Positions 1-64,000 of a stretch of DNA of 64,000 nt are shown here, one piece after another. A program made the translations under genes and the position numbers. The notes under the pieces were generated by a model. That model was not told where the DNA came from. It did no database searches and saw only the letters and a list, made by a program, of their open reading frames with translations. The stretch's first letter is position 1; each line of letters begins with the position of its first letter. The DNA is from Verrucomicrobiota bacterium (GTDB lineage Bacteria > Verrucomicrobiota > Verrucomicrobiia > Limisphaerales > UBA9464), in assembly GCA_017309115.1 (NCBI GenBank), contig JAFLEF010000001.1:120616-184615 (forward strand), given 5' to 3'.

Positions 1-791
1 TCGGTCAACCGACCTTCGACGGCCTTGGCCACACCGAAATCAATCACCTTTGGTACCGGCACATCATTCACGCGGGTCACCAGAATGTTCGAGGGCTTGA
101 TGTCGCGGTGAATGATTCCTTTCTGGTGGGCATGTTGGATCGCGCCACAAACCTGAATGAACAGGTTCACGCGTTCCGCCAGGGTGAGATGATTCTGGTC
201 GCAGAAATCCGTGATCTTGGACCCCAACACCAATTCCATCACGAAATACGGTCGCCCCGCCTCGGTGCTGCCGGCATCAAACACCTTGGAAATGTTGGGA
301 TGATCCATCAGGGCAAGCGCCTGACGTTCCAAATCGAACCGAGCGAGCACCGAGTCGGTATCCATCCCGGGCTTGATGACTTTGACGGCAACGCGCCGTT
401 GGACCGGTTCGTATTGTTGAGCGGCATACACGACCCCGCATCCGCCTTCGCCGAGTTTCTCAAGCAACTTGTACCGCCCGATGCGAACACCTTCCAAAGC
501 TGCGGTCAGACCATCCACCGGCAGACGTTGGGGGGACGAAACCTCGTTGGCGGCTTTGGGATCCTGCCCGGGAGAACCCAACGAAGCCCGCAACTGGTGG
601 TGCTTCTCAAACAAGCCCGGCAGTACGCCCTCCGTTTCGATCGAGGCTGCCAACAGCGCCTTCAGGCGCGCGGCCGCCACCGGATCGGTCGCGGCCAGTC
701 CTTCCAGCATGTCCTGACGCCGCCGCGGATCTGTGGTCGCCATCAACGCCTCATACAAGGCTTCTTCCGAGCTCTCGCGGGGGCCATTCAT
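1..791 (-). CDS. Serine/threonine protein kinase, N-terminal part (3' end beyond window)
   Basis: The reading frame is open from an ATG at 791 to the left edge, so about 263 residues of the N-terminal part are visible. Residues 1-105 form a non-catalytic leader with a [12 protein letters not shown] segment. The Hanks-type kinase domain starts near residue 105: the glycine loop is GEGGCGVVY (114-122), the ATP-binding lysine is K137 in VAVK, the catalytic loop is HRDIKPSN (228-235) and the metal-binding DFG is at 251-253. All core residues seen are intact. The leader resembles those of PVC-group kinases encoded beside ECF sigma factors, but no sigma gene lies directly upstream here. Whatever follows the kinase domain (often TPR, WD40 or a membrane segment) is outside the window. 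The family is confident; the substrate is unknown. Confidence 0.93.
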
Positions 792-1079
792 CGCAAGCGG
801 GCAAAGGGAATCACAGCCCAGCCCAAAAGAACAAACCTCGGCTCGTCACCCTGTATCTTCATGGCGGCGCCGAAAGGCTCGCGAAAAACGCCGCGCCGAT
901 TCAAGCTAAGGATTTGTGTCCGACGCAAATCGGCCGGTCGGTCGAGGGCCGAACTGGTGGGAACCGACCTTCCCAAGTTCCTCTTCGAACTGGATCTCCG
1001 TTGGAGGATAAAGAATTGCGGTCAGCAACTGGCACCGGGCAAGACACCACCCTCGTGAGCCGTGGTGCTGAGGGGAGTG

Positions 1080-4000
1080 TTACTGGCTTTCCGGCAGCGT
1101 GGAAGGCTTGGCTCCGGCGGGCAATTGGGCTTGTTCGCGGCAGCGGTTGGTGAGGGTTTGGGCGGGGAGATCGGCAGGGTTGAGGGCGAGGACGCCCTCG
1201 AAGTGGCGAAGGGCTTCGGCGTAGTGACCTTGGCGGTACAGACGGGTAGCCCGGTCGAATTCGGGGAGCGTTTGCTCCTTGAGGGCAATGACGGCCGGCG
1301 GGTCGGTGTCAAAGACCTCGTAGAGGGTGGTGGGCTGGGTCTTGCCCTGGGCGCGCACGGTGTCAATGACGCGGGTCTTGAACTTCCAGGGCTCGCGCAG
1401 GGCGGTGAAGGTTTCCTGGGTGAGGAGGAGGCTGACTCCGTAATGCTTGGTGAGGCTTTCCACTCGGGCAGCAAGGTTCACGGAGTCCGAGATGACGGTA
1501 CTTTCCAGCCGGTTTTCGCCGCCGATGGTGCCGAGGAGCAGGCTGCCAGTGTGGATGCCGATGCCGATGCGGATGGGCAGGCGGGCGGGCGCGGCGGCAG
1601 AGTGCTGACGCTCGACGTTCCAGGTTTCGATGCGGCGCAGCATCGCGAGGGCGGCGTGTACAGCGCTATCGGGTCCGGTATGGAAAAGGGCCATGATAGC
1701 ATCACCAATGAATTTATCCACGAAGCCATGTTGGGCGCGGATGCAGGGTTCCATCTGGCGGATGTATTCGTTAACAAAGTCGAAGGATTCCTGAAGCGTC
1801 ATTGCCTCGGACAAGGCGGTGAAACCACGCACGTCAGCGAAAAGGAGCGTCATGTGCTTTTGCACCTGGTCGCCGGGGCGGATTTCGTCCAGCGACTGCT
1901 TTTGCAGGAAGCGCAGGAACTCATGCGGCACGAAACGTCCGGCGGCATGATGCATGGTTTTGAGCCTGACGTGATTCCGAATGCGGACGATGAGTTCGTG
2001 TCGCGAAAAAGGTTTGGTGAGGTAGTCGTTCGCACCCGCTTCGAACCCGGCAAGCAGGTCGCTGACCTGGTTGCGGGCGGTCAGCATGAGGACCGGGAGG
2101 TCGCTCGCGGAGGCAGTTTCACGGATACGCTGGCAACACTCGTAGCCAGTCATGCGCGGCATCATGACATCCAGGAGGATGATATCGAACGGGTACGGCG
2201 CGGAGCGGATGTGGTCGAGGGCTTCGTGACCGCTGGCGGCCTGGGTGATGGAGCAGCCTTGCAGAGTGAGGGTGTTGTTGAGGACCTGGAGGTTGACGGG
2301 CTCATCATCCACAATCAGGACCCGCGTTCCTTCGAGTGAGCGGGCAGCGGATGGCGCGGTGACGGCTTCGTCTTCTTCCGGGTCGTCCTGGCGGGCGGGG
2401 CTGAGCGTACGAGCGAGCAACCCGGCCACTTGAGAAGTCGGAGCGGCGACGGGTTCGGGGCGGGATTCCTGGCTGAGGGGAAGGGTGAACGTGAAAACGC
2501 TGCCGCGTCCGGGTTCCGATTCCACGGTAATGGTGCCGCCGTGGAGTTCCACCAACTGGCGCGTGATGGCGAGGCCAAGGCCGGTCCCGCTGTAGAGGCG
2601 GGCGGTCGTGGCGTCGCCCTGTTGAAAGCTCTCAAAAATGGATTCGAATTTATCCGCAGGAATGCCGATGCCGGTGTCGGTGACGCGGACCGCAATGAGC
2701 TCGCCCTGTTGCGTGGCGGTAATATCCACGCGGCCTTCGTCGGTGAATTTGATGCCGTTGCCGATGAGGTTGTAGAGGATTTGCTGAAGGCGGTTTTCGT
2801 CAGCGTGGACGAGGGGAAGTTCGTGCGGGATGCGATTGAAGATGTCGATGGGCTTATTGTGGGTAACAGGGCGGGTAAGATTGATGACGATGTCCGTGAT
2901 GGCTCGGAGGTCAACGGGGCGGCGTTGCAGATCAATGGTCCGGTGGCGGAGTTTGGAGAAGTCGAGGATATCGTTGACCAGATGGGCGAGGCGACGGGCG
3001 GAGGTGACAATCATTCCCAGATTGTCTTCCAGCGCGGGAGTAATTTTACCGGCGGCACCTTCGATGAGGGATTCAGCGACGCCGATGATGCCGTTGAGGG
3101 GCGTACGGAGTTCGTGGGAGGTGTTGGCCAGGAAGGAGTCCTTGAGTTCGTTGGCGCGGGCCAGCGCATTTTGCGCAGCCTTCTGGTCGGTGATGTCGTG
3201 AGCCAGGATGACGATGCGGTCCGGCTGCCGGCTCGGGTTCGCGGTACGGTGGATGGGAGCCAGCGAAAGGGTAACAGTGGGGCGCTCGGCCGTGAGGAGC
3301 GTGCCTTCAAGGGTTGGGATGGCGGCGGTGGATTCGGCGGGCTGAAGGACGCGAAGCAGGTTTTCCGTAGTCCAGACATGGGGGGCTTCAGCGTTGGCGA
3401 GCGGGGTATTGGGGATGAGGAGTTGGCTGAGCGGACGGCGGAGCAAGGCTTGGCGCGTTTGGGAGAAGGTTTTGACGGCGTGGGGATTTAGGTCGGTGAC
3501 GAGCCACTCGGCGGCAGGGTCGGCCGGACCGGGGGCGATCACCAGCAGGGTGTCGCACATGGAGTTCAGGACGCTATCCACGTAATCCTTGGAGACGGTG
3601 GTGGAGTGGAGGCGGGCAGCCATTTGGTTGAAAGCGTGAGCCAGTTCCCCGATTTCATCGTGCGAATGAATGGGCAGGGCAATGTCGGTATGTCCGTGTT
3701 GGAGCTGGCGAATGCCGCGAAGCAAGGCGCTGGCCGGGCGGGAGATGGTTCGGGCGACCAGCCAGGCGAGCAGCAGGATGGGAGCGAGCAGAGCCAGGCT
3801 GAGGTACAAAGTGCGCTGCCGGAGAGTCTCCACGGGGGCGAAGGCTTCCGCGGCGTCAATCTCGGAAAGCAGCACCCATTGGACGTCGGGGATGGCGAGC
3901 GGCGTCCAGGAGGAGAGAACGGGCATGGCGCGATAATCCAGAATGATTCGGGTGCCGGAGTTGCCCGCCAAGGCATCGCGCGCAGCTTCCGTCGGCACCG

Positions 4001-5120
4001 GCAAAGCCAGGATGGTGGTGTTGAAGTTGGAAATGTGGTGGAGGGTTTCCGGGGCGATGCCGAGCGGGCGAAGGCTTTCGAGAAAGGCTCGGGAATTCTC
4101 AATCAGGAAGCGGGAATCGGTACGCATGAGTTGGTCCGGCCCGACCAGATAGGTCTCGCCAGTCTGCCCCTGACCCTCGGCAGCCCATTGGCGGTCGCCG
4201 GTCATCACGGTGTTGATTTCGTTGACGGGGACTTGCGCGATCAACACGCCGATCTTCTGGGGACCGTCATAAACTGGCGCTCCTATGAAGGCGGCGGGCG
4301 CGAGGTAGGACGGCGCGTAGGACTGGTAGTCAGTGAGGGCGCAAAGGCGAGGATCGTCCGAGGCAAGGATACGCCGGAAGAGATCGGCGATGTTGGAGTC
4401 TTTATGAGGGCCGGTGAGGAGGCTGGTGCCGTAGTCGGTCTCCTTGAAGACGGTGTAAACGACGCGTCCATCGCGGGCGTCCACCAGGAAAAGATCGTAA
4501 AAGCCGAAGCGTTTGATGAAGCTGCGGTAGGTCGGATGACTGGCGGCGTGCGCGATGTCGTAGGGAGTGAGGCTGACGGACGTGGGGGTACCTGGTTGGA
4601 TAAAGTTATCCTTGCTGCCTACCGGAAACGGGTTGGCGGCGAGGTAACGCGCCTGCCAATGACGAGTCACCGGATCGGTGGGCCAGAGGGCATCAATATC
4701 GGCAGCGGCGGGCGAGTTGGTGGCGACGCGCGGCAGGTATTCGTTCTCGTAGTAGCCGCGCAACAGGGCCTCATCAGCGGCAATTTGCGCAGCCGTGAGC
4801 GGGGTGTTGCGGACGGCATTGGCGAGGTCGCGGAGGGCGGTGCGGGTTTGCTGGGACTCGGCGACCGTGAGAACTTCGTCGCGCAAAGTGCGGAAACAAT
4901 TCTCTATCTGGCGTTTCTTGGTGGCGCGCAGAGCGGTGAGCTTGTCGAACGCCATCGTTTTCAACGCATCCCGGCTCACTAGGTAGGATTGCCAGGCGGA
5001 GATGCCGAGGGCGGCCAGACTCACGAGCAGGAAGGCCAGGGTGAGTTTGGTGAAGATGGATGCGCCTTTGCGGAAGGCGTCGGGGCCTTCGGCGGATTCG
5101 CGAGAAGGTTGATTCAGCAT
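1080..5120 (-). CDS. Hybrid sensor: Cache-HAMP-PAS-histidine kinase-receiver-adenylate cyclase
   Basis: A membrane sensor of about 1346 residues that should couple a periplasmic signal to phosphorelay and to cyclic nucleotide synthesis. Order (approximate residues): TM1 21-43, Cache-like sensor 60-410, TM2 430-453, HAMP 454-505, PAS-like 515-655, HisKA with SHELRTP near 668, HATPase with GTGLGLAI and GIGIP, receiver with VDDEP and phospho-acceptor near D984 (LLDVMMP), class III cyclase about 1090-1265, and a short TPR-like tail. The cyclase keeps both metal aspartates (FADVRGF, FIGDAIM), the adenine-type lysine (DKFIGD) and the VNLAAR asparagine/arginine pair, so it should be an active adenylate cyclase. 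The ATG at 5120 is preferred over an upstream TTG at 5180 because the TM segment follows it directly. It resembles cyanobacterial CyaC-type fusions in composition. The sensed ligand is unknown. Confidence 0.92.
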   Translation of the reverse strand: MLNQPSRESAEGPDAFRKGASIFTKLTLAFLLVSLAALGISAWQSYLVSRDALKTMAFDKLTALRATKKRQIENCFRTLRDEVLTVAESQQTRTALRDLANAVRNTPLTAAQIAADEALLRGYYENEYLPRVATNSPAAADIDALWPTDPVTRHWQARYLAANPFPVGSKDNFIQPGTPTSVSLTPYDIAHAASHPTYRSFIKRFGFYDLFLVDARDGRVVYTVFKETDYGTSLLTGPHKDSNIADLFRRILASDDPRLCALTDYQSYAPSYLAPAAFIGAPVYDGPQKIGVLIAQVPVNEINTVMTGDRQWAAEGQGQTGETYLVGPDQLMRTDSRFLIENSRAFLESLRPLGIAPETLHHISNFNTTILALPVPTEAARDALAGNSGTRIILDYRAMPVLSSWTPLAIPDVQWVLLSEIDAAEAFAPVETLRQRTLYLSLALLAPILLLAWLVARTISRPASALLRGIRQLQHGHTDIALPIHSHDEIGELAHAFNQMAARLHSTTVSKDYVDSVLNSMCDTLLVIAPGPADPAAEWLVTDLNPHAVKTFSQTRQALLRRPLSQLLIPNTPLANAEAPHVWTTENLLRVLQPAESTAAIPTLEGTLLTAERPTVTLSLAPIHRTANPSRQPDRIVILAHDITDQKAAQNALARANELKDSFLANTSHELRTPLNGIIGVAESLIEGAAGKITPALEDNLGMIVTSARRLAHLVNDILDFSKLRHRTIDLQRRPVDLRAITDIVINLTRPVTHNKPIDIFNRIPHELPLVHADENRLQQILYNLIGNGIKFTDEGRVDITATQQGELIAVRVTDTGIGIPADKFESIFESFQQGDATTARLYSGTGLGLAITRQLVELHGGTITVESEPGRGSVFTFTLPLSQESRPEPVAAPTSQVAGLLARTLSPARQDDPEEDEAVTAPSAARSLEGTRVLIVDDEPVNLQVLNNTLTLQGCSITQAASGHEALDHIRSAPYPFDIILLDVMMPRMTGYECCQRIRETASASDLPVLMLTARNQVSDLLAGFEAGANDYLTKPFSRHELIVRIRNHVRLKTMHHAAGRFVPHEFLRFLQKQSLDEIRPGDQVQKHMTLLFADVRGFTALSEAMTLQESFDFVNEYIRQMEPCIRAQHGFVDKFIGDAIMALFHTGPDSAVHAALAMLRRIETWNVERQHSAAAPARLPIRIGIGIHTGSLLLGTIGGENRLESTVISDSVNLAARVESLTKHYGVSLLLTQETFTALREPWKFKTRVIDTVRAQGKTQPTTLYEVFDTDPPAVIALKEQTLPEFDRATRLYRQGHYAEALRHFEGVLALNPADLPAQTLTNRCREQAQLPAGAKPSTLPESQ

Positions 5121-5274
5121 AGCGAGCGAGGCCGACCTGCTGGAAATGGTACGGCGAAGGAATGTTATGTTTACCCTCAATCACCCGAATCACCTCGACG
5201 GCGTCGGGGCCCAGGCATTGATTCCTGCACCCCTAGCGATCCAAGGAGTTTTCACGAAACGGGCCGCGCCATGG

Positions 5275-6318
5275 CTAGTGCCCCCGCGTCCGCACAGGCT
5301 TCCGCACGGGCCTGGAGAGCAAACCGGTCGCAAGATCTGTCCCCACGCCCACCACCGTCCCACGATTATTCATCCCACCAATCACCGCCAGGCCATCCTC
5401 CGGAGATTTCACGATCGGCGTAAAGGTTCCCTTGAAGACATCCATGATGAACTCGAAGCCTCCTTCGGAAGTGTCATCTGTCCGATAGGTACCGTAGACC
5501 TCACCTCGGTCATTGATGGGACGGGTCAGCACTCGGTAAGCCCCAGGGACGGGCGGCAGTACGGGGAGGATTTCCCCGTTCCGGGTAAGGACAAATCCCT
5601 GATAACTCCCGGTCGACCCGAGCCAAAACCCGGAGACGTCGCCGTGATCATTCAGACCCCAGAACCAAGTCTCCACCGCGCCGGGGTGCTCAAAATACGT
5701 GTACTCCCCGTTTCGATAAACAAAGGCCCGGATCGGTTCCAATTCGGAACCGCACGTGCCGACCACGACTCCGGCCCCATTGATGGAACTTGCCTGCGTG
5801 AAGGAGAATTCACCCACAGCAGCATCGGGAAGGGTGACAATGACCCCGTGCTTGGTACGCGTGTACGAATGAAGACGCGTCAGGTCATCGAGCAGATAAT
5901 ACCCCACCACGTCCTCCCGATTGTTGACTCCGATAATGCCGGTCACGGGGGCTCCCGGCACATTCACCACCGTCAATCGCTCGTCAGCGAGGATGAACCC
6001 CGATTGCAGCAGAAATTCCGTTTCGGAAGGCTGGGTTGCAAACCCTCCCACCAGGGTTCCCTTATCATTGACTCCCAGCAACTCCGTCCAACCACCTTCC
6101 TCGACCGGAAGTTGTCCCGGGATCGACAGGGCGGTGGCTTCGTATTGTTTGGCGGGCAGGATTTTCACTCCTTGCTCAGCCGGCTTCTTTCCCTCGGCAT
6201 CCGACCCGGCAAGCCCGGCGCCACTGATCGCCAGAAGGGTTAGGACGCCGAGCGATAGGGTACGCAGGGCCCGGGTGGGAGAGGAGAAACGTTGGATCGA
6301 ATGAGAGTGTGACTTCAT
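5275..6318 (-). CDS. Secreted HAF-repeat protein
   Basis: A protein of 347 residues starting at ATG 6318, with an N-terminal signal sequence (hydrophobic LSLGVLTLLAISGAGLAGS). The body is a string of degenerate repeats such as LGVNDKGTLVGGF, IIGVNNREDVVGYY, INGAGVVVGT, LNDHGDVSGFW, INDRGEVYGTY and MNNRGTVVGVG. These fit the HAF family of extracellular repeats, which probably build a beta-propeller. The pattern 'xIN[DN]xGxVxGxY' is visible at least six times. A further in-frame start at 6351 would place extra residues before the signal peptide and is less likely. No enzymatic motif is seen and the function is unknown. A second HAF protein lies at 41758-43278, but the two are not close relatives by eye. 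Confidence 0.82.
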   Translation of the reverse strand: MKSHSHSIQRFSSPTRALRTLSLGVLTLLAISGAGLAGSDAEGKKPAEQGVKILPAKQYEATALSIPGQLPVEEGGWTELLGVNDKGTLVGGFATQPSETEFLLQSGFILADERLTVVNVPGAPVTGIIGVNNREDVVGYYLLDDLTRLHSYTRTKHGVIVTLPDAAVGEFSFTQASSINGAGVVVGTCGSELEPIRAFVYRNGEYTYFEHPGAVETWFWGLNDHGDVSGFWLGSTGSYQGFVLTRNGEILPVLPPVPGAYRVLTRPINDRGEVYGTYRTDDTSEGGFEFIMDVFKGTFTPIVKSPEDGLAVIGGMNNRGTVVGVGTDLATGLLSRPVRKPVRTRGH

Positions 6319-6610
6319 GGGGTCAAGGTGGAATGCAGTCCCGGCTTTCACGCACCAGAACGACTCCGATTTATTGCGTTGCTGTCTGGCCCCGAGGCAG
6401 GAAAGCCAGCGCTCCTAACGACCAACTCCCGCCGATTGCTGAAGCACCACGCTTCCCTTTTGGGGATTCACCTCGGTATACGGAATTTCATCTTCAAACC
6501 CGCCAACCCGTTTCAAAGTTCTTCAATCCACTTCACCATGAAGCACGGATACTGCAGAATCTCCAGCCGATCTCCCCGAATGCGTCCCGGCCCGCTCACA
6601 ACCGTCTAGC

Positions 6611-7354
6611 CTAATGGAAATCCCTCGGGAGAAGCCGAAGGAAGGGCCAAGAGCTCACCCGTTTGGACAAGAGAGGGAACGAAACCGCATCCAACGACGG
6701 CCTCAAAAACGCGCGTGTCCGAAAAACTGAAAGCCCACGATTGCGTTCGATTACAAAGAGGAGGTCTCCGGTGACCTCAACATCCAAGGCCTCTCCGTCC
6801 AACTGGATATCTGCAAGTCGGGTGACCTGCTCGGGATAACTGACGTCCACGATGGTTACGCCCCAGTTTTGCGCACAATACGCCCATCCTCCCGAGACGT
6901 TCAGGGACCTCATATTGGAGAACAGTTCCAGTTCCCCCCGCAGTTCCGGCTGCCGCGGATCGGACACATCCAAGAGTTGTAGGCGTGAATAGTTGGCGAC
7001 ATAGGCAAGCCGGTTGGCGAGGTGTACCGCAGAGGTGCTCCGATGCTGATTCCAGGATGCGATCGGCTCGATGCGGTCCGGGCGGCTGACGTCGACCACT
7101 TGAATCGGTTCTTCGAAGATCGAGCAATAGACTAGGGAATCGGCGACCGCAGCACCTCTGACCCAGCTGGAGGTGCCATACCGCCCCAACTCCACAGGAA
7201 ATTGCGGATTAGAGACATCCACGATGATCAGACCGGAAGAGTCGGCTAGGTAGGCCCGCCCGGACTGTACGGAGATATCAACGACATTGCCCGGCGTGTC
7301 GAAGCTTCCCACTTGTCGGGGCGCCGAGGGTTGGCTCACGTCGACAATGGTCAT
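6611..7354 (-). pseudogene. LVIVD-repeat protein, 5'-truncated remnant
   Basis: The frame encodes about 247 residues of tandem LVIVD-type repeats: MTIVDVSQPSAP, GLIIVDVSNPQFP, IQVVDVSRPDR, LQLLDVSDPRQP and VTIVDVSYPEQ, each followed by a short beta-strand block. Such proteins are normally secreted propellers with a signal peptide. Here the first residue is already inside a repeat, there is no signal sequence, and the sequence immediately upstream (from 7367) belongs to a displaced S9 peptidase fragment. I read this as the 3' part of a gene whose start was removed by rearrangement. A short cytoplasmic protein from ATG 7354 cannot be excluded, but there is no ribosome binding site. The extreme C-terminus (FLRPSLDAVSFPLL onward) no longer looks repeat-like. 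Confidence 0.6.
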
Positions 7355-7366
7355 TCGTCCTGGCCC

Positions 7367-7623
7367 TCCCCACTGTCGGGCGTGAAGCAGATCCAGGCCC
7401 CAGTCTTATTCGCGTGGGGCGGCCAGGATGACCGGATTGATCCCGCCGACGGCCATCGGTTTGTCGAGGCGCTGCAACGGGAAGGCAAGGTGCACCGGTC
7501 CATCTTCGAGGCGGACGAGGGACACGGATTCGAGTCGCCCGCCAACGTCGAAGAGTTCTTCGGGGCCGTGGAGGGCTTTGTGGCCGAGCACCTCCGAATC
7601 AGCGGCCAGTAGCCGGACGCGAA
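7367..7623 (+). pseudogene. 3' fragment of an S9 peptidase gene (duplicate of 19951-20207)
   Basis: These 257 bases match positions 19951-20207 at a constant offset of 12584 with no indel and about 16 mismatches (roughly 94% identity). They encode the last ~81 residues of an S9 family peptidase, including the catalytic Asp region (GGQDDRIDP) and the catalytic His region (DEGHGFES), and end at the same TAG (7610-7612). The nucleophile Ser part is absent, so this cannot be functional. Match begins abruptly at tccccactgt (7367) and ends just after the stop. Several differences change amino acids (for example SIFEADEG versus AIFKADEG), so the copy has drifted or came from a second paralog. Confidence 0.88.
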
Positions 7624-7813
7624 ACACAAACGGATTCGACGTTTGGCGGAACGACAGGGAATCAGCGTCAACAAGCTGGTCAAGGAATGGGCCACCGTGG
7701 CGCTGGCCCAGCACAAGCAACTTGACCTACGAGCGGACCGGCTGCATGCGACTGCGAGACGCAGACTAGCGCAGCAACCAGCCGAAATAGACACTCACTC
7801 GCTCCAAACATGA
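7622..7813 (+). pseudogene. Ribbon-helix-helix (HicB/Arc-like) antitoxin, C-terminal remnant
   Basis: In the same frame as the preceding S9 fragment, directly after its stop codon, the sequence encodes about 63 residues beginning KHKRIRRLAERQGISVNKLV and continuing KEWATVALAQHKQLDLRADRL. The pattern 'RIRRLAxxxGxSVNKLVxEWAxxAL' is that of the two helices of a ribbon-helix-helix DNA-binding antitoxin. The N-terminal beta strand and any start codon are missing, since an in-frame TAG at 7610 precedes it. The frame ends with TGA at 7811-7813, overlapping the ATG of the sulfatase (ATGA). No toxin partner is seen. Assignment to RHH is by motif only. Confidence 0.5.
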
Positions 7814-9612
7814 AATCCATCCTGCGCCTCGCTTCGCTCATCCTTCCGTGGCTGCTGTGTTTTCATTCACGCGCCCCGGCGGCGGACGGGCCCAATATCG
7901 TCGTTTTTCTCGCCGATGACGCCGGTTGGGGCGATTTCAGCCAGTCCGGGAACCGGCAGGTGAGCACGCCGAACATCGACAGCATCGCGAAAGGCGGCGT
8001 TTCACTCGATCGTTTCTTTGTCTGTCCCGTTTGCTCGCCGACGCGCGCGGAATTCCTCACCGGGCGTTACCATCCCCGTGGCGGCGTTCGCGGTGTCTCG
8101 ACCGGACAGGAACGGCTGAACCTCGACGAAAGGACGATCTCGGACGCGTTCAAGGCCGCGGGCTATGCCACCGGTGCGTTCGGAAAATGGCACAACGGAA
8201 GCCAATGGCCGTATCACCCGATGGCCCGCGGTTTCGACGAATACTTCGGCCATACCTCCGGGCACTGGGGCGAATACTTCGACGCGCCGCTGGAGGAAAA
8301 TGGCCGCATGATCCGCACGAAAGGTTACATCGTGGATGTCTGCACGGATCGCGCGCTTGTCTTCATCGAAAAGAACAAAGCGAGACCCTTCCTATGCTAC
8401 GTGCCCTTCACCACGCCGCACTCGCCGTGGGCTGCGCCGGCGCAGGACTGGCAGCGGTTCAGGGACAAGCCGATCACACAAACCGCGACCGATCCGACTA
8501 AGGAATTGGCGGACGAAACCCGCTGCGCGCTGGCGATGATCGAGAACCAGGACATGAACGTGGGCCGCGTGCTAGCGAAGCTCCGGGAGCACAAGTTGGA
8601 GGACAACACCATCGTCCTCTACTTCTCCGACAACGGTCCAAACTCGGCCCGCTGGACCGGCGGCATGAAGGGCCGGAAAGGCACCACCGACGAGGGCGGC
8701 GTCCGCTCCGTCTGCTACCTTCGCTGGCCCTCGAAACTGCCTGCCGGACACGCCGTCACGGAGATAGCGGGCGCGATTGATTTGCTGCCCACCCTGACGG
8801 CGCTGGCTGGAGTGAAACGCCTCGGCGACAAACCGCTCGATGGCCGCGACCTCACGCCGCTCCTCATGAAGCAGAAGATCGATTGGCCTGAGCGCATGAT
8901 TTTCTCGACCTGGGCCGGCAACGTAAGCGTGCGCACGCAAACGCACCGCCTCGACAACACCGGCCAGCTTTTCGACATGGTCGCCGATCCCGGCCAAGTG
9001 AAGCCCGTGAACGGCGCGAGGCCGGAACTCGCAGCGCAGCTTGTCGCCGCCGCGCAGTCGTGGCGAGCGGAGGTTCTTGGCGGGAACATGCCCGCGAAGA
9101 CGAAAGGAAAAGGCGACGGCAATGCCGTCGATCCACGTCCGATTCCCGTCGGTTTCCGCGAATTTCCCATCACCATGCTGCCTGCGCGCGATGGCGAGCC
9201 CCGCGGCGGCGTGAAGCGCAGCAGCGGCGCACCGAACTGTTCCTACTTTGTGAACTGGACGAGCAAGGATGACAGCATGGTTTGGCTGCTCGATGTGCAT
9301 TCGACGGGCCGCTACGAGGCGACGATCGACTACACGTGCCCCGTGCCTGATGCTGGCGCGACCGTCGAGCTTTCGTTCAAGGAAGCCCGTCTCACCGAGA
9401 AGGTCACTCCTGGCTGGGATCCGCCGCTTTACACGAATCAAGACACGCTCCCACGCCCGCCAGTCGAATCGCGGATGAAGGAGTTTCGCACGCTGAGACT
9501 CGGCGAGGTGATGCTTGTTGCGGGGCAAGCTCCGCTGACTCTGCGTGCTCTGGAGATTCCCGGGAAGTCCGTGATGGACGTGCGCCGCGTGACGTTGAAG
9601 CTGCTCGACTAA
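7810..9612 (+). CDS. Secreted sulfatase (arylsulfatase family)
   Basis: A 600-residue hydrolase of sulfate esters, exported by an N-terminal signal peptide (LASLILPWLLCFHSRAPAA). The sulfatase core starts with NIVVFLADDAGWGD, where D36-D37 are metal ligands. The FGly motif is C75-S-P-T-R79, in which Cys must be converted to formylglycine; the following LTGRY is also canonical. Later motifs include GAFGKWHNG, TTPHSPW and FSDNGPN. The last ~120 residues form a separate beta-rich domain. The Cys-type motif implies a formylglycine-generating enzyme elsewhere in the genome. Sulfatases are abundant in PVC bacteria that degrade sulfated glycans; the substrate here cannot be read from sequence. The gene starts inside a region of gene fragments, and its ATG overlaps the stop of an RHH remnant. 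Confidence 0.94.
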   Translation: MKSILRLASLILPWLLCFHSRAPAADGPNIVVFLADDAGWGDFSQSGNRQVSTPNIDSIAKGGVSLDRFFVCPVCSPTRAEFLTGRYHPRGGVRGVSTGQERLNLDERTISDAFKAAGYATGAFGKWHNGSQWPYHPMARGFDEYFGHTSGHWGEYFDAPLEENGRMIRTKGYIVDVCTDRALVFIEKNKARPFLCYVPFTTPHSPWAAPAQDWQRFRDKPITQTATDPTKELADETRCALAMIENQDMNVGRVLAKLREHKLEDNTIVLYFSDNGPNSARWTGGMKGRKGTTDEGGVRSVCYLRWPSKLPAGHAVTEIAGAIDLLPTLTALAGVKRLGDKPLDGRDLTPLLMKQKIDWPERMIFSTWAGNVSVRTQTHRLDNTGQLFDMVADPGQVKPVNGARPELAAQLVAAAQSWRAEVLGGNMPAKTKGKGDGNAVDPRPIPVGFREFPITMLPARDGEPRGGVKRSSGAPNCSYFVNWTSKDDSMVWLLDVHSTGRYEATIDYTCPVPDAGATVELSFKEARLTEKVTPGWDPPLYTNQDTLPRPPVESRMKEFRTLRLGEVMLVAGQAPLTLRALEIPGKSVMDVRRVTLKLLD

Positions 9613-10064
9613 GTTGCGCGATGAGCCTGGAGTCTGATCCCAAGATGTTCCGCTTCGAGAAACGGCTTCGGCGCCAATTGTCGAATGAATAGATAGGACA
9701 CAATTGCTCGGGATTCTGCACCTGACCCAACTGCCTGCGAGACCTCTGGCGCGATAGGCGCCTGGGAGGTGCCCAGTGAATGCTCACGAACAACGCCCGT
9801 CTCGTTCACTGATTCCTGGAGTTGTTGGAGAACCCGAGCAAGAGGTAAGGAGCGTTCCACCGCCACGATTTGGTGTCCAGGATGACGGGACACCAACTCC
9901 GCGGTGAACGTCCCCGTGCCTGGGCCCAGTTCAAGGATGACATTCCCAGCCCGGATCCCGGCGGCATCTACCATACTTCTGGCCAGCCAACGACTCGACG
10001 GCACGAGTGCCCCCGTCTGCAGGGGACTTCGGATGGCGTTTGCAAAAAACTGAAGCGTGGACAT
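9609..10064 (-). pseudogene. SAM-dependent methyltransferase, truncated
   Basis: From ATG 10064 the first ~82 residues match the start of a small phospholipid N-methyltransferase/rRNA-methylase-like protein: TLQFFANAIRSPLQTGALVPSS, then the SAM-binding motif I ELGPGTGTFT and a strand ending in AVERSLPLARVL. After that the sequence loses any family resemblance, running through low-complexity residues and then through the rc of the 49-bp repeat at 9647-9695 before stopping at 9609. The complete family protein is about 190 residues, so roughly the last 110 are missing. The frame is therefore most likely a broken gene with a random tail, not a working enzyme. Confidence 0.6.
9647..9695 (+). repeat. 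Dispersed ~49-bp repeat, copy A
   Basis: This stretch matches 11160-11207 in the same orientation with five mismatches and one single-base indel. The last 21 bases (ending in gaatgaatagata) are identical in both copies. It lies between the sulfatase stop and the methyltransferase remnant. No inverted repeat or transposase was seen at either copy, so its nature (short dispersed element or relic of a longer one) is open. Confidence 0.7.
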
Positions 10065-10348
10065 GTCTGAGCCTTACGAACGTTGCAGACCGCCCACCGG
10101 AGCGCGTTTCCGACACAAGAGACAATTCCAAATTTTCGCCAGAAGCATCGCCAATCGCATGTCGTCCCGGGAACGATTCGGTTTCAATTTTGGGCTTTCT
10201 TCAGAGGAATCCGACCGCTTCACCCACCGAGCCGAGCCTGATTTACCCTACTCAAGCTCGCGGTTTGGAGCGGAATGGTTCGCCGGAATTTCGAACAACC
10301 CCAGCCCTCCATGTAAGACCAGGTGTGAACGAGAATGTGCCCTAGTGA

Positions 10349-11074
10349 TTACTTCTTCAGCTCCCACTCCTTCAACTTCTTCGCCGCCGTGCCGTAGGGG
10401 CCGAGCTGATAGACCGCCACACCGACGGGGGAGAAGGTGAATGGTTCGAAGGGCTCCTGAAGCATCTGGTCGAGGTAGCCTTTCTCGGCGACGCCGGTGC
10501 TGACGTGTGGATTGAAATTCTCACCTGTCATCTTCGGCACGAATGTGGATATGTATTCGATGAATGCCGCGTCAGTGGCGGGCTCTTCGTGCGGGGCGGT
10601 GAACGCGGCGGCGGTGGCGGTTTCCTGCACGAACGGCTTCGCGGCGGCGATGACATCGGCCTGCAATTTGAGGATTTCCGGCGAAGGTTTCGCGCAGATG
10701 CCCGCGACACCCGTCGTGGCGTCCGCTGCGGCATAGTAGTATTTGAACGCCTCCAACTTCATCGAGTGAATGTTGGCTGAGGCGAACACCTTTTCCTGGG
10801 CGGCATAGAACTCGTCGAGGTCGGCGGAGCGGACGAAGCACTGGAGCAGAGTGATATGCGGGGCGTGCGCCGCATCAAAGGTGAATCCATTCGGATACAC
10901 CTTCCGCAACCGCTCGTTATTCGCAGCAGCATGCATGAGCATCGTGGCATCCGGTTGGAGCAGGATGTCGATGGCCGTGATTTCAGACAGCTTGGCCGGT
11001 TTGTCTGCGGCCCGGAGGCTGACGCTTCCGGCGAGGAGGAGGCAGGCGAGGGTGGTTCTGCAGGTCGTTTTCAT
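10349..11074 (-). CDS. Secreted 2H phosphoesterase-like protein (2'-5' RNA ligase fold)
   Basis: A 241-residue protein from ATG 11074, with a signal peptide (LACLLLAGSVSLRA). Two H-x-[TS] motifs, H73-I-T75 in APHITLLQCF and H190-V-S192 in NFNPHVSTGVA, lie about 117 residues apart. That spacing and the hydrophobic flanks are the signature of the 2H phosphoesterase superfamily (LigT/2'-5' RNA ligase, cyclic phosphodiesterases), which hydrolyse or ligate 2',3'- or 2',5'-phosphodiester bonds. The signal peptide places it in the periplasm or outside, unusual for RNA-repair members, so it may act on extracellular cyclic phosphates. A TTG five codons upstream (11089) is a less likely start. It stands alone between pseudogene material and the 49-bp repeat copy B. 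Confidence 0.72.
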   Translation of the reverse strand: MKTTCRTTLACLLLAGSVSLRAADKPAKLSEITAIDILLQPDATMLMHAAANNERLRKVYPNGFTFDAAHAPHITLLQCFVRSADLDEFYAAQEKVFASANIHSMKLEAFKYYYAAADATTGVAGICAKPSPEILKLQADVIAAAKPFVQETATAAAFTAPHEEPATDAAFIEYISTFVPKMTGENFNPHVSTGVAEKGYLDQMLQEPFEPFTFSPVGVAVYQLGPYGTAAKKLKEWELKK

Positions 11075-11159
11075 ATTCAATTTCTTCAACTACTGACTAC
11101 CGATTACCGGTGTTCCGTTGCCTTGTGGTTCGGGAACAGGAGTTGAATCTGCGCCCGAA

Positions 11160-11207
11160 GTTCCGCTTTGAAAAAGGCATCGTCGGCAATTGTCGAATGA
11201 ATAGATA
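11160..11207 (+). repeat. Dispersed ~49-bp repeat, copy B
   Basis: Partner of 9647-9695, in direct orientation, lying 1.5 kb away just upstream of the thioredoxin-like operon. Together the two copies bracket the methyltransferase remnant and the 2H phosphoesterase-like gene. The reverse strand of both copies can be read as IYSFDNxRR, but this frame has no start and the match may be by descent of non-coding DNA only. Confidence 0.7.
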
Positions 11208-11350
11208 CGCCCATTTACCATTTCACGCTGCCACCAGACTGCGCCCTCCTGGTTGGATCCATGTTTCGCGACCATTCCGGACCGGCTGGCGAAGGTGACC
11301 GGGTCGTGCAAAAGGGTTGGAAACAGGCGGAAACGGCATAGTGTGCCGTC

Positions 11351-12307
11351 ATGCTCTTGGCAGGCCTCACTCCCCTTCTCCGCCGTTTCAATTCCCCTGC
11401 CCGCTTCCCTGTTTTCGCGGTGGCCATTCTGCTGGCCGCAACTGCCTTCGCTCGCCTTCTGGCGGCGGATCCGGTTTTCTCCGGTCCGCAGCCCGGTGAG
11501 AAGACCACGGGCTTCAAAGTCGTCGCCATTGGAGGCGACGCGGACGGAAAGGAGCGCGATCCCATCGCGGAGAACGCCGGTGCGCCCACGGCGCTGGTTT
11601 TCATCCACCAAATCGAGCGTTCGCTGATCCCGCTGCTGCGCGTCATCGAGCAGTACGGCATCGAGCGCAAGGACCGCCTCAAGACCGAGGTTGTTTTTCT
11701 CACGCCCGACCGGCTCGCGGGCCAGCAACGGGTCCGGAGTGCGAACGGGTCGCTCAAGCTGCAATCGCGGGTTGGACTTTCCCCGGATGGTGCGGAAGGG
11801 CCAGGCAATTACGGGCTGAACAAGGATTGCCTGATGACCATTGTCACCGCGAAGGACAATAAGGTCGTCGCCAACTTCGCGCTTGTGCAACCGGGCATCG
11901 CCGATGCGCCAAACGTTATCGCCGCTCTGGCGAAGACGTGCGGGGACGAGAACCCGCCCACTGCCGAAGCGCTCGCGGCGAAGCAACCGGGCTACGGCAT
12001 GGCACGTGGGCGCGACGCCGCGGCAATGAAGAAGGGCGACAGCAAGCCGAAGGAAAACTTTCCGGGCGCAGTACCGACGGATGAGAAACTCACCGGTCTC
12101 CTACGGCAGTTCATCCGTCCGACGAATGATGACGCAACCGTGGATCGCGTGCTCGGCGAGGTGAAGACCTACATCAAGGGCGACGCCGATCTCACCCAAC
12201 AGGCCGCCGATGGTTGGACGCGCGTGCTGCACTTCGGAGAACGCTATGGCACGGCCTACGCCCGAAAGGTCGGCCGGGAGTTTCTCGACTCCCTCTCGAA
12301 ACCATGA
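11351..12307 (+). CDS. Thioredoxin-like-fold secreted protein
   Basis: A 318-residue protein with a signal peptide (FAVAILLAATAFARLLAA), first gene of a four-gene operon. The region FSGPQPGEKTTGFKV to NAGAPTALVFIHQIERSLIPLLRVIEQYG has the layout of a thioredoxin/AhpC-like fold but without a CxxC motif, so no disulfide chemistry is expected. The C-terminal part (residues 235-318) is helical. Its stop overlaps the next ATG by ATGA at 12304-12307. Proteins of this type accompany DUF1549/DUF1553 and DUF1501 genes in planctomycetes and verrucomicrobia, so a shared extracytoplasmic complex is likely. The function is unknown. Confidence 0.65.
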   Translation: MLLAGLTPLLRRFNSPARFPVFAVAILLAATAFARLLAADPVFSGPQPGEKTTGFKVVAIGGDADGKERDPIAENAGAPTALVFIHQIERSLIPLLRVIEQYGIERKDRLKTEVVFLTPDRLAGQQRVRSANGSLKLQSRVGLSPDGAEGPGNYGLNKDCLMTIVTAKDNKVVANFALVQPGIADAPNVIAALAKTCGDENPPTAEALAAKQPGYGMARGRDAAAMKKGDSKPKENFPGAVPTDEKLTGLLRQFIRPTNDDATVDRVLGEVKTYIKGDADLTQQAADGWTRVLHFGERYGTAYARKVGREFLDSLSKP

Positions 12308-14445
12308 TTCGGCGCGGCGTCCAACTCATATGCTTGCTGTTCGCTGTCCTGCCAGCCGGAGCTGTGGAGGAGACCAGGGATCGGTTGGATTTTCGCACCG
12401 GCATCCTGCCGCTGCTCACCAAGGCCGGGTGTAATGCGGGCGCGTGCCACGGCGCAGCGGTAGGTCAGGGCGGATTTCGACTCAGCCTGCTCGGTTACGC
12501 CCCGGAGGAGGATTACGCCAGCCTCACCCGTGAGCGGGGCGGGCGGCGCCTGGATCGGGACACGCCCGCTGAGAGTCTGTTCTTCCGCAAGGGCTCCGGC
12601 CAGCTCGACCACGAAGGCGGGCGAAAAATCAAACGTGGCTCCGCCGCCGAGCAGACGTTGCTCGCGTGGATTGCCGCCGGTGCACCGTTCGGTCCTTCGG
12701 ACTTGCGCGTCACGCAAATCAAGGTCGAACCGGAGGACACGCTGCTGCCCGCGCCCGACCAGACGGTGCAACTGCGCGTCGTGGCTGAATTGAGTGATGG
12801 CCGCCGCGAAGACGTCACGCTGCTTGCGCTCTATTCGTCGAACGACGACGCCGTGGCAGACGTGGACCAGGCGGGCCTGGTCACCACGCGCGATCGCGGG
12901 CTGACGAGCATCATGGTGCGCTATTCCGGCCAGGCCAGCGCGGCGCGCATCGCCGTGCCGTTCGGCGACGCAGATATCGCCTCGGCGGATTTCACCCCGA
13001 ACAATTTCATCGACGAAAAGGTGCTCGCGGAACTGCGCCGTCTGCGGTTGCCACCCTCGCCACTGAGCGGTGACGCGGAGTTTTTCCGGCGCGTGCATCT
13101 CGATTTGATTGGTCGACTGCCTGATGCGGTGGCGGTGCGCGCATTTCTTGAGGAGCCACCCTCGGACGAGAAGCGGCGGCGCGTGGTGGCGGCGCTGCTC
13201 GCGAGTGACGCGTTTGTGGATTTCTGGACGCTGAAGTTCGGCGACTGGCTGCTTCTGGACGGCAAGCGCGGCAGTGAAGAAGCAACTCGTGCGTATCATG
13301 ACTGGGTGCGTGGCCAACTCGCGCGGAATCGCCCGCTGGACGAGTTCGTCAGAGACCTGTTGCTGGCGCAGGGCGAGACCACCCACGTCGGCCCGGCAAA
13401 TTTTTTCAACCTCGCCACCGACCCGCGCGACCTCGGCGAATACGTCGGCAGCATGTTCCTCGGCGCACAAATCGCCTGCGCCCGTTGCCACGCGCATCCG
13501 GCCGACCGCTGGACGCAGGACGACTACCATGCCTTCGCCGCCTACTTCGCGCGGCTCTCCCGACAGGGCGAGACGCTTGTGGTGAGCGCGCGCGGCGAGG
13601 TCGAACATCCGAAAACGCAGAAGCCCATCCCGCCACGTCCACTCGGTGCCGACCGCGCGGAGGTCGGGCATCAGGACGACCGTCGCGCCGGACTCGCCTC
13701 GTGGCTGACGGCCTCGGACAATCCGTTCTTCGCGCGAAACCTGGTGAACCGCGTCTGGAAACATTTACTCGGCCGCGGCCTGGTGGAGCCGGTCGATGAT
13801 GTGCGCCCGACCAATCCGGCCAGCAACCCCGCGCTGCACGACGCACTCGCGAGGGAATTCGCCCAACACGGTTTTGACCTCCGCTGGCTCGTCGGCACCA
13901 TCGCGAACTCGCGTACGTATCAGCTTTCCTCCCGCACGACGGAGGGCAACCGGCACGACGACCAGCTCTTTTCCCACGCATATCTGAAACCCCTGCCCGC
14001 GCAGGTTTTCGCGGATGCGGTGGCGCAGGTGACGGGCGTGTCGGATGAATTCGAGGGCCAACCGAAGGGCACGCAGGCCGTGCAGCTTGTCGGTGCGCAG
14101 ACGCCCTCCTACGCGCTCGACGTGCTGGGCCGCTGCTCGCGTCAGCAGAGTTGCGAGACTCCGGGCAGCGCCAGCGGCGGACTCGCGGCCTCACTCCATC
14201 TCATCAACGGCTCGACCATCAACGATAAGCTGCGCGATAGCCCGCTCACGCGCCTGCTCGCGGCAGACCTCCTGAATCGCGAACGGGTGAATGACTTGTT
14301 TCTGCGTGCATTCGGCCGCCTGCCATCGGATGTGGAATGGACTTGGTGGACCCAGCACGTCGCCACCACGCCGGATCGCCCGGCAGCCGCGGAGGATTTG
14401 CTGTGGGCGTTGCTCAACTCGCGCGAATTCGCGTTCAACCACTGA
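12304..14445 (+). CDS. PSCyt-type DUF1549/DUF1553 protein with Big_2-like domain
   Basis: A 713-residue exported protein starting at the ATG that overlaps the upstream stop; a start further upstream at 12214 would lie inside the previous gene. Order: signal peptide (1-20), a cytochrome-like segment with C43-NAGA-C48-H49 (CxxxxCH) in GCNAGACHGAAVGQGGF, a bacterial Ig-like (Big_2) domain about 135-225 (VQLRVVAELSDGRREDVT), the DUF1549 domain beginning near 235 (FIDEKVLAELRRL, HLDLIGRLP) and containing a CARCH heme-type motif near residue 394, and DUF1553 in the C-terminal third (NPFFARNLVNRVWKHLLGRGLVEP). These proteins are a hallmark of PVC bacteria and are found with DUF1501 partners; their reaction is not established. 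Heme binding is inferred from motifs only. Confidence 0.9.
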   Translation: MIRRGVQLICLLFAVLPAGAVEETRDRLDFRTGILPLLTKAGCNAGACHGAAVGQGGFRLSLLGYAPEEDYASLTRERGGRRLDRDTPAESLFFRKGSGQLDHEGGRKIKRGSAAEQTLLAWIAAGAPFGPSDLRVTQIKVEPEDTLLPAPDQTVQLRVVAELSDGRREDVTLLALYSSNDDAVADVDQAGLVTTRDRGLTSIMVRYSGQASAARIAVPFGDADIASADFTPNNFIDEKVLAELRRLRLPPSPLSGDAEFFRRVHLDLIGRLPDAVAVRAFLEEPPSDEKRRRVVAALLASDAFVDFWTLKFGDWLLLDGKRGSEEATRAYHDWVRGQLARNRPLDEFVRDLLLAQGETTHVGPANFFNLATDPRDLGEYVGSMFLGAQIACARCHAHPADRWTQDDYHAFAAYFARLSRQGETLVVSARGEVEHPKTQKPIPPRPLGADRAEVGHQDDRRAGLASWLTASDNPFFARNLVNRVWKHLLGRGLVEPVDDVRPTNPASNPALHDALAREFAQHGFDLRWLVGTIANSRTYQLSSRTTEGNRHDDQLFSHAYLKPLPAQVFADAVAQVTGVSDEFEGQPKGTQAVQLVGAQTPSYALDVLGRCSRQQSCETPGSASGGLAASLHLINGSTINDKLRDSPLTRLLAADLLNRERVNDLFLRAFGRLPSDVEWTWWTQHVATTPDRPAAAEDLLWALLNSREFAFNH

Positions 14446-14447
14446 CC

Positions 14448-15779
14448 ATGAACCACCCTGCTTTCCACCCTGGCCAGCGTTGCGACGGCGTTTCGCGGCG
14501 CGACTTTCTCCACCTCGGCCTGCTGACGTCGTTCGGGTTGAGCGTGGCTGATTTGCTCCGCCTGCAAGCCGGCGCGGCCTCTCCGGCGAAGGTGCGCGCT
14601 AAGTCGTGCATCCTGCTGTGGCTCGATGGCGGACCAAGCCATCTCGACACCTTCGACCCCAAGCCGGACGCTCCGGCCGAGGTGCGCAGTCCGTTTGCGG
14701 ACATCGCGACGAGCGTACCGGGCATCCGCATCTGCGAGCATCTGCCGCAAACCGCAAAAGTGATGCGCGACGTGGCGCTCATTCGTTCGCTCACACACGA
14801 ACTGGGCAATCACGATACCGGCACGCGCTACCTGCTCACCGGTCACCGGCCCACGCCCGCGCTCGAATTTCCCAGCCTTGGCAGTCTGGTCGCGCTTGAA
14901 ACCGGCTTTGGCGAGGCCATGCCGCCTTACGTGGCGATTCCCGGTGACGGTGTTGGTGGGAACTCGAATGCCGCGCGCTCCGGTTATCTGCCCGGCGCCT
15001 ATTCGGCCTTCAGCGTCGGCCCGGACCCGGCGCGCGTGCGCGACTTGAATCCGCCCGAGGGCGTGAGCTTCGTGCGCAGCGAAGAGCGACGCGCGATGCT
15101 GGCCAGGCTGGATGGCTTCAGCCGCGAGGTCGAGGAAGGCGCAGCGACGCGCAATCGTGACGCCTATTACGAACAGGCATATCGTCTGCTCGCATCGGCG
15201 GAAGCGAAGGCGGCGTTTGACCTCGATCGCGAGACGCCCGCGACGCGACAGCGGTACGGCCACGGCAAACTCGGCACGAGCTGCCTGCTCGCGCGGCGTC
15301 TCGTCGAGGCCGGGTCGCGCTTTGTCACCGTCGTGGACAAGGGCTGGGACACGCACCAGCAAATTTCGCGCGAACTGCCCGACTCACGCTTCGCCGGCAG
15401 CGGCAAACTACCGTCTCTGGACCGCGCCTACACCGCTCTGCTCACCGAGCTACGCGAACGCGGCCTACTCGATTCGACGCTCGTGGTCATGATGGGCGAA
15501 TTCGGCCGCACGCCAAAACTCAACGCCACTGCGGGCCGCGACCACTGGCCGCGCGCCGGCTTTGCGTGTCTCGCCGGCGGCGGCGTGCGCGGTGGCCAAG
15601 TCATCGGCGCAACCGATGCCCATGGCGAAGTGCCGATCGATCGCCCCGTAAGCCCGCCGGACCTAGCCTTCACGTTGCTCAAGTTGCTCGGAGTGGACCC
15701 CACGCGCGAACTGACCACGCCCAGCGGCCGCCCGGTGAAGATGTTGAGCGACGGTGCGTTCATTGAGGGACTCGTGTGA
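14448..15779 (+). CDS. DUF1501 protein with Tat signal
   Basis: A 443-residue protein beginning at ATG 14448, two bases after the stop of the DUF1549/DUF1553 gene. The N-terminus has a twin-arginine motif (VSRRDFLHLGLL), so it should be exported folded. The body has DUF1501 landmarks: ILLWLDGGPSHLDTFDPKP, IRSLTHELGNHDTGTRYLLTG, VVDKGWDTH and VVMMGEFGRTPKLNATAGRDHWP. These belong to the alkaline phosphatase/sulfatase-like superfamily, with D, H and E residues placed as possible metal ligands. The stop overlaps the next start (GTGA at 15776-15779). The conserved pairing with DUF1549/DUF1553 suggests a joint function in the envelope, possibly on glycans. Confidence 0.93.
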   Translation: MNHPAFHPGQRCDGVSRRDFLHLGLLTSFGLSVADLLRLQAGAASPAKVRAKSCILLWLDGGPSHLDTFDPKPDAPAEVRSPFADIATSVPGIRICEHLPQTAKVMRDVALIRSLTHELGNHDTGTRYLLTGHRPTPALEFPSLGSLVALETGFGEAMPPYVAIPGDGVGGNSNAARSGYLPGAYSAFSVGPDPARVRDLNPPEGVSFVRSEERRAMLARLDGFSREVEEGAATRNRDAYYEQAYRLLASAEAKAAFDLDRETPATRQRYGHGKLGTSCLLARRLVEAGSRFVTVVDKGWDTHQQISRELPDSRFAGSGKLPSLDRAYTALLTELRERGLLDSTLVVMMGEFGRTPKLNATAGRDHWPRAGFACLAGGGVRGGQVIGATDAHGEVPIDRPVSPPDLAFTLLKLLGVDPTRELTTPSGRPVKMLSDGAFIEGLV

Positions 15780-16765
15780 ATCACCGAGTTGTTCTCTTGC
15801 TCGCGTCCTTCGCGGGGGCCTTCGCGCGACTCGCAGACGCCGCGCCGGTCACCGGGCTCGCCTTCAGTCCCGACAGTGCGGTGCTCGCCGTTGCCTCGGG
15901 ACAAAGCGTCTCCCTCCGCAACGCGGCCACCGGTCGGGAGTCGACGTCAGTTTCCTGCGGGAAGGAACGAGCCCTCGCGCTTTCGTTTCAACCCAACGGT
16001 CCGCTCCTAGCAGTCGGCACCGGTATTCCCGGCGAGCGCGGCGGCGTACGGCTGCTCGACTGGCGCCGGCAGGCATGGCTCGGCAGCCTATCCACCAACC
16101 GCGACGTGGTAACCAGCGTTGCCTTCAGCCCGGATGGCCAATCCCTCGCCACCACGAGCGCCGACGGCAGCGCCACACTCCATCGCATTGAATCCAACGG
16201 CGCGAAGCTCACGGCGGCCTTTCCGCTCATCGGCCATTCCGCTGCGGTGCAAGCGGTCGCGTTCAGCCCGGATGGAGGGATTCTCGTGACCGCGAGTATG
16301 GACCGCTCACTCAAGGTCTGGTCCGCCGCGGACGGGCGTCTCCTGCGCTCCTTCGGCCAGCACACTGACGCGGTGCTGGCGCTCGCGTTTCGCCCGGTTG
16401 TTCCCGACCGCGCTGACGCCTCGCCGTATTGTGCCTCGGGCGGCGATGACCGAACCGTGCGCGTCTGGCAGCCGAGCATCGGCCGCATGGTGCGCATCGT
16501 GCGGCAACATGACGGCCCAGTGCTCGCACTGGCGTACACGCCGGATGGACGATTCCTTTTTTCCTCTGGGCAGGAAGGTTTCATCCGGTGCATCGACGCC
16601 GACAGCGACGAGGTCCTCGGCCAATGGCGCGCTTCAGCAGACTGGATTTACAGTCTGTCTGTATCGCCCGACGGGCGAACCCTGGCCGCGGGCAACTGGG
16701 CGGGAGCGGTAGGTTTGTGGGAACTCACCGGTTCGGGCCTGCGGATGAGGTATGAAGAGCGCTGA
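15776..16765 (+). CDS. Exported WD40 beta-propeller protein
   Basis: A 329-residue protein from a GTG start that overlaps the stop of the DUF1501 gene, implying translational coupling. After a signal peptide (VLLLASFAGAFARLADA) there are seven WD40-type blades, each with a 'V.x[LV]AFSPDG' strand: AVTGLAF-like at the start, VVTSVAFSPDGQSLAT, VQAVAFSPDGGILVTASMD, VLALAFRPV, VLALAYTPDGRFLFSSG and IYSLSVSPDGRTLAAG. Seven blades make a closed propeller with nothing added, so it probably acts as a binding scaffold for the other three products of the operon. No catalytic residues are recognisable. Confidence 0.88.
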   Translation: MNHRVVLLLASFAGAFARLADAAPVTGLAFSPDSAVLAVASGQSVSLRNAATGRESTSVSCGKERALALSFQPNGPLLAVGTGIPGERGGVRLLDWRRQAWLGSLSTNRDVVTSVAFSPDGQSLATTSADGSATLHRIESNGAKLTAAFPLIGHSAAVQAVAFSPDGGILVTASMDRSLKVWSAADGRLLRSFGQHTDAVLALAFRPVVPDRADASPYCASGGDDRTVRVWQPSIGRMVRIVRQHDGPVLALAYTPDGRFLFSSGQEGFIRCIDADSDEVLGQWRASADWIYSLSVSPDGRTLAAGNWAGAVGLWELTGSGLRMRYEER

Positions 16766-16921
16766 GGTGCCAACCGGGCGAACCACCCCGGTCTTCAGGC
16801 CTGCACCCGTCAGCTGTTCCGCGGCCACTCTCGCGAAATCCGCGGGCCGAAGGACGACGAAACTCCCTTGAAACCTTCTTGGACGCGCCGGGTTCTATGG
16901 GGAAAGTCACCGACGAAATCC

Positions 16922-18124
16922 ATGATGCCGCCCAGAAAGCGCCGCCAATCTTGCCTCACCCGCGTGGTCCTGGCGCTGCTGGTAGCGTCAATGGCGTTCA
17001 GTTTACCGGTACGGGCCTGCACCATTTTCGTGCTGACGGATGCCGAACGCTCGCTGTTCTTCAACAACGAGGATTGGAAGAATCCAGTCACCCGGTTGTG
17101 GTTTATCCCGGCGGGCGACGGCTACTTTGGCTGTGCTTATCTGGGCTTCGACGATGGCTGGGCGCAGGGCGGCGTGAACACCGCCGGGCTCGCCTATGAT
17201 TGGGTGGCGAGCGGTAAAAAGGACAAAACTACCCAGTGGTTCGCCAGTCCGGAGCGGCTCACTGTGCGCGGCAATCCCACGCAACGAATGCTGGAAACAT
17301 GCGCCACGGTGGAGGAAGCGATCGCGTTCTATGGCAGACATCACGAGCAAGGTTTTGCCACGGCACGCATCCTCTTGGCGGATAAGACCGGAGCGTCAGC
17401 GATCATTCGTGCGGAACGTGGAAAATTGGTCATCGAGCGAGAAACGAGATCGCGCGGGTTCGGCTATGGCGGCAAGACGCTGGAGAAGCTCTTAGCCCGG
17501 CAACCCACACCCACAGTGGAAGGCGGCGCAAAGATTTTGCAGGCCTGCGTTCAGGAGGGCTACGCCGCCACCAAATATGCCAACATATTCGATCTACGCA
17601 CGGGTGATATCTTGATGCTGCCCGCGCCCATCACGGACATTCCGGTGAAGTTGCACCTCGCGACGGAATTGGAGAAAGGCGCGCACTATTACGATCTCCC
17701 GAAGCTGCGCGAACAAGTGAACCAACCGCCCGTGCCACTGCTCAATAACCTCAAGCGGTTCTGTCTGGACGAATTCACTCCAGCAATTAGGCCAGACGCG
17801 GCGGTGTTGGAGCGGATCGATCGCCTCATGCGGGGCGCGGAGACGGGTACTTCGCGGGGAGAGGATTACACGACGGAACTCTGGAGCAAGCTGGCCGGCG
17901 CACAGTCAGAGATACGAAACGATCTCCGACGCTTTGGGAACTATCGACAGGCCCAATTGGTAGAGCATCAATCCCAACAAGCATCCTCCGGCCAGCGCGC
18001 GATCTTGGACTTTGAAAAGACACGCGTGCTGCAGGTCTTCACCTTTGATGAACAGGGCAAGGTGGCTTCGATGCAAACGGAAGCCTTGGAATGGAAGCCG
18101 GGCATGGAACCGTATGGGGATTGA
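16922..18124 (+). CDS. Choloylglycine hydrolase/penicillin acylase-like Ntn hydrolase
   Basis: A 400-residue protein of the linear amide C-N hydrolase family. The start is set at ATG 16922, because the signal peptide then ends at ...SLPVRA and cleavage exposes C33 (CTIFVLTDAERSLFFNNEDW). In this family the N-terminal Cys is the catalytic nucleophile. Matching family blocks follow: NNEDW, GCAYLGFDDGWAQGGVNTAGLAYDW, GNPTQRMLETCATVEEAIAFY and TGASAIIRAERGKLV. It should cleave amide bonds outside the cytoplasm, for example in acylated homoserine lactones, penicillins or conjugated acids; the substrate cannot be chosen from sequence. A TTG at 16868 would put 18 extra residues before the signal peptide. 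It is transcribed alone or with the S9 peptidase 150 bp downstream. Confidence 0.85.
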   Translation: MMPPRKRRQSCLTRVVLALLVASMAFSLPVRACTIFVLTDAERSLFFNNEDWKNPVTRLWFIPAGDGYFGCAYLGFDDGWAQGGVNTAGLAYDWVASGKKDKTTQWFASPERLTVRGNPTQRMLETCATVEEAIAFYGRHHEQGFATARILLADKTGASAIIRAERGKLVIERETRSRGFGYGGKTLEKLLARQPTPTVEGGAKILQACVQEGYAATKYANIFDLRTGDILMLPAPITDIPVKLHLATELEKGAHYYDLPKLREQVNQPPVPLLNNLKRFCLDEFTPAIRPDAAVLERIDRLMRGAETGTSRGEDYTTELWSKLAGAQSEIRNDLRRFGNYRQAQLVEHQSQQASSGQRAILDFEKTRVLQVFTFDEQGKVASMQTEALEWKPGMEPYGD

Positions 18125-18276
18125 AGCGGAGTTCGCTTTCTAGGTTTCGCTGAACATAGCTCGCGCACAATCGGCAGATGCGGCCGACCGCCGGATGCCC
18201 TTCGCAAGGACCCACCCGACGCGGGGTTCCCGTTGAGCATCCCGTCCCTCTGTGATACCAGCGCGTCATCAGGTTC

Positions 18277-20196
18277 ATGAAATCCAAAGTCTCGATTGGG
18301 TTGCTTCTACTGGGCCTCGGCCTTGCCACGGGCATCGTCCGGGCACAGCCCGCGAAGGTCTGGGACCTATTCGGTCCTCCCAAAGTCAGCCAACTCTCCC
18401 TGTCGCCGGATGGCCGGCGCATCGCGTTCCTGAGTTCGGATGGAGGCCGGAAGGCGCTGTGCGTTGTTCGCCTCGACACCTTTCAACAGGATCCGCTGGT
18501 CACCGGGGATTCCCAGTTCACCTGGCTGGCCTGGGCGAACAACCACACCGTATTGTTCGGACTCGACTTTGGGGACCTTCAGACCGGCGGCATCTTCGCC
18601 GTGCCCGCCCGAGGCGGCGACGTCCAAGTGCTCATGCCCACCGTGGCGGCCCAGTTGAACAGCAGCCGACCGGCCGGCCCGGCCTCGTTCCTGGGTCCGG
18701 TGCCCGGCAATGAACGCGAGATCCTGATCCAATACGACCTGCTCACCGATGGCCGTGAAGGACCCAACGTCTACCGGGTGGACCTGTTGACCGGGAAGCG
18801 AACCATCGCCGTCCGCAATCCCAGACGGGTGATAGACTGGACCACGGACGAAAACGGTGGGGTCCGGGTGGGCTTGCGCCGGGATCGAACGAAGTACGCA
18901 CTGCTGCACCGGGCGCCCGACAGCGATTCGTGGAAGGAGATCCTGACCTACTCGGAGGACCAGCCTGGCTTCATTCCGATCGGCTTCGGACCGGACCCCC
19001 GGTGGTTGTATGCGCTGGAGGATGCGGACGGTGCCGGGAATGCGCTGGTTTCGGTGGACTCCGGAACCGGACAACGGAACCGCGTGCTCTTCGATCCGCC
19101 GGCGGGTGACGTGATCGGTATGATCCGGGATCCGGTCTCCCGCGAGATCGTGGGGGCCTGGTACCGGGACGACCGAATCCGAGCCGAGTATTGGCAGCCG
19201 GACTGGGCGCGACGCCAGGCGCAGGTGGATGCGGCTCTTCCGGAGCGGGTGAATCTCTGGGTGGACGGTTCCCGGGACGGACGACGACTCCTGGTCGAGT
19301 CCCGGGGCGACCGAACCGCCGGGGAGTATCATCTGTACGAAACCGACACCGGGTCCCTGCGACCGCTGTTCCGGGTTCGGCCAGATCTCAAGCCCGAGCG
19401 CCTGTGCAAGATGCTGTCGGTATCGTATGCGGCGGCGGACGGCCTGAAGATTCCCGCCTACCTGACGCTTCCCCCCGGTGGAAAGACGAACCAGCTTCCG
19501 CTCGTGGTGCTGCCGCATGGAGGTCCGTGGGCTCGCGATGAATGGGGTTGGGATCCCGTGGTGCAGTTCCTGGCCACCCGTGGGTACGCCGTCCTGCAAC
19601 CCAACTACCGCGGTTCATCGGGCTACGGCAGGTCATTTCTCCAAGCGGGAGATCGTGAATGGGGTCGGAAGATGCAGGACGACATCGCGGCCGGCGTGAC
19701 TTGGGCGGTGGCGGAGGGCTATGCCGATCCGGAGCGGGTTGCGATCTTCGGCGCGAGCTACGGCGGCTATGCGGCGCTGATGGGCCTAATCCGGACGCCC
19801 GACCTGTATCGTTGCGCGATCAGCTACGTACCGGTGACCGATCTTCGCCGATGGTTGCGCAGCAAGCGGGACAGGCACCTCCTGGATCGCCGCTTCCTCG
19901 CTCAGCGCGTGGGAGATCGTGCCGACGACGGATCCGAGCTCCGGGAAGCGTCCCCACTGTCGGGCGTGAAGCAGATCCAGGCTCCAGTCCTATTCGCGTG
20001 GGGCGGCCAAGATGACCGGATTGATCCCGCCGACGGCCATCGGTTTGTCGAGGCGCTGCAACGGGAAGGCAAGGTGCACCGGGCCATCTTCAAGGCGGAC
20101 GAAGGACACGGATTCGAGTCGCGCGCCAACGTCGAAGAGTTCTTCGGGGCCGTGGAGAGTTTTCTGGCCGAGCACCTCCGGACCGGCGGGCGATAG
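18277..20196 (+). CDS. S9 family peptidase (prolyl oligopeptidase/acylaminoacyl peptidase type)
   Basis: A 639-residue secreted serine peptidase with signal peptide (IGLLLLGLGLATGIVRA). Residues 30-380 are an N-terminal beta-propeller (VSQLSLSPDGRRIAFLSSDG at its start). The alpha/beta hydrolase domain follows, with LPHGGPW, QPNYRGSSGYG, the nucleophile in GASYGGYAA (Ser near 494), the acid in GGQDDRIDP (near 578) and the His in DEGHGFES (near 609). All three catalytic residues are present, so it should be active on short peptides, probably in the periplasm. The last 257 bases exist as a second, isolated copy at 7367-7623, which shows that a paralog or duplicate of this gene has been broken up nearby. 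Confidence 0.93.
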   Translation: MKSKVSIGLLLLGLGLATGIVRAQPAKVWDLFGPPKVSQLSLSPDGRRIAFLSSDGGRKALCVVRLDTFQQDPLVTGDSQFTWLAWANNHTVLFGLDFGDLQTGGIFAVPARGGDVQVLMPTVAAQLNSSRPAGPASFLGPVPGNEREILIQYDLLTDGREGPNVYRVDLLTGKRTIAVRNPRRVIDWTTDENGGVRVGLRRDRTKYALLHRAPDSDSWKEILTYSEDQPGFIPIGFGPDPRWLYALEDADGAGNALVSVDSGTGQRNRVLFDPPAGDVIGMIRDPVSREIVGAWYRDDRIRAEYWQPDWARRQAQVDAALPERVNLWVDGSRDGRRLLVESRGDRTAGEYHLYETDTGSLRPLFRVRPDLKPERLCKMLSVSYAAADGLKIPAYLTLPPGGKTNQLPLVVLPHGGPWARDEWGWDPVVQFLATRGYAVLQPNYRGSSGYGRSFLQAGDREWGRKMQDDIAAGVTWAVAEGYADPERVAIFGASYGGYAALMGLIRTPDLYRCAISYVPVTDLRRWLRSKRDRHLLDRRFLAQRVGDRADDGSELREASPLSGVKQIQAPVLFAWGGQDDRIDPADGHRFVEALQREGKVHRAIFKADEGHGFESRANVEEFFGAVESFLAEHLRTGGR

Positions 20197-20427
20197 CCGG
20201 ACGCGAACGGGTTGGAGATCATTCCTGATGAGAAGGGAGACCTGCGGAGGATGTCATCTTCTAGGGGCGGCGAAACCCGCACCTGTTCCCAAGCAGTATG
20301 GATAGGAATTTACTTTTTGGGCTTCTCGGACGATGTCAGTGGGGAGGCGAGGGGAACGTGAAGGCGGTTGAACAGTCGTGAGTCGTGAAATGTCGTCCCA
20401 AGGCGCTCAACACCTCAGAAACCAGAT

Positions 20428-21378
20428 ATGCCATCGCGCAAGAGACTCCACCCAGCTAAGGCCTATGAGGAGGCTAAACGCAGGATTTCCGAGGCCGCGA
20501 GTCAGGGCGCGACGCGGCTTGATTTACACGATCTGCCTTTGAGCCGGATTCCGCCTGAAATCGGCTCGTTGGTGCACTTGGAAGTCCTGCTCCTCGGGAA
20601 CCGTGTTTTGACCGGGGAAAGCTGGGACGATTGGGGTTGGGCTTCCTCGCCGGTTCCGAAGACATTTTCCGACTTGTCACCGCTTGCCGGTCTTACTGCG
20701 CTTCGGGATTTGGACCTGACGGAGTGTAAGCGGTTGGTGACCGTGGAACTGCCGTCAACTCTGGTCGCGTTGAAGCGGGTCGACATGAGCGAGTGTGGCA
20801 GGCTGACTTCCCTCAAGATTCCCAACACCCTAGTATCCCTCGAGCATCTCGATTTGAGCGGTTGCCTGCACCTCGCCTCTTTCTCGTGGCCCGCCAATCT
20901 TGGCCGGCTTCGCCACCTCAACCTGAGAGAATGCGAACGACTCCAGACATTAGGCAGCGGCCAAGGTTTGGGGGGACTCCGACATCTTGACATCGGATTC
21001 TGCAAAAGGCTGTCCGACTTCGATTCGATTGAGGAGTCACCCGACCTACAGTCTTTGGACCTTGCCTACTGCCGCGGGCTTAAATCCGTAAACTTTTTGA
21101 AGAAGCTCAGGACCCTCCGTCATCTCGACCTGTCGGGCTGCCACCGCCTGGCATCGCTCGATGCCGTGGCGGATCTGACACTGCTTCAGTACTTGGATTT
21201 ACGAGACTGCAAGAAGGTGAGGAGCTTCGCGCCGGTCAAATCGTTGTTGGGACACATCGACGAACTGTATCTGTCCGGATGCTGTTTCGATGACCTTGAT
21301 CCTATGCTGTACGGAAAATTTCTGGAGAATGTGGCGAATCACGTCCGCACCCACTTCGCAATCCCAGTTCGGAAGTAG
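20428..21378 (+). CDS. Leucine-rich repeat protein
   Basis: A 316-residue protein without a signal peptide. After a basic N-terminus (residues 1-40) come about nine or ten LRR units of 21-24 residues in the pattern 'L[RKQ]xLDLxxCxxLxSL', for example LRDLDLTECKRLVTV, LRHLNLRECERLQTL, LQSLDLAYCRGLKSV, LRHLDLSGCHRLASL and LQYLDLRDCKKVRSF. The regular 'C' position matches the cysteine-containing LRR subtype known from F-box and bacterial effector-like proteins. Because there is no export signal it would be cytoplasmic unless secreted by another route. It has no operon partners; gaps of 230 and 350 bp separate it from its neighbours. The binding partner is unknown. Confidence 0.85.
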   Translation: MPSRKRLHPAKAYEEAKRRISEAASQGATRLDLHDLPLSRIPPEIGSLVHLEVLLLGNRVLTGESWDDWGWASSPVPKTFSDLSPLAGLTALRDLDLTECKRLVTVELPSTLVALKRVDMSECGRLTSLKIPNTLVSLEHLDLSGCLHLASFSWPANLGRLRHLNLRECERLQTLGSGQGLGGLRHLDIGFCKRLSDFDSIEESPDLQSLDLAYCRGLKSVNFLKKLRTLRHLDLSGCHRLASLDAVADLTLLQYLDLRDCKKVRSFAPVKSLLGHIDELYLSGCCFDDLDPMLYGKFLENVANHVRTHFAIPVRK

Positions 21379-21556
21379 ATTCCCAAGATTAGGCCGCCGT
21401 TGTTCACGCGGTCCGTCAGAAGGACCACCAGACTTTTCGGCATCTTTCCGCTTCGTTGCTCGTGTCCACTCCGTTGATTCGTTCGACTCACACGGCAAGG
21501 GCTGGTTCTTGACTGACTTGCGCCACCGCTCAACACTCGGTCATGACCGGGGTCGT

Positions 21557-21690
21557 GATAAAGGCGGCCGGATTGAGATTCCTCGCGAGCTTCCAGACCA
21601 ACTCGGCCTCCAACCCGAAAACGTGCGCGAATTACAAAACCAGGCGGGCACCCTCGTGGCCAGCAAGAAAGTGGAACCAGACGGGTGTGG
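21557..21690 (+). pseudogene. Possible AbrB/MazE-type antitoxin remnant in a gene-free 350-bp gap
   Basis: The 350 bases between the LRR gene and the ankyrin lipoprotein hold no intact gene. One frame here reads KGGRIEIPRELPDQLGLQP followed by a segment ending GTLVASKKVEPD. This follows the SpoVT/AbrB pattern 'KGRIxIPxELRDxLGLxPG...GxLVARK' closely, apart from a missing start, loss of the conserved R and G positions, and no clear end. I read it as an eroded antitoxin-like DNA-binding domain. It could be a chance match, and confidence is low. Confidence 0.35.
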
Positions 21691-21728
21691 TACCCGAGTC
21701 ACGCAGTTGAAGCCGAAGATCCTCAACC

Positions 21729-22148
21729 ATGAAGACGGCCCTTTTCGTTTTGGTTTCTGCCATCGTGTTTGGCGTTTGCAGCGGATGTCATGACTATGTC
21801 CGCCTCAGCAAGAATGATCGACAACTTCTGATCGCCAGCGGCGTTGGCGATACAAAGGCGGTACGGGCACTGTTGGACCAGGGTGCGGACGTCAATGTAA
21901 GGTCCTTCGATGGTCGAAAGATGACGCCGCTTCTGTGGGCAGTTTCCCAGTCCCACTGGGAGACTGCCTCTGTCTTGATCGAACGTGGTGCGGATGTAAG
22001 GGCGGTCGATACCAGTAGGATATCAGTCGTAGAGTACGCTCGTGACGGCAGAGACGATCCAAAGTCGGCTAAGTGTTTGGAAATGATCGAATCGAGGCTC
22101 AATAGGTCGGAGTCACAGCCTTCGCACGTAGCAACAAAGTCGCCCTAG
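21729..22148 (+). CDS. Small ankyrin-repeat lipoprotein
   Basis: A 139-residue protein. The N-terminus is a lipoprotein signal (MKTALFVLVSAIVFGVCSGC), with C20 as the probable lipidation site although the -3 residue is Cys, not Leu. Two to three ankyrin repeats follow: LLIASGVGDTKAVRALLDQGADVNVRS and TPLLWAVSQSHWETASVLIERGADVRAVD, then a partial unit. The protein would be anchored in the outer or inner membrane as a short protein-binding module. It converges on the lipoprotein gene at 22298-22879. Confidence 0.72.
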   Translation: MKTALFVLVSAIVFGVCSGCHDYVRLSKNDRQLLIASGVGDTKAVRALLDQGADVNVRSFDGRKMTPLLWAVSQSHWETASVLIERGADVRAVDTSRISVVEYARDGRDDPKSAKCLEMIESRLNRSESQPSHVATKSP

Positions 22149-22297
22149 ATCGCAACCAGCTCGGAGTCGGGCGCAAGCTCGCCTCCAAAGTTTTAAACAT
22201 CATATCAAGGCAATCATGTTTGCCCTCTTTTGCGCATTTAGGCCAATAGCCCGGAACAGACGCGATTCTGAGGAGACGATACTTGGCTTTCCCCGAG

Positions 22298-22879
22298 TTA
22301 CGCTCCGACCGGTTGGTTGGCAGTTCCAGGAGAAGCCACGTCCGCGGCCAGGTGCGGAACCAGCTCGCCGGTCTTGATATAGTACGCCAGGACATGCGCC
22401 CGACGGACGACCGTCTTCTCGAGCCCGAAGCCTCCGTCGTGTTTGTGGAGCACTCGCACCGTCACGCTCTGCCCCGCGATGGCGAAGTACACCGCATAGC
22501 CCTGACTACCCAGGTCGCTAACTAGATACCGCATGGGAGGAGCGACCATGCCAGCGTTCGTCGCGCGCAACGAACTCTTGAATGCCTCGCTGTCACTCTG
22601 GGTGAACTCGAAGTGTTGGTATTTCTTCATCCACTCGATGGTTCGATCCACGGCGACATCCAGGTCGGCCAGCGGGATTGTGAATTCCAGAGGAGTGGCA
22701 TCGACCTGCGCCAGATAGCGCTCGTCGTCGGGTGACTGAACGGTAGGAGGCGTCGAACATCCCTGGAGACACCATGCCAAGCCGAGGCAAAGGATCAGCT
22801 TAGACAGAAACGCCAAGGTCAATCGATCGTTACCGCGGTCCGTCTCTACGCTGGGAGAAGGTTTCGCTTTCATAGTCAT
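22298..22879 (-). CDS. Lipoprotein of unknown function
   Basis: A protein of 193 residues with a lipoprotein signal: hydrophobic LTLAFLSKLILCLGLAW followed by LQGC, C41 being the predicted lipidated residue. The mature part (about 150 residues) has alternating strands such as YLVSDLGSQGYAVYFAIAGQSVTVRVLHKHD, and no family I recognise. The start at ATG 22879 is chosen because GGAG lies seven bases upstream; a GTG at 22903 and an ATG at 22873 are in the same frame. The mature protein does not depend on this choice. Confidence 0.65.
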   Translation of the reverse strand: MTMKAKPSPSVETDRGNDRLTLAFLSKLILCLGLAWCLQGCSTPPTVQSPDDERYLAQVDATPLEFTIPLADLDVAVDRTIEWMKKYQHFEFTQSDSEAFKSSLRATNAGMVAPPMRYLVSDLGSQGYAVYFAIAGQSVTVRVLHKHDGGFGLEKTVVRRAHVLAYYIKTGELVPHLAADVASPGTANQPVGA

Positions 22880-22886
22880 GACCGTG

Positions 22887-22890
22887 CTCC
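22887..22890 (-). promoter_or_regulatory. Ribosome binding site (GGAG) for the 22298-22879 lipoprotein
   Basis: GGAG on the minus strand with a 7-base spacer to the ATG at 22879. It favours this start over the GTG at 22903 and the ATG at 22873. Confidence 0.5.
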
Positions 22891-23125
22891 AACGGTCATC
22901 CACGTCTCCCCATTTGTTGTCTAAGTCTGGTCAGATTCCAGTGGGGGGCGAGGCGAGCCGGAACGCCGCCACGGGGGCGGCGGGCTGGCCTTCGGCATCG
23001 CATCAGCCTCTCGCTCGCTGGAATCGACGTCACAGCGCAAGCCGAACTCCGATGACGAAGGCCGCCGGCCAACCAAGCGTGACAGTGAAATGAAAGGATC
23101 CTTAACCCAGAGAAGATCAGGGCGA

Positions 23126-25093
23126 TCAACGCAGCCGATAGAACCGCTGCGGATCGCTCGTGGGAATGACCATCCCGCTGGTCGCACCGGCCACGTCCGT
23201 GTAAGGACCCGTCAGCGCTACAGCAGACTGCAGTACGCCGCCGGAGTACGTGACCTTGATGCCTCCCGGATCCTGCACGACGGCCAGAGTCGGTGGAGTG
23301 ATGGCGCCGGGATCTCGCGGATCCAGGATGATCCCGTTGCCCCAGCGGATCCAATCGACCGTCAACTGACCTGAGCTGGGTCCCGGAAACCCGATATCGA
23401 GGCGACCGTCCACATCAACTCCGGGGAACCCGGCGAACGTGGTGCTGTAGAAGCTCGCCTTCGGAGCCGTGAAATCGCGATTCACATAAATGTCGAACAC
23501 CGCCAATCGGGCCAGGGCATTGTTCGAGGTGTCGCCGGCCACCAATTGGGAGCGGGCGGATTCATCGAAGCGGCAGACCACTGTGTAGGTGTGGAATTGC
23601 CCCCCATCGAGAGTGAACACCGAACCGGGCACCGAATCATCGCCCAGCGTCCAGCGCCCCACACGGTCTGGCCCGAAGGCCGGTTGCCAGGACTCAGGAC
23701 CTGGATGGAAAGAGTCCTGCATATAGGCCGCAAAGGTGTACTTGGGTACTTCGTCGGTACCAGTACCCGTCGTCTCGCCGTCATCAAAGCGGGAACGAAA
23801 CTCCATCGTGAACGGAACTGACCAAGAGGCGTCCCGGGCGAGGTAGAAATTGCCGCTGGGTTTGCGATCCCGGACGGAGACGGTGCCGTCAGGATTTTGG
23901 ATGACCGCAGTATCGGTTCCATCCACTTGGTTGCTGGAGTCAACCGAGGGCGCCCAACCCTCAGCCTGATAGTCGGTCAAAGGTGAATACATTGCCCACG
24001 CTCCGAGGTCATTGTCGCGATAGAACGCGCTCTGGGCCCAAGCCACGCCGGTGCGGTACAGTCCACTGGCGTTGTCGCGACCACTGCGCATGTGGAAGAA
24101 CCGGCCCCCGCCGAGGTAAGTGAAGCTGGCGTGATAGTTCCGCTGATCGTTCCAACTGCCTTCGGCGCCGACGGATCCGACCTCCGCAATCGGATCCTCC
24201 GCGACGACCCAGTTGAACCCATCGGCGGACGCCAAGTATTTCAAGCTGGTATTGCCGGTAAAGGCCATCATGCGGAAGTCATTCTGGGCGAGAGCGAGCA
24301 CCTGCACCGGTTGGGCGGGATAGGTGGTGACGCCTTCGGGCAGGCCCGAAATCTGGATCATTCCTTCCACGGGTTCCGTCTCCGGATTGTCCACCGGTTC
24401 CTCGAAGAGATAACCATCCTTGGACTCAGCGAAAGCAATGCCCTGGTTATCCCGGGACTGGAAGTACATCACGAACGGCCGGCCAGCCTCAGGATCGTTG
24501 GGATCATCCTTTCGCCCTGGAAGGTAAACGACCGCATGTCCGTCGGGGAACGTGCCCAAGCGGCTGCCCTCTACTTCCGGATCGAGCGCCACCCGATTGT
24601 TCTCAAAGCTCACGCCATCGGTGCTCTCGGCCACCCAGATTTTATGACGGGTGGTGTCAGTTCGGCCGTAATAGTAAATGCGGTAAGGCTTGGCCCACGC
24701 AGGATTAAAGAGAACCACCGGACGCCCGGCAAATTCCGTCCCGCTGGTACTGGCGGAGGCGTCATTGATTCCGGTCAGCACGCGACCTGCGGTCCAAGTG
24801 ATTCCATCGGCGGACGAGCCATATGCCAGACCGGCATTGCTAGCCGTGTCATACCACACCCGGTAACGCGACTCCGCAGGCCAGGAGGCATGGTAAAGCA
24901 CATAAGGCATATAGGCCCGTGGGCCCGGGCTTTGAAGGTTTACCGGGTTGTTGGTGTGATCGGTCCAGGTCAGCACAAACTTGGCTGCCAGTGGATCCTG
25001 CGCTCGCGCGGACCCGCAGATTCCGAGTTCGCCGGACGCCAAGGAGGCGGTCACGAGGGTGGCCGCCCAAACAGTTTTGGGAGTGAAGTTCAT
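23126..25093 (-). CDS. Secreted glycosidase-like beta-propeller protein with lectin-type C-terminal domain
   Basis: A 655-residue exported protein (signal: VWAATLVTASLASGELG). Residues 35-400 contain repeated propeller-type segments: WYDTASNAGLAYGSSADGITW, RIYYYGRTDTTRHKIWVAESTDGVSFE, VMYFQSRDNQGIAFAESKDGYLFE and LKYLASADGFNWV. These 'A.S.DG..W' blades are typical of five-bladed GH43/GH32/GH130-like or sialidase-like propellers. Residues 430-600 look like a concanavalin/laminin-G-type domain (SWSVPFTMEFRSRFDDGE, HTYTVVCRF, VDWIRWGNG). The end (AVALTGPYTDVAG...PQRFYRLR) is the 'xPYxxV...FYRLR' sorting-like tail common in this genome. Catalytic acids cannot be assigned by eye, so binding without hydrolysis is possible. 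It lies 113 bp behind the CsgG-like operon and could be its last gene. Confidence 0.7.
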   Translation of the reverse strand: MNFTPKTVWAATLVTASLASGELGICGSARAQDPLAAKFVLTWTDHTNNPVNLQSPGPRAYMPYVLYHASWPAESRYRVWYDTASNAGLAYGSSADGITWTAGRVLTGINDASASTSGTEFAGRPVVLFNPAWAKPYRIYYYGRTDTTRHKIWVAESTDGVSFENNRVALDPEVEGSRLGTFPDGHAVVYLPGRKDDPNDPEAGRPFVMYFQSRDNQGIAFAESKDGYLFEEPVDNPETEPVEGMIQISGLPEGVTTYPAQPVQVLALAQNDFRMMAFTGNTSLKYLASADGFNWVVAEDPIAEVGSVGAEGSWNDQRNYHASFTYLGGGRFFHMRSGRDNASGLYRTGVAWAQSAFYRDNDLGAWAMYSPLTDYQAEGWAPSVDSSNQVDGTDTAVIQNPDGTVSVRDRKPSGNFYLARDASWSVPFTMEFRSRFDDGETTGTGTDEVPKYTFAAYMQDSFHPGPESWQPAFGPDRVGRWTLGDDSVPGSVFTLDGGQFHTYTVVCRFDESARSQLVAGDTSNNALARLAVFDIYVNRDFTAPKASFYSTTFAGFPGVDVDGRLDIGFPGPSSGQLTVDWIRWGNGIILDPRDPGAITPPTLAVVQDPGGIKVTYSGGVLQSAVALTGPYTDVAGATSGMVIPTSDPQRFYRLR

Positions 25094-25097
25094 GGGA

Positions 25098-25103
25098 CCT
25101 CCC
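25098..25103 (-). promoter_or_regulatory. Strong ribosome binding site (GGGAGG) deciding the start at 25093
   Basis: GGGAGG on the minus strand, four bases before ATG 25093. It decides the start: the longer in-frame reading from 25162 would put 23 residues ahead of the signal peptide. Confidence 0.7.
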
Positions 25104-25205
25104 AAAGTTATTTGGACGACTTTTTTGTCAAACCTGCCCCATATGAAGGGGTCCCTCACCAAGCAGGTCGGCAGATCGAGAATGAGGAAGCAACTAGGAC
25201 GTAGC

Positions 25206-28200
25206 TCACTTTGCGAGCTGTCGGGGAAAGCGGTAAAGGGCGCTGTTCAGTCGCACCCACACGTTGTCTCCCGCAATCTGCAGGTGGTACACGGTGGTGT
25301 TGTTCATCAGGCAGCGGTGCACAACCGAACGGGTCGGTAGATCGAAGATGAGGAGGTAACAGGGGCCGCCAACCCACAGCCGGTCGCCGTCCAACGCCAG
25401 CGTCGTGACGGCGGCAAAGGGGAGGCCGTCGGCAGTGCCCAAGCGGTGCCGCTCACCGGTTTTGCGCGACACCATCGTCAAGGCGTGCTTGCGGTCAGGA
25501 TCGGCGTGATACGGCGCTTCGCCGGCCACGAGCCAGTCGGCCGAACTGACCAGCGTCTCGATATCTGGGTCGGCAACCGGGGGTGACGTGGCCGACCATT
25601 TGCCGGTACGGGAATCGAAGGCTTGCAGACCGATTCCCGCCACCGCGGCCACCATTTCATCGTCCCCCGTTCGAGCAAAGGCGCGCACCGGCCGGGAAGG
25701 TGGCCGTTGCCAGTCTGGTTCGGAACCGCGCCGGTCAAACTCCGGGCGCGGCTCGCGGGAATCCTCCAGCGGCGGAATGAAGGAGCGGATTCGCGTGTCC
25801 CCGAGGTTCATTTCCGAAACACCCCCAACTGAGCGACGCTCAGTTTGCTGATAGAGTTCGTAGCCGATCCACAAACGCGGACCGTCAACCCGGAGAGTGC
25901 GAACCTCGTCCAGCAGCAATCCATCCGCTTTGGTCCATCGCCGAACAGCGCGGGTGCGTTTGTCGAACCGGAATAAACCACGGTCGCTGCCGATCCAGAG
26001 CGAGTCAGCAGTCTGTTGGAGTGCCCTGGGAATCAGATCGGGCTCCAGAGCGAACTCGTTGGTGACCGAAGCGCCACCAGACAGGGGCACACTCCAAACG
26101 CGGTTGGCATTGACCAACCAAAGCTGCGGGCCGTCGGGCATAAACAGGAACGGTCGCGCTGGAAAAACAACCGCCGGCCCCAAGTCGAAGGTATTGGTCT
26201 TGGAATCGATCGGCTCGCCCAACTTCTCCTGGTTGTAGCGGAGGAGGGCGTCGCGCATCAGCCAAGAGGGATGACGCCCCCACGGCCCGCCGCTTTCCAT
26301 GGCCACCACCTCCTGCTCCACCCGTCGGCTGGCCGCCACGGCTTCCCGCGGCCGGTTGGCATAGGAATAGGAGAGCGCCACCCGCATCTGGAAGGCGGGC
26401 CTGAAATCGAAGTCCACACCGGCGTCCCGCGCCGCGAGCACGGTGTCCGCCATCTGGGCGGACAGAGCATTGAGCTTGTGATCGAAGGCCCAGCCAAAGC
26501 CGTCCCTGCTGAGCCGATTGAAATAATTCCGGGGAGCCAGCAGGCGGGTGGGGTCCTGGCGCACCGTTTGGAGCGAGGCTTCGAACCGGGTCAGGAACGG
26601 ATGGTTCGTGGCCGGCCAGAGCCGCAGAGTCAGGGTCAACAGATGCGGCTCCAATTCGGGAGCGGCGGCCAGCAACTGCGGCAGGAACGCCTCGAGCCGG
26701 GCCAATCGTTCCGCAGCCTGTTCCGGAGGGCCGGCAAGAAAGTCGCTGAGCACCGGGCTGTCGCTGTAGTGGCCGGACCGCTGGGCCTGATCCTTCCACA
26801 CCGCCATGGATTTCAGGGCGGCGGCCTCGCGTTCGGCCCAATCCAGCGGACCGCGGTTCACTTCCGGTGTCCGCCGCGAGGCAAACTCCCGACGTTGCCG
26901 GAGGCCCGCCTTGAAGGTTTCCGGTGCCCGGGCTTCCAGCTCGCGGAAGGTGGCAATGGCCCGTTCCGTTTCGCCGTAGGCTTCAAACGACGCACCAAGC
27001 GACTCCATGGCGGTCCGGGCAATCCGACCGTTCTTGTCGTCCAACAACTCCCGGTAGAGACCCCGCGCCTCATCCGGTCGGGCCACCGCTGGGTCCACCA
27101 GGCAACGGGCCAGAAACAGCTTGGCCAGGCCGTTTCCCGGATCCAGCAGGAGGACTGTTTCGAAGGATTGAATCGCGGCCTGCAGGTGCTCCCGGCGGTC
27201 GGCCAAATTCTGTTGGTTGGGATTCCACCGATTGGCCCACCAGTTGGCCCAGAGCCGGGATTCCAGACTGTCGTCGGTGAATCCCGCTCGCTCCATCCCT
27301 TTGGCTAACTGAGCCCGAATCTCCCCTTTTCGCGTCGCCGGCCGATCGGGTGGCGGAGCGCTCCGGAGCAACTCCAGCATCGCGTCCGCGGCGGCGGATT
27401 CGAGCGGGGAACCCCGCGGTGCCCGAAGATGGCGACGGTGCACGGCTCCACCAATCCGCGAGACGCGCAGATTCAATTCCACGTCGTCGCCCACGCTGTC
27501 CACGGGCTGCCAAAACCCGTCCACCAACCAAAACGCGCTTTGAATTCGAGGCGGGCTGGCACCCGCCTCGATCAGACCGGCCTGTTGGAGGCGGACCTCC
27601 TCCAGCAGCAGTGCGGTCAGTTCCCGTTCCAGTTGAACCAGGGACGTTCCCGCCAAGGCTCCGGCCAGATGCGACCGAAGGTTCCGCTCCAGATCGGCGA
27701 ATCGCGGACTCACACCGACATCCGCAAACCCGCCGAGAGCCACATACTCCGGCGCGCGAACGGAGGCGTTGGTGGCGCCCAGCGCCTGCCGGACCAAAGC
27801 GGCCAACGTGGCGGCGACTTCCACCGATCCTTCCGGACGTTCGGAAATCACGCTCAGATTGAGCAGAACTCCCGAGCCGGCATCCACGAGCCGAATCACG
27901 GCATTCGTGGTGCTGCTGCCCCGATAAGTCCCACCCAGCAGAAACCAATCGGCGCGCACCAGTTTTCCCAGGCGCAAGGCATCGGCAGGCTTCACGGCAC
28001 CAGCGGCCCCCAGCTCGATTTCAGACATCAGGCGAACCAATTCGCGGCGCTCGACCAGATTCAGGCCCGGCTCGGAAGACAACGTGGCGGTGAGCAGATC
28101 CGCCGCTTCGCCGTCCGACGACGCTGATCCCGTTCCCAGCGGGCCGATCGCGAGGCGAACGGGTCCGTCCCGGCGGACGGGAGCGATGGGAGGTTCGGGA

Positions 28201-28352
28201 ACATCACCGGTGATGCGGGCCACTTCATCGCCAAAGTCGGCGTGGAGTGGCTGCCGGGCCGTCCACCATTCCACACCGAGCCAGCCGCCGACGCCGGTCA
28301 CTAGAAGGACGATCAGAGCCATCAGCCGCTTAGGCTGGGAACTGGGCTTCAT
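25206..28352 (-). CDS. Large protein with two CsgG/FlgO-like domains, TPRs and a beta-propeller
   Basis: A 1048-residue protein with an N-terminal membrane segment (MALIVLLVTGVGGWLGVEWW) and no lipobox. Residues 65-190 hold a CsgG-like domain (LAIGPLG..., LVERRELVRLMSEIELGAAG, LGKLVRADWFLLGGTYRG). A second, more diverged copy follows at about 205-325 (FADLERNLRSHLAGAL, LERELTALLLEEVRLQQAGL, FWLVDGFWQP). TPR-type helices occupy about 380-480, and from about 700 onward there are propeller blades (LQQTADSLWIGSDRGLFRFDKRTRAVRRW, LDGDRLWVGGPCYLLIFD). It is the last clearly coupled gene of the operon, six bases after the Sel1 gene. CsgG itself is a lipoprotein pore for curli export; here the fold is anchored differently and fused to scaffolding modules. 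Function unknown. Confidence 0.72.
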   Translation of the reverse strand: MKPSSQPKRLMALIVLLVTGVGGWLGVEWWTARQPLHADFGDEVARITGDVPEPPIAPVRRDGPVRLAIGPLGTGSASSDGEAADLLTATLSSEPGLNLVERRELVRLMSEIELGAAGAVKPADALRLGKLVRADWFLLGGTYRGSSTTNAVIRLVDAGSGVLLNLSVISERPEGSVEVAATLAALVRQALGATNASVRAPEYVALGGFADVGVSPRFADLERNLRSHLAGALAGTSLVQLERELTALLLEEVRLQQAGLIEAGASPPRIQSAFWLVDGFWQPVDSVGDDVELNLRVSRIGGAVHRRHLRAPRGSPLESAAADAMLELLRSAPPPDRPATRKGEIRAQLAKGMERAGFTDDSLESRLWANWWANRWNPNQQNLADRREHLQAAIQSFETVLLLDPGNGLAKLFLARCLVDPAVARPDEARGLYRELLDDKNGRIARTAMESLGASFEAYGETERAIATFRELEARAPETFKAGLRQRREFASRRTPEVNRGPLDWAEREAAALKSMAVWKDQAQRSGHYSDSPVLSDFLAGPPEQAAERLARLEAFLPQLLAAAPELEPHLLTLTLRLWPATNHPFLTRFEASLQTVRQDPTRLLAPRNYFNRLSRDGFGWAFDHKLNALSAQMADTVLAARDAGVDFDFRPAFQMRVALSYSYANRPREAVAASRRVEQEVVAMESGGPWGRHPSWLMRDALLRYNQEKLGEPIDSKTNTFDLGPAVVFPARPFLFMPDGPQLWLVNANRVWSVPLSGGASVTNEFALEPDLIPRALQQTADSLWIGSDRGLFRFDKRTRAVRRWTKADGLLLDEVRTLRVDGPRLWIGYELYQQTERRSVGGVSEMNLGDTRIRSFIPPLEDSREPRPEFDRRGSEPDWQRPPSRPVRAFARTGDDEMVAAVAGIGLQAFDSRTGKWSATSPPVADPDIETLVSSADWLVAGEAPYHADPDRKHALTMVSRKTGERHRLGTADGLPFAAVTTLALDGDRLWVGGPCYLLIFDLPTRSVVHRCLMNNTTVYHLQIAGDNVWVRLNSALYRFPRQLAK

Positions 28353-28358
28353 ATAAAT

Positions 28359-29510
28359 TCAACGAGCGGGTGTCTTCTCCGCAGCTTCCGCGCGGCGATA
28401 CCAGCGGCGGGCTTCGTCTGGGTCGGGTTGACCGCCCACGCCTTGTTCCCACAACTGGCCCAAGCGTCGCATTGCCGGCGCATGGCCCGCCCGCGCGGCG
28501 GCCAGATACCACTCGATGGCTTTTTGGGGTCGGGCCGAAACCGAGGCGGTTCCGGCCCACAGCAGTTCGGCAATTTGGAAACGCACGGCAGGGTCCTTCA
28601 CGTCCTGCGGAGACTCCGGCAGTTGGCGAATCAGTTCCGCCACTTCATGACGTTCCGCTGACTTCAGCTCCCGAGTCAGTTTGGACAGACCAGATTCGTC
28701 CTTCACGAGATTGGGAGGAGGATTCTCCGGGCCGTCTGATCCCAGGATCCAGCCGAATTCCCGGATTTCGAGGTCGCGCAGGGCGGCGGGAAGCCACTCG
28801 CGCAGGGTCTTCTGTCGGGCCGCCGCCCGCCGCTCCCAGTCAGCGAGGTATTGAAGCGCATAGCCCGCGGCGGAATCACCATGTCGGGCAGCGGCGGAGA
28901 GCCATTTCCGGGCAGTGTCAGGATCGCAGTCCTGCATGAGTCCACTGCCCGGGCGCCAGCAGAGAAACAACAAGCCCAGGCGCCGCTCCAGCTCCGGCCG
29001 GTTCGGCGCCACGGGAAGCCAGGCGGCGAAGGCCCCTGCTCCGTCATTCGTTCCCAGGCCGCCATTCCAGAGCACATCACCGAGCCGAGTCGAAGCAAGG
29101 ACATGACCCTGGGCGGCGGCCTTCTCCCACCATTCGCGGGCCGTTTCAAAATCGCCCAGAATCTCCCCGTCGGTGTCGCGGGAGGCATCGGCGGCGAGGG
29201 CCCCCGCCGCATACTGCGCCACCGAATCTCCCTGCTCGGCGGCCCGTTCTACCCAGCGGCGGCTTTGGGCGGGATCAGCCGGCTCGGAGTGGGCCAAGCG
29301 CCAAGCGAGAGCCAGAGCCGCCGACGGTTTCGTGGGGGCCTGCTTTTCCAAAATGGCTGCCGGGGCGTTGGTCAAGATGCCAACCAAGGGCGTCAGAGTT
29401 CGACGGAGCACGCGGACCTCGGCGGGCACTTCGGCGGCGACGTCTTGGGTGCTGACCATTCGCAGCACCAGGATCAACGCAAGCAGACCAAAAGCGGTGA
29501 ACGGTTTCAT
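28359..29510 (-). CDS. Sel1-repeat protein
   Basis: A 383-residue protein starting at ATG 29508-29510, which overlaps the TGA of the preceding gene (ATGA). It has an N-terminal hydrophobic signal (FTAFGLLALILVLRM). Sel1-type helical repeats are visible: RRWVERAAEQGDSVAQYAAGALA, REWWEKAAAQGHVLASTRLGDVLWNG, RKWLSAAARHGDSAAGYALQYLA, then after an insert IEWYLAAARAGHAPAMRRLGQLWEQG and RRWYRRAEAAE. Sel1 repeats form alpha-solenoids that bind other proteins, so an adaptor role inside the envelope complex encoded by this operon is likely. An in-frame extension upstream to 29936 lies inside the preceding gene and is rejected. Confidence 0.87.
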   Translation of the reverse strand: MKPFTAFGLLALILVLRMVSTQDVAAEVPAEVRVLRRTLTPLVGILTNAPAAILEKQAPTKPSAALALAWRLAHSEPADPAQSRRWVERAAEQGDSVAQYAAGALAADASRDTDGEILGDFETAREWWEKAAAQGHVLASTRLGDVLWNGGLGTNDGAGAFAAWLPVAPNRPELERRLGLLFLCWRPGSGLMQDCDPDTARKWLSAAARHGDSAAGYALQYLADWERRAAARQKTLREWLPAALRDLEIREFGWILGSDGPENPPPNLVKDESGLSKLTRELKSAERHEVAELIRQLPESPQDVKDPAVRFQIAELLWAGTASVSARPQKAIEWYLAAARAGHAPAMRRLGQLWEQGVGGQPDPDEARRWYRRAEAAEKTPAR

Positions 29511-32500
29511 CGGACGGGGAGGGCGGCGGTGAAGAGGCTGCGGGGATGATCGCGGCGCAGAACGTCGGCCGCTTGTCGGCGGCGGGCCTCGTCCCCGCCA
29601 GAAGTGGCCAGCAGGAACAGGTCTTCTGCCGCCGCCGTGTCGGGATCCGTGCCCGCCAACAACGCCTGAACCGGCCGCGAATCCCCCTGGGCCCAAGCCC
29701 GGATGGCGCGCTGACGTCCGGTGAGTGACTGGAGGGCCTTGGCCAGTTCGGCTGGCGTTGGGTTGGGGGACTGCCACGCGGATTCGGGCACGGCGAGTAA
29801 GCGGCGGACGTCCACGGCATGGACTTGATCCGGTTCGCGATTGAAACCCTGGCGATCGCCGGTGACGGCCAGGATGCCGTCCGGACCCGCCGCCCAATGC
29901 TTGAGTGGACCGGGCAAGTCCGCCGCGGCGATCCAACGCCGGGTCGGAGCATGAAGCAGGGTCAGGCGCGTGGTCGGCAGTTTGCCAACCCGGTCCCGAT
30001 GGGTCGCCAGCCAGAGATAGTCCCCGACGAGCGCGAGGCCGACCACGGGATCATTGAGGCGCGAGCTGCCCGCCAAGACAGTTCCTTCCGGTGCGCGGTG
30101 AGTCAGCTTCAGACGAAGCGACTCCCGTTCCGACTCGGTGAATTCCGTGTCGAAGCCGGACGCATTGAAGCTCAGTCCGGGGCCTTCGCGGGTTTGCAGA
30201 TACGCCGGCAAGGGTTCGCCGACCTGCGTGATCGACCGAGGATCGCGCCACACCACCGGGTTACGGAGAGCCACCTCGGGCCAGAGGTTGGTACCCTCCG
30301 GGGTGAGGAGTCGGAGGCTGCCCTGATCGACGCACCAGGCGTTGGTGGTGGCGTCGAGTTGGAGCGGGGTGCCCCGGGGAAGCGGAAGGGGAATCCAGCG
30401 TCCCGATTGCCAAGCATGCCACGGCGGATTCAGCGCGTCGGGCAAGGCCTGCGCACCGCCCGGCGGGAGCGTCATGGCCTGGAAGCGGCGGACCCACACC
30501 TGGCCTGGCTGAAAGGTCAGGTTGACCTCGTTGCCCGGTCCGCGGCTGGGCAACTGCGGCACGAGCGACTCCCAGCGACGATCCTCGGGCAACCACCGAG
30601 AAACACCCTGACCCGAGACGAGCAGGTGTCCGGCGGCCGCATGCATTCCGAACACCGGACCCTTCAGGCCCTCAACTTCTGCTCGAGGCGTGTCCTTGCC
30701 GGAAGCGAGGCGCCAAATGTTGGTCGGAGTGAACCCCCAAAGTTCACCGCGGTGGCTAGTGATTCCAACCGTGGACTGAATCAAGGGATGACTGGGAATG
30801 AGCTCAAACTGACCCTTCCCCCGGGACCGGAGCAGCCGGCGAACATGTCCCGCCACAGGTTCCATCATCAGGCGGGGATCGGCCGCGCCCGGTTCCGAAA
30901 TCTCGGCGCTCACTTCCGCCAAGATCCATCGTTCATCCGGAGTCACCGGCGTCAGCCCCAGGATTGCGGCCCGGGTTGGCAACCGCAGCGTTCGCACGGC
31001 GTCGCTCAATGGAGCCGGCCCCAACTCGATCTCGCCGGCGTCCAAAGCCGGGCGGACGGCGAGCGAGTCCAGTTGACTGACGCGCGGCAGATGCAGACGC
31101 AGGCCGGATTGGGAGGGAGCCCGAGTCAGGGCCGGATTGGGCTTGGTCAGAACGGCCAGAACCGCGGTGTGCTGGCCGGCCCGTCCGGCAGACTCATAAA
31201 GACGTTCCAACTGGTTCTTGGTCTCGGCGGCTTGCTCCTGCCAGCGGTCACCGGCCTGGATCCGGAGTTCCGGAGCCTGGGTTTCGAACCAGCGGCACCA
31301 TCCGACGGCATCCGGACCGGCTCCATACACCAGGATTTCGTCGGCGCTGGCCAAGCGCAATTCCGCCAACTCGGGGTCACTGGCCGTTCGTTCCAGACGC
31401 ACCCGCAGTTCTGCCAAATCACGCGCCCACCACGTTTCGAGCACTCGCGAATCCAAGTCCGTAGGCCAACGGTCGAACGGGCCGAACCCCTGTCCGGAGG
31501 CGTAAGATCGCACCACCGCGTAGGCACTGTGGACGTAGTGCCACGCGACGGTTGGTGTCTCTCCGATGAAATCCGCCCGCGAAACCTCTTCCTCAATTTC
31601 ATCGTTCGCCCGGGTCTCAAATCCGTGGCGTCGGACAAATTCACCCCAGGCTTCCCGGCGCCAATACCGCCAGCGCAACGGGTGAACGGAGACCCGACCC
31701 ACCCAGGGAGCAAAGCGGGCGCGTAGCAATAGCTCCTGGGCCTCGACTCGGGCCGGATCCAGCCAGAGGGCATAACCCAGCAACGACAAGCCATCACGCC
31801 AAGCCGCCCGCGACCTTGCATCCTCGAGGCTCGACAGGGCGGCGAGTTTCTGGAGGGCCTCGCGGTGGAGGGCCGCGGCAGCCCTTCGCTCGAGCGGCTC
31901 GGAACCCTTCGGCTGAGGTTGGAGGCGGCCGATGATTTCCTCCCAGGCGGGCAAAGCATTGGTGGGAAACACACCGCTGGCTTCGGCGTTCCCCACTTCC
32001 AAAACCCCGGAGCGGGGCTGCCACACCAGAAAATCAGTGGGAGGGAAGTTGAAATTCGTCGCGTTACGGATCAGCCCCAGGGCTGCCAGACCGGACTCTT
32101 CGATCGTCGCCTCCCGGGCTTCGGGTCGGATGAACTGCCAACCCGACGGTTCCGGCCACGGTGGATTATGAAACCAAAAGACTCGGCGCAAGCCCGCCTG
32201 ACGCGTCTCCACCTGTTTGGCAGCCGCCAGGGCCTCCCGGACGCGGGCCGCAATTTCGCCCGCCAACGTGGCGCCGCCGGAGAGTCGGCTGCGGAGTGGA
32301 ACCGCGAGATTCAGGTTGGTTCGGAAGATCGTCTGATCCCGGGCGAGTTGGATCACTTCGAGGCGCAGCGGGCGACGGGTCTCCGCGGCCTCTCCCAGAT
32401 GAATAGCCACGGCCCACTCGGCTCCCTGGAGCGGGGTCTGTGCGGCGGGCGACGCGATTCCGGCCGATGCGAGCGCGCGTTCGCTCTCGATTCGGCCCAG

Positions 32501-32767
32501 ATCAGTGCGCTCGATCAGCGTGACGTCGGGCAACGCGCTCAGGTTCGCCACGATGATGTCCCCGAGATCGGCCGCTCCCCGCCAACTCCGGTAGGAATGG
32601 TCGTCGGTCGTGATCGGCAACACGGTCACCCGCGTCGGCTCGGCCCAAGCGTCCAGGCCTAACCCGAAGCCGAGAAACAGGAGCAACAGTCCCGATACGG
32701 TGCGACCGAGGTGGCCCCAGTTGAGCCGACTCCGATGGAAGCGAGAACTTCGCCGGATCGACTTCAT
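29507..32767 (-). CDS. Large secreted protein with N-terminal CsgG-like domain and propeller-like C-terminal half
   Basis: A 1086-residue protein with a signal peptide (VSGLLLLFLGFGLGLDAWA) and no lipobox Cys. Residues 45-195 are CsgG/FlgO-like (VTVLPITTDDHSY..., VTLIERTDLGRIESERALASAG, GAEWAVAIHLGEA). The middle (200-600) is mixed and helical with many W residues. The C-terminal half contains propeller-like strands (GELWGFTPTNIWRLASG, GVSRWLPEDRRWESLVP, GDYLWLATHRDRVGKL, GPDGILAVTGDRQGF). The ATG overlaps the stop of the upstream CsgG-like gene by four bases, and its own stop overlaps the Sel1 ATG. The CsgG-like part is similar in layout to the two neighbouring CsgG-like proteins, pointing to duplication inside the operon. 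Function unknown; an outer-membrane or periplasmic complex is inferred. Confidence 0.68.
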   Translation of the reverse strand: MKSIRRSSRFHRSRLNWGHLGRTVSGLLLLFLGFGLGLDAWAEPTRVTVLPITTDDHSYRSWRGAADLGDIIVANLSALPDVTLIERTDLGRIESERALASAGIASPAAQTPLQGAEWAVAIHLGEAAETRRPLRLEVIQLARDQTIFRTNLNLAVPLRSRLSGGATLAGEIAARVREALAAAKQVETRQAGLRRVFWFHNPPWPEPSGWQFIRPEAREATIEESGLAALGLIRNATNFNFPPTDFLVWQPRSGVLEVGNAEASGVFPTNALPAWEEIIGRLQPQPKGSEPLERRAAAALHREALQKLAALSSLEDARSRAAWRDGLSLLGYALWLDPARVEAQELLLRARFAPWVGRVSVHPLRWRYWRREAWGEFVRRHGFETRANDEIEEEVSRADFIGETPTVAWHYVHSAYAVVRSYASGQGFGPFDRWPTDLDSRVLETWWARDLAELRVRLERTASDPELAELRLASADEILVYGAGPDAVGWCRWFETQAPELRIQAGDRWQEQAAETKNQLERLYESAGRAGQHTAVLAVLTKPNPALTRAPSQSGLRLHLPRVSQLDSLAVRPALDAGEIELGPAPLSDAVRTLRLPTRAAILGLTPVTPDERWILAEVSAEISEPGAADPRLMMEPVAGHVRRLLRSRGKGQFELIPSHPLIQSTVGITSHRGELWGFTPTNIWRLASGKDTPRAEVEGLKGPVFGMHAAAGHLLVSGQGVSRWLPEDRRWESLVPQLPSRGPGNEVNLTFQPGQVWVRRFQAMTLPPGGAQALPDALNPPWHAWQSGRWIPLPLPRGTPLQLDATTNAWCVDQGSLRLLTPEGTNLWPEVALRNPVVWRDPRSITQVGEPLPAYLQTREGPGLSFNASGFDTEFTESERESLRLKLTHRAPEGTVLAGSSRLNDPVVGLALVGDYLWLATHRDRVGKLPTTRLTLLHAPTRRWIAAADLPGPLKHWAAGPDGILAVTGDRQGFNREPDQVHAVDVRRLLAVPESAWQSPNPTPAELAKALQSLTGRQRAIRAWAQGDSRPVQALLAGTDPDTAAAEDLFLLATSGGDEARRRQAADVLRRDHPRSLFTAALPVR

Positions 32768-33750
32768 TTCACCACTTGCGGAATGATCCGCTCCGCGAGT
32801 TCGGCCGCGGCTTCCTGAAGCGCCCGTTTGGCGGCAATCTGTTCGCTCACATCCACCGCGACGCTCATTTGGCGATCCGCGAGCAGCACTTTCCCAGTCG
32901 CCCGATCGCGAACCTTGATCTCCACCCGCGCCCGGCAGGACACGAGACCCGCCCGACGCAGACCCACTTCGCTAAAAGCTTCGCCGGTGATCTCCACCTC
33001 GGCGGCTTGGGCAGACTGGTCATCGGCCAGAGCACAGCCGACTTCCTTGAACAGCAGCGCCAGTTCGGTCTGGGCGGCGGGATCCACGGCGGGGGTGCCA
33101 AAATGGACTTCAGGAATCTTCACGGAAACACTGGGGCGGCGGTCCGTCTTGAGCGCGGCCTTGAGCGTCGTCACGCGATCGGCGCGGGTGACGACTTTCG
33201 CGACGAGCGTGTCGGCCTTGGTGGTGACGGTGGCGGCGATCTTGGCGGCGAGTTCCTCCGCCGGCCCGGTGACCGGAGCATCCTTGCCGGCCTTGGCGAC
33301 CTCGCCATACACGCGGCTGGTCTCGGTGCCGATGACCTTCGCGACGAGCAGCAGTTCGTTGCCCGCCCGAAAGGCCCGGCCGGTGACGAGCACCTTCGCC
33401 CCGGTGATCTGGCCGACTTTGACGGCGGTCGCGGGATCAGCGAGACCACCAAGGCCCAAGGACTGTTCGGCGAGCAGGCGGTCGAGTTCCGCCCGCTCAA
33501 CGGTCCAGATCGCCGGATTGCCGGAAAGAAAAGTAGAAAGCAGCGTGGAGACCTCCTTGCCAAAGTCGCGGCCCAAGTCTTCGCGCGCCTCGAAGTCAAA
33601 CACGGCCACGGTCAGCGGGGTGGGGTTAGGCGCGCTCACGTCGGCGGCGGATCCGGAAAACAATAGTACCCCCAGCAACACCGCACTCCAGCGCCGGGCC
33701 GGGCGGCTGGTGAGGGAGGGGAACGGGCGTGAATCAGGAGGCGACTTCAT
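32764..33750 (-). CDS. CsgG/FlgO-family envelope protein
   Basis: A 328-residue exported protein, the simplest of three CsgG-like members in this operon. Signal peptide: WSAVLLGVLLFSGSAA. The first domain (about 45-180) carries the family pattern: LTVAVFDFEAREDLGRDFG, then WTVERAELDRLLAEQSLGLGG and VGQITGAKVLVTGRAF. The C-terminal 120 residues (about 210-328) form another alpha/beta block (EVEITGEAFSEVGLRRAGL, VEIKVRDRATGKVLLADRQM). In CsgG the N-terminal Cys is acylated; no Cys is present near the cleavage site here, so this is not a lipoprotein. Start and stop both overlap neighbours by ATGA, showing translational coupling with the anti-sigma-like gene upstream and the large fusion downstream. 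Confidence 0.82.
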   Translation of the reverse strand: MKSPPDSRPFPSLTSRPARRWSAVLLGVLLFSGSAADVSAPNPTPLTVAVFDFEAREDLGRDFGKEVSTLLSTFLSGNPAIWTVERAELDRLLAEQSLGLGGLADPATAVKVGQITGAKVLVTGRAFRAGNELLLVAKVIGTETSRVYGEVAKAGKDAPVTGPAEELAAKIAATVTTKADTLVAKVVTRADRVTTLKAALKTDRRPSVSVKIPEVHFGTPAVDPAAQTELALLFKEVGCALADDQSAQAAEVEITGEAFSEVGLRRAGLVSCRARVEIKVRDRATGKVLLADRQMSVAVDVSEQIAAKRALQEAAAELAERIIPQVVK

Positions 33751-34343
33751 AGTGTTATTTCCAGCAAGCGGGCGTTGAGGCGCAAAGAACTGTTCGCCGA
33801 CGGCCAGACCGCATCTTCGTCGGTCACAATCACTCCGCCGCGGGAATCCGTCAGTACTTCGAGCTGACGATTGCCGAGATGGACAGACTGGCCACTGAAC
33901 GTCAGAGCGGTGCGGCAGCCATCGGCGGCGCAGCGGCGCAGCACCACCGGCGGCGAAACCGGCAGGTTGGGTTGATCGGCCAGCACCACTTGCGGGCCGT
34001 CCGGACCCAGGATCACAGCGCTCACCTGATGCGGAAAGAGCGCGGTGACTTGGCGCCAGATTTCTTCATAGCTTTGCAGTTCGGACGCGGTGAATTCGGT
34101 CGGCTGGGGCGGACGGGCTGGTCGCCACAGCAGCAACAGTCCCACCGCGATCGCCGCAGCTCCGAGGGCCAGCCAGGGGAGCGGACGCCACACGTGCGAA
34201 CGCTGCGGAGACGCATCGGAACGAGTTCGGGACTCCCGCGCCAACCGGCGTTGGACAGTCTCGGGAAAGGAGTCCCAGTAACTCGCGGGCCGAGTCGGCG
34301 GCCGGGTGGAGCGAAGCAGGCGGTCGAGTTGCTCGTTGTTCAT
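33747..34343 (-). CDS. Membrane anti-sigma-factor-like protein
   Basis: A 198-residue protein from ATG 34343, overlapping the sigma factor stop (ATGA). It has a cytoplasmic N-terminal segment of about 50 residues (NEQLDRLLRSTRPP, SYWDSFPETVQRRLARE), one transmembrane helix (WLALGAAAIAVGLLLLW) and a periplasmic domain of about 110 residues. This is the layout of an ECF anti-sigma factor. No zinc-binding HxxxCxxC motif is present, so it is not of the ZAS type. Position directly after the sigma gene and the topology support the call; the family match itself is weak. It would release the sigma factor in response to an envelope signal. Confidence 0.72.
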   Translation of the reverse strand: MNNEQLDRLLRSTRPPTRPASYWDSFPETVQRRLARESRTRSDASPQRSHVWRPLPWLALGAAAIAVGLLLLWRPARPPQPTEFTASELQSYEEIWRQVTALFPHQVSAVILGPDGPQVVLADQPNLPVSPPVVLRRCAADGCRTALTFSGQSVHLGNRQLEVLTDSRGGVIVTDEDAVWPSANSSLRLNARLLEITL

Positions 34344-34939
34344 GCGGAATCCTCCGGGGAATCGGAGTCCAGGTCCGAAAGCCATTTTCGAAGCTGACGG
34401 CGCGCCAACCAGACCCGCCACGAAACCGTCGTTTCCGCGCAGTCCAATTGCCGCGCGGCCTGGGCGTGGTTGAGTCCTTCAAACACGGTGAGCACCACGG
34501 CCGCCCGGTCCGCCGGCTTGAGCCGCTGGAGGGCTTCGTTGACCCGACGCGAGCGTTCCGCCTCCCGATCGGCCAGATCATAGCCGGAGGGGGGAGACAT
34601 TTGTGACTCCTGCTCCAGGCCCGCGTGCGCGTGTCGGGACCGTTCCGTCCGTTCCCGCCAGTTGAGACAGAGATTGAGCGCGATCCGGTGAACCCAGGTG
34701 CCGAAACTGGAGTCACCGCGAAACGTGCCGAGACGTTGCCACGCCTTCACGAAGGTGTCCTGGGCGAGGTCGGCAGCATCCTCGGCCGAGCCGGTCATCC
34801 GATAGGCCAGTGCGTGAATCATGTTCTGATGTTCGCGGACCAATTCGCCAAACGCCGCTTCGTCGCCCGCCCGGGCCAAGGCCACCCGGCGATCAGGCAG
34901 GCCGTCGGGCGCGGCAGTCGGGTGAGAGGCGGACAGCAT
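34340..34939 (-). CDS. ECF RNA polymerase sigma factor
   Basis: A 199-residue sigma-70 family ECF factor. Region 2 is seen at FGELVREHQNMIHALAYRM and DAADLAQDTFVKAWQRL, followed by FGTWVHRIALNLCLNWRER. Region 4 is seen at LKPADRAAVVLTVFEGLNHAQAARQLDCAETTVSWRVWLARRQL. The start is placed at ATG 34939; a TTG at 34990 would add 17 residues before region 2. It lies downstream of the 2172-aa secreted protein and is coupled to a membrane anti-sigma-like gene. It probably controls this envelope operon (autoregulation is inferred, since no promoter motif could be fixed) and other surface genes. Confidence 0.94.
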   Translation of the reverse strand: MLSASHPTAAPDGLPDRRVALARAGDEAAFGELVREHQNMIHALAYRMTGSAEDAADLAQDTFVKAWQRLGTFRGDSSFGTWVHRIALNLCLNWRERTERSRHAHAGLEQESQMSPPSGYDLADREAERSRRVNEALQRLKPADRAAVVLTVFEGLNHAQAARQLDCAETTVSWRVWLARRQLRKWLSDLDSDSPEDSA

Positions 34940-35017
34940 TCGTTGTTCTACCGGGATTGGACCGGCAGAGAGGCGAAATCCTTGGAACAATTTTTCGAGA
35001 GCTGTCGAAGCCCGAGC

Positions 35018-38000
35018 TCAATCCGGCTGGACGCCCACTCGGTAGATCAGGGTGTCCGCGCCGGCCGGGATCGGAACCAACAGTTCTATGGTCGTCCCGT
35101 CGCCCGAGACCGGCGCACCGACCGGCTCCCAGGGCGCGCCCAGTCGCGCGGCGCCTTCGAGCTGATACCGACGACCCAGAGCACCCTCGAATCGCAACTG
35201 AAGTCCACCGTCCCGCAGCACCACCTCGCGCAATTTCAGGACGCTGTCCGCTCGCAAGTGGTCGGTGCCCGCCACGAATTCGTCGTAGGTGCTCATGCCG
35301 TCCTGGTCGGGATCCTCCATGGCATCGGCCGCGACGTTGGGATTGAGTTGATTCAACAATTCCCAGATGTCCCCGAGTCCGTCCCCGTCGAAATCCCGGT
35401 CAATCGGCGTCGGCAAGTCGGCCAACCGAGTCAGCACCAAAGCCCGTTCGCTACGGAAGGCGAGACCATCGACTCCCCAGGCCACGCCTGAGGTCGGATC
35501 GACGGTTCCTAGAAATCCGCCCAGGCGGTTGGTGACCGTAGGCACCGAACCCTCCACGTCGGCCACCTGGACACTCCACGCGCCAGTTCTGTTCCCGATG
35601 AACGCCACCCTTCGGGCCGCCGGCAAGGGAATCGGACTGCCCGACACGGCGAGATCCGGGCTGACGGCCAAAGTCAGCGCCTCGTTGACCCGTCCATCGT
35701 CCAAATAGGTCTTCAAGCCGAGATGGCGCAGCGAACCGGTAACGGCCTCGCGCGGACTCGTTCCGAGCAAAGTCCCTTCGAGATCGACCCGCTCGATCGG
35801 ATGACGCCGCTGGAAGTCCTCATAGGATTCCCGCGCCACAACGACCGTGCCATCCGGGGCGAAGTTGACCGCAGTAATGGACCGGGTGGTTTCCCGGGAG
35901 TGAATCGGCTTCACGCCAGTGGGGCCGATCGCCAACACCTGCAGTTCAACGGCACAGGCGGCCACCTGCGAGTTGAACGGATGAGCCACCAGATGACGAA
36001 TCGGCTGTTCGCCCGGCAGCGACCGGACCTCCTGCAGCAGCACGCCATCAGAAAGTCGGAACCGCCGGATGGTTCGCTCGGCGTCATAGGCGACCCACAA
36101 GCTTTGTCCGTCCGCACTCACGGCCAACGCACCCGGGGCGGGACCAAACCGTGACTCCGGATTGATGCGGCCCAACGCCGGATCGACCTCCACCACTCCA
36201 TCAGCCGCAGCCAGGAACAACCGTCGACCGGCCGGATCGGCCGCCAGAGCCGACTGAAACACATTCAGGCTGACGGACTGGCCGAAGCCAGGAATGGACC
36301 CCACCGACACATATCGGGTGACGAATTCGTTGCCGGGCAGCGGATCCGGGGCACTGGAGTAGGCGGAGGCCGTAGCGGGAAACCGGCCCATGTCGCCGGC
36401 CCGGAAACGGAATCGGACTTCCACGGTTTCTCCCGGAGCGAGTTGGTCCACCTGTCCGCGAAGACCGGTGTAGTAGTCGTGAGTGACCGTTCCACGGCTG
36501 GCTTCCAACAGAAGATAGTTACCCAGCCACGCCAGACTGTAGTGGACCCGGGGAGCGAGGCCCGGACCGGCGTTGGTGATCGTCAGTCGAAACTCGGAAT
36601 CCTCCCGAATGGAGATCGCCGGCGTCGTCAGCGTCAGGTGGGTTTGAATGTCCGCCGGAGCGGGCGCCGAGGGAATGGCCGAGGTGCGAAGGATGACCAC
36701 GCGATTGGGCGGTGACGCATTCTCGTGGGCGCGAAAGGCCACGCGATCACCACCGCACGACACGGCCGGACTCGCCGCCGGAAACTCCGCGCCGAAGGGG
36801 ATTTCCTCGATGAGCCGCCCGGTCTCGAGATCGAACACCTTCATCGACAGCAGGGCGGAGGTCTGGAAACCACCATTGTCGAAGAGGATCAGCCGGTTCT
36901 GATCGGGAAGCGGAATCACCGGTCCCAGAACATTCACGTTGTACGTCGTCACCCGCCCGAGATTGGGCCAGTCCTCGGCCCGCCCGCTGTTGCTGTAGAT
37001 TCGTTGCCCCACGATTCGCAGCTCGTTACCGCCGAGCACTCCGTTCGTCGAGGAAAGGGTCTTCAACCCGGTGGCGCTGAGTTGATGACGAGCGAGCCGG
37101 TAATCGAGAAATCCGGTGAAGGTGACCAGTTCATCTCCGGAAGGGGCGAGTTCCAGCATCGGTCCTTCGGCCACTTCGTCCGGCAAGCGCACACCGTCCT
37201 GAAAGGCCACCGTGCGATAGTAGACCGCGTCCTCGGAATTTTCGAAGTACCGGACGCTCCACGTGGCGACCAACCGCTCGGTTTCACCCGGAACGACCGC
37301 CAGATCGCGAACCCGGTGAAAGGCCTGGGGCGTGTTGGTGGCATAGTCGAACAGAGGAAGCGTTCGCCCCCAGGTCTCGGTGGGGAGATCAAAACGTCGG
37401 ATCACCGCCTCGCCATCGACCGCCACAAAAAGGGATTTCCCATCGGCGGACCGCACTAGACGTCCGGGCAGCGGACCGGTCGGGAACTCACCCGTGATCA
37501 GACCTGTCTCGGGATTGATCCGCACCAACCGGCCCGGCTGACCTTGGGCCGCATTGGCAGACACCGTGGCCCAAAGGGCATCCCGTTCCGGATCGTAGCA
37601 AAGATCGATCGCCGCGAGATCGATTGCCTGACGCGAGTCGGGCCGCAGGTCGAAGCGAATCACGGGTTGGGGCGCCACCGTGTTGTTGGTTGGAACCGAA
37701 TCGCGTTGCAGCAGGGAAACCCGCGCCGAGAGCGGATGGATTCCCGCCAGGTTGGGCCGTAAGCGCAGCCGAAGCGTGGTCGACGCTCCCGCCGGAAGGG
37801 GTGGCAGGCTGGCCGTCCATCCCCCGAAAACACTGGTTCCACTCCCGCCGGGCACTTCCGCCTCCACCCACGTCCAGCCCAGCGGCAGGGTACCGTCAAG
37901 CGTGACGACCGTCGCGGCGGCCGGACCGGCATTGGTGACGGTGAGCATCCAATCGATCTCCCGGCCCACCTGGATGTCCGTCGGCAACACACTGCTGATC

Positions 38001-41000
38001 TGCAGGTCGGTGGCGGCGCCCGGATCAACGAAGGCGGAATCGACCAGGTACAGAGTTGAATCCGCCCGGAACGCCAGTCCGCGTTCTCCCCAGCGCACGA
38101 GGCGCGTGACCCCCAACTCGGGATTCACGTTGGGAAAGGTGATCGTCTCGGTGGCTGTTCCGAGGGACAAGCTGGCCCGGGTGAGATGCACCAGGGAGTC
38201 GGCGCTCCGCAGGAAGAATCCCTGGCCCTTGGCCGGTTCGACGGTGAGCACGGAGTGACCCAGGCCGGCAATTCCGGGAAGGACCGACAGCGTCGCCGCG
38301 TCCAGGACGTTGCCCGCCACCGAATACAGCCGTCCTTCCGCGAACGCCCAGGTGAGCGAAGGCACTTCGGGTCCAGCGCGGCGCAGTTCGATTCCCTGGT
38401 CGGTAATGGCGTACTCACTCAACTGCGGTTGGACGCCGCTGGTGAACGACGGGATGATGACATACAGCCGGTCATTGTTCCCGGGGGTCATTCCCATCCA
38501 CATCAGATTGCCCGGGCTGATGGCCATCGGTTGCCGGACTCCATTTACGTAAAGCGCAATCTCGTTCCCGGCGTTCATCTGGGCGCGGTAGACCACCACG
38601 GAGTCATTTCGGCCAGGACGGGCAGCCAGCTGAACTGGCCAATGACTGTCCAGAGAGAACGAGGCCGAGATTGAGAACGAGGTCAGGTCCACTCGTTGCA
38701 CCCGGCCTTCCCCATACGATCCAACCCAGAGCACGGTGCCGTCGTCCGACAAGGCGAGGGCCGACGGATCCGCAGCGACGGACAGTGAGCGTTCAATCTC
38801 CCCGGTGTTCGGATTCACCACTACCAATTCATTGGGATGTGTCGCATCCAGGGCCGCGACCACCGCCAGCAACCGACCCCAGCCGGGATGCAGCACAAGA
38901 TCCGTCACCTCCAAATCCAGCGCCCGCACGGTTTCATCCCACACTTCGGACCACTTCACAGCGGTTTGGAAGTCCACCGCAGTGGCGGTGACGGTGACCA
39001 AGGAGGTTCCGCGGAATGGCGGGTTGGTCGCCGGTTCCAGGGAGAATACCGCGTTGGTGGATCCGGCCGGAATTCGTACCGAAGCGGGAACGGACAGAAT
39101 TCCCGAAGTGTTCAACTCGAGTCGAACCTCCAAGTCCGACGGAAGAATCCCGGACAGCGCGACCATGCCCTGAACCGGCGCCTCCCCGCGAATCCGCCCG
39201 GGAACGGTCAGACGAAGCTGCCGGTCCTCATTGTCGACGGCGAGCAGGGACGCCGAGCCCGCAGTCCAGTTGCCAGTCCGCGCCGTGATCTGGACCGCCA
39301 GATTGCCGTCGATCACCGGGTCGTTGACGGCGCGAATCGGAAACGGCGCCTGCGTTTTCCCCGGCGGAATCCAGACACCGGCGGGCAGCAGGAGTTGTCC
39401 GGACGGATCAGTCGTCAGTTCCACCCACACGGCCACTTCGGGCGCCCGATCCACCTGGACGATCCCCTCCCCGTCCGCTCCGGCTTCCGTCAGTTGGTTG
39501 GGCACCACGAGGGAAAGCCGGGCCGTCTCGTTGTCCCCCAGCGACAAGGTTCCCTGGGTCCGGGCAAATCCCGGAGCCCGCAGACGAATCGTAACGATCT
39601 GCCGACCCTGCAGCGCGGAATCCTCCAGCACCGACAGCGGCAACGACACCTGCGTTGCCCCCGCCGGGAACACCACGGTCGCCGGCAACGGCAGACGGGC
39701 CGGCCAGCTCGATTCGAGTTGGATCACCAGATTGGTGGCAACGGCCGACGGCAGGCGAAGGGTGGCCGTCGCGCGCTCGCCTTCATTCAGTTCCGCCGGC
39801 AATTCCAGGGCAATGACAGGCGAAGGTGCGAGATCCACCAACCCGCTCCACCCAACGCGTCCCTGCCGATCATCGGCCAGGAACAGCAGGTTGGTGCCGG
39901 CTGGTTCCGGTTCGACGGTTCCTGCCCAACGGCCATCGTTGAACCGGTCCGTCGCCGCCGGAAACATTTCGCGAACCGTGACTCCCGGAAGGAACAGCGG
40001 CCCACCATACGGATTTACGCGTCCGAAGGAGTCGGCGCACACCAGCCAGTCCGAGGCCCGCTGACGGTCGCGACTGCCAACGCGTTGGTAGACATCACCG
40101 CCCGAAGTCGCTCGCGGCGCGGGCGAGCCAATCCACTCCGCGAGGGGCACCGCCACCGGTTCCGCAATCGAAACCGGGAAGGCCTGATCCGCCGCGAAGA
40201 AATCCACAATCGCGCCGTTGGCATCCTGGACCAGGACGGCCAGCACGCGATTGGCGTTGTTGAAATTCCAGGCCAGGGCCTGCCCGGTGAAGAACGTGGA
40301 GCCTCCTCCCGGGGCCGGACCGCCCCGACGCAACGTGATGACCTTGCCCGCCGCGACCGACGAACCCACCGGAAAAACAAAGAGGGTCCGCGGCTTGGGC
40401 CACGTGGTCGAGTCGTACAAAGAGACCTGCCAGCCTGCGATATCCAGGGGTGCCGTGGTGCCATTGAGGAATTCCACACCCACATTGGGCGACACTTCAC
40501 TGATCACCAGGGAGGCCGGTCGGGAATCGGTCGAGACCGTCGCGAGTTGGACCGTGTTGGAGTAACCACCTGCCGGGAAACCCGAGGCGCTCAACGCTCC
40601 CAATTCCACCGTCACCGGCTGGAACGCCTGCATCGATTCTTCCGGAAGCGTCCATCGCAAGGCCGCCGGCGGACCGTTGGTCCCAGTGCGAAAGGACCAG
40701 ACCGGACTGGCTCGTGTTCCGTCCGGATCCGTCACCTGAACCTGCCAGCGGTAAAGGGTGTCCGGCTGCAACGCGGGCAAAGCCAGACTGGGATCTCGGG
40801 TGGTCCCCAGGAGGTCCGTAGCGACGAGCGTGGCATTGGTGCTCAGGAGAACGTCGTAGGTCGTATTCGGCGGAGCGGACACTTCCAGGCGCACCTCATC
40901 GAGGTACACGGTGACGGGCCCAACATTGTCCGACTCGATGAACGCGATGCGAATGGTCCGGCCCGCAAACGCACCCAGGTTGGCGCTGCGTCGCACCCAC

Positions 41001-41536
41001 GGAGTCCGCCTGGGATCGCTCGGAACCAACTGATGCAATATGGCCAGGGGAAAGCCGTCCGGGGTCTGAACTTCGACGCGGAACGTTTGGTCGGGAGGCG
41101 TATGGGGAACGTTGCTCTGGATCTGATCCACCCAACTGAGCACGGCACCGGTCGCCTCGGGCGGCAGCGTCACCACCTGCGATAGCCCCACAGGTCCCGG
41201 GATCTGACCAAAAAGGAATCCGGCGGCAAAGTTACCGGAGAACACCCGGGTTGGGGACACCTTGGCGTCGACCGGGCGGAGATCCTTGCCGGCCGGAACA
41301 TCCCGATCCCAACCGGTGAAGTCCCCCGATTCAAAGCCCCCATTAACCACCAACGAATCCCCCCAACCCACCCACGTCAACCGCTCCAACGCCGGCGAGA
41401 GGGCCACGCGATTGGTGAGAGGACCAGGCCCTTCCGGTGGGGGCAACGCGGCGAGGGTCTTCTGAAGGACTCCGAGAGAAATCGCGAGGATCCAGAACAC
41501 CTTCGCCAGATCTGAGAGGAAGTTGGCAGGCTGCAT
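35018..41536 (-). CDS. Giant secreted multidomain protein (lamin-tail, Calx-beta-like, YVTN propellers, DUF11)
   Basis: A 2172-residue protein with a signal peptide (VFWILAISLGVLQKTLA). Approximate order: a carbohydrate-binding-like beta sandwich (60-230, NGGFESGDFTGWDRD), a fibronectin-III-like unit (230-290), a lamin-tail-like domain (339-412, EFLNGTTAPLDIAGWQVSLYD), Calx-beta-like repeats (560-780), a YVTN-type propeller (880-1095, VVNPNTGEIERSLSVAADPSAL), a DUF11 domain (1175-1282), a second propeller (1295-1610), a second DUF11-like domain (1630-1740), a third propeller (1750-2045), a calcium-binding type-3 repeat (DFDGDGLGDIWE, DPDQDGMSTYDEF) and a terminal RRYQLEGA..W module. It is the first gene of the sigma/CsgG-like operon and the best candidate for the cargo or surface structure. 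No enzyme domain was seen. Confidence 0.83.
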   Translation of the reverse strand: MQPANFLSDLAKVFWILAISLGVLQKTLAALPPPEGPGPLTNRVALSPALERLTWVGWGDSLVVNGGFESGDFTGWDRDVPAGKDLRPVDAKVSPTRVFSGNFAAGFLFGQIPGPVGLSQVVTLPPEATGAVLSWVDQIQSNVPHTPPDQTFRVEVQTPDGFPLAILHQLVPSDPRRTPWVRRSANLGAFAGRTIRIAFIESDNVGPVTVYLDEVRLEVSAPPNTTYDVLLSTNATLVATDLLGTTRDPSLALPALQPDTLYRWQVQVTDPDGTRASPVWSFRTGTNGPPAALRWTLPEESMQAFQPVTVELGALSASGFPAGGYSNTVQLATVSTDSRPASLVISEVSPNVGVEFLNGTTAPLDIAGWQVSLYDSTTWPKPRTLFVFPVGSSVAAGKVITLRRGGPAPGGGSTFFTGQALAWNFNNANRVLAVLVQDANGAIVDFFAADQAFPVSIAEPVAVPLAEWIGSPAPRATSGGDVYQRVGSRDRQRASDWLVCADSFGRVNPYGGPLFLPGVTVREMFPAATDRFNDGRWAGTVEPEPAGTNLLFLADDRQGRVGWSGLVDLAPSPVIALELPAELNEGERATATLRLPSAVATNLVIQLESSWPARLPLPATVVFPAGATQVSLPLSVLEDSALQGRQIVTIRLRAPGFARTQGTLSLGDNETARLSLVVPNQLTEAGADGEGIVQVDRAPEVAVWVELTTDPSGQLLLPAGVWIPPGKTQAPFPIRAVNDPVIDGNLAVQITARTGNWTAGSASLLAVDNEDRQLRLTVPGRIRGEAPVQGMVALSGILPSDLEVRLELNTSGILSVPASVRIPAGSTNAVFSLEPATNPPFRGTSLVTVTATAVDFQTAVKWSEVWDETVRALDLEVTDLVLHPGWGRLLAVVAALDATHPNELVVVNPNTGEIERSLSVAADPSALALSDDGTVLWVGSYGEGRVQRVDLTSFSISASFSLDSHWPVQLAARPGRNDSVVVYRAQMNAGNEIALYVNGVRQPMAISPGNLMWMGMTPGNNDRLYVIIPSFTSGVQPQLSEYAITDQGIELRRAGPEVPSLTWAFAEGRLYSVAGNVLDAATLSVLPGIAGLGHSVLTVEPAKGQGFFLRSADSLVHLTRASLSLGTATETITFPNVNPELGVTRLVRWGERGLAFRADSTLYLVDSAFVDPGAATDLQISSVLPTDIQVGREIDWMLTVTNAGPAAATVVTLDGTLPLGWTWVEAEVPGGSGTSVFGGWTASLPPLPAGASTTLRLRLRPNLAGIHPLSARVSLLQRDSVPTNNTVAPQPVIRFDLRPDSRQAIDLAAIDLCYDPERDALWATVSANAAQGQPGRLVRINPETGLITGEFPTGPLPGRLVRSADGKSLFVAVDGEAVIRRFDLPTETWGRTLPLFDYATNTPQAFHRVRDLAVVPGETERLVATWSVRYFENSEDAVYYRTVAFQDGVRLPDEVAEGPMLELAPSGDELVTFTGFLDYRLARHQLSATGLKTLSSTNGVLGGNELRIVGQRIYSNSGRAEDWPNLGRVTTYNVNVLGPVIPLPDQNRLILFDNGGFQTSALLSMKVFDLETGRLIEEIPFGAEFPAASPAVSCGGDRVAFRAHENASPPNRVVILRTSAIPSAPAPADIQTHLTLTTPAISIREDSEFRLTITNAGPGLAPRVHYSLAWLGNYLLLEASRGTVTHDYYTGLRGQVDQLAPGETVEVRFRFRAGDMGRFPATASAYSSAPDPLPGNEFVTRYVSVGSIPGFGQSVSLNVFQSALAADPAGRRLFLAAADGVVEVDPALGRINPESRFGPAPGALAVSADGQSLWVAYDAERTIRRFRLSDGVLLQEVRSLPGEQPIRHLVAHPFNSQVAACAVELQVLAIGPTGVKPIHSRETTRSITAVNFAPDGTVVVARESYEDFQRRHPIERVDLEGTLLGTSPREAVTGSLRHLGLKTYLDDGRVNEALTLAVSPDLAVSGSPIPLPAARRVAFIGNRTGAWSVQVADVEGSVPTVTNRLGGFLGTVDPTSGVAWGVDGLAFRSERALVLTRLADLPTPIDRDFDGDGLGDIWELLNQLNPNVAADAMEDPDQDGMSTYDEFVAGTDHLRADSVLKLREVVLRDGGLQLRFEGALGRRYQLEGAARLGAPWEPVGAPVSGDGTTIELLVPIPAGADTLIYRVGVQPD

Positions 41537-41757
41537 CTAGGCTGCCTACCTGCGTCTGCCCCGAACCGCAAGGAACAAGGGCTGGATTGCGGATGATCAG
41601 GATCGGGCACGCTTCGAGCCGGTGAAGGAGTCTCCAAAATACTAACAAAAATAATCGTCCTTGGCATTGCACCTGCCTAGCTTTGACCCACATCCGGAGC
41701 GCCAACTTGCCGAGTCTTCTCGGCCCGCTCCGTCAGTATCTCAACCTCTCGTTCGAC

Positions 41758-43278
41758 ATGAAAATCAGACTCTATCTCAGCGTGGTCCTCTCGGTCGCTT
41801 GCGCCCTTAGTACAGCCCTGTCCGCCGAGTATTCGGTGGTCGATTTGGGTCCGGGCGTGGCTCGCGCCATCAGCAATTCCGGCCGAGTAGCCGGCTACGA
41901 TTCCGCCAACGGATTCACCTACGATGCCGTCAATGGCCGGCAAGCCACGCCGCCCTTGACCGTCTACATCCCGGATGACCCATTCCAACCACCGGGGTAC
42001 GGCCCCTACTTCTCGCTCATCAACGTCAAGTGGTTTGGCCTCAATGACGCTGGTCTGCTGGTAGGTTCCGGGGTGATGAGCAATCGGTTTTCGTCGTTGC
42101 GCCCGAACGTCGATCTCAACCCCTATCCCATTTTTTGGAACGGAAGTGGGAATCCCACCAACCTGATGGCGCCGGGCACCTTTGGACGGGCCGTGAATTC
42201 TGCGGGCGTGGCCGTCGGTGGGGCGTTTCGATTTGATGGGACCACCGCTCAAGACGTTGGATTGAGCGCGACCTTGGACATCAACGACGCCGGCACCATC
42301 TCCGGATATATCGCCGATCCTGGAAATGGAGCGACTCAGGCCGCCTTTTGGAAAGACGGCGCGGTTCAAGTGGTGACGGTGATCGATACCGGTGGGTTTG
42401 GATTCCGTTATGGGTTCGCCGCCACCGCCATCAATTCGGCCGGCCAACTCGCGGGGAACATCAGCTATAGCAGCTTCGGCGGCTCCTATGTCTACGGTTT
42501 CCTGTGGTCACCTTCCCAAACCAATCTGATTAATGCCCCGACCGGAGGTCTCTTCGACAACGAAGTCTTGGTGAATGACCTGAACGACGCCGGAGCGGTG
42601 GTCGGCAGCTGGAAGAACGCCCAGGGCCAGCGGGCATACATTTACCGCAATGAAACGGTTACGGACCTCAACACACTGATCCCCACCGGCGGATGGCAGC
42701 TCACCGCCGCCTATGCCATCAACGGTTCCGGCCAGATCGTCGGTGAAGGGGTGCTGAACGGCGTGACGCGCGCCTTTCTGCTGAACCCGTTGAACCCCGG
42801 CGAAGGACAGCCTCCTTCCATTCTGGTTCAACCGCAGGGCGGACGCTTCGGTCTGGGGGAAACCGCGACCCTGTCGGTCTCCGCCAACGGAACCCCTCCG
42901 TTGACCTACCAATGGCAACACGAGGGAACCAATCTGGTCGGAGAAACATCCCAAACTCTTGTCCTCTCCGGACTCGATGCCGGGGACAACGGCACCTATC
43001 GGGTGATCATCAAGAACACCGCTGGAGAAGCCTTCAGCCAAGAAGCCATCGTCACCGTACTGGACCCGGAAATTGGGGTCCTCCGCTACGCCGGTGTCAC
43101 GGTGACGGGCGCGGTGGGCGGCGTGTACCGGATTGACGCCTCGCCCAGTCTCACGCTGCCGACCTGGTCACCCCTGACTCAGTTCACCCTGACCAATTCG
43201 CCCCAGGTCTGGATCGACCTGGAGTCCGGCACCAACACCGGACCGCGCTACTACCGGAGCGTTCGCATCCTGCCGTAG
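41758..43278 (+). CDS. Secreted HAF-repeat protein with Ig-like domain
   Basis: A 506-residue protein from ATG 41758 with signal peptide (MKIRLYLSVVLSVACALSTALSA, about 1-23). Residues 25-365 carry HAF-type repeats: ISNSGRVAGYD, LNDAGLLVGSG, VNSAGVAVGGAF, INDAGTISGYI, INSAGQLAGNI, LNDAGAVVGSW and INGSGQIVGEG. An immunoglobulin-like domain follows (about 375-460: ILVQPQGGRFGLGETATLSV, LTYQWQHEGTNL, GLDAGDNGTYRVIIKN). The C-terminus (VYRIDASPSLTLPTWSPLTQF...RYYRSVRI) is a version of the 'RxxxS.sL..W..l...RFYRx' tail typical of the genome. It is transcribed divergently from the giant operon across a 221-bp gap in which I found no convincing promoter motif. Confidence 0.84.
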   Translation: MKIRLYLSVVLSVACALSTALSAEYSVVDLGPGVARAISNSGRVAGYDSANGFTYDAVNGRQATPPLTVYIPDDPFQPPGYGPYFSLINVKWFGLNDAGLLVGSGVMSNRFSSLRPNVDLNPYPIFWNGSGNPTNLMAPGTFGRAVNSAGVAVGGAFRFDGTTAQDVGLSATLDINDAGTISGYIADPGNGATQAAFWKDGAVQVVTVIDTGGFGFRYGFAATAINSAGQLAGNISYSSFGGSYVYGFLWSPSQTNLINAPTGGLFDNEVLVNDLNDAGAVVGSWKNAQGQRAYIYRNETVTDLNTLIPTGGWQLTAAYAINGSGQIVGEGVLNGVTRAFLLNPLNPGEGQPPSILVQPQGGRFGLGETATLSVSANGTPPLTYQWQHEGTNLVGETSQTLVLSGLDAGDNGTYRVIIKNTAGEAFSQEAIVTVLDPEIGVLRYAGVTVTGAVGGVYRIDASPSLTLPTWSPLTQFTLTNSPQVWIDLESGTNTGPRYYRSVRILP

Positions 43279-43334
43279 GCGACCGTGAATTGTGATTGGG
43301 CGGGAACCCGGCCTGATTACTTGGTGGCCTGCGC

Positions 43335-43482
43335 CGGCTTCAGCCTTCCTTGGCCGTCGAGGCTTTTCCATCCGCGCGCCAGATGCGGTACTGGACCTCG
43401 ACGCCCTCGGGCACATAAACGACGAGCGGCAGGCGACTGGAAGCTTTATTCCAGAGCTCACCGAGTGACAATCAGGTTCGGG
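43335..43482 (-). pseudogene. Ecotin gene, internal-deletion derivative
   Basis: Two adjoining blocks match the ecotin locus at 52.9-53.5 kb. Bases 43335-43438 match 52863-52966 (3' end of the ecotin gene, about 90% identity, no indel). Bases 43438-43481 match about 53413-53456, which lies upstream of the ecotin start. The central ~445 bp, carrying the start, signal peptide and reactive loop, are missing. Only the last ~33 codons remain, so no inhibitor can be made. The gap between the HAF protein and the 2462-aa gene holds nothing else that I can name. Confidence 0.82.
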
Positions 43483-43531
43483 TCAGGCGACTTCCTTCAG
43501 CGCGCGGAGCAGGGATTTTTGAAGTGATCAC

Positions 43532-46500
43532 TCACGGTCCCGCGGCCACTTGCAGCTCGACGCCCGGAGTGGCGCCCCCGAGATAGTTCACCAGCCACCG
43601 GCGGCCCGCGGGCAGTGCGGGTAAACTCGCGGTTGTGAATCGGTTGTTGGAACTCGACAGCGAACCACTCACCACCAGGAACCGGTCGCCGATCACGGGT
43701 ACGAAGTCGTTGACGAGCTTCACTTCAAGCGTTCCGGCTAGGGCTTTGACCCGTGAACCCGAGCCGCACTGGAGCTGGTCGAACTCCGTGCCAGGCGTCC
43801 GCCCGCCGATCTCGATCTCCAACACGCCATTGGTGGTCTGCGCATAATTCACATACTCGAAGGTCAGCCGGCCGAGCGGCAGGCCGGGCCGGAGCGCCGC
43901 ATTGTTCGTGAACGGCCGGAGCGTGGACGACGGCGCATCGACCACGCCGAAGCCGATGAACTCACCGCCCAGCAGGTCGAAGCCGAAGCCGGTGTCGGTG
44001 CCGTTGCTCCCTCCGTTGCCGCCGTCCACGCGCAGGATCCCGCCTTCGAGGCGAAACTGCCCCGCCGTCTGGATCAACCGCCGCCTGCAGGTCATCCGAC
44101 CGCCTTGCACAGTGATGACCCCCGCGTTGGTCAGAGGCGCCAGGAAGCTGATTCCGCCGTTGGTGGCGCTCTTCGTCAGCCGACCTTCGTTCAACAAGGC
44201 GCCGGTCGGGGTGAAGACATCCCCGCTCCCGAAGGAGCCGCCCCGGTGGACCGTCAGTTCCGCGCCGGGCAGAATATGCCAGAGGGTGCCTGGCTCCGAC
44301 GAGGTCGACAGCAGGTCCAATTCCACGGTGGAGGCGAGCTCGAAGCGTCCGCCCGACCGCAGCCGCGGGAACTGATTCGTGGTCCCCTCGAACTGACCGG
44401 TCAGCCGAAGCACGCCGGGTCCGGCCAGCGAACCTCCCTGCCAGTCAAGCCGCTCGGTCAACTCCAGCACGCCGTCTGGCTGCAGCTCCCCACCCGCCAT
44501 TTCCAACCGATCGAGCTGACGTCCGGCGGGGAACTTCAGGATTCCGCCAGTGACCCGCGTCAATCCGACCTGCCAGGCGCCTTCAACGACCACGGTCGCA
44601 TTACCCAGCTCGACAACGCCGCCGCCCGTCACCGCCGAGGCCGGGGAGAATCTGTGCTCCGCCTCGGCGCTCTGCTGCCGGCCCAAGCGCACGACTGCCC
44701 CTGCTGCGATTGTCAACGGACCCGTGTGCAACGAAGTGCCTTCCAGACTGAGCCGTCCCGTTTCGACCTCGATCCGCCCACGATTCTCCAGGGATCCAGC
44801 GATGACCAGGTCCTCAAAATATTTCGCCAAGTCACCCGTACCAGCGGCGAGGATGCGACCTTCGTTCACCAAACGCGGCGCGGCGTTGGCGGCCGAGAAG
44901 CCAGCCAGTTTTCCGCTGATGTCCACGGTGCCGGCCGGAGTATTCCGGAACACGGTGGTGCCACCCAACCTCATCTGCCGATTCGTCAGAACCAAGGAGC
45001 CCGAATTCTCAAAACTCACTGCACCGTCCAGTTGCAGCGCGTTGAACGAAAACCGTCCGCGCGTCCGCAGCAGCCCATCTCCATCAATGATCACGACGAG
45101 ATCGCCGGCTTCGTCGACATCCAGGGTGTTGAAGAGATGGAGCCGCGCGTTGTTGCGGGTTTGCAGCCGTCGCAGCGTGAGCGGTGCGCGCAAGGTGACG
45201 CCGTCTCCGCTGATGACCAACCCAGACTCGCCAGCGTCCAGCACGCCGCGGATGACGTTTTGACCGCCCGAGGTGACACCACCGGGGAAGGACAGCTCGC
45301 CGGCCCAATCTCCGGCGGTACTTTGGAAGTTCGCCGGACCGGCTACCCGAATCCGACCGGTCGGACTTTGGTCGAACCGGCCGCCTTGGGTCACGAACGA
45401 ACCGGTGGCGACCTCGATCAAACCGTGGTTGACCAGGTTGACGGATTGGAAGTTAAGCGCCCGCGCATCGCCCTGGTGCCGGATGGTGCCGAAGTTCCGC
45501 AACGTTCCGGCGGAATCGCCCCCACTCGTGATGGCGTCGCGTTGGGCATCGGCGGCGTTGACCGGCGCGAAGACCAACTCTGCGCCCGCGGCCAACGTCA
45601 GCGTGGTCGCGCGGAGCGCCAGCGGGCCTTCCCGGAAATTGAGCGGACCAGCGAGCTGCATCGCCTTCCGCAGCGTCTTTGCGCCGCTGCCTTCGACGGT
45701 TAGCGGACCGTTGATCTCGGCGACGCCGTCCAACGTGCTTCGCCTGCGCAGGGTGAGCGGCCCGGCGAGCGTGAGCGGGTTGTTCAGCGCCAAGGTGCTA
45801 TTGTCGAGCACCAGCGGGCCGCCCACTTCGAAGCGGTTGCTCGCGACCAAGGTGCTATCAGTAAGGGCCAATGCGCCACGCATGAACGATTCGCCCCCGA
45901 GGCGCAGCGTGGAGCTGCCCAGTACCAGCGACTCCGCGGAACGCAACCAGCCCAGCGAGGTGTTCAGCGTCGTCCCAGTCACCGTCAGCTCGCCGGGCCG
46001 GTCAATCACCACGAAATCGCGGTCGGGCACTTTGCCGGTGCTCCAGTTCGTGGCGGTCCTCCAAAGGCCATCCGTGTCGCGCGTCCAGCGCAACGGCCCC
46101 CGCACTTCGAAGCCCCAGGTGAAGTCGTTGGTCAACCGGTTGCCGGCGGCTCCGGCGAGATCACGCCGGAGCCGGACCGTATAACGGGCCGAGGCCAACG
46201 GTGTCGTGCTGTGCCAGCGCACGATTCGGTTCGCCGGGTCGTAGTCCACCCCCGCGGGCGTCACGGCCACGTCATCCGCATTACCGGGCACGCCATCAGG
46301 ACCGGCCCCGAGTATCTGCACGTTAGCGGCCGTCAAGGTTGCCGTGTCCATCGGAATGTCGAACTGCGCACGGGCCTCGGACACGCCGTCCTCTATCTTC
46401 ACGCTACCCGGCTCAGGCCAAACGGCCTTGGCCTTGGGCGGTAGCACCTCGAAGTCCCAAGTGATCGCCGCCCCCAGCGCAGTCTGGTTACGGTCCGCGA

Positions 46501-49500
46501 TTGTGCCGGCAAACGTGCCGCGATACCGGCCCGTGCCCAACGGCGTCGCCAGCTTGAGCACGACCGCGGTGTCGCCCGCCTCCACCGCGACAACGCCCGG
46601 CACCGGCACGTCGTCGGCATCGCCCCGGACTTGGTTCGGGCCAGCGCCAGTCAAGGTAACGGCCGCAGCTGACACCGTGGTCACATCGAGGGGTCCGTCA
46701 AATTGCCCGCGCAACTGCGTGACCGCCGCGACGGGAGAAAACGGTCCGGGAGCAGGTTCCAGTCGAATGAGCCGTGGCGGCGTCGTATCGCGCAAGGCAA
46801 TGAGGAGTTCGTCGCTCCAGCGCTCGTTACCGCCGGTGTCGGTGGCTTTGGCGCGGACGATGAAGTTGGTCTTCGTCGTCGTCAGCACCGGGGCGACTCC
46901 ATGCCATTCGAAAGGCAGGTTTCCGTCCATCAACACCCGCGCGCCATCCACATAAAACTCCACATCGCGCACCAGCACGTCATCGGTCGTGTTGGCAACC
47001 AGGCGGAGATTGCCTCCGGATTCGGCGATCCCTGGCAGGGGCAGCAACGCCTCCAACTGGATCGCTGGCGCGTTCGCGCCAGTGTCGGCCGAACGGAAGT
47101 TCACCGTCTGCACGCCCTCGGCAGTGTCCGCCACGAAGGCCAGGCCGCGGTGAAGCGTCAAGGCCCGGGCCTGCCCCGGCGTGTTCCAGGACGCCAAAAA
47201 CTTCGTCACGTCGCTCTCGTCGCGCACATCGTAGACAGAGACGGCCAGTGACTGGGTGCCGCCGAAGCTGGTCACCGCGACCAATCGCCCCGAACCGTCC
47301 GCCGCGAAATCATGGATGGCGGCCTGGGTCGCCGGTTCTTTCGCCAACAGGACGGGCGCGGTCGGATCAGTGAGGTCAATGATTGCGTAGCCAGTGAAAT
47401 AGCCGACATAGGCACGGTTGCCCGCGGCGAAGAGGCGGCGGCCGTCCTCCAACGGTGCGACGGCCCCGGCGATCGCGAGCGTGCCGAGGGGCAGCAGTTC
47501 CACCGGGTCGCCGGGCAGCAGCTGCCGGATCCGGAACACGCGCAGTTCGTTCACCGTTAGTGCGAGGACGAGGTCACGGGTAACGGCCAGGTCGCCGACG
47601 GTCGAGGGCAAGGTGACCTCGCCCAACTTGCGGCCATCGGCCAGGTCCACCGCCAGTACTTTGGCACCGGAAGTGACCAAGCCCATCCGACCGGCGACCG
47701 CCACGCGGTTGGCTCCAGCCAACGCCACATCGGCCACGATTGCTGGCGCGGAAGGCGTCGCGATGTCGGCCAAATAGAAGCGGGTGCCGGACGCCAGGAG
47801 CGCCCGATCGCCCGACACGGCCACGGCCTTGGGGCTGGTGGCCAGATCCAGTTGTGCCAGAAGCACCGGCGCGAACGGATCGCTGACGTCCAGCAGGCTG
47901 ACGCCAGTGGTCCCATCCGCCACAACCGCGAAGTCGTCGACCACCGCCACGTCAAGCGCGGTTCCCGGAGTGTCCACCGAAGCGACCACGCCGGTCGTGA
48001 GCGGCGAGTTCTCCAACGGATTGCTGCGGTTCGTGAGCTCGGCCCCGTCGGGCACGCCGTCGCCATCGGAATCGGCCGAGCCCGGCGAAGTACCCAGAAT
48101 GCTTTCCGCCAGATTGGAGAGCTGGTCGCCGTCGGTGTCGGGGAAGTCGTCCTCGACGAGCATCGCGGTAGGGATGGTCGTGGACCGTCCGGCCCGAGCG
48201 GACATGAAGTAAGCCGCACCGATCCGTTTACGCTCCGGTTCCGTGTAAAGGACGACATGAAAATTCTCCGGCGAAAGGATCACGGGATCAAAGCGCCCCG
48301 CCGAGTTGAGCCGACCCCGCTGCACGAACCCGGTCTCCAGGTTGGCGATTAGCCAGAGGCGCTCCGCCCGCGGCGGCGGCACCGGTCCTGCCCCCGCCCC
48401 CGCCGTCGCCCCTCCTCCACCGCCGTTTCCTCCTCCACCGCTTCCTCCCCCCGAACCCGCACCACTCACGCTGCCTGCTTCGCGGGCGTAATCTAGCATC
48501 GCCAACTGAGCGTCGGTGGTGGCCAACAACGCGCGCCGCAATCCTTCGAGAGCGAAGGACCAGCCCTCCGAGGTCCGGGCCTCCAGTTCACCGAGGAATT
48601 GCGCACTGGCCGGGCCGAGCCGGGCGCGAAACGCCGCGTCCCCGAATCGGGTACCGACCGCGAGAGTCGCCACCTGATCCACCAACGCCGCCGCCTCCGC
48701 TTCACTCGCGCCGTTCGGTCGAACCTCCTGCAGAAGGGCACCTCGTTCCGCCGGCGTGATGACGGGGCCGCCTTCGCTCCCGAGATCTACCGCGCGCTCC
48801 ACTGCCCCGAAGAAACTGAACCAAGCCGATGCCGACGCCGGGGAATCAATGCCGCTCCACCGCTCGCTGCCGTAAAGCGTGGCGAACAGATTGCTGGTAG
48901 CGACCCCGAACGTGAGCTGGCGGTCGAGCTCCGCGGCAGCGGTGCCCATTAAAGTCAGATAACTGCTAGGTAGTCCCGCCGCCATCGGCCGCACTCGGCC
49001 ATGTTGGGAAACGAGGGGTGCAAAGATCTCCGAGCTACCGCCGTCGCCATCGCAGGCTTCAAGGGCTTCGTACACGTCCTTCGAAAGGAGGGTGGCGTCA
49101 AACAGACCTTTAACAATGCCCCCGGCGTAGGGGATGCAACCCGCAGTGGAGGAGAGGGCCTCGTCACGGAAATCATTGGCGCATTCGTCGCCATCGAGCT
49201 GCTCCAGCGAACAATCGACCATGGCGCTGGTCGCGCCTTCCAAAAAGCCGAGCGCACACTTCTTCGGGTTGAACGGGGTAAAGGTCTCTCCGAGTTCCAA
49301 AAGATCCTTGGCCAATTCCACGGTCCCCTTAAAGGCTTTGATCCCTTTGCGCCCACATTCGCCCAGCGGATCCGCAAACGTCGGTTCGTCATCGCAATCC
49401 CCGGTCTCGCAATCACCCCCGCCGCCCCCGCCCGGTCCGCCCGGGCCACCGCCGCCACTGCCAGGGTTCGCTCCATGCCAGCCAGGCTGACGCACTCCCA

Positions 49501-50920
49501 CACCGGAATCAGTCACCGCGAACCTCCCGTCGGGCGTGATGGTCATCGAGCCCTGAATCTCCCAACGACCGGTGTCATGGTTGAAGCTCCACAGCGCAGT
49601 CTTCGCCCCTGGACCCAGTTTCTCGCCGGTCACGGGATCAGGTAGGTTGGGAAACTTCACCGGCACCGGCCGGTCGAAGTTGCTGGGACCGTCCGTCTGG
49701 ATGGTGATGACGAGCGGAAAAACCAGTCCCGTGGGCAACGGCTCAGGCAAGCGGTCCGCCGGCACCGGGGCGATGCCCACCATGCCGCCGCGCGCGCCGT
49801 TGTCGGCGTAGAGGGAATTGGCGGGAACCATGATCTCCACGCCGGCCAAGTCCGGATTGGCGGCGAGCACCGACGGCGCAAAGGTGACGCGAGTTTCGGC
49901 CACGGTGCTGACCGGCCGGAGCGCGTCCGGCTGGATGAAGGGCAGGTAAATGACCCCGTTGCCGCCGGCGAGGTTGTCCGTGCGACCCGCCACGGCCGAC
50001 CACGCCTTGCCGACAAACGGATAGTACGCCCCGCCGGGCCACTGGCTGCCCACCGCCGTACGCCCGTCCACGTGCACAAAAAACCGGCCGGCGGGTGCAG
50101 GTTGCAAGACGAAGGAACCATCGGCCGCCGTCACCACGCGAAGTGTTTCCTCCCTGCCGTTCACCGTGATCGTCACTCCCGCCAGCGGCCGGTCGCTACC
50201 GTCGGAGTTCTTCTCGGAGGCGAACACGCGCCCACGGACGGCGGTCTCGCCCACGGCGACGTTGTTCAGCGTCTGGAAGTTCAGTTGAAGAATCCCGCCC
50301 GGGACGGAATCGCCGTCCGCATCCAGATCGAATCCGGCGGCATCGCGCAACAGCCCGCCATCCAACGTGACCCTGACCCGGGCAGCGGCCGGCAAGGGTT
50401 CGAGGTAAAACAACGAGAGCGTGCGCCGATCAGCGGCCAGTTCCGTCCGGGTCAGCAACCGCCGGCCGGCCGCCTCGGCATAAAGGCTGTTGGCCGGGAT
50501 CAGGCTATCTTCCGCCAGTGGCGCATCCAAACGAATCACGGTTTCCCGAGTTACCGCCACCCCGTCTTCACCCGCCACAGGCGAGGTCTCGGCTACGGTC
50601 GCCGCTCGGACCGGTGCGGGATCGGTCTCCCGCAACCGGAAAAAGCGGGGCTCCGAATCTGGGTTGAGGGTGAGGGTAAAATCCGTGCCCAGAGCCACCG
50701 GTGTCTCCGTTACCGGAGTGAACGACTCGGTGAGCGAGGCCGCCGATTCCAGTGTGACCGGAACTGCACCTTGCGCCCAACGCAGCTGCCACTCGCCCGA
50801 GGGAAGCGTCTCGATCAGCAGCGCCGGCTGGGCAAGCGCTGCCGACGTGAGCAGAAAGTAGAGCAGCCGTGCAAAGACACGGGCGAACGCCGCGGGCTTG
50901 AGCATTCTGCTAGGGAGCAT
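43532..50920 (-). CDS. Giant secreted protein (Big_5-like, carboxypeptidase-regulatory, LVIVD propeller, beta-helix repeats)
   Basis: A 2462-residue protein with a signal peptide (VFARLLYFLLTSAALAQ). Approximate order: the genome's LRWAQG..L...FFRLRE module (40-90), a Big_5-like domain (105-215), a carboxypeptidase-regulatory-like domain (225-285), a Gly-rich linker (487-503) leading into a Cys-rich segment with CETGDCDD, a second Gly-rich linker (813-847), calcium-binding type-3 repeats (923-967, DTDGDQLSN and DSDGDGVPDG), an LVIVD/propeller region (973-1290, LLDVSDPFAPV and IIDLTDPTAPV), Ig-like units (1300-1610), then about 850 residues of short beta repeats (LTLAGPLTLRRRSTLDG..., autotransporter-like) forming a probable beta-helix. 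It ends in a short 'VELQVAAGP' tail. No translocator barrel is seen. It is probably an adhesin or a surface scaffold. Confidence 0.82.
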   Translation of the reverse strand: MLPSRMLKPAAFARVFARLLYFLLTSAALAQPALLIETLPSGEWQLRWAQGAVPVTLESAASLTESFTPVTETPVALGTDFTLTLNPDSEPRFFRLRETDPAPVRAATVAETSPVAGEDGVAVTRETVIRLDAPLAEDSLIPANSLYAEAAGRRLLTRTELAADRRTLSLFYLEPLPAAARVRVTLDGGLLRDAAGFDLDADGDSVPGGILQLNFQTLNNVAVGETAVRGRVFASEKNSDGSDRPLAGVTITVNGREETLRVVTAADGSFVLQPAPAGRFFVHVDGRTAVGSQWPGGAYYPFVGKAWSAVAGRTDNLAGGNGVIYLPFIQPDALRPVSTVAETRVTFAPSVLAANPDLAGVEIMVPANSLYADNGARGGMVGIAPVPADRLPEPLPTGLVFPLVITIQTDGPSNFDRPVPVKFPNLPDPVTGEKLGPGAKTALWSFNHDTGRWEIQGSMTITPDGRFAVTDSGVGVRQPGWHGANPGSGGGGPGGPGGGGGGDCETGDCDDEPTFADPLGECGRKGIKAFKGTVELAKDLLELGETFTPFNPKKCALGFLEGATSAMVDCSLEQLDGDECANDFRDEALSSTAGCIPYAGGIVKGLFDATLLSKDVYEALEACDGDGGSSEIFAPLVSQHGRVRPMAAGLPSSYLTLMGTAAAELDRQLTFGVATSNLFATLYGSERWSGIDSPASASAWFSFFGAVERAVDLGSEGGPVITPAERGALLQEVRPNGASEAEAAALVDQVATLAVGTRFGDAAFRARLGPASAQFLGELEARTSEGWSFALEGLRRALLATTDAQLAMLDYAREAGSVSGAGSGGGSGGGGNGGGGGATAGAGAGPVPPPRAERLWLIANLETGFVQRGRLNSAGRFDPVILSPENFHVVLYTEPERKRIGAAYFMSARAGRSTTIPTAMLVEDDFPDTDGDQLSNLAESILGTSPGSADSDGDGVPDGAELTNRSNPLENSPLTTGVVASVDTPGTALDVAVVDDFAVVADGTTGVSLLDVSDPFAPVLLAQLDLATSPKAVAVSGDRALLASGTRFYLADIATPSAPAIVADVALAGANRVAVAGRMGLVTSGAKVLAVDLADGRKLGEVTLPSTVGDLAVTRDLVLALTVNELRVFRIRQLLPGDPVELLPLGTLAIAGAVAPLEDGRRLFAAGNRAYVGYFTGYAIIDLTDPTAPVLLAKEPATQAAIHDFAADGSGRLVAVTSFGGTQSLAVSVYDVRDESDVTKFLASWNTPGQARALTLHRGLAFVADTAEGVQTVNFRSADTGANAPAIQLEALLPLPGIAESGGNLRLVANTTDDVLVRDVEFYVDGARVLMDGNLPFEWHGVAPVLTTTKTNFIVRAKATDTGGNERWSDELLIALRDTTPPRLIRLEPAPGPFSPVAAVTQLRGQFDGPLDVTTVSAAAVTLTGAGPNQVRGDADDVPVPGVVAVEAGDTAVVLKLATPLGTGRYRGTFAGTIADRNQTALGAAITWDFEVLPPKAKAVWPEPGSVKIEDGVSEARAQFDIPMDTATLTAANVQILGAGPDGVPGNADDVAVTPAGVDYDPANRIVRWHSTTPLASARYTVRLRRDLAGAAGNRLTNDFTWGFEVRGPLRWTRDTDGLWRTATNWSTGKVPDRDFVVIDRPGELTVTGTTLNTSLGWLRSAESLVLGSSTLRLGGESFMRGALALTDSTLVASNRFEVGGPLVLDNSTLALNNPLTLAGPLTLRRRSTLDGVAEINGPLTVEGSGAKTLRKAMQLAGPLNFREGPLALRATTLTLAAGAELVFAPVNAADAQRDAITSGGDSAGTLRNFGTIRHQGDARALNFQSVNLVNHGLIEVATGSFVTQGGRFDQSPTGRIRVAGPANFQSTAGDWAGELSFPGGVTSGGQNVIRGVLDAGESGLVISGDGVTLRAPLTLRRLQTRNNARLHLFNTLDVDEAGDLVVIIDGDGLLRTRGRFSFNALQLDGAVSFENSGSLVLTNRQMRLGGTTVFRNTPAGTVDISGKLAGFSAANAAPRLVNEGRILAAGTGDLAKYFEDLVIAGSLENRGRIEVETGRLSLEGTSLHTGPLTIAAGAVVRLGRQQSAEAEHRFSPASAVTGGGVVELGNATVVVEGAWQVGLTRVTGGILKFPAGRQLDRLEMAGGELQPDGVLELTERLDWQGGSLAGPGVLRLTGQFEGTTNQFPRLRSGGRFELASTVELDLLSTSSEPGTLWHILPGAELTVHRGGSFGSGDVFTPTGALLNEGRLTKSATNGGISFLAPLTNAGVITVQGGRMTCRRRLIQTAGQFRLEGGILRVDGGNGGSNGTDTGFGFDLLGGEFIGFGVVDAPSSTLRPFTNNAALRPGLPLGRLTFEYVNYAQTTNGVLEIEIGGRTPGTEFDQLQCGSGSRVKALAGTLEVKLVNDFVPVIGDRFLVVSGSLSSSNNRFTTASLPALPAGRRWLVNYLGGATPGVELQVAAGP

Positions 50921-51090
50921 GAATCACGGGCGAAAACCAGCACTTTGCCTGGCAATGGGGCCACCAGAGACGGTGGACTCCCCGAGGCGGTGAGCCACGG
51001 GCGGCGGTTACGCGCCGCCGCCACCCAACTCTCCACGGCTTCATCGGGATCCCACAGACGACTTCGCCCCAGCCCTGCTACCATCTCAGA

Positions 51091-52626
51091 TTATGGGCGT
51101 ATCTCTTTCACACCCTGCTCCCGGAGCACCGCTTTCACCGGTTCGGTGCCCGCGGGTTGTTTGGGCAGAGAGGCGCCGGCTCGGATCAAGGCCCGAACGA
51201 CACCCACGTAATCTCCAGTATGACGATACCAGCCGTGTTCAGATCCGAACGTCGCCCAGCCCAAAGGCGGGGAATGATGGTCGGCATCCGGCAGATCCAA
51301 CGGCGGACGGTACGCCAGGATCACTTCGACCATCTCCAGGTTTCCGTGAAACGCCGCCCAGTGAAGCGCCGTGCCTTCATGTTGTCCCTTGGCGTCCACG
51401 GGCCAGCCGAACCGAAGCATCAGACGCACCGCCGGGAGATGGTTGTTCCGAGCCGCGTGGGCCAATTCTCGCTGAGTGGCCGGGGATAGGCGTTCCACGA
51501 GATCCGGCTGTTCTTTCAGCAACGCCTGAGCTGCTGCTTCCTCGTTCCCGAGGATCAGCGCGAGCAACCTCTGCTCCACCGGACTTCGTTCCAGCAGCAG
51601 TTGCAGCACCTCCGGATGACCGAACTTCCGGGCCACGTCATGAGCCGTAACGTTTGATCCCAGGGTCCATTGATAAATGGTCCCGCCACTGCGCGGATTC
51701 GCCTTCGGAAAATGTGCGTCGTCCACCCGCAGATGAATGCAGTCCGGATCAGCTTCCAGGTGGCGGCGCACCAACATCAGATCCCCCAACGCCACGGCCA
51801 GGAGCAGATCCGTCTGGCAACCGCGCTCGACCAGAAACCGCGCGACGGCCTGACGTTCGCCCAGCATCCATTGCGCGGGCGTGGACTCGTGATCGATGTC
51901 CTTCGCGTTGATGTCTGCTCCGTGCTCCAGCAGATACGCCGCGACTTCGATGTCCCGGGCGAAGTGCAGCGGCGTCTGTCCATCTCCGCCGCGCGCGTGA
52001 ACCTGCTTCGGATCCGTAGAGACGAATTCCCGTAACTGATCCATCAGCCCCAGTCGGGCTGCAGCGTGAACATCCACCACCGCTCCGCGCTGGATCGCAT
52101 ATGCCGCGAGTTCGAACGGAACATTGTGCAGCAATCCAAACCCTCCCGCCCACCAGCGGCTCCGGGCATTAATGTCCGCGCCGGCAGCGAGCATCACGTC
52201 CAGCATCTCCCGACTTTTCGCGTGGGTGATGGGCGGAGAATCGAACGGACCAATGGGCGCGTTGAGCTGCGCCTTGAACGCCGGATAACGCTCCAGCAGT
52301 CGGCCGAACAGCGAGGCGTCATCCGCATGGAAGGCCTGCTTGAACAACTCCAGCGGCGGAACCGTTTCCAGCAGGATCGATTCGACGTGTTGCTTGAGCT
52401 TCGTCCAACTGCCGAAGCCATGCTCCCGAGCCACCACCAGTTGGGCCTCGGCGAGGGAAACGGAAGCGGACTGAATCTTCGGATCGGAGGCGTTGTGGAA
52501 GTCCGGATGCTGTTCGCGGAAGCGACGGAACGCCTCGGGATTTCCAGACTTGTGGGACTTGAGGAGTTCTTTGGCCTGTTTCCGGAGTTGATCCAGATCA
52601 GGACGCGCGGGGAGCGGCTGAGACAT
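51091..52626 (-). CDS. Ankyrin-repeat protein
   Basis: A 511-residue protein without signal peptide. The first ~95 residues form a helical domain (LDQLRKQAKELLKSHKSG, VSLAEAQLVVAREHGFGSWTKLKQHVES) that commonly precedes ankyrin repeats in this type of bacterial protein. About ten ankyrin units follow: MLDVMLAAGADINARS, GQTPLHFARDIEVAAYLLEHGADINAKD, TAHDVARKFGHPEVLQLLLERSP and GTALHWAAFHGNLEMVEVILAYRPPLDLPD among them. The start at ATG 52626 is supported by GAAAGG four bases upstream. It should be a cytoplasmic protein-binding scaffold. No partner gene is adjacent. Confidence 0.9.
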   Translation of the reverse strand: MSQPLPARPDLDQLRKQAKELLKSHKSGNPEAFRRFREQHPDFHNASDPKIQSASVSLAEAQLVVAREHGFGSWTKLKQHVESILLETVPPLELFKQAFHADDASLFGRLLERYPAFKAQLNAPIGPFDSPPITHAKSREMLDVMLAAGADINARSRWWAGGFGLLHNVPFELAAYAIQRGAVVDVHAAARLGLMDQLREFVSTDPKQVHARGGDGQTPLHFARDIEVAAYLLEHGADINAKDIDHESTPAQWMLGERQAVARFLVERGCQTDLLLAVALGDLMLVRRHLEADPDCIHLRVDDAHFPKANPRSGGTIYQWTLGSNVTAHDVARKFGHPEVLQLLLERSPVEQRLLALILGNEEAAAQALLKEQPDLVERLSPATQRELAHAARNNHLPAVRLMLRFGWPVDAKGQHEGTALHWAAFHGNLEMVEVILAYRPPLDLPDADHHSPPLGWATFGSEHGWYRHTGDYVGVVRALIRAGASLPKQPAGTEPVKAVLREQGVKEIRP

Positions 52627-52630
52627 ATAA

Positions 52631-52636
52631 CCTTTC
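52631..52636 (-). promoter_or_regulatory. Ribosome binding site (GAAAGG) for the ankyrin gene
   Basis: GAAAGG on the minus strand, four bases before ATG 52626; supports that start. Confidence 0.55.
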
Positions 52637-52867
52637 TGCTAAAGCCCGTGGTCCGCTGGCAGGCAGCATCAAGGTTAGTGTGATACTGGCGACAAGCAGG
52701 TGGGCTCAGCCCTTTCCGCGGACCCGGAGGCATCCTGAAATGCGGGGTGAAAGAACCAAACCTGGGCAGCCCGGTCAAGGCTGCGAACCAAGTCCGACTG
52801 ACAGGAGCTGGCTTTAAGGCTTCGTTGCAGGAGGAGGGACGCGTCGCTGGGAAGTACTCACTCGGCT

Positions 52868-53347
52868 TCAGCCTTCCTTGGCCGGTGAGGCTTTTCCGTC
52901 TGCGCGCCAAATGCGGTACTGAACCTCGACCCCCTCGGGCACATAGACCACCAGCGGCAGGCGGCTGTTGTACCGCAACAACTGAGGTTCACCACCGAGC
53001 GTCACAAATCGTTCGACCTGTTTCGCGCTCGGATCCGGAGCGATGAGCGTGCCGGCCATGGGTCCGAGTTTGCGGAGCACGAAGCGATCGAAGCCCCAAC
53101 CTTGAATCGTTTCCGTGACCAACTGCCCACCGAAGAAGTGGCGATTAACGCCATCGGTGAGGACCTTCTTGCCGACAAGGAGTTGTACGCGGAAATCCTC
53201 TTCGAGCTTCTTCTGTGGGAGTTGAATGACGAAGCGTTTCATGCCCGGGTCCGCGGGAGGAAAGGCCTTCAGATTGCGCAGCGCTTCCTCAGTGGCGGAG
53301 GCGGTCAGGGCGAGGGCGACAAAAAGGAACGCGAGCAGAGTCTTCAT
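52868..53347 (-). CDS. eco: Ecotin-family serine protease inhibitor
   Basis: A 159-residue periplasmic inhibitor of trypsin-fold proteases, with signal peptide (MKTLLAFLFVALALTASA). Family blocks are clear against E. coli ecotin from memory: LKAFPPADPGMKRFVIQLPQ, FGGQLVTETIQGWGFDRFVL, RFVTLGG, LLRYNSRLPLVVYVPEGVEV and YRIWRA. The reactive loop reads GPMAGTLIAPD, so P1 is probably L101 where E. coli has Met. Both cysteines of the E. coli disulfide (next to the loop in MACPDG and in the facing VDCNLHR) are absent here (IAPD and DGVNRH), so the loop lacks its usual covalent staple. A deleted second copy of this gene is at 43335-43482. It is not in an operon; a phd/vapC pair lies on the opposite strand upstream. 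Confidence 0.93.
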   Translation of the reverse strand: MKTLLAFLFVALALTASATEEALRNLKAFPPADPGMKRFVIQLPQKKLEEDFRVQLLVGKKVLTDGVNRHFFGGQLVTETIQGWGFDRFVLRKLGPMAGTLIAPDPSAKQVERFVTLGGEPQLLRYNSRLPLVVYVPEGVEVQYRIWRADGKASPAKEG

Positions 53348-53592
53348 ACAGGGTAACGGGCAGATGCAAGTGGAACGCCAATCGGTCGGACTAAGGGTGC
53401 GTCCGTTCTGATGGAAGCCTTATTCAAGGCCTCACCAAGTGACAATCAGGTTCGGTCTACCAATCGAAAAATTCGGCCGATTGCCCGCCCGGTTACTTAG
53501 CCGCAGTTTTTAGGCTTAATCAGCCCAGCGGCCACCCCAGCGGATCGGAGGGAACAAGGCCGAAGCCAACCGGCCGGTGGGGCAGGCGCAGA

Positions 53593-53598
53593 TTGACA
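53593..53598 (+). promoter_or_regulatory. Candidate -35 element (TTGACA) before the toxin-antitoxin pair
   Basis: A perfect TTGACA lies 31 bases before the antitoxin ATG. It is followed by TTGTGCTACAA (an imperfect dyad, TTGT/ACAA) that could be a -10 region or an antitoxin operator. No -10 at the ideal 17-base spacing is present, so this is tentative. Confidence 0.3.
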
Positions 53599-53628
53599 AT
53601 GCTCCTTTGTGCTACAAGGCTGTCGCAC

Positions 53629-53874
53629 ATGAAGACCACTACGGTGCGCGAGTTGCGCAATCACTATTCCCGGGTTCTGAAGTGGGTCTCCCTGGGCGAA
53701 GAGGTCGAGGTGACGCGACGCGGCAAAGTCGTGGCCCGCGTCGTTCCCGCTTCGACTGCGAAAAAGAGCGCCGTGGACTGGTCCCAGAGTGCGGCCCTAA
53801 CCCGCCAACCCTGGTCCAAGACGCTGACAGCCAAAGAGAGTTCCGCGATCCTGGCCGAGAGCCAGGGCTCTTGA
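53629..53874 (+). CDS. Phd/YefM-type antitoxin
   Basis: An 81-residue protein from ATG 53629. The N-terminal ~45 residues have the Phd/YefM layout: KTTTVRELRNHYSRVLKWVSLGEEVEVTRRGKVVARVVPA, with the 'VRELRxxxxxVLxxVxxGEEVxVTxRGKxVARVVP' pattern. This domain dimerises and binds DNA. The C-terminal half is polar and would wrap the toxin. It is followed after one base by a PIN-domain toxin gene, so the two form a toxin-antitoxin operon that probably represses itself. Confidence 0.9.
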   Translation: MKTTTVRELRNHYSRVLKWVSLGEEVEVTRRGKVVARVVPASTAKKSAVDWSQSAALTRQPWSKTLTAKESSAILAESQGS

Positions 53875-53875
53875 G

Positions 53876-54313
53876 ATGGCCACCACTGTCCCGGATACGA
53901 GCTTCCTGTTCTCGCTGTACGGCAATGATGCCCACACGGAAACGGCCAGAGACTGGGCACTTCGAAATCCGCGAGTTCTCTCGGTCACTGTCCTGGGGCG
54001 CTACGAATTCCAGAATGCCATCCGGTTTGCCGCCTATCGGAAATACATTTCGCAAAGCGATGCCTTGGCTTCTTTGGCGGCTGTGGAAGCGGACTTGAGG
54101 GATGGTCCTCTGGAGCTGGTTTCCTGCGATTTGGCCACACTGGTGGCGGCAGCGGCGCGACTCTCCGAACGGCATACCCTTCGTGGGGGCCATCGCTCCT
54201 TCGACGTACTGCACGTGGCGACGGCCAAACACCTCAAGGCTACCACGTTTCTCTCGTTTGATGCGAACCAACGGAAACTCGCCGCCGCCGTGGGTTTAGC
54301 GGTTGCCCCTTAG
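53876..54313 (+). CDS. vapC: PIN-domain ribonuclease toxin (VapC family)
   Basis: A 145-residue PIN-domain protein starting one base after the antitoxin stop. The four acidic metal-binding residues expected of VapC are present: D7 (VPDTSFLF), E44 (GRYEFQNAI), D110 (RSFDVLHVATA) and D129 (SFDANQRKLA). VapC toxins cleave specific tRNAs or rRNA to stop translation until neutralised by the antitoxin. Here the antitoxin is of the Phd type, a common pairing. The protein appears intact and should be active. Confidence 0.93.
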   Translation: MATTVPDTSFLFSLYGNDAHTETARDWALRNPRVLSVTVLGRYEFQNAIRFAAYRKYISQSDALASLAAVEADLRDGPLELVSCDLATLVAAAARLSERHTLRGGHRSFDVLHVATAKHLKATTFLSFDANQRKLAAAVGLAVAP

Positions 54314-54353
54314 CTCAGGCCCGTTCGGCATCGGAGCTGCTTATCTTGTAGCC

Positions 54354-55049
54354 ATGCAAGCCATCGAGCCCTCACGCCGCCGAGGGCTGACAATTCTGGA
54401 GGTTCTCGTAGTGCTGGCGATCGTTGCAATTCTTGGCGGATTGCTTCTCCCAATTGTTTCTGCCCCCCGCGGCACGTCCAAGCGGATCGCTTGTATGAGG
54501 AACCTAAAAAACGTGGGTTTGGCCATGCGGATCTTTGCCCAGGAACACGGGACGGGCCTCCCGATGAACCTACCGGCCAACCAAGGGGGAACCCGCGAAC
54601 TGACCGGCGATGTTATTCAGCTCTGGCGGCACTATCTCCCCTTCACCAACGAACTGACCAATCCCAAAATACTGTGGTGTCCGTCCGACTCGCAACGGAA
54701 GCCAGCCACGAGGTGGGCTCCAGACGCGGCCGACCGTCGAGCCGTGGTTTTCGCGGGCAATCAGAACCTGAGTTACTTCCTCGGCCTTAACGCCCACGAA
54801 ACCCAACCCCAAACCATCCTAGCCGGTGACCGCAACCTGACCACCAATGGCCTCGCTATTGGTCCCGGTCGCCATGTCGTCTCGGCCAACACTCGGCTCG
54901 GCTTTGCCGAAACCATGCACAAATCCGCCGGAAACATCCTGCTCGCCGACGGCAGCGTGCAACAAGTCACCAGCGGGCGACTCAATGAACAATTCCAGAG
55001 TGGCCTAACCAACTCCGGTCTCACCACCAACGTCTGGCTCGTGCCATAA
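54354..55049 (+). CDS. Type II secretion-like pseudopilin (prepilin N-terminal methylation domain)
   Basis: A 231-residue protein from ATG 54354. The N-terminus carries a prepilin peptidase site RRRG-LTILEVLVV, with cleavage after G11 and the conserved +5 glutamate E16, followed by the hydrophobic helix LVVLAIVAILGGLLLPIV. The C-terminal part has the 'CPSD' segment (ILWCPSDSQ) and LLADGSVQQV (an H-x-x/DGSV-type end), typical of the many DUF1559-like pseudopilins of planctomycetes and verrucomicrobia. No other secretion gene is adjacent, so it is an orphan. It starts 40 bp after the vapC stop but is probably an independent unit. Confidence 0.9.
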   Translation: MQAIEPSRRRGLTILEVLVVLAIVAILGGLLLPIVSAPRGTSKRIACMRNLKNVGLAMRIFAQEHGTGLPMNLPANQGGTRELTGDVIQLWRHYLPFTNELTNPKILWCPSDSQRKPATRWAPDAADRRAVVFAGNQNLSYFLGLNAHETQPQTILAGDRNLTTNGLAIGPGRHVVSANTRLGFAETMHKSAGNILLADGSVQQVTSGRLNEQFQSGLTNSGLTTNVWLVP

Positions 55050-55159
55050 TCGCGACCGAAAGGACGACTCGGCGCCCTGGGCGGGCCGGGGTCGCGTGGA
55101 GTACCGGTTTCCCGATACTCCCATCCCCCGGCCGCCCGTCGCCGACCTCGGACCACACA

Positions 55160-57853
55160 TCAGTCCTGCTCGCGCCGGAACCCGTGCACGGGATGGTGGG
55201 CTCGCCGGGATGCCAGCAGATTCGCGGAGGTGGACTGATAAAACATCACACCCGGTGAATCGCTCGGAACGGTGTAGCTCGGCGGCAAGGCATTGGGCAC
55301 CGGGACCCAGGGACCATTCAACGTCGGCGCCTGCATCAGGGTCCCGGAATAGGTAATCAGGATACTGGCTCCGTCCGCACTCAGGGCGATGGACGTCGCC
55401 GGCGGCGTCGGGGCATTCGGAGTGAACTGCATCAACGCGAGATTGTCGGTGGAATCCCAAACGATGTTGAAAGAACCCGAAGCAAATACCCAGTTCCCGG
55501 AGGTGACGTGGAAATTGTAGTTCGTATTGAACTTCAACAGGGTCCACGAGTGCGGCTGGTTCCAGAACGGATCTCCGCTGTCCGGATCAACTCCTTCTGC
55601 GAAGTTCACGAAGAATTGGGTGCCACGCATCACCATGTTCTGGTTGAACGTCATTCGATTCCACGGAGTCGCTCCCGGATTCGCATTGTCGTTGAGGGCA
55701 TTCAGCGTCCAGAAGTATTCAGAAGTCCCGGTGAAGGTCACCGGTCCGTCGAAGACGAGTTCCCCAGGCATGTCTCCTGACTGAATGATCCCGCTGATCG
55801 AATTGGTCGCACCGTTCGCGCCGATGATCCCAAATCCCTCAATCACGGAATCCAATTGTGCGGTGAGCTGGGAAATCTGACCTCCCGTCAGAACCAGGGA
55901 GGAACCTTCGGTCGGAAGGCTGATGGGTCCGTTAGCCACACCAGCCGGTCCCACGCCAACCGTTGAATCCGCTTCAACGACCAGTTCAGGGAACCGGGTG
56001 ACGCCATCGAGATTGAGACGCCCGCCGCTCACCCGCACCGACCCGGAGAATGTGTTGCTTCCCGTCAGGTCCAAAGAACCGGATCCAATCTTCGTCAGGA
56101 TTCCCTCCAGTTGGATGATGCTCGAAATGCGATTGCTCGGACCACTGGCGGCGAGATAGGCACTCGCCAGTCCGAAGTCGAGGACACTGACATCCACGGT
56201 GCCGGAGTTCAGAATCGCTCCACTAAACCTTCCGGTCTCCAACGAACCCACCTGGAGCGTGGTGGTGCCCCCACCCGAGCTCACCGATTCACCGTTCACC
56301 ATCAAGGCCGCCGCCGAGAGAGTGGCTCCCGCTGGGACCACTTGCGCGGTATCAACGGAGTAGCGGGTCTTGGACGTACTCTGGTTAATGGGGAGATGGC
56401 GGGAGGACGTGAGCTCCGCCAAGGCAAACCCGTTGGTCTCGTCGTATCGCAGGAAGGCCAACGAACCATTGGTATCGTTGTTCTGGACCAGCAACGCGGG
56501 CGAGACCATCCCCAGCGACTGCTGCGGCAGATTCCCGTTCGTTCCCGGAACCATCGCTCGTTCGGTGGCGCCCAGCCCCGACCATCCCAGTCCCGGTGCC
56601 AACACCAATGCGGCCGGATGCGTGATGATCAGATTGCCATTGGTGCCGTCGGTATATCCCCCGAGAACCACCGTGAGCGAAGGATTGGCACCCCGGGCAA
56701 AGGCCAGCTGAGCCGAACCATTCGACATAAAGAGGGTCTTCGAACCGCCGGGCGCGATCTGAAGGGTAATGTCCGCCGGAACGGAATCATCAGGTTCCAA
56801 GCTAATCGTCGCGTCCCCAGTAATCACCAATCCGGCCGTACCAAAAGGGGTTCCCTCGGTCACCGTGCTGCCCAGTACACCATCACTTACCGCGGTTCCA
56901 CCGGACGTTGAGTTGCTCGCTATCAGGCGCAGTGTGCCCTCGCCTGATTTGGTGAAGCCGCCAGGCCCGTTGACCGGTGCCAACACCTCCAGAACTCCTC
57001 CGCTCAAATCAATCGATTGGGAGCCGGACAAGGTCCACGGCTGGGGGGCATAATCAGGATGACTCGGCAACGCGTTCGTCGAAATCGTCCAAGCGTCGCC
57101 AGTCCAGAGTACCGCCAACACCCCGGCGTCTACTCCCAGTTCGGGCGTGACGATCTGGGAATACGAAAGGGAACTGTCCAAGTCCTGGATGGTCCAATCC
57201 GCGGGAACCGGCACCATACTGATGGTTTGCGGATTGCTCGCCGGAACATTGGGGACATCCAAAAACGAAGCGGGATAGGGATTGTTGATGGTAATCGTTT
57301 GAGCAGCCGGGTCAGCGGCCAACAGGGTCAAGCCGTGTCCGCCGGCATTGGCGTAGTTGGTCGTTTGGTTGGCTGGGCTCGGGTAGAACCAGCCGACACT
57401 GAAATTCACGATGGTTTGGTTGATGTTGTTCGTGGAGAGCCACTCAATGCTGGGGTTGGGCGTCGAGTTTCGGGTGAACTGCTGGGAACTGATTCCCCGG
57501 GCGTTGAAGTAGGTAATGATTCCGTTGCCGTAGCCATCCCAGTCCGTGCCGCCGGCAGTCGTGGTCCCCATCAGGCTCGAGATGACGAGTTCCAAATTGG
57601 TGGCCTCAGTGAGATTCGTGGACCCCAACTGGGTGAATCCATTTCGCACCAGCCAGAGGAGAGACATCGTGGTGGACGTCGGAACGCAATACGACTCACC
57701 GTCGCCCGGCAAATACTGTCCGTAAGGACCGAAATCGACCTGCACCAGTGACGGTGTATCGGTCACTCTGTCGGTCCATTGGCCTCGAACCGACCAGGGA
57801 AGGACTCCCAAGATCAGCAGCCAGACTCCCCAGCACCCCAAGTATTTTTTCAT
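55160..57853 (-). CDS. C39-like cysteine peptidase domain fused to autotransporter-type beta-strand repeats
   Basis: An 897-residue exported protein (signal: WGVWLLILGVLPWSVRG). Residues 35-225 look like a papain-fold C39 domain: C56 in ESYCVPTSTTMSLLWLV, H173 in GGHGLTLLAADP and N190 in TITINNPYP, the expected Cys-His-Asn/Asp order and spacing. Residues 270-800 are autotransporter-associated beta-strand repeats (GGFTKSGEGTLRLIASNSTSGGTAVSDG, LTKIGSGSLDLTGSNTFSGSVRVSGGRLNLDG), which form a beta-helix stalk. The C-terminus (GTLMQAPTLNGPWVPVPNA... MFYQS) is the genome's usual tail. No translocator barrel is present. This suggests a surface-displayed protease or autoprocessing protein; activity is inferred from residue placement only. 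Confidence 0.77.
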   Translation of the reverse strand: MKKYLGCWGVWLLILGVLPWSVRGQWTDRVTDTPSLVQVDFGPYGQYLPGDGESYCVPTSTTMSLLWLVRNGFTQLGSTNLTEATNLELVISSLMGTTTAGGTDWDGYGNGIITYFNARGISSQQFTRNSTPNPSIEWLSTNNINQTIVNFSVGWFYPSPANQTTNYANAGGHGLTLLAADPAAQTITINNPYPASFLDVPNVPASNPQTISMVPVPADWTIQDLDSSLSYSQIVTPELGVDAGVLAVLWTGDAWTISTNALPSHPDYAPQPWTLSGSQSIDLSGGVLEVLAPVNGPGGFTKSGEGTLRLIASNSTSGGTAVSDGVLGSTVTEGTPFGTAGLVITGDATISLEPDDSVPADITLQIAPGGSKTLFMSNGSAQLAFARGANPSLTVVLGGYTDGTNGNLIITHPAALVLAPGLGWSGLGATERAMVPGTNGNLPQQSLGMVSPALLVQNNDTNGSLAFLRYDETNGFALAELTSSRHLPINQSTSKTRYSVDTAQVVPAGATLSAAALMVNGESVSSGGGTTTLQVGSLETGRFSGAILNSGTVDVSVLDFGLASAYLAASGPSNRISSIIQLEGILTKIGSGSLDLTGSNTFSGSVRVSGGRLNLDGVTRFPELVVEADSTVGVGPAGVANGPISLPTEGSSLVLTGGQISQLTAQLDSVIEGFGIIGANGATNSISGIIQSGDMPGELVFDGPVTFTGTSEYFWTLNALNDNANPGATPWNRMTFNQNMVMRGTQFFVNFAEGVDPDSGDPFWNQPHSWTLLKFNTNYNFHVTSGNWVFASGSFNIVWDSTDNLALMQFTPNAPTPPATSIALSADGASILITYSGTLMQAPTLNGPWVPVPNALPPSYTVPSDSPGVMFYQSTSANLLASRRAHHPVHGFRREQD

Positions 57854-57900
57854 AATGTTTCGATTGATTGATGTGTTCCAAATTTACGAATCCCCCGGCT

Positions 57901-58326
57901 TTACTTCTCGCTGGAAGCATTGCCTTGAGAAAATGCGACTGAAGTCGATGACCGCTCCCGGCACTTGCTCTCCCGCGGAGGAAGGAAATCCGCGAGTGCC
58001 TCAAGGACTCCCTGCAGATCGTCCTTCAGGACGTATCCCATGGCTCCCGCAGCCTCGGCCGCTTCTCGGAAGCGTGAACTGTTGTGCTGGGAAACCATCA
58101 ACACCCGGCACGAGGCATGGCGCTGTCGCAAGGCGCGCATCGCGGTGATGCCATCCATGGGACTCATTTCGATGTCCATGATGACCAGATCCGCCCCGTG
58201 AGCCTCATAAAGTGCCAAGGCCTCCAGACCACATTGGGCCTCCAGAAATTCCCAACCAGGGGTTTCCAGGAGCGACTTGAGCAACACGCGAATGCGAGGA
58301 TCGTCGTCGGCGATGAGGCACTTCAT
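57901..58326 (-). CDS. Stand-alone response-regulator receiver domain protein
   Basis: A 141-residue single-domain receiver from ATG 58326. The acidic pocket is ADDDP (D7-D9), the phosphorylation site D51 in VIMDIEMSPMDG, the switch residue in MVSQHNSS and the conserved lysine in YVLKDD. There is no output domain: the last ~20 residues (CRERSSTSVAFSQGNASSEK) are a short tail. It could shuttle phosphoryl groups or bind a partner. No histidine kinase is adjacent on the same strand; the nearest is at 59669. Confidence 0.9.
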   Translation of the reverse strand: MKCLIADDDPRIRVLLKSLLETPGWEFLEAQCGLEALALYEAHGADLVIMDIEMSPMDGITAMRALRQRHASCRVLMVSQHNSSRFREAAEAAGAMGYVLKDDLQGVLEALADFLPPRESKCRERSSTSVAFSQGNASSEK

Positions 58327-58393
58327 GAACGGCAATGGCTGACTTCGATTGACCCAGCTGTGGATGACCCACGTTTCGCAGTTGCGGCGACCT

Positions 58394-58882
58394 TCATTCT
58401 CCGGACGAGGCCGAGCAGTCCTGTTTAAAGTAACGATGCCGACTCAATTTCAGCATGGTGATCGGTGACGCCATCAGCAGCGCTCCGAACAGAAGGGAGA
58501 GCAGAAACACGTCGAGCGAAAGCACACCATCCGCGCGCGCCCCGAGATAGGCCCAAGCTCCCACCGGAAAAAAGATCAGCACCGCTGTGCCTAGTCCGGG
58601 CGAGAATCGACCTCGCGTCACAATCCAAGGAAGGACATGAAAGAAGGCGCCGTTGATCAGCATCAGCGCGGGCAGGCTCAGCGCGAACGCCGGACACCTC
58701 CAGCCCACTTGGGAACAGGCGATTCCCAAAACGACCACCACGCCATTGACGATTGCAAAGAGCGCCCAACTCACCGGCAGTTTCAGGACGGAATTCGCCC
58801 AGGTCCGCCAGTCGAACACAAACTCCTCCACCACATGAAGGGCATAGGCGAGGGTCGCAATCCACAGGATGTAGTCGTGCAT
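58394..58882 (-). CDS. HXXEE-domain membrane protein
   Basis: A 162-residue membrane protein with four to five hydrophobic segments (LWIATLAYALHVVEEFV, WALFAIVNGVVVVLGIACS, LPALMLINGAFFHVLPWIV, GTAVLIFFPVGAWAYLG, DVFLLSLLFGALLMAS). The motif HVVEEF fits the HXXEE family, and the later NGAFFH provides a further His. Family members are small integral membrane proteins of unknown function with a possible metal or catalytic site built from these residues. It is preceded by the cupin gene (43 bp) on the same strand and may be cotranscribed. Confidence 0.82.
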   Translation of the reverse strand: MHDYILWIATLAYALHVVEEFVFDWRTWANSVLKLPVSWALFAIVNGVVVVLGIACSQVGWRCPAFALSLPALMLINGAFFHVLPWIVTRGRFSPGLGTAVLIFFPVGAWAYLGARADGVLSLDVFLLSLLFGALLMASPITMLKLSRHRYFKQDCSASSGE

Positions 58883-58924
58883 CGGGAGAAAACTGGGAAC
58901 CGGCGGGATCAGGGGCGACGGAGT

Positions 58925-59371
58925 CTAGTGGCTCGCCTGGGCCAGGATCTCGATGCCAAAGGACGGGGCGATGGCGATCATGTGGGCGATGTCCTCCCGA
59001 CCGAACTTCAATGGTTGCGCGTTCCTATCCGGCAGCGCTTTTCCCGCCGCGGCAAAGAACATCTCGACCCCCGCGGGGAAAGCGGTCTCCAACAGCATGG
59101 CCTCCCCCGTTCCCGTGTTGCGGAAATAGTGGGGAATTCCTCGAGGTGCGAAAATGAAGCCGCCCTTCTTCAGGACGGTGACCGTGTCCCCGACGTAAAA
59201 GGTCACTTCTCCCTCGAGAACGAGGAACGTCTCATCCTCCCGATGATGCAAGTGCCGGGGCGGCCCGCCCCCAGGAGGCAACAACGCTTCCATTACCGTG
59301 TACTGCTGTTGGGTGTCGGCTCCTCCGAGAAGGATGGCGACCCGATCACCAGCGACTGAGATGACGTTCAT
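58925..59371 (-). CDS. Cupin-domain protein
   Basis: A 148-residue protein with one cupin barrel. Motif 1 is GGGPPRHLHHREDETFLVLEGEVTFYVGD, with the His/Glu metal ligands; motif 2 is FIFAPRGIPHYFRNTG. The rest (residues 100-148) is helical. Cupins of this size bind a metal and often act as small-molecule dioxygenases, isomerases or ligand sensors; no specific reaction can be assigned. A Shine-Dalgarno-like AGGA lies a few bases before ATG 59371. The gene is divergent from the sensor kinase across 297 bp. Confidence 0.9.
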   Translation of the reverse strand: MNVISVAGDRVAILLGGADTQQQYTVMEALLPPGGGPPRHLHHREDETFLVLEGEVTFYVGDTVTVLKKGGFIFAPRGIPHYFRNTGTGEAMLLETAFPAGVEMFFAAAGKALPDRNAQPLKFGREDIAHMIAIAPSFGIEILAQASH

Positions 59372-59668
59372 GAGTTCCTGTTCCTATTTGACGGGACTCA
59401 CCGTGCACCGATCCGGCGGTCGTGAACATCCGTGGAGTCCGGTGATTTTCGCTACGTGACTCTTCGGAATCGGCCTCCGTGGGTTGTGGGAAGAGGCACT
59501 CCGTGGAACCACGTACCAATCCCGCGGGCGACAACGGTAGTTCAGACGCCGACGCGCGTTCCCTGGCCGTCGCATTCGTGCCCGCAACTGAACCGAAACG
59601 GCATCGCATTCTGCTTTCACGCCCGCACTTCAATCGGTATCTAAATCACCTGCAAACGCAGACCTCTA
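59372..59668. other. Gene-free divergent intergenic region
   Basis: These 297 bases separate the cupin gene (leftward) from the propeller sensor kinase (rightward). No further gene, terminator hairpin, riboswitch or repeat was recognised. It should hold promoters for both genes, but I could not fix -35/-10 boxes with any confidence. Confidence 0.5.
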
Positions 59669-62600
59669 ATGGAACCCGGGAAAGCAGTTGGAGCCCTGAT
59701 GATCGCGTTCTTCGCTGCGTTCTGTGGTGCAGTTGCCGCCGATTCCAAGGAACTCAAGGAAGGACAGGGCTACCCGGCGCCGAAGGTCGGTTACTCGGTG
59801 GAGCATTGGACGGTGGAGGAAGGCCTACCCGGCCGGATTATTACCTCCCTGGCGCAGACACTTGATGGAGCCCTTTGGTGCGGAAGTCCCGACGGGCTGG
59901 CCCGCTTTGACGGCACTCGCTTTACCCGCATCGACCCTGAGCAGGCACCAGCCCTGCGAGGAGTCCGTATCCTCGAACTGCGCTGCGATTCCCACGGCCG
60001 TCTTTGGATCGGTGGCATTGACGGAGAACTGATCGTGCGTGAAGAGGGTCAGTTTCGTCGCCTTACCGATCAGGACGGCCTGCCTCCCAATCAAGCGGGA
60101 AAATTCGGCGAATCATTGGCAGGAGACTTCTGGGTCCAGGGTCGAACCAACCATCAGTTTTATCGGTACGAGGACCAACGATTTCATCCGGTCCACTATC
60201 CTGGCGCTCCCAGCTTGACGATCGATCGGTTCCTCGCCGACGCCAGCGATGTGCTCTGGGGAGTGCATGAACAGGATCGAACCATGATCCGTTTCGAGGG
60301 CGCAGAGGCGAAGGCCCATGCACTGTCGGCACCCGAAGGCCAATCGAAGGTTCCCGCTGGACGTCTCTTCCGCCTCCGCGACGGACGCTGGGCGGTCAAC
60401 TCGACCTCGGGGATCTATGCGCTCGACGGACCTCGGTGGAGTCTGGTCCACGCCTTCACGACCACCCTGCCGAGCTTTGACGTAAATCCAGTGTTGGATG
60501 GTGTCGAGGACGGGTCCGGCAATTTTTGGGTGAGTGTTTTCAATCTGGGCTTGGTGGTGAGCGGTCCGGATCAGCCGACCACCCGAGTCCTGCTGCCGGA
60601 CCTCAGCGCGAAACCGTTCATTCGAGCCTTGATCGCAGGTGTCGAAGGCAACATCTGGGTCGCGGGCAACGACGGGCTGTACCGGCTGCGACGTCTTCCC
60701 TTTCGTTCGCAACCGCGGGATCAGACATCACCTCAACAGGCGGTGGAGGGAATTTTCGAAGGCGGCGACGGGGCGGTCTGGATCCTCCGCCGGGATGGTT
60801 GGACGCGATCCACTCCGCAAGGTTGGCAATCCACGGACAACCCCGATCCTCAGGCGTATCTTTGGGCGGGATGTCGCTCGCACGACAACTCGGTCATTCT
60901 CGCGTTTACGGAACACGGCAACAGTGATCGAGCCTATGCGGACAGGGTCTATCCGGACGGCCGAGTTCAACGACTGGGGACTTTGGAGGGCATTGTTCGG
61001 GTCGTCTATGAATCCAAATCTGGCGATGTCTGGGCAGGTACTGAGGCCGGTCTGTGGCATTGGACCGGCGAACGCTTCCGCCGGGTCGAACTACCGCAAC
61101 GTCCCGGAAATCTCCCGGTCCGGGGTCTGGCGGAAGACCGCCAAGGCCGGCTGGTCGCTTCAGTTTTTGGCGACGGACTTTGGCGGCGCGAAGACGACGG
61201 CCACTGGCGACGTTTAACGGGACCGGGAGACACCGCCAGCGGCGAGATCTGGGGTCTCGACATCGACTCACAGGACACCATTTGGGCGGCCACCGCCTCC
61301 GGACTGGCTCGATGGAAACAGGACTCGTGGCGGTTTTTCGGTACGAGGCACGGCGACTTTCCCCGACTGGCGCGCAGTGTGGTCGTCGATCACGAGGGTG
61401 GACTCTGGATCGCTTCCCAGTTCGGAGTGGTCCGGGTTGATCGGGAGACCCTGGAGGCCGCGTGGCCCGAGCCGGCTACCCTGGGAAGTGATTGGTTTGA
61501 CCGAAGTGACGGTTTGCCGTCGGTATCCTGTTCAGACGAGCAGGGAACCCTTCACCTCGCCGCCGACGGACGCATCTGGGTGGGGACGCTTCATGGCGCC
61601 GCCGTGGTCGATCCCCGCGAATGGCAGGCCTCCCGGCGACTGTCCCGAGCCCCTTCCGTCGCCATTACGGAAGTGGTCGTCGATGGTCAATCCACTCGCC
61701 TGTCCGTTTCCCGGACGGGTTTGTCCCAAGCCTTGGAAACCGTCGTTCCCGCCGGGGCGAATTGGGTGGAGTTTCATTATGAGGTCGTGGATCTCACGCC
61801 CAACCCGCGAACGCGACTGCGCTATCGCCTCGAAGGAATTGACACCGAGTGGAGAGACGTCGGCGAGGAACGACGCGCCACCTACCATCAACTCCCCCCC
61901 TCGAAATACTCGTTCCACGTCATGGCCGCCAACAAGTACGGGCAATGGACGAATCCAGGGGCACGCGTCCCGATCCTCGTGGAACCCCGCTTTTGGCAGA
62001 CCTCCTGGTTCCAAGCCGGAGCCGGTCTGGCAGTGCTCGGCGCCGTCTGGACGACCCGACTCATCACCTTGCGCCAAGGCCAGCGGGAACGGTTGCGCCG
62101 CGAGGAATTCTCCCGGGGACTCATCCAATCCCAAGAGATCGAACGGAAACGCATCGCCCGGGAACTCCACGACAGTCTCGGACAAGACCTCATCCTAATT
62201 CGCAACGCCGCCAAACTCACCCTGCGCAAATTCGATCCGTCACCCCAGGTCGGCGAACACCTTAACCAAGTCGCGGAACTGGCGTCCCACGCCTTGGACA
62301 ACGCCCGGGCTATCACGAGCAATCTGCGGCCACCCGAGCTGGACCGACTGGGCCTGACCGCAGCCCTGGAGGTCATGGTGGAGAAACACTCGCTCCATTC
62401 CGAAATCAAGCTGACGGCCACCCTCGAGAATCTGGATGGCCGATGGTCCGCCGACCAGGAGATCCACGTCTATCGCCTCATCCAGGAAAGCCTCAACAAC
62501 GCCTTGAAACACGCCCATCCCCGCCACATCCACTTGTCGGCCGCGGTGCATGGCTCGGAAGCGAACATCGCCGTGCAAGATGACGGCCGTGGCTTCGATC

Positions 62601-62782
62601 CGGCACAACTCACCCCACATCGAACGGGAATTGGACTGACGGGGCTGAGTGAACGGGTTCGGATTCTGGGTGGCGTAATGGAGTTGAGTTCAGCGCCGGG
62701 CAAAGGGACGCTGTTCCGGTGCCGAATTCCGATTTCTGATTATGGCCAAGACCGAGGCGATTCAAATCCTAGTCGTGGATGA
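59669..62782 (+). CDS. Two-component sensor kinase with periplasmic propeller (HisKA_3 type)
   Basis: A 1037-residue sensor kinase. After a signal-like N-terminus (LMIAFFAAFCGAVAA) comes a large periplasmic two-component regulator propeller (about 35-680; blades such as LDGALWCGSPDGLARFDGTRF, GNIWVAGNDGLYRLR, GDVWAGTEAGLWHWTGERF, DTIWAATASGLARWK). A Y_Y_Y domain follows (690-770, YRLEGIDTEWRDVG), then one transmembrane helix near 775-795. The cytoplasmic part has a HisKA_3 dimerisation segment with the phospho-accepting His near 834 (RKRIARELHDSLGQD) and an HATPase domain (IHVYRLIQESLNNALKHA, QDDGRGFDP). It should phosphorylate the NarL-type regulator whose start lies inside its 3' end. Propellers of this class sense polysaccharides in Bacteroidetes HTCS; the ligand here is unknown. 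No receiver or AraC domain is fused. Confidence 0.94.
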   Translation: MEPGKAVGALMIAFFAAFCGAVAADSKELKEGQGYPAPKVGYSVEHWTVEEGLPGRIITSLAQTLDGALWCGSPDGLARFDGTRFTRIDPEQAPALRGVRILELRCDSHGRLWIGGIDGELIVREEGQFRRLTDQDGLPPNQAGKFGESLAGDFWVQGRTNHQFYRYEDQRFHPVHYPGAPSLTIDRFLADASDVLWGVHEQDRTMIRFEGAEAKAHALSAPEGQSKVPAGRLFRLRDGRWAVNSTSGIYALDGPRWSLVHAFTTTLPSFDVNPVLDGVEDGSGNFWVSVFNLGLVVSGPDQPTTRVLLPDLSAKPFIRALIAGVEGNIWVAGNDGLYRLRRLPFRSQPRDQTSPQQAVEGIFEGGDGAVWILRRDGWTRSTPQGWQSTDNPDPQAYLWAGCRSHDNSVILAFTEHGNSDRAYADRVYPDGRVQRLGTLEGIVRVVYESKSGDVWAGTEAGLWHWTGERFRRVELPQRPGNLPVRGLAEDRQGRLVASVFGDGLWRREDDGHWRRLTGPGDTASGEIWGLDIDSQDTIWAATASGLARWKQDSWRFFGTRHGDFPRLARSVVVDHEGGLWIASQFGVVRVDRETLEAAWPEPATLGSDWFDRSDGLPSVSCSDEQGTLHLAADGRIWVGTLHGAAVVDPREWQASRRLSRAPSVAITEVVVDGQSTRLSVSRTGLSQALETVVPAGANWVEFHYEVVDLTPNPRTRLRYRLEGIDTEWRDVGEERRATYHQLPPSKYSFHVMAANKYGQWTNPGARVPILVEPRFWQTSWFQAGAGLAVLGAVWTTRLITLRQGQRERLRREEFSRGLIQSQEIERKRIARELHDSLGQDLILIRNAAKLTLRKFDPSPQVGEHLNQVAELASHALDNARAITSNLRPPELDRLGLTAALEVMVEKHSLHSEIKLTATLENLDGRWSADQEIHVYRLIQESLNNALKHAHPRHIHLSAAVHGSEANIAVQDDGRGFDPAQLTPHRTGIGLTGLSERVRILGGVMELSSAPGKGTLFRCRIPISDYGQDRGDSNPSRG

Positions 62783-63416
62783 CCACCCCATCTTTCGGAA
62801 GGGGATGATTCAGATCATTGAGGACGATCCGTTGTTACGGATTGTCGGTCAGGCTGGCAGTGCGGAGGAGGCCCTGCAGCAACTCCCTGCCCTCCCTGTC
62901 GATGTCGCCGTGGTGGACATTGACCTCCCGGGAATGGACGGACTGGAACTTTCCTCTCGATTGCTGAAGCGGAAGCCACCCGTGCCGGTGGTTCTGCTCA
63001 CGATGCACAAGTCCGAGAAGATTTTTCAGGCCGCCTTGGATCTGGGGGTCAGCGCCTACATTCTCAAGGACGAGGCGGAGTCGGGCATTGTGAGCGGCAT
63101 CAAGTGCGCCGCCCGCGGCGATCACTACATCACCCCGACCCTCGCGTCGTTGTTGGTCAACCGTGGCCGGAGAGCAGCCCAACTGCGCCAACAGACTCCC
63201 GCTGTGGAGAGTCTGACCCCCACCGAACGAGCCGTGCTCCGGCGCATCGCCGAGAACAAGACCAGCCGGGAAATTGGCGCGGAACTCTTTATCAGCCATC
63301 GAACCGTCGAAACCCACCGGGCCAACATCTGCGCAAAACTGAATCTCTCGGGCAGCCATCCCCTGCTCCAGTTCGCCCTGCAGAACAAGTCCGCGCTCGC
63401 CGACTTGCCGGACTAG
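62742..63416 (+). CDS. NarL/FixJ-family response regulator (LuxR-type HTH)
   Basis: A 224-residue response regulator that starts 41 bp before the end of the sensor kinase gene, so the two are translationally linked. The receiver domain has VVDDHPIF at its start, the phosphorylation Asp D59 in VVDIDLPGMDG, the LLTMHKS switch region and ILKDE. The C-terminal LuxR/NarL helix-turn-helix is at about 150-215 (LTPTERAVLRRIAENKTSREIGAELFISHRTVETHRANI). It should be phosphorylated by the upstream kinase and activate target promoters, perhaps for secreted proteins. The start at ATG 62742 gives the standard family length. Confidence 0.96.
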   Translation: MAKTEAIQILVVDDHPIFRKGMIQIIEDDPLLRIVGQAGSAEEALQQLPALPVDVAVVDIDLPGMDGLELSSRLLKRKPPVPVVLLTMHKSEKIFQAALDLGVSAYILKDEAESGIVSGIKCAARGDHYITPTLASLLVNRGRRAAQLRQQTPAVESLTPTERAVLRRIAENKTSREIGAELFISHRTVETHRANICAKLNLSGSHPLLQFALQNKSALADLPD

Positions 63417-63557
63417 AGCGCAGTTGGCAATTGGATCTGGGAATCCTCTCTGAACCTACCGACAACATCTGAACTCAGCAGCCCGCACCTTTCGTTTGCG
63501 GCGATGTGCCCCAAGCTCGGAGCATCGATACCGTCCCCTTAACCGCGCCAACGACCT

Positions 63558-64000
63558 TCAGCGGATGCGGAAGAAACGAGCGCCGGATGTCCCAAAGGCG
63601 TCATCGAGTACCAAGTGGACTCCACCTTCTCCCGAGAGTTCCGCGCTTGAGGTCCAGTGGACCAAGTTGGTCGAAGTCTCCAAGCGATAACTTCCTTGAG
63701 GTCGCGCTTCGACCGTCCAAGCACCCGCCGGATGGAATCGTCCATCCGATAGAAGAACCAAATACTCAAAGCGGCAGTCTGGCGATAGCGGAGGAGATGG
63801 AAGTGCCGTTAGGGGGCCAGGGCGATCGAATACTGCGAGCCGGGGAAACTTTTTAGGCGGGTCGGTCATCCTTCGGTCTTGCCAGGTCAAAATTGGCCCG
63901 GGATTGAACCCGATCCTGGCCCCCGGGGTGATCTGTCCAGGCCCCACTTCACCCGGTCGGCCGTTTTCCGTGGACCGGCAAATCCAGCGGGAGGTATCCG
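63558..64000 (-). CDS. C-terminal part of a secreted protein (5' end beyond window)
   Basis: The minus-strand frame is open from the right edge to a stop at 63558, giving about 147 visible C-terminal residues. The end carries the tail YRLETSTNLVHWTSSAEL and ARFFRIR, the 'YRLExSxNLxxW...RFFRxR' module found at the C-termini of several secreted proteins in this genome. The preceding residues (VFDRPGPLTALPSPPLSPDCRFEYLV) are Pro-rich and unassigned. A GTG at 63947 could be read as a start, but the frame continues upstream without a stop, so a partial gene is much more likely. Confidence 0.65.
   Translation of the reverse strand, partial: DTSRWICRSTENGRPGEVGPGQITPGARIGFNPGPILTWQDRRMTDPPKKFPRLAVFDRPGPLTALPSPPLSPDCRFEYLVLLSDGRFHPAGAWTVEARPQGSYRLETSTNLVHWTSSAELSGEGGVHLVLDDAFGTSGARFFRIR

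Follow-up and report, generated by a model that had tools for sequence, protein, structure and literature searches.

ECF sigma factors and membrane anti-sigma factors form pairs that regulate their own operon, as exemplified by RpoE-RseA. The envelopes of PVC bacteria are unusual, and to our knowledge the output is known for few of their ECF sigma systems. Here we describe a gene cluster from a Verrucomicrobiota genome that resembles RpoE-RseA-type pairs in having sigma regions 2 and 4, a one-helix, putative anti-sigma protein directly downstream and a conserved promoter, but differs from them in the promoter sequence (AAGGAWT/BGTC), in an SGQ-type C-terminal domain and in an operon encoding CsgG/TolB-type and propeller proteins. 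As far as our literature searches reached, this ECF-controlled operon was undescribed; among the titles listed, none pointed to it.

The proteins encoded behind the sigma factor recall several other systems. TolB is encoded at the tol-pal locus and binds Pal and TolA. The 1048-aa protein of the cluster (csgg3) has an N-terminal alpha/beta part and a C-terminal propeller, and domain 1 of the 328-aa protein (csgg1) resembles TolB-N, but in csgg3 an additional alpha/beta domain and an extended TPR solenoid stand ahead of the propeller and the operon is sigma-linked. The cluster proteins share the alpha/beta fold of CsgG but have two tandem domains, no lipobox, no membrane hairpins in the predicted csgg1 model and no accompanying CsgE, CsgF or curlin match in the genome. 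The flagellar ring protein FlgT matches csgg1 domain 1, whereas the two alpha/beta domains and the sigma/anti-sigma context are particular to the cluster. The csgg3 propeller family is similar to the hybrid two-component sensors BT4663 and BT4673 (hybrid sensor 4a2l, E 5e-31). In such sensors a membrane helix and a histidine kinase come after the periplasmic propellers, yet csgg3 has no kinase, one propeller and a CsgG-type N-terminus, and it ends with the propeller. PVC membrane-coat-like proteins also combine an alpha-solenoid and a beta-propeller in PVC bacteria; they are defined by an N-terminal beta-propeller with a C-terminal alpha-solenoid behind it (PMC2799638). Compared with that definition, the order here is reversed (alpha/beta, solenoid, propeller), and the N-terminus is of the export type and followed by CsgG-type domains.

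Locus layout and distribution of the cluster

The window is the whole stretch of DNA analysed, 64,000 nt of assembly GCA_017309115.1 (contig JAFLEF010000001.1, 120,616-184,615), and the region studied spans 25206..41536 within it. A preliminary description had listed seven same-strand genes with tight junctions in this region, and all seven ORFs were recovered at the same positions on the minus strand, with a GC content at codon position 3 of 0.71-0.77. Six of them run in the order ECF sigma factor, anti-sigma factor, csgg1, csgg2 (1086 aa), Sel1-repeat protein and csgg3. ATGA overlaps join sigma to anti-sigma, anti-sigma to csgg1, csgg1 to csgg2 and csgg2 to the Sel1 gene, and a 6-bp gap separates the Sel1 gene from csgg3. 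The seventh gene, encoding a 2172-aa secreted protein, lies upstream of the sigma gene.

The preliminary description had staked its reading on a gene order conserved in related genomes, and the order does recur widely, with versions of the cluster in Verrucomicrobiota, Lentisphaerota, Kiritimatiellota and Planctomycetota. Of the non-redundant loci, 54 extend 7 kb or more upstream of csgg1; a same-strand sigma gene was found at most 9 kb upstream in 37 of these and was not detected there in the other 17. Of 43 loci that include both flanks, 39 encode a CsgG-fusion giant on the csgg1 strand. Among 321 genomes of the window's order, a strong csgg1 match was present in 33 of the 34 with a strong anti-sigma match, a count uncorrected for relatedness, and a strong anti-sigma match was missing in 12 of the 45 with a strong csgg1 match. 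Given the 17 loci without a detected sigma and these 12 genomes without a strong anti-sigma match, the csgg1/giant set can therefore occur without the sigma/anti-sigma pair. Two Rhodopirellula records (L152 and L157) carry csgg1 and then a giant; in neither did the sequence before csgg1 contain a detectable sigma gene, L157 covering only about 3 kb of it. Another locus (L063) has the window gene order plus one extra gene, c1, which occurs in 45 of the 74 loci of sufficient length. No c1 match was found in the window genome, therefore the core set is not fixed. The Sel1 gene is present in only 11 of 86 loci. The csgg1 tree follows phyla, with 4 label changes vs 8.7 when shuffled.

The sigma factor, its promoter and the likely anti-sigma factor

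The sigma factor (199 aa; 34340..34939, minus strand) matched Sigma70_r2 (PF04542, 71.3 bits) and Sigma70_r4_2 (PF08281, 37.7 bits), both over the Pfam cut-off, and shares up to 62% identity with its cluster relatives. Its start is probably ATG 34939 rather than TTG 34990, because a conserved promoter falls inside the TTG extension. This ECF-type promoter, CCAAGGATTTCGCCTCTCTGCCGGTCC (34959..34985, minus strand), lies after the 2172-aa gene and 19 bp before ATG 34939, with AAGGATT at -35, GGTC at -10 and 15 bases between AAGGA and GGTC. The consensus CMAAGGAWT-N13-BGTC, positioned around the sigma start, was found in 37 of 52 sigma loci once the search was anchored to the start of the sigma model. 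Shuffling gave a mean of 0.14 and a maximum of 2 in 300, and the reverse strand gave 1. The patterns had been written after inspection of the regions upstream of sigma genes, and these regions overlap with the sets in which matches were counted. The first pattern had matched 26 of 54 loci (shuffle mean 0.49, maximum 4), many misses coming from extended ORF starts. In an unsupervised enumeration the highest-ranking word pair occurred in 14 of at most 54 loci, vs 3-5 in three shuffles. A CMAAGAW variant, written after the 15 remaining loci had been viewed, occurred in eight of them (shuffle mean 0.016, maximum 1 of 500), including one, L153, in which the site is far upstream of the sigma start; over all 93 loci this variant has 25 sites, most without a gene start behind them. 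Across the window genome the promoter pattern matched 15 times vs 8 for the reversed control, and only the window site and that of L177 stand 14-20 bp before the ATG of a long ORF. On these counts a wider regulon is possible.

The gene directly downstream, sharing the 4-bp overlap with sigma, encodes a 198-aa protein (33747..34343, minus strand) with a short cytoplasmic part, a single hydrophobic segment (about 53-76 by hydropathy) and a C-terminal domain in which an SGQ-type motif is conserved across a 30-member alignment. A Pfam scan found no anti-sigma domain in this protein, and the NF052375 anti-sigma model matched it at 24.9 bits, far under the curated cut-off of 100. This one-helix protein, encoded in the anti-sigma position, is likely the anti-sigma factor. 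Comparison of the loci shows a sigma gene with its own conserved promoter, coupled to this putative one-helix anti-sigma, with predicted exported proteins encoded in the same apparent transcription unit. The sigma factor probably regulates its own operon, and the earlier proposal of an ECF-controlled envelope operon is supported.

CsgG-type proteins and the question of export

Three proteins of the cluster had been assigned CsgG-superfamily domains in the preliminary description, and our comparisons agree. In csgg1 (32764..33750, minus strand), a signal-like N-terminus precedes two alpha/beta domains of the CsgG/TolB-N type (43-178 and 187-328). The N-terminus of csgg2 (29507..32767, minus strand) is hydrophobic; domains of the CsgG type make up its N-terminal region, and a large part follows on the C-terminal side. 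Csgg3 (25206..28352, minus strand) starts with a membrane/signal helix, followed by CsgG-type domains (65-192 and 203-331), a TPR solenoid (about 341-711) and a single beta-propeller (about 727-1043). The CsgG family PF03783 (cut-off 20.8 bits) matched csgg1 at 35.2 bits and csgg3 at 23.4 bits. Csgg2 had zero Pfam matches at E 0.1; it belongs to a 12-member family, and in profile-profile comparisons its N-terminus aligned to the csgg1 family (E 8e-11) and to the csgg3 family (E 2e-32). A fold match of the N-terminal domains to the CsgG/FlgO type, set beforehand as a check, was obtained: in comparisons of the predicted csgg1 structure, domain 1 matched TolB-N and FlgT and domain 2 matched CsgG, and the two domains resemble TolB, LpoB, PelC and FlgT. 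For csgg3 the N-terminal assignment rests on Pfam, profile comparison and secondary structure; the fold search with its predicted model was dominated by propellers, WD40 proteins leading, and barely probed the other domains. TolB was absent from the 57 listed sequence matches of the csgg3 propeller family. Through this cluster, the CsgG/TolB-N/LpoB/FlgT fold group gains solenoid-propeller fusions. The Sel1-repeat protein (383 aa counted from ATG 29510; 28359..29510, minus strand) has a hydrophobic N-terminus and matched PF08238 at 78.1 bits; its NCBIfam matches were weak (AlgK 38.3 bits, cut-off 700; MerG 34.6, cut-off 350; ExoR 22.1, cut-off 450; and others) and stayed well short of the cut-offs. 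Across the cluster proteins scanned, no match to an enzyme or a transporter family exceeded its cut-off.

The preliminary description had also proposed export or assembly, with the CsgG-like proteins as an outer-membrane pore or channel and the 2172-aa protein as its cargo. CsgG superfamily domains and hydrophobic N-termini favour this proposal, but Cys is absent from the first 45 residues of csgg1, csgg2 and csgg3, bearing out the earlier remark that none has a lipobox, and a crude lipobox-like pattern occurred in 5 of 107 csgg1-family ORFs. In the csgg1 model, strands 120-129/132-141/147-155 and 252-266/269-282/288-300 are joined by loops of 2-5 residues, and there are no membrane-spanning hairpins at the places where CsgG has them. 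CsgE, CsgF and curlin, already reported missing, gave no match in searches of the genome, which is 95.3% complete, the E. coli control being positive for each. Because no lipobox, hairpins, CsgE, CsgF or curlin were found, a curli-type pore is unlikely, and curli export was rejected.

The 2172-aa gene shares the strand of the sigma gene, but the 78 bp that separate it from ATG 34939 contain the promoter, and it therefore probably lies outside the sigma transcription unit. Its product had no BLAST match at E 1e-4 among 571 ORFs of 48 loci (overlapping ORFs filtered; best two per ORF). Among the matches listed for 19 csgg1 genomes, no relative lies within 10 kb of csgg1, and a single relative, G011:C107, shares a contig with csgg1, at a distance of about 37 kb. 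The window genome holds 36 matches including the protein itself, mostly parts of other long ORFs. A role as cargo or operon member is unsupported, because its relatives are generic and it was not found beside csgg1 elsewhere. With these points added to those from the CsgG-type proteins, export or assembly through such a pore or channel appears improbable; the cluster may still encode a surface-organising or assembly complex, as the preliminary description also suggested.

Possible roles of the cluster and its extra gene c1

The cluster proteins more likely sense or brace the envelope than export anything. The explanation we prefer, to which we give an even chance, is a conserved PVC transenvelope module with a self-regulating sigma factor and scaffold/propeller proteins that sense the envelope. 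In such a module, the sigma factor would drive its own promoter, and the exported proteins would form a periplasmic or outer-membrane-facing scaffold with csgg1 as its hub, in which ligands from the envelope or glycans would be bound by the propellers and repeats. The anti-sigma would contact the scaffold through its periplasmic domain and read its state; envelope perturbation would free sigma, its operon would be transcribed and the scaffold would be rebuilt. Doubtful as yet is a more specific form, which would amount to a new class of transenvelope signalling widespread in PVC bacteria. In it, tandem TolB/CsgG-type proteins and alpha/beta-solenoid-propeller giants would make up a heteromeric periplasmic ring/scaffold; the SGQ-domain anti-sigma would read its state of assembly directly, and the sigma of the cluster would renew it through AAGGAWT-N13-BGTC. 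With the sigma, the likely anti-sigma, the promoter and the gene set named together across four phyla, the pathway becomes testable.

An unrelated signal might instead free sigma, the proteins being envelope-bracing, TolB/LpoB-like effectors without feedback on the anti-sigma. We regard this as a serious possibility, if an unlikely one on balance: the genes of these proteins follow the sigma promoter, their domains are like those of TolB, LpoB, PelC and FlgT, which are structural or activator parts, and some csgg1/giant sets have no detected sigma. The presence of csgg1 in all but one of the genomes with a strong anti-sigma match speaks against pure output and the sensor-type propeller suggests a sensing part, although neither excludes it. 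The likeness of that propeller to BT4663 and BT4673 would also suit nutrient or polysaccharide sensing, in which the giants would be glycan receptors, like hybrid two-component sensors, coupled to sigma. This is very improbable, as csgg3 contains only one propeller and no kinase domain, propeller folds are generic, as the lead of WD40 proteins in the fold search illustrates, and no carbohydrate-active enzyme is among the recurring labelled families at the loci, the unlabelled flanking genes being outside that annotation. That the giants shape internal membranes, a role proposed for the membrane-coat proteins of PVC bacteria, is hardly credible; the PVC distribution and the solenoid and propeller in a single chain would fit, but the domain order is the reverse of the published definition and the N-termini are of the export type.

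For c1, no Pfam family was over cut-off in two members and no NCBIfam model matched one member at E 0.01; its best PDB match was at E 0.17. Judged by eye, its sequence may comprise an Ig-like part with an alpha/beta part behind it. Outside the regions used for motif discovery, the promoter motif also stands before genes for giants, or fragments of them, in two loci (L158 and L093) and before c1 itself in 7 loci.

Operon and encoded proteins

All seven ORFs of the preliminary description exist as described on the minus strand of the window, and the six-gene run that opens with the ECF sigma factor and closes with the 1048-aa protein is tightly packed, with an ATGA overlap at four of its junctions and 6 bp of separation at the fifth. 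For the Pfam CsgG domain (cut-off 20.8 bits), the 328-aa product of csgg1 scored 35.2 bits and the 1048-aa protein 23.4 bits; both CsgG matches reported in the window genome fall in these two proteins. Pfam also recognised Sel1 repeats among the operon products, and regions 2 and 4 of the sigma factor. The 1086-aa protein had no match in the Pfam search; in profile comparison its family aligns with the 328-aa family (E 8e-11) and the 1048-aa family (E 2e-32), therefore the description of three CsgG-like proteins stands. The predicted anti-sigma protein has a single hydrophobic segment and matched an NCBI anti-sigma model weakly (24.9 bits, cut-off 100).

A promoter pattern upstream of the sigma gene

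In an unsupervised count upstream of sigma genes, the top spaced word pair was AAGGA-15-TGTC, found at 14 loci; in three shuffles the leading pair reached 3–5. The promoter pattern (AAGGAWT-type -35, BGTC-type -10, typically with 15 bases between AAGGA and BGTC), when anchored at the sigma start, was found in 37 of 52 loci, 35 of them with the 15-base spacing, versus a shuffle mean of 0.14 (maximum 2 of 300) and 1 on the reverse strand. Over 1.47 Mb of non-redundant loci there were 68 strict sites against 9.3 expected, assigned to sigma (34), c1, an extra gene of many relatives' clusters (7), csgg1 (6), the c3 family of giant genes (2), and the 1086-type family, the 1048-type family and anti-sigma (1 each). 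Two of the six csgg1 sites sit inside c1 and may be due to chance. The other 16 had no assigned gene; in some cases, L064 and L084 for example, the site does belong to a sigma gene but escaped assignment through an extended ORF start. A CMAAGAW...GTCT variant, picked after inspecting loci, occurs in 8 of the 15 sigma loci lacking the strict pattern (Lentisphaerota, Planctomycetota, Kiritimatiellota and unclassified bins), and the remaining seven carry neither form.

The window site at 34959-34985 fits the pattern exactly. The 2172-aa gene ends with its stop codon 32 bp ahead of the site, and the ATG at 34939 follows it after 19 bp. This position indicates that sigma probably starts at 34939 and that the 2172-aa gene probably lies upstream of the operon, not within it as had been proposed. 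Counted over the entire window genome, the pattern has 15 hits, no more than roughly double the 8 of its reversed control. One promoter-like site there (L177; G000:C18:16655-16681, minus strand) lies 14 bp before the ATG of a membrane-protein-like ORF, a possible second target of sigma.

At two loci (L164:3962, in the variant form, and L158:4361), the gene for a CsgG-fusion giant (a large protein such as those of the 1086- and 1048-type families) lies upstream of sigma with its own copy of the motif, suggesting that giants can belong to the regulon in their own right. On the minus strand of L028 (6759-9970), a short reading frame of ~26 codons stands behind the conserved promoter; its first residues resemble those of sigma, and it overlaps the 5' end of a 1048-type gene. 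It looks like the relic of a deleted sigma, and L021 may hold a comparable remnant ~300 bp before csgg1.

Recurrence of the gene order

Of 321 Limisphaerales genomes, 68 (the window genome among them) have a csgg1 match at E 0.001 or better, and in 45 of the 68 the match is strong (below 1e-25). None was found in the four other genomes of the window genome's genus, which makes for a patchy distribution. Scanning named genomes yielded 80 retained loci, and these fall in Verrucomicrobiota, Lentisphaerota, Kiritimatiellota and Planctomycetota, with some in unclassified or oddly labelled bins; the fetched loci were reduced to 93 non-redundant ones, 86 with csgg1. The anticipated recurrence of the gene order was borne out: 37 of the 54 loci having at least 7 kb of upstream sequence have a same-strand sigma no more than 9 kb ahead of csgg1, a same-strand CsgG-fusion giant accompanies csgg1 in 39 of 43 loci with both flanks, and L063 reproduces the window order with c1 added between anti-sigma and csgg1. 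The Sel1 gene occurs in 11 of 86 csgg1 loci.

By raw count among the 321 genomes, ignoring kinship, 33 of the 34 genomes in which anti-sigma matches strongly also have csgg1; in the other direction the association is looser, with anti-sigma matching strongly in 33 of the 45 strong-csgg1 genomes. The c1 product (~280 aa) has a signal-like N-terminus, and 45 of the 74 loci with enough sequence have its gene in the 2.5 kb preceding csgg1. A c1 search found none in the window genome and four csgg1-bearing relatives (0 of 5), and c1 was present in both other genomes searched (G298 and G155).

The csgg1 tree (52 rows) groups by phylum label, with 4 changes versus 8.7 when shuffled, four label-less rows being uncounted. 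A bin labelled Woeseiaceae (L155) also has the cluster, and closely related csgg1 copies occur in two bins labelled 'Proteobacteria' (L103) and 'Akkermansia muciniphila' (L117). Some labels are therefore probably wrong, with transfer as a possible alternative. Several loci carry tandem csgg1 copies; the arrays of six (L072:2945-9393) and four (L069:1122-4934) paralogues, each behind one sigma/anti-sigma pair, suggest hetero-oligomers. A 1499-aa CsgG-fusion giant (L080:4126-8625) ends in several EF-hand motifs, which suggests calcium binding in one branch of the giants.

Possible roles of the cluster

Comparison of the loci shows that a sigma gene and its predicted anti-sigma partner share a predicted operon with genes for export-type proteins (alpha/beta, solenoid, propeller and Sel1), and that this operon has a conserved promoter of its own. 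Sigma would autoregulate its own operon, and csgg1 would be the centre of a periplasmic scaffold that senses and informs the anti-sigma protein. The leading rival gives the operon proteins a purely output function, in which they brace the envelope. Export through a CsgG-like pore, as in the earlier reading of a stress-regulated export, assembly or surface complex, is disfavoured because there is no lipobox, CsgE, CsgF and curlin had no match in the window genome, and the membrane hairpins of CsgG are absent from the predicted model.

The sigma/anti-sigma principle is already known. No description of the cluster was found in the open literature searched, a coverage outside which most subscription journals fall, and within it the gene set, promoter sequence and alpha/beta-solenoid-propeller architecture appear undescribed. 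In PVC membrane-coat proteins, the domain order is opposite to that of the cluster's solenoid-propeller protein (PMC2799638).

The 2172-aa protein, formerly a possible cargo, contains a lamin-tail domain and two DUF11 stretches (Pfam); searching its own genome gave 36 matches, counting the protein itself. Relatives of its parts were found in all 19 csgg1 genomes tested, none within 10 kb of csgg1 among the matches listed, and we regard it as one of the lineage's ordinary large secreted proteins. The operon is also flanked by large or secreted-looking proteins at 43532-50920 (2462 aa), 41683-43278 (531 aa) and 23126-25162 (678 aa), and by eye these three and the 2172-aa protein have a short YxL...W...YR-type segment in common.
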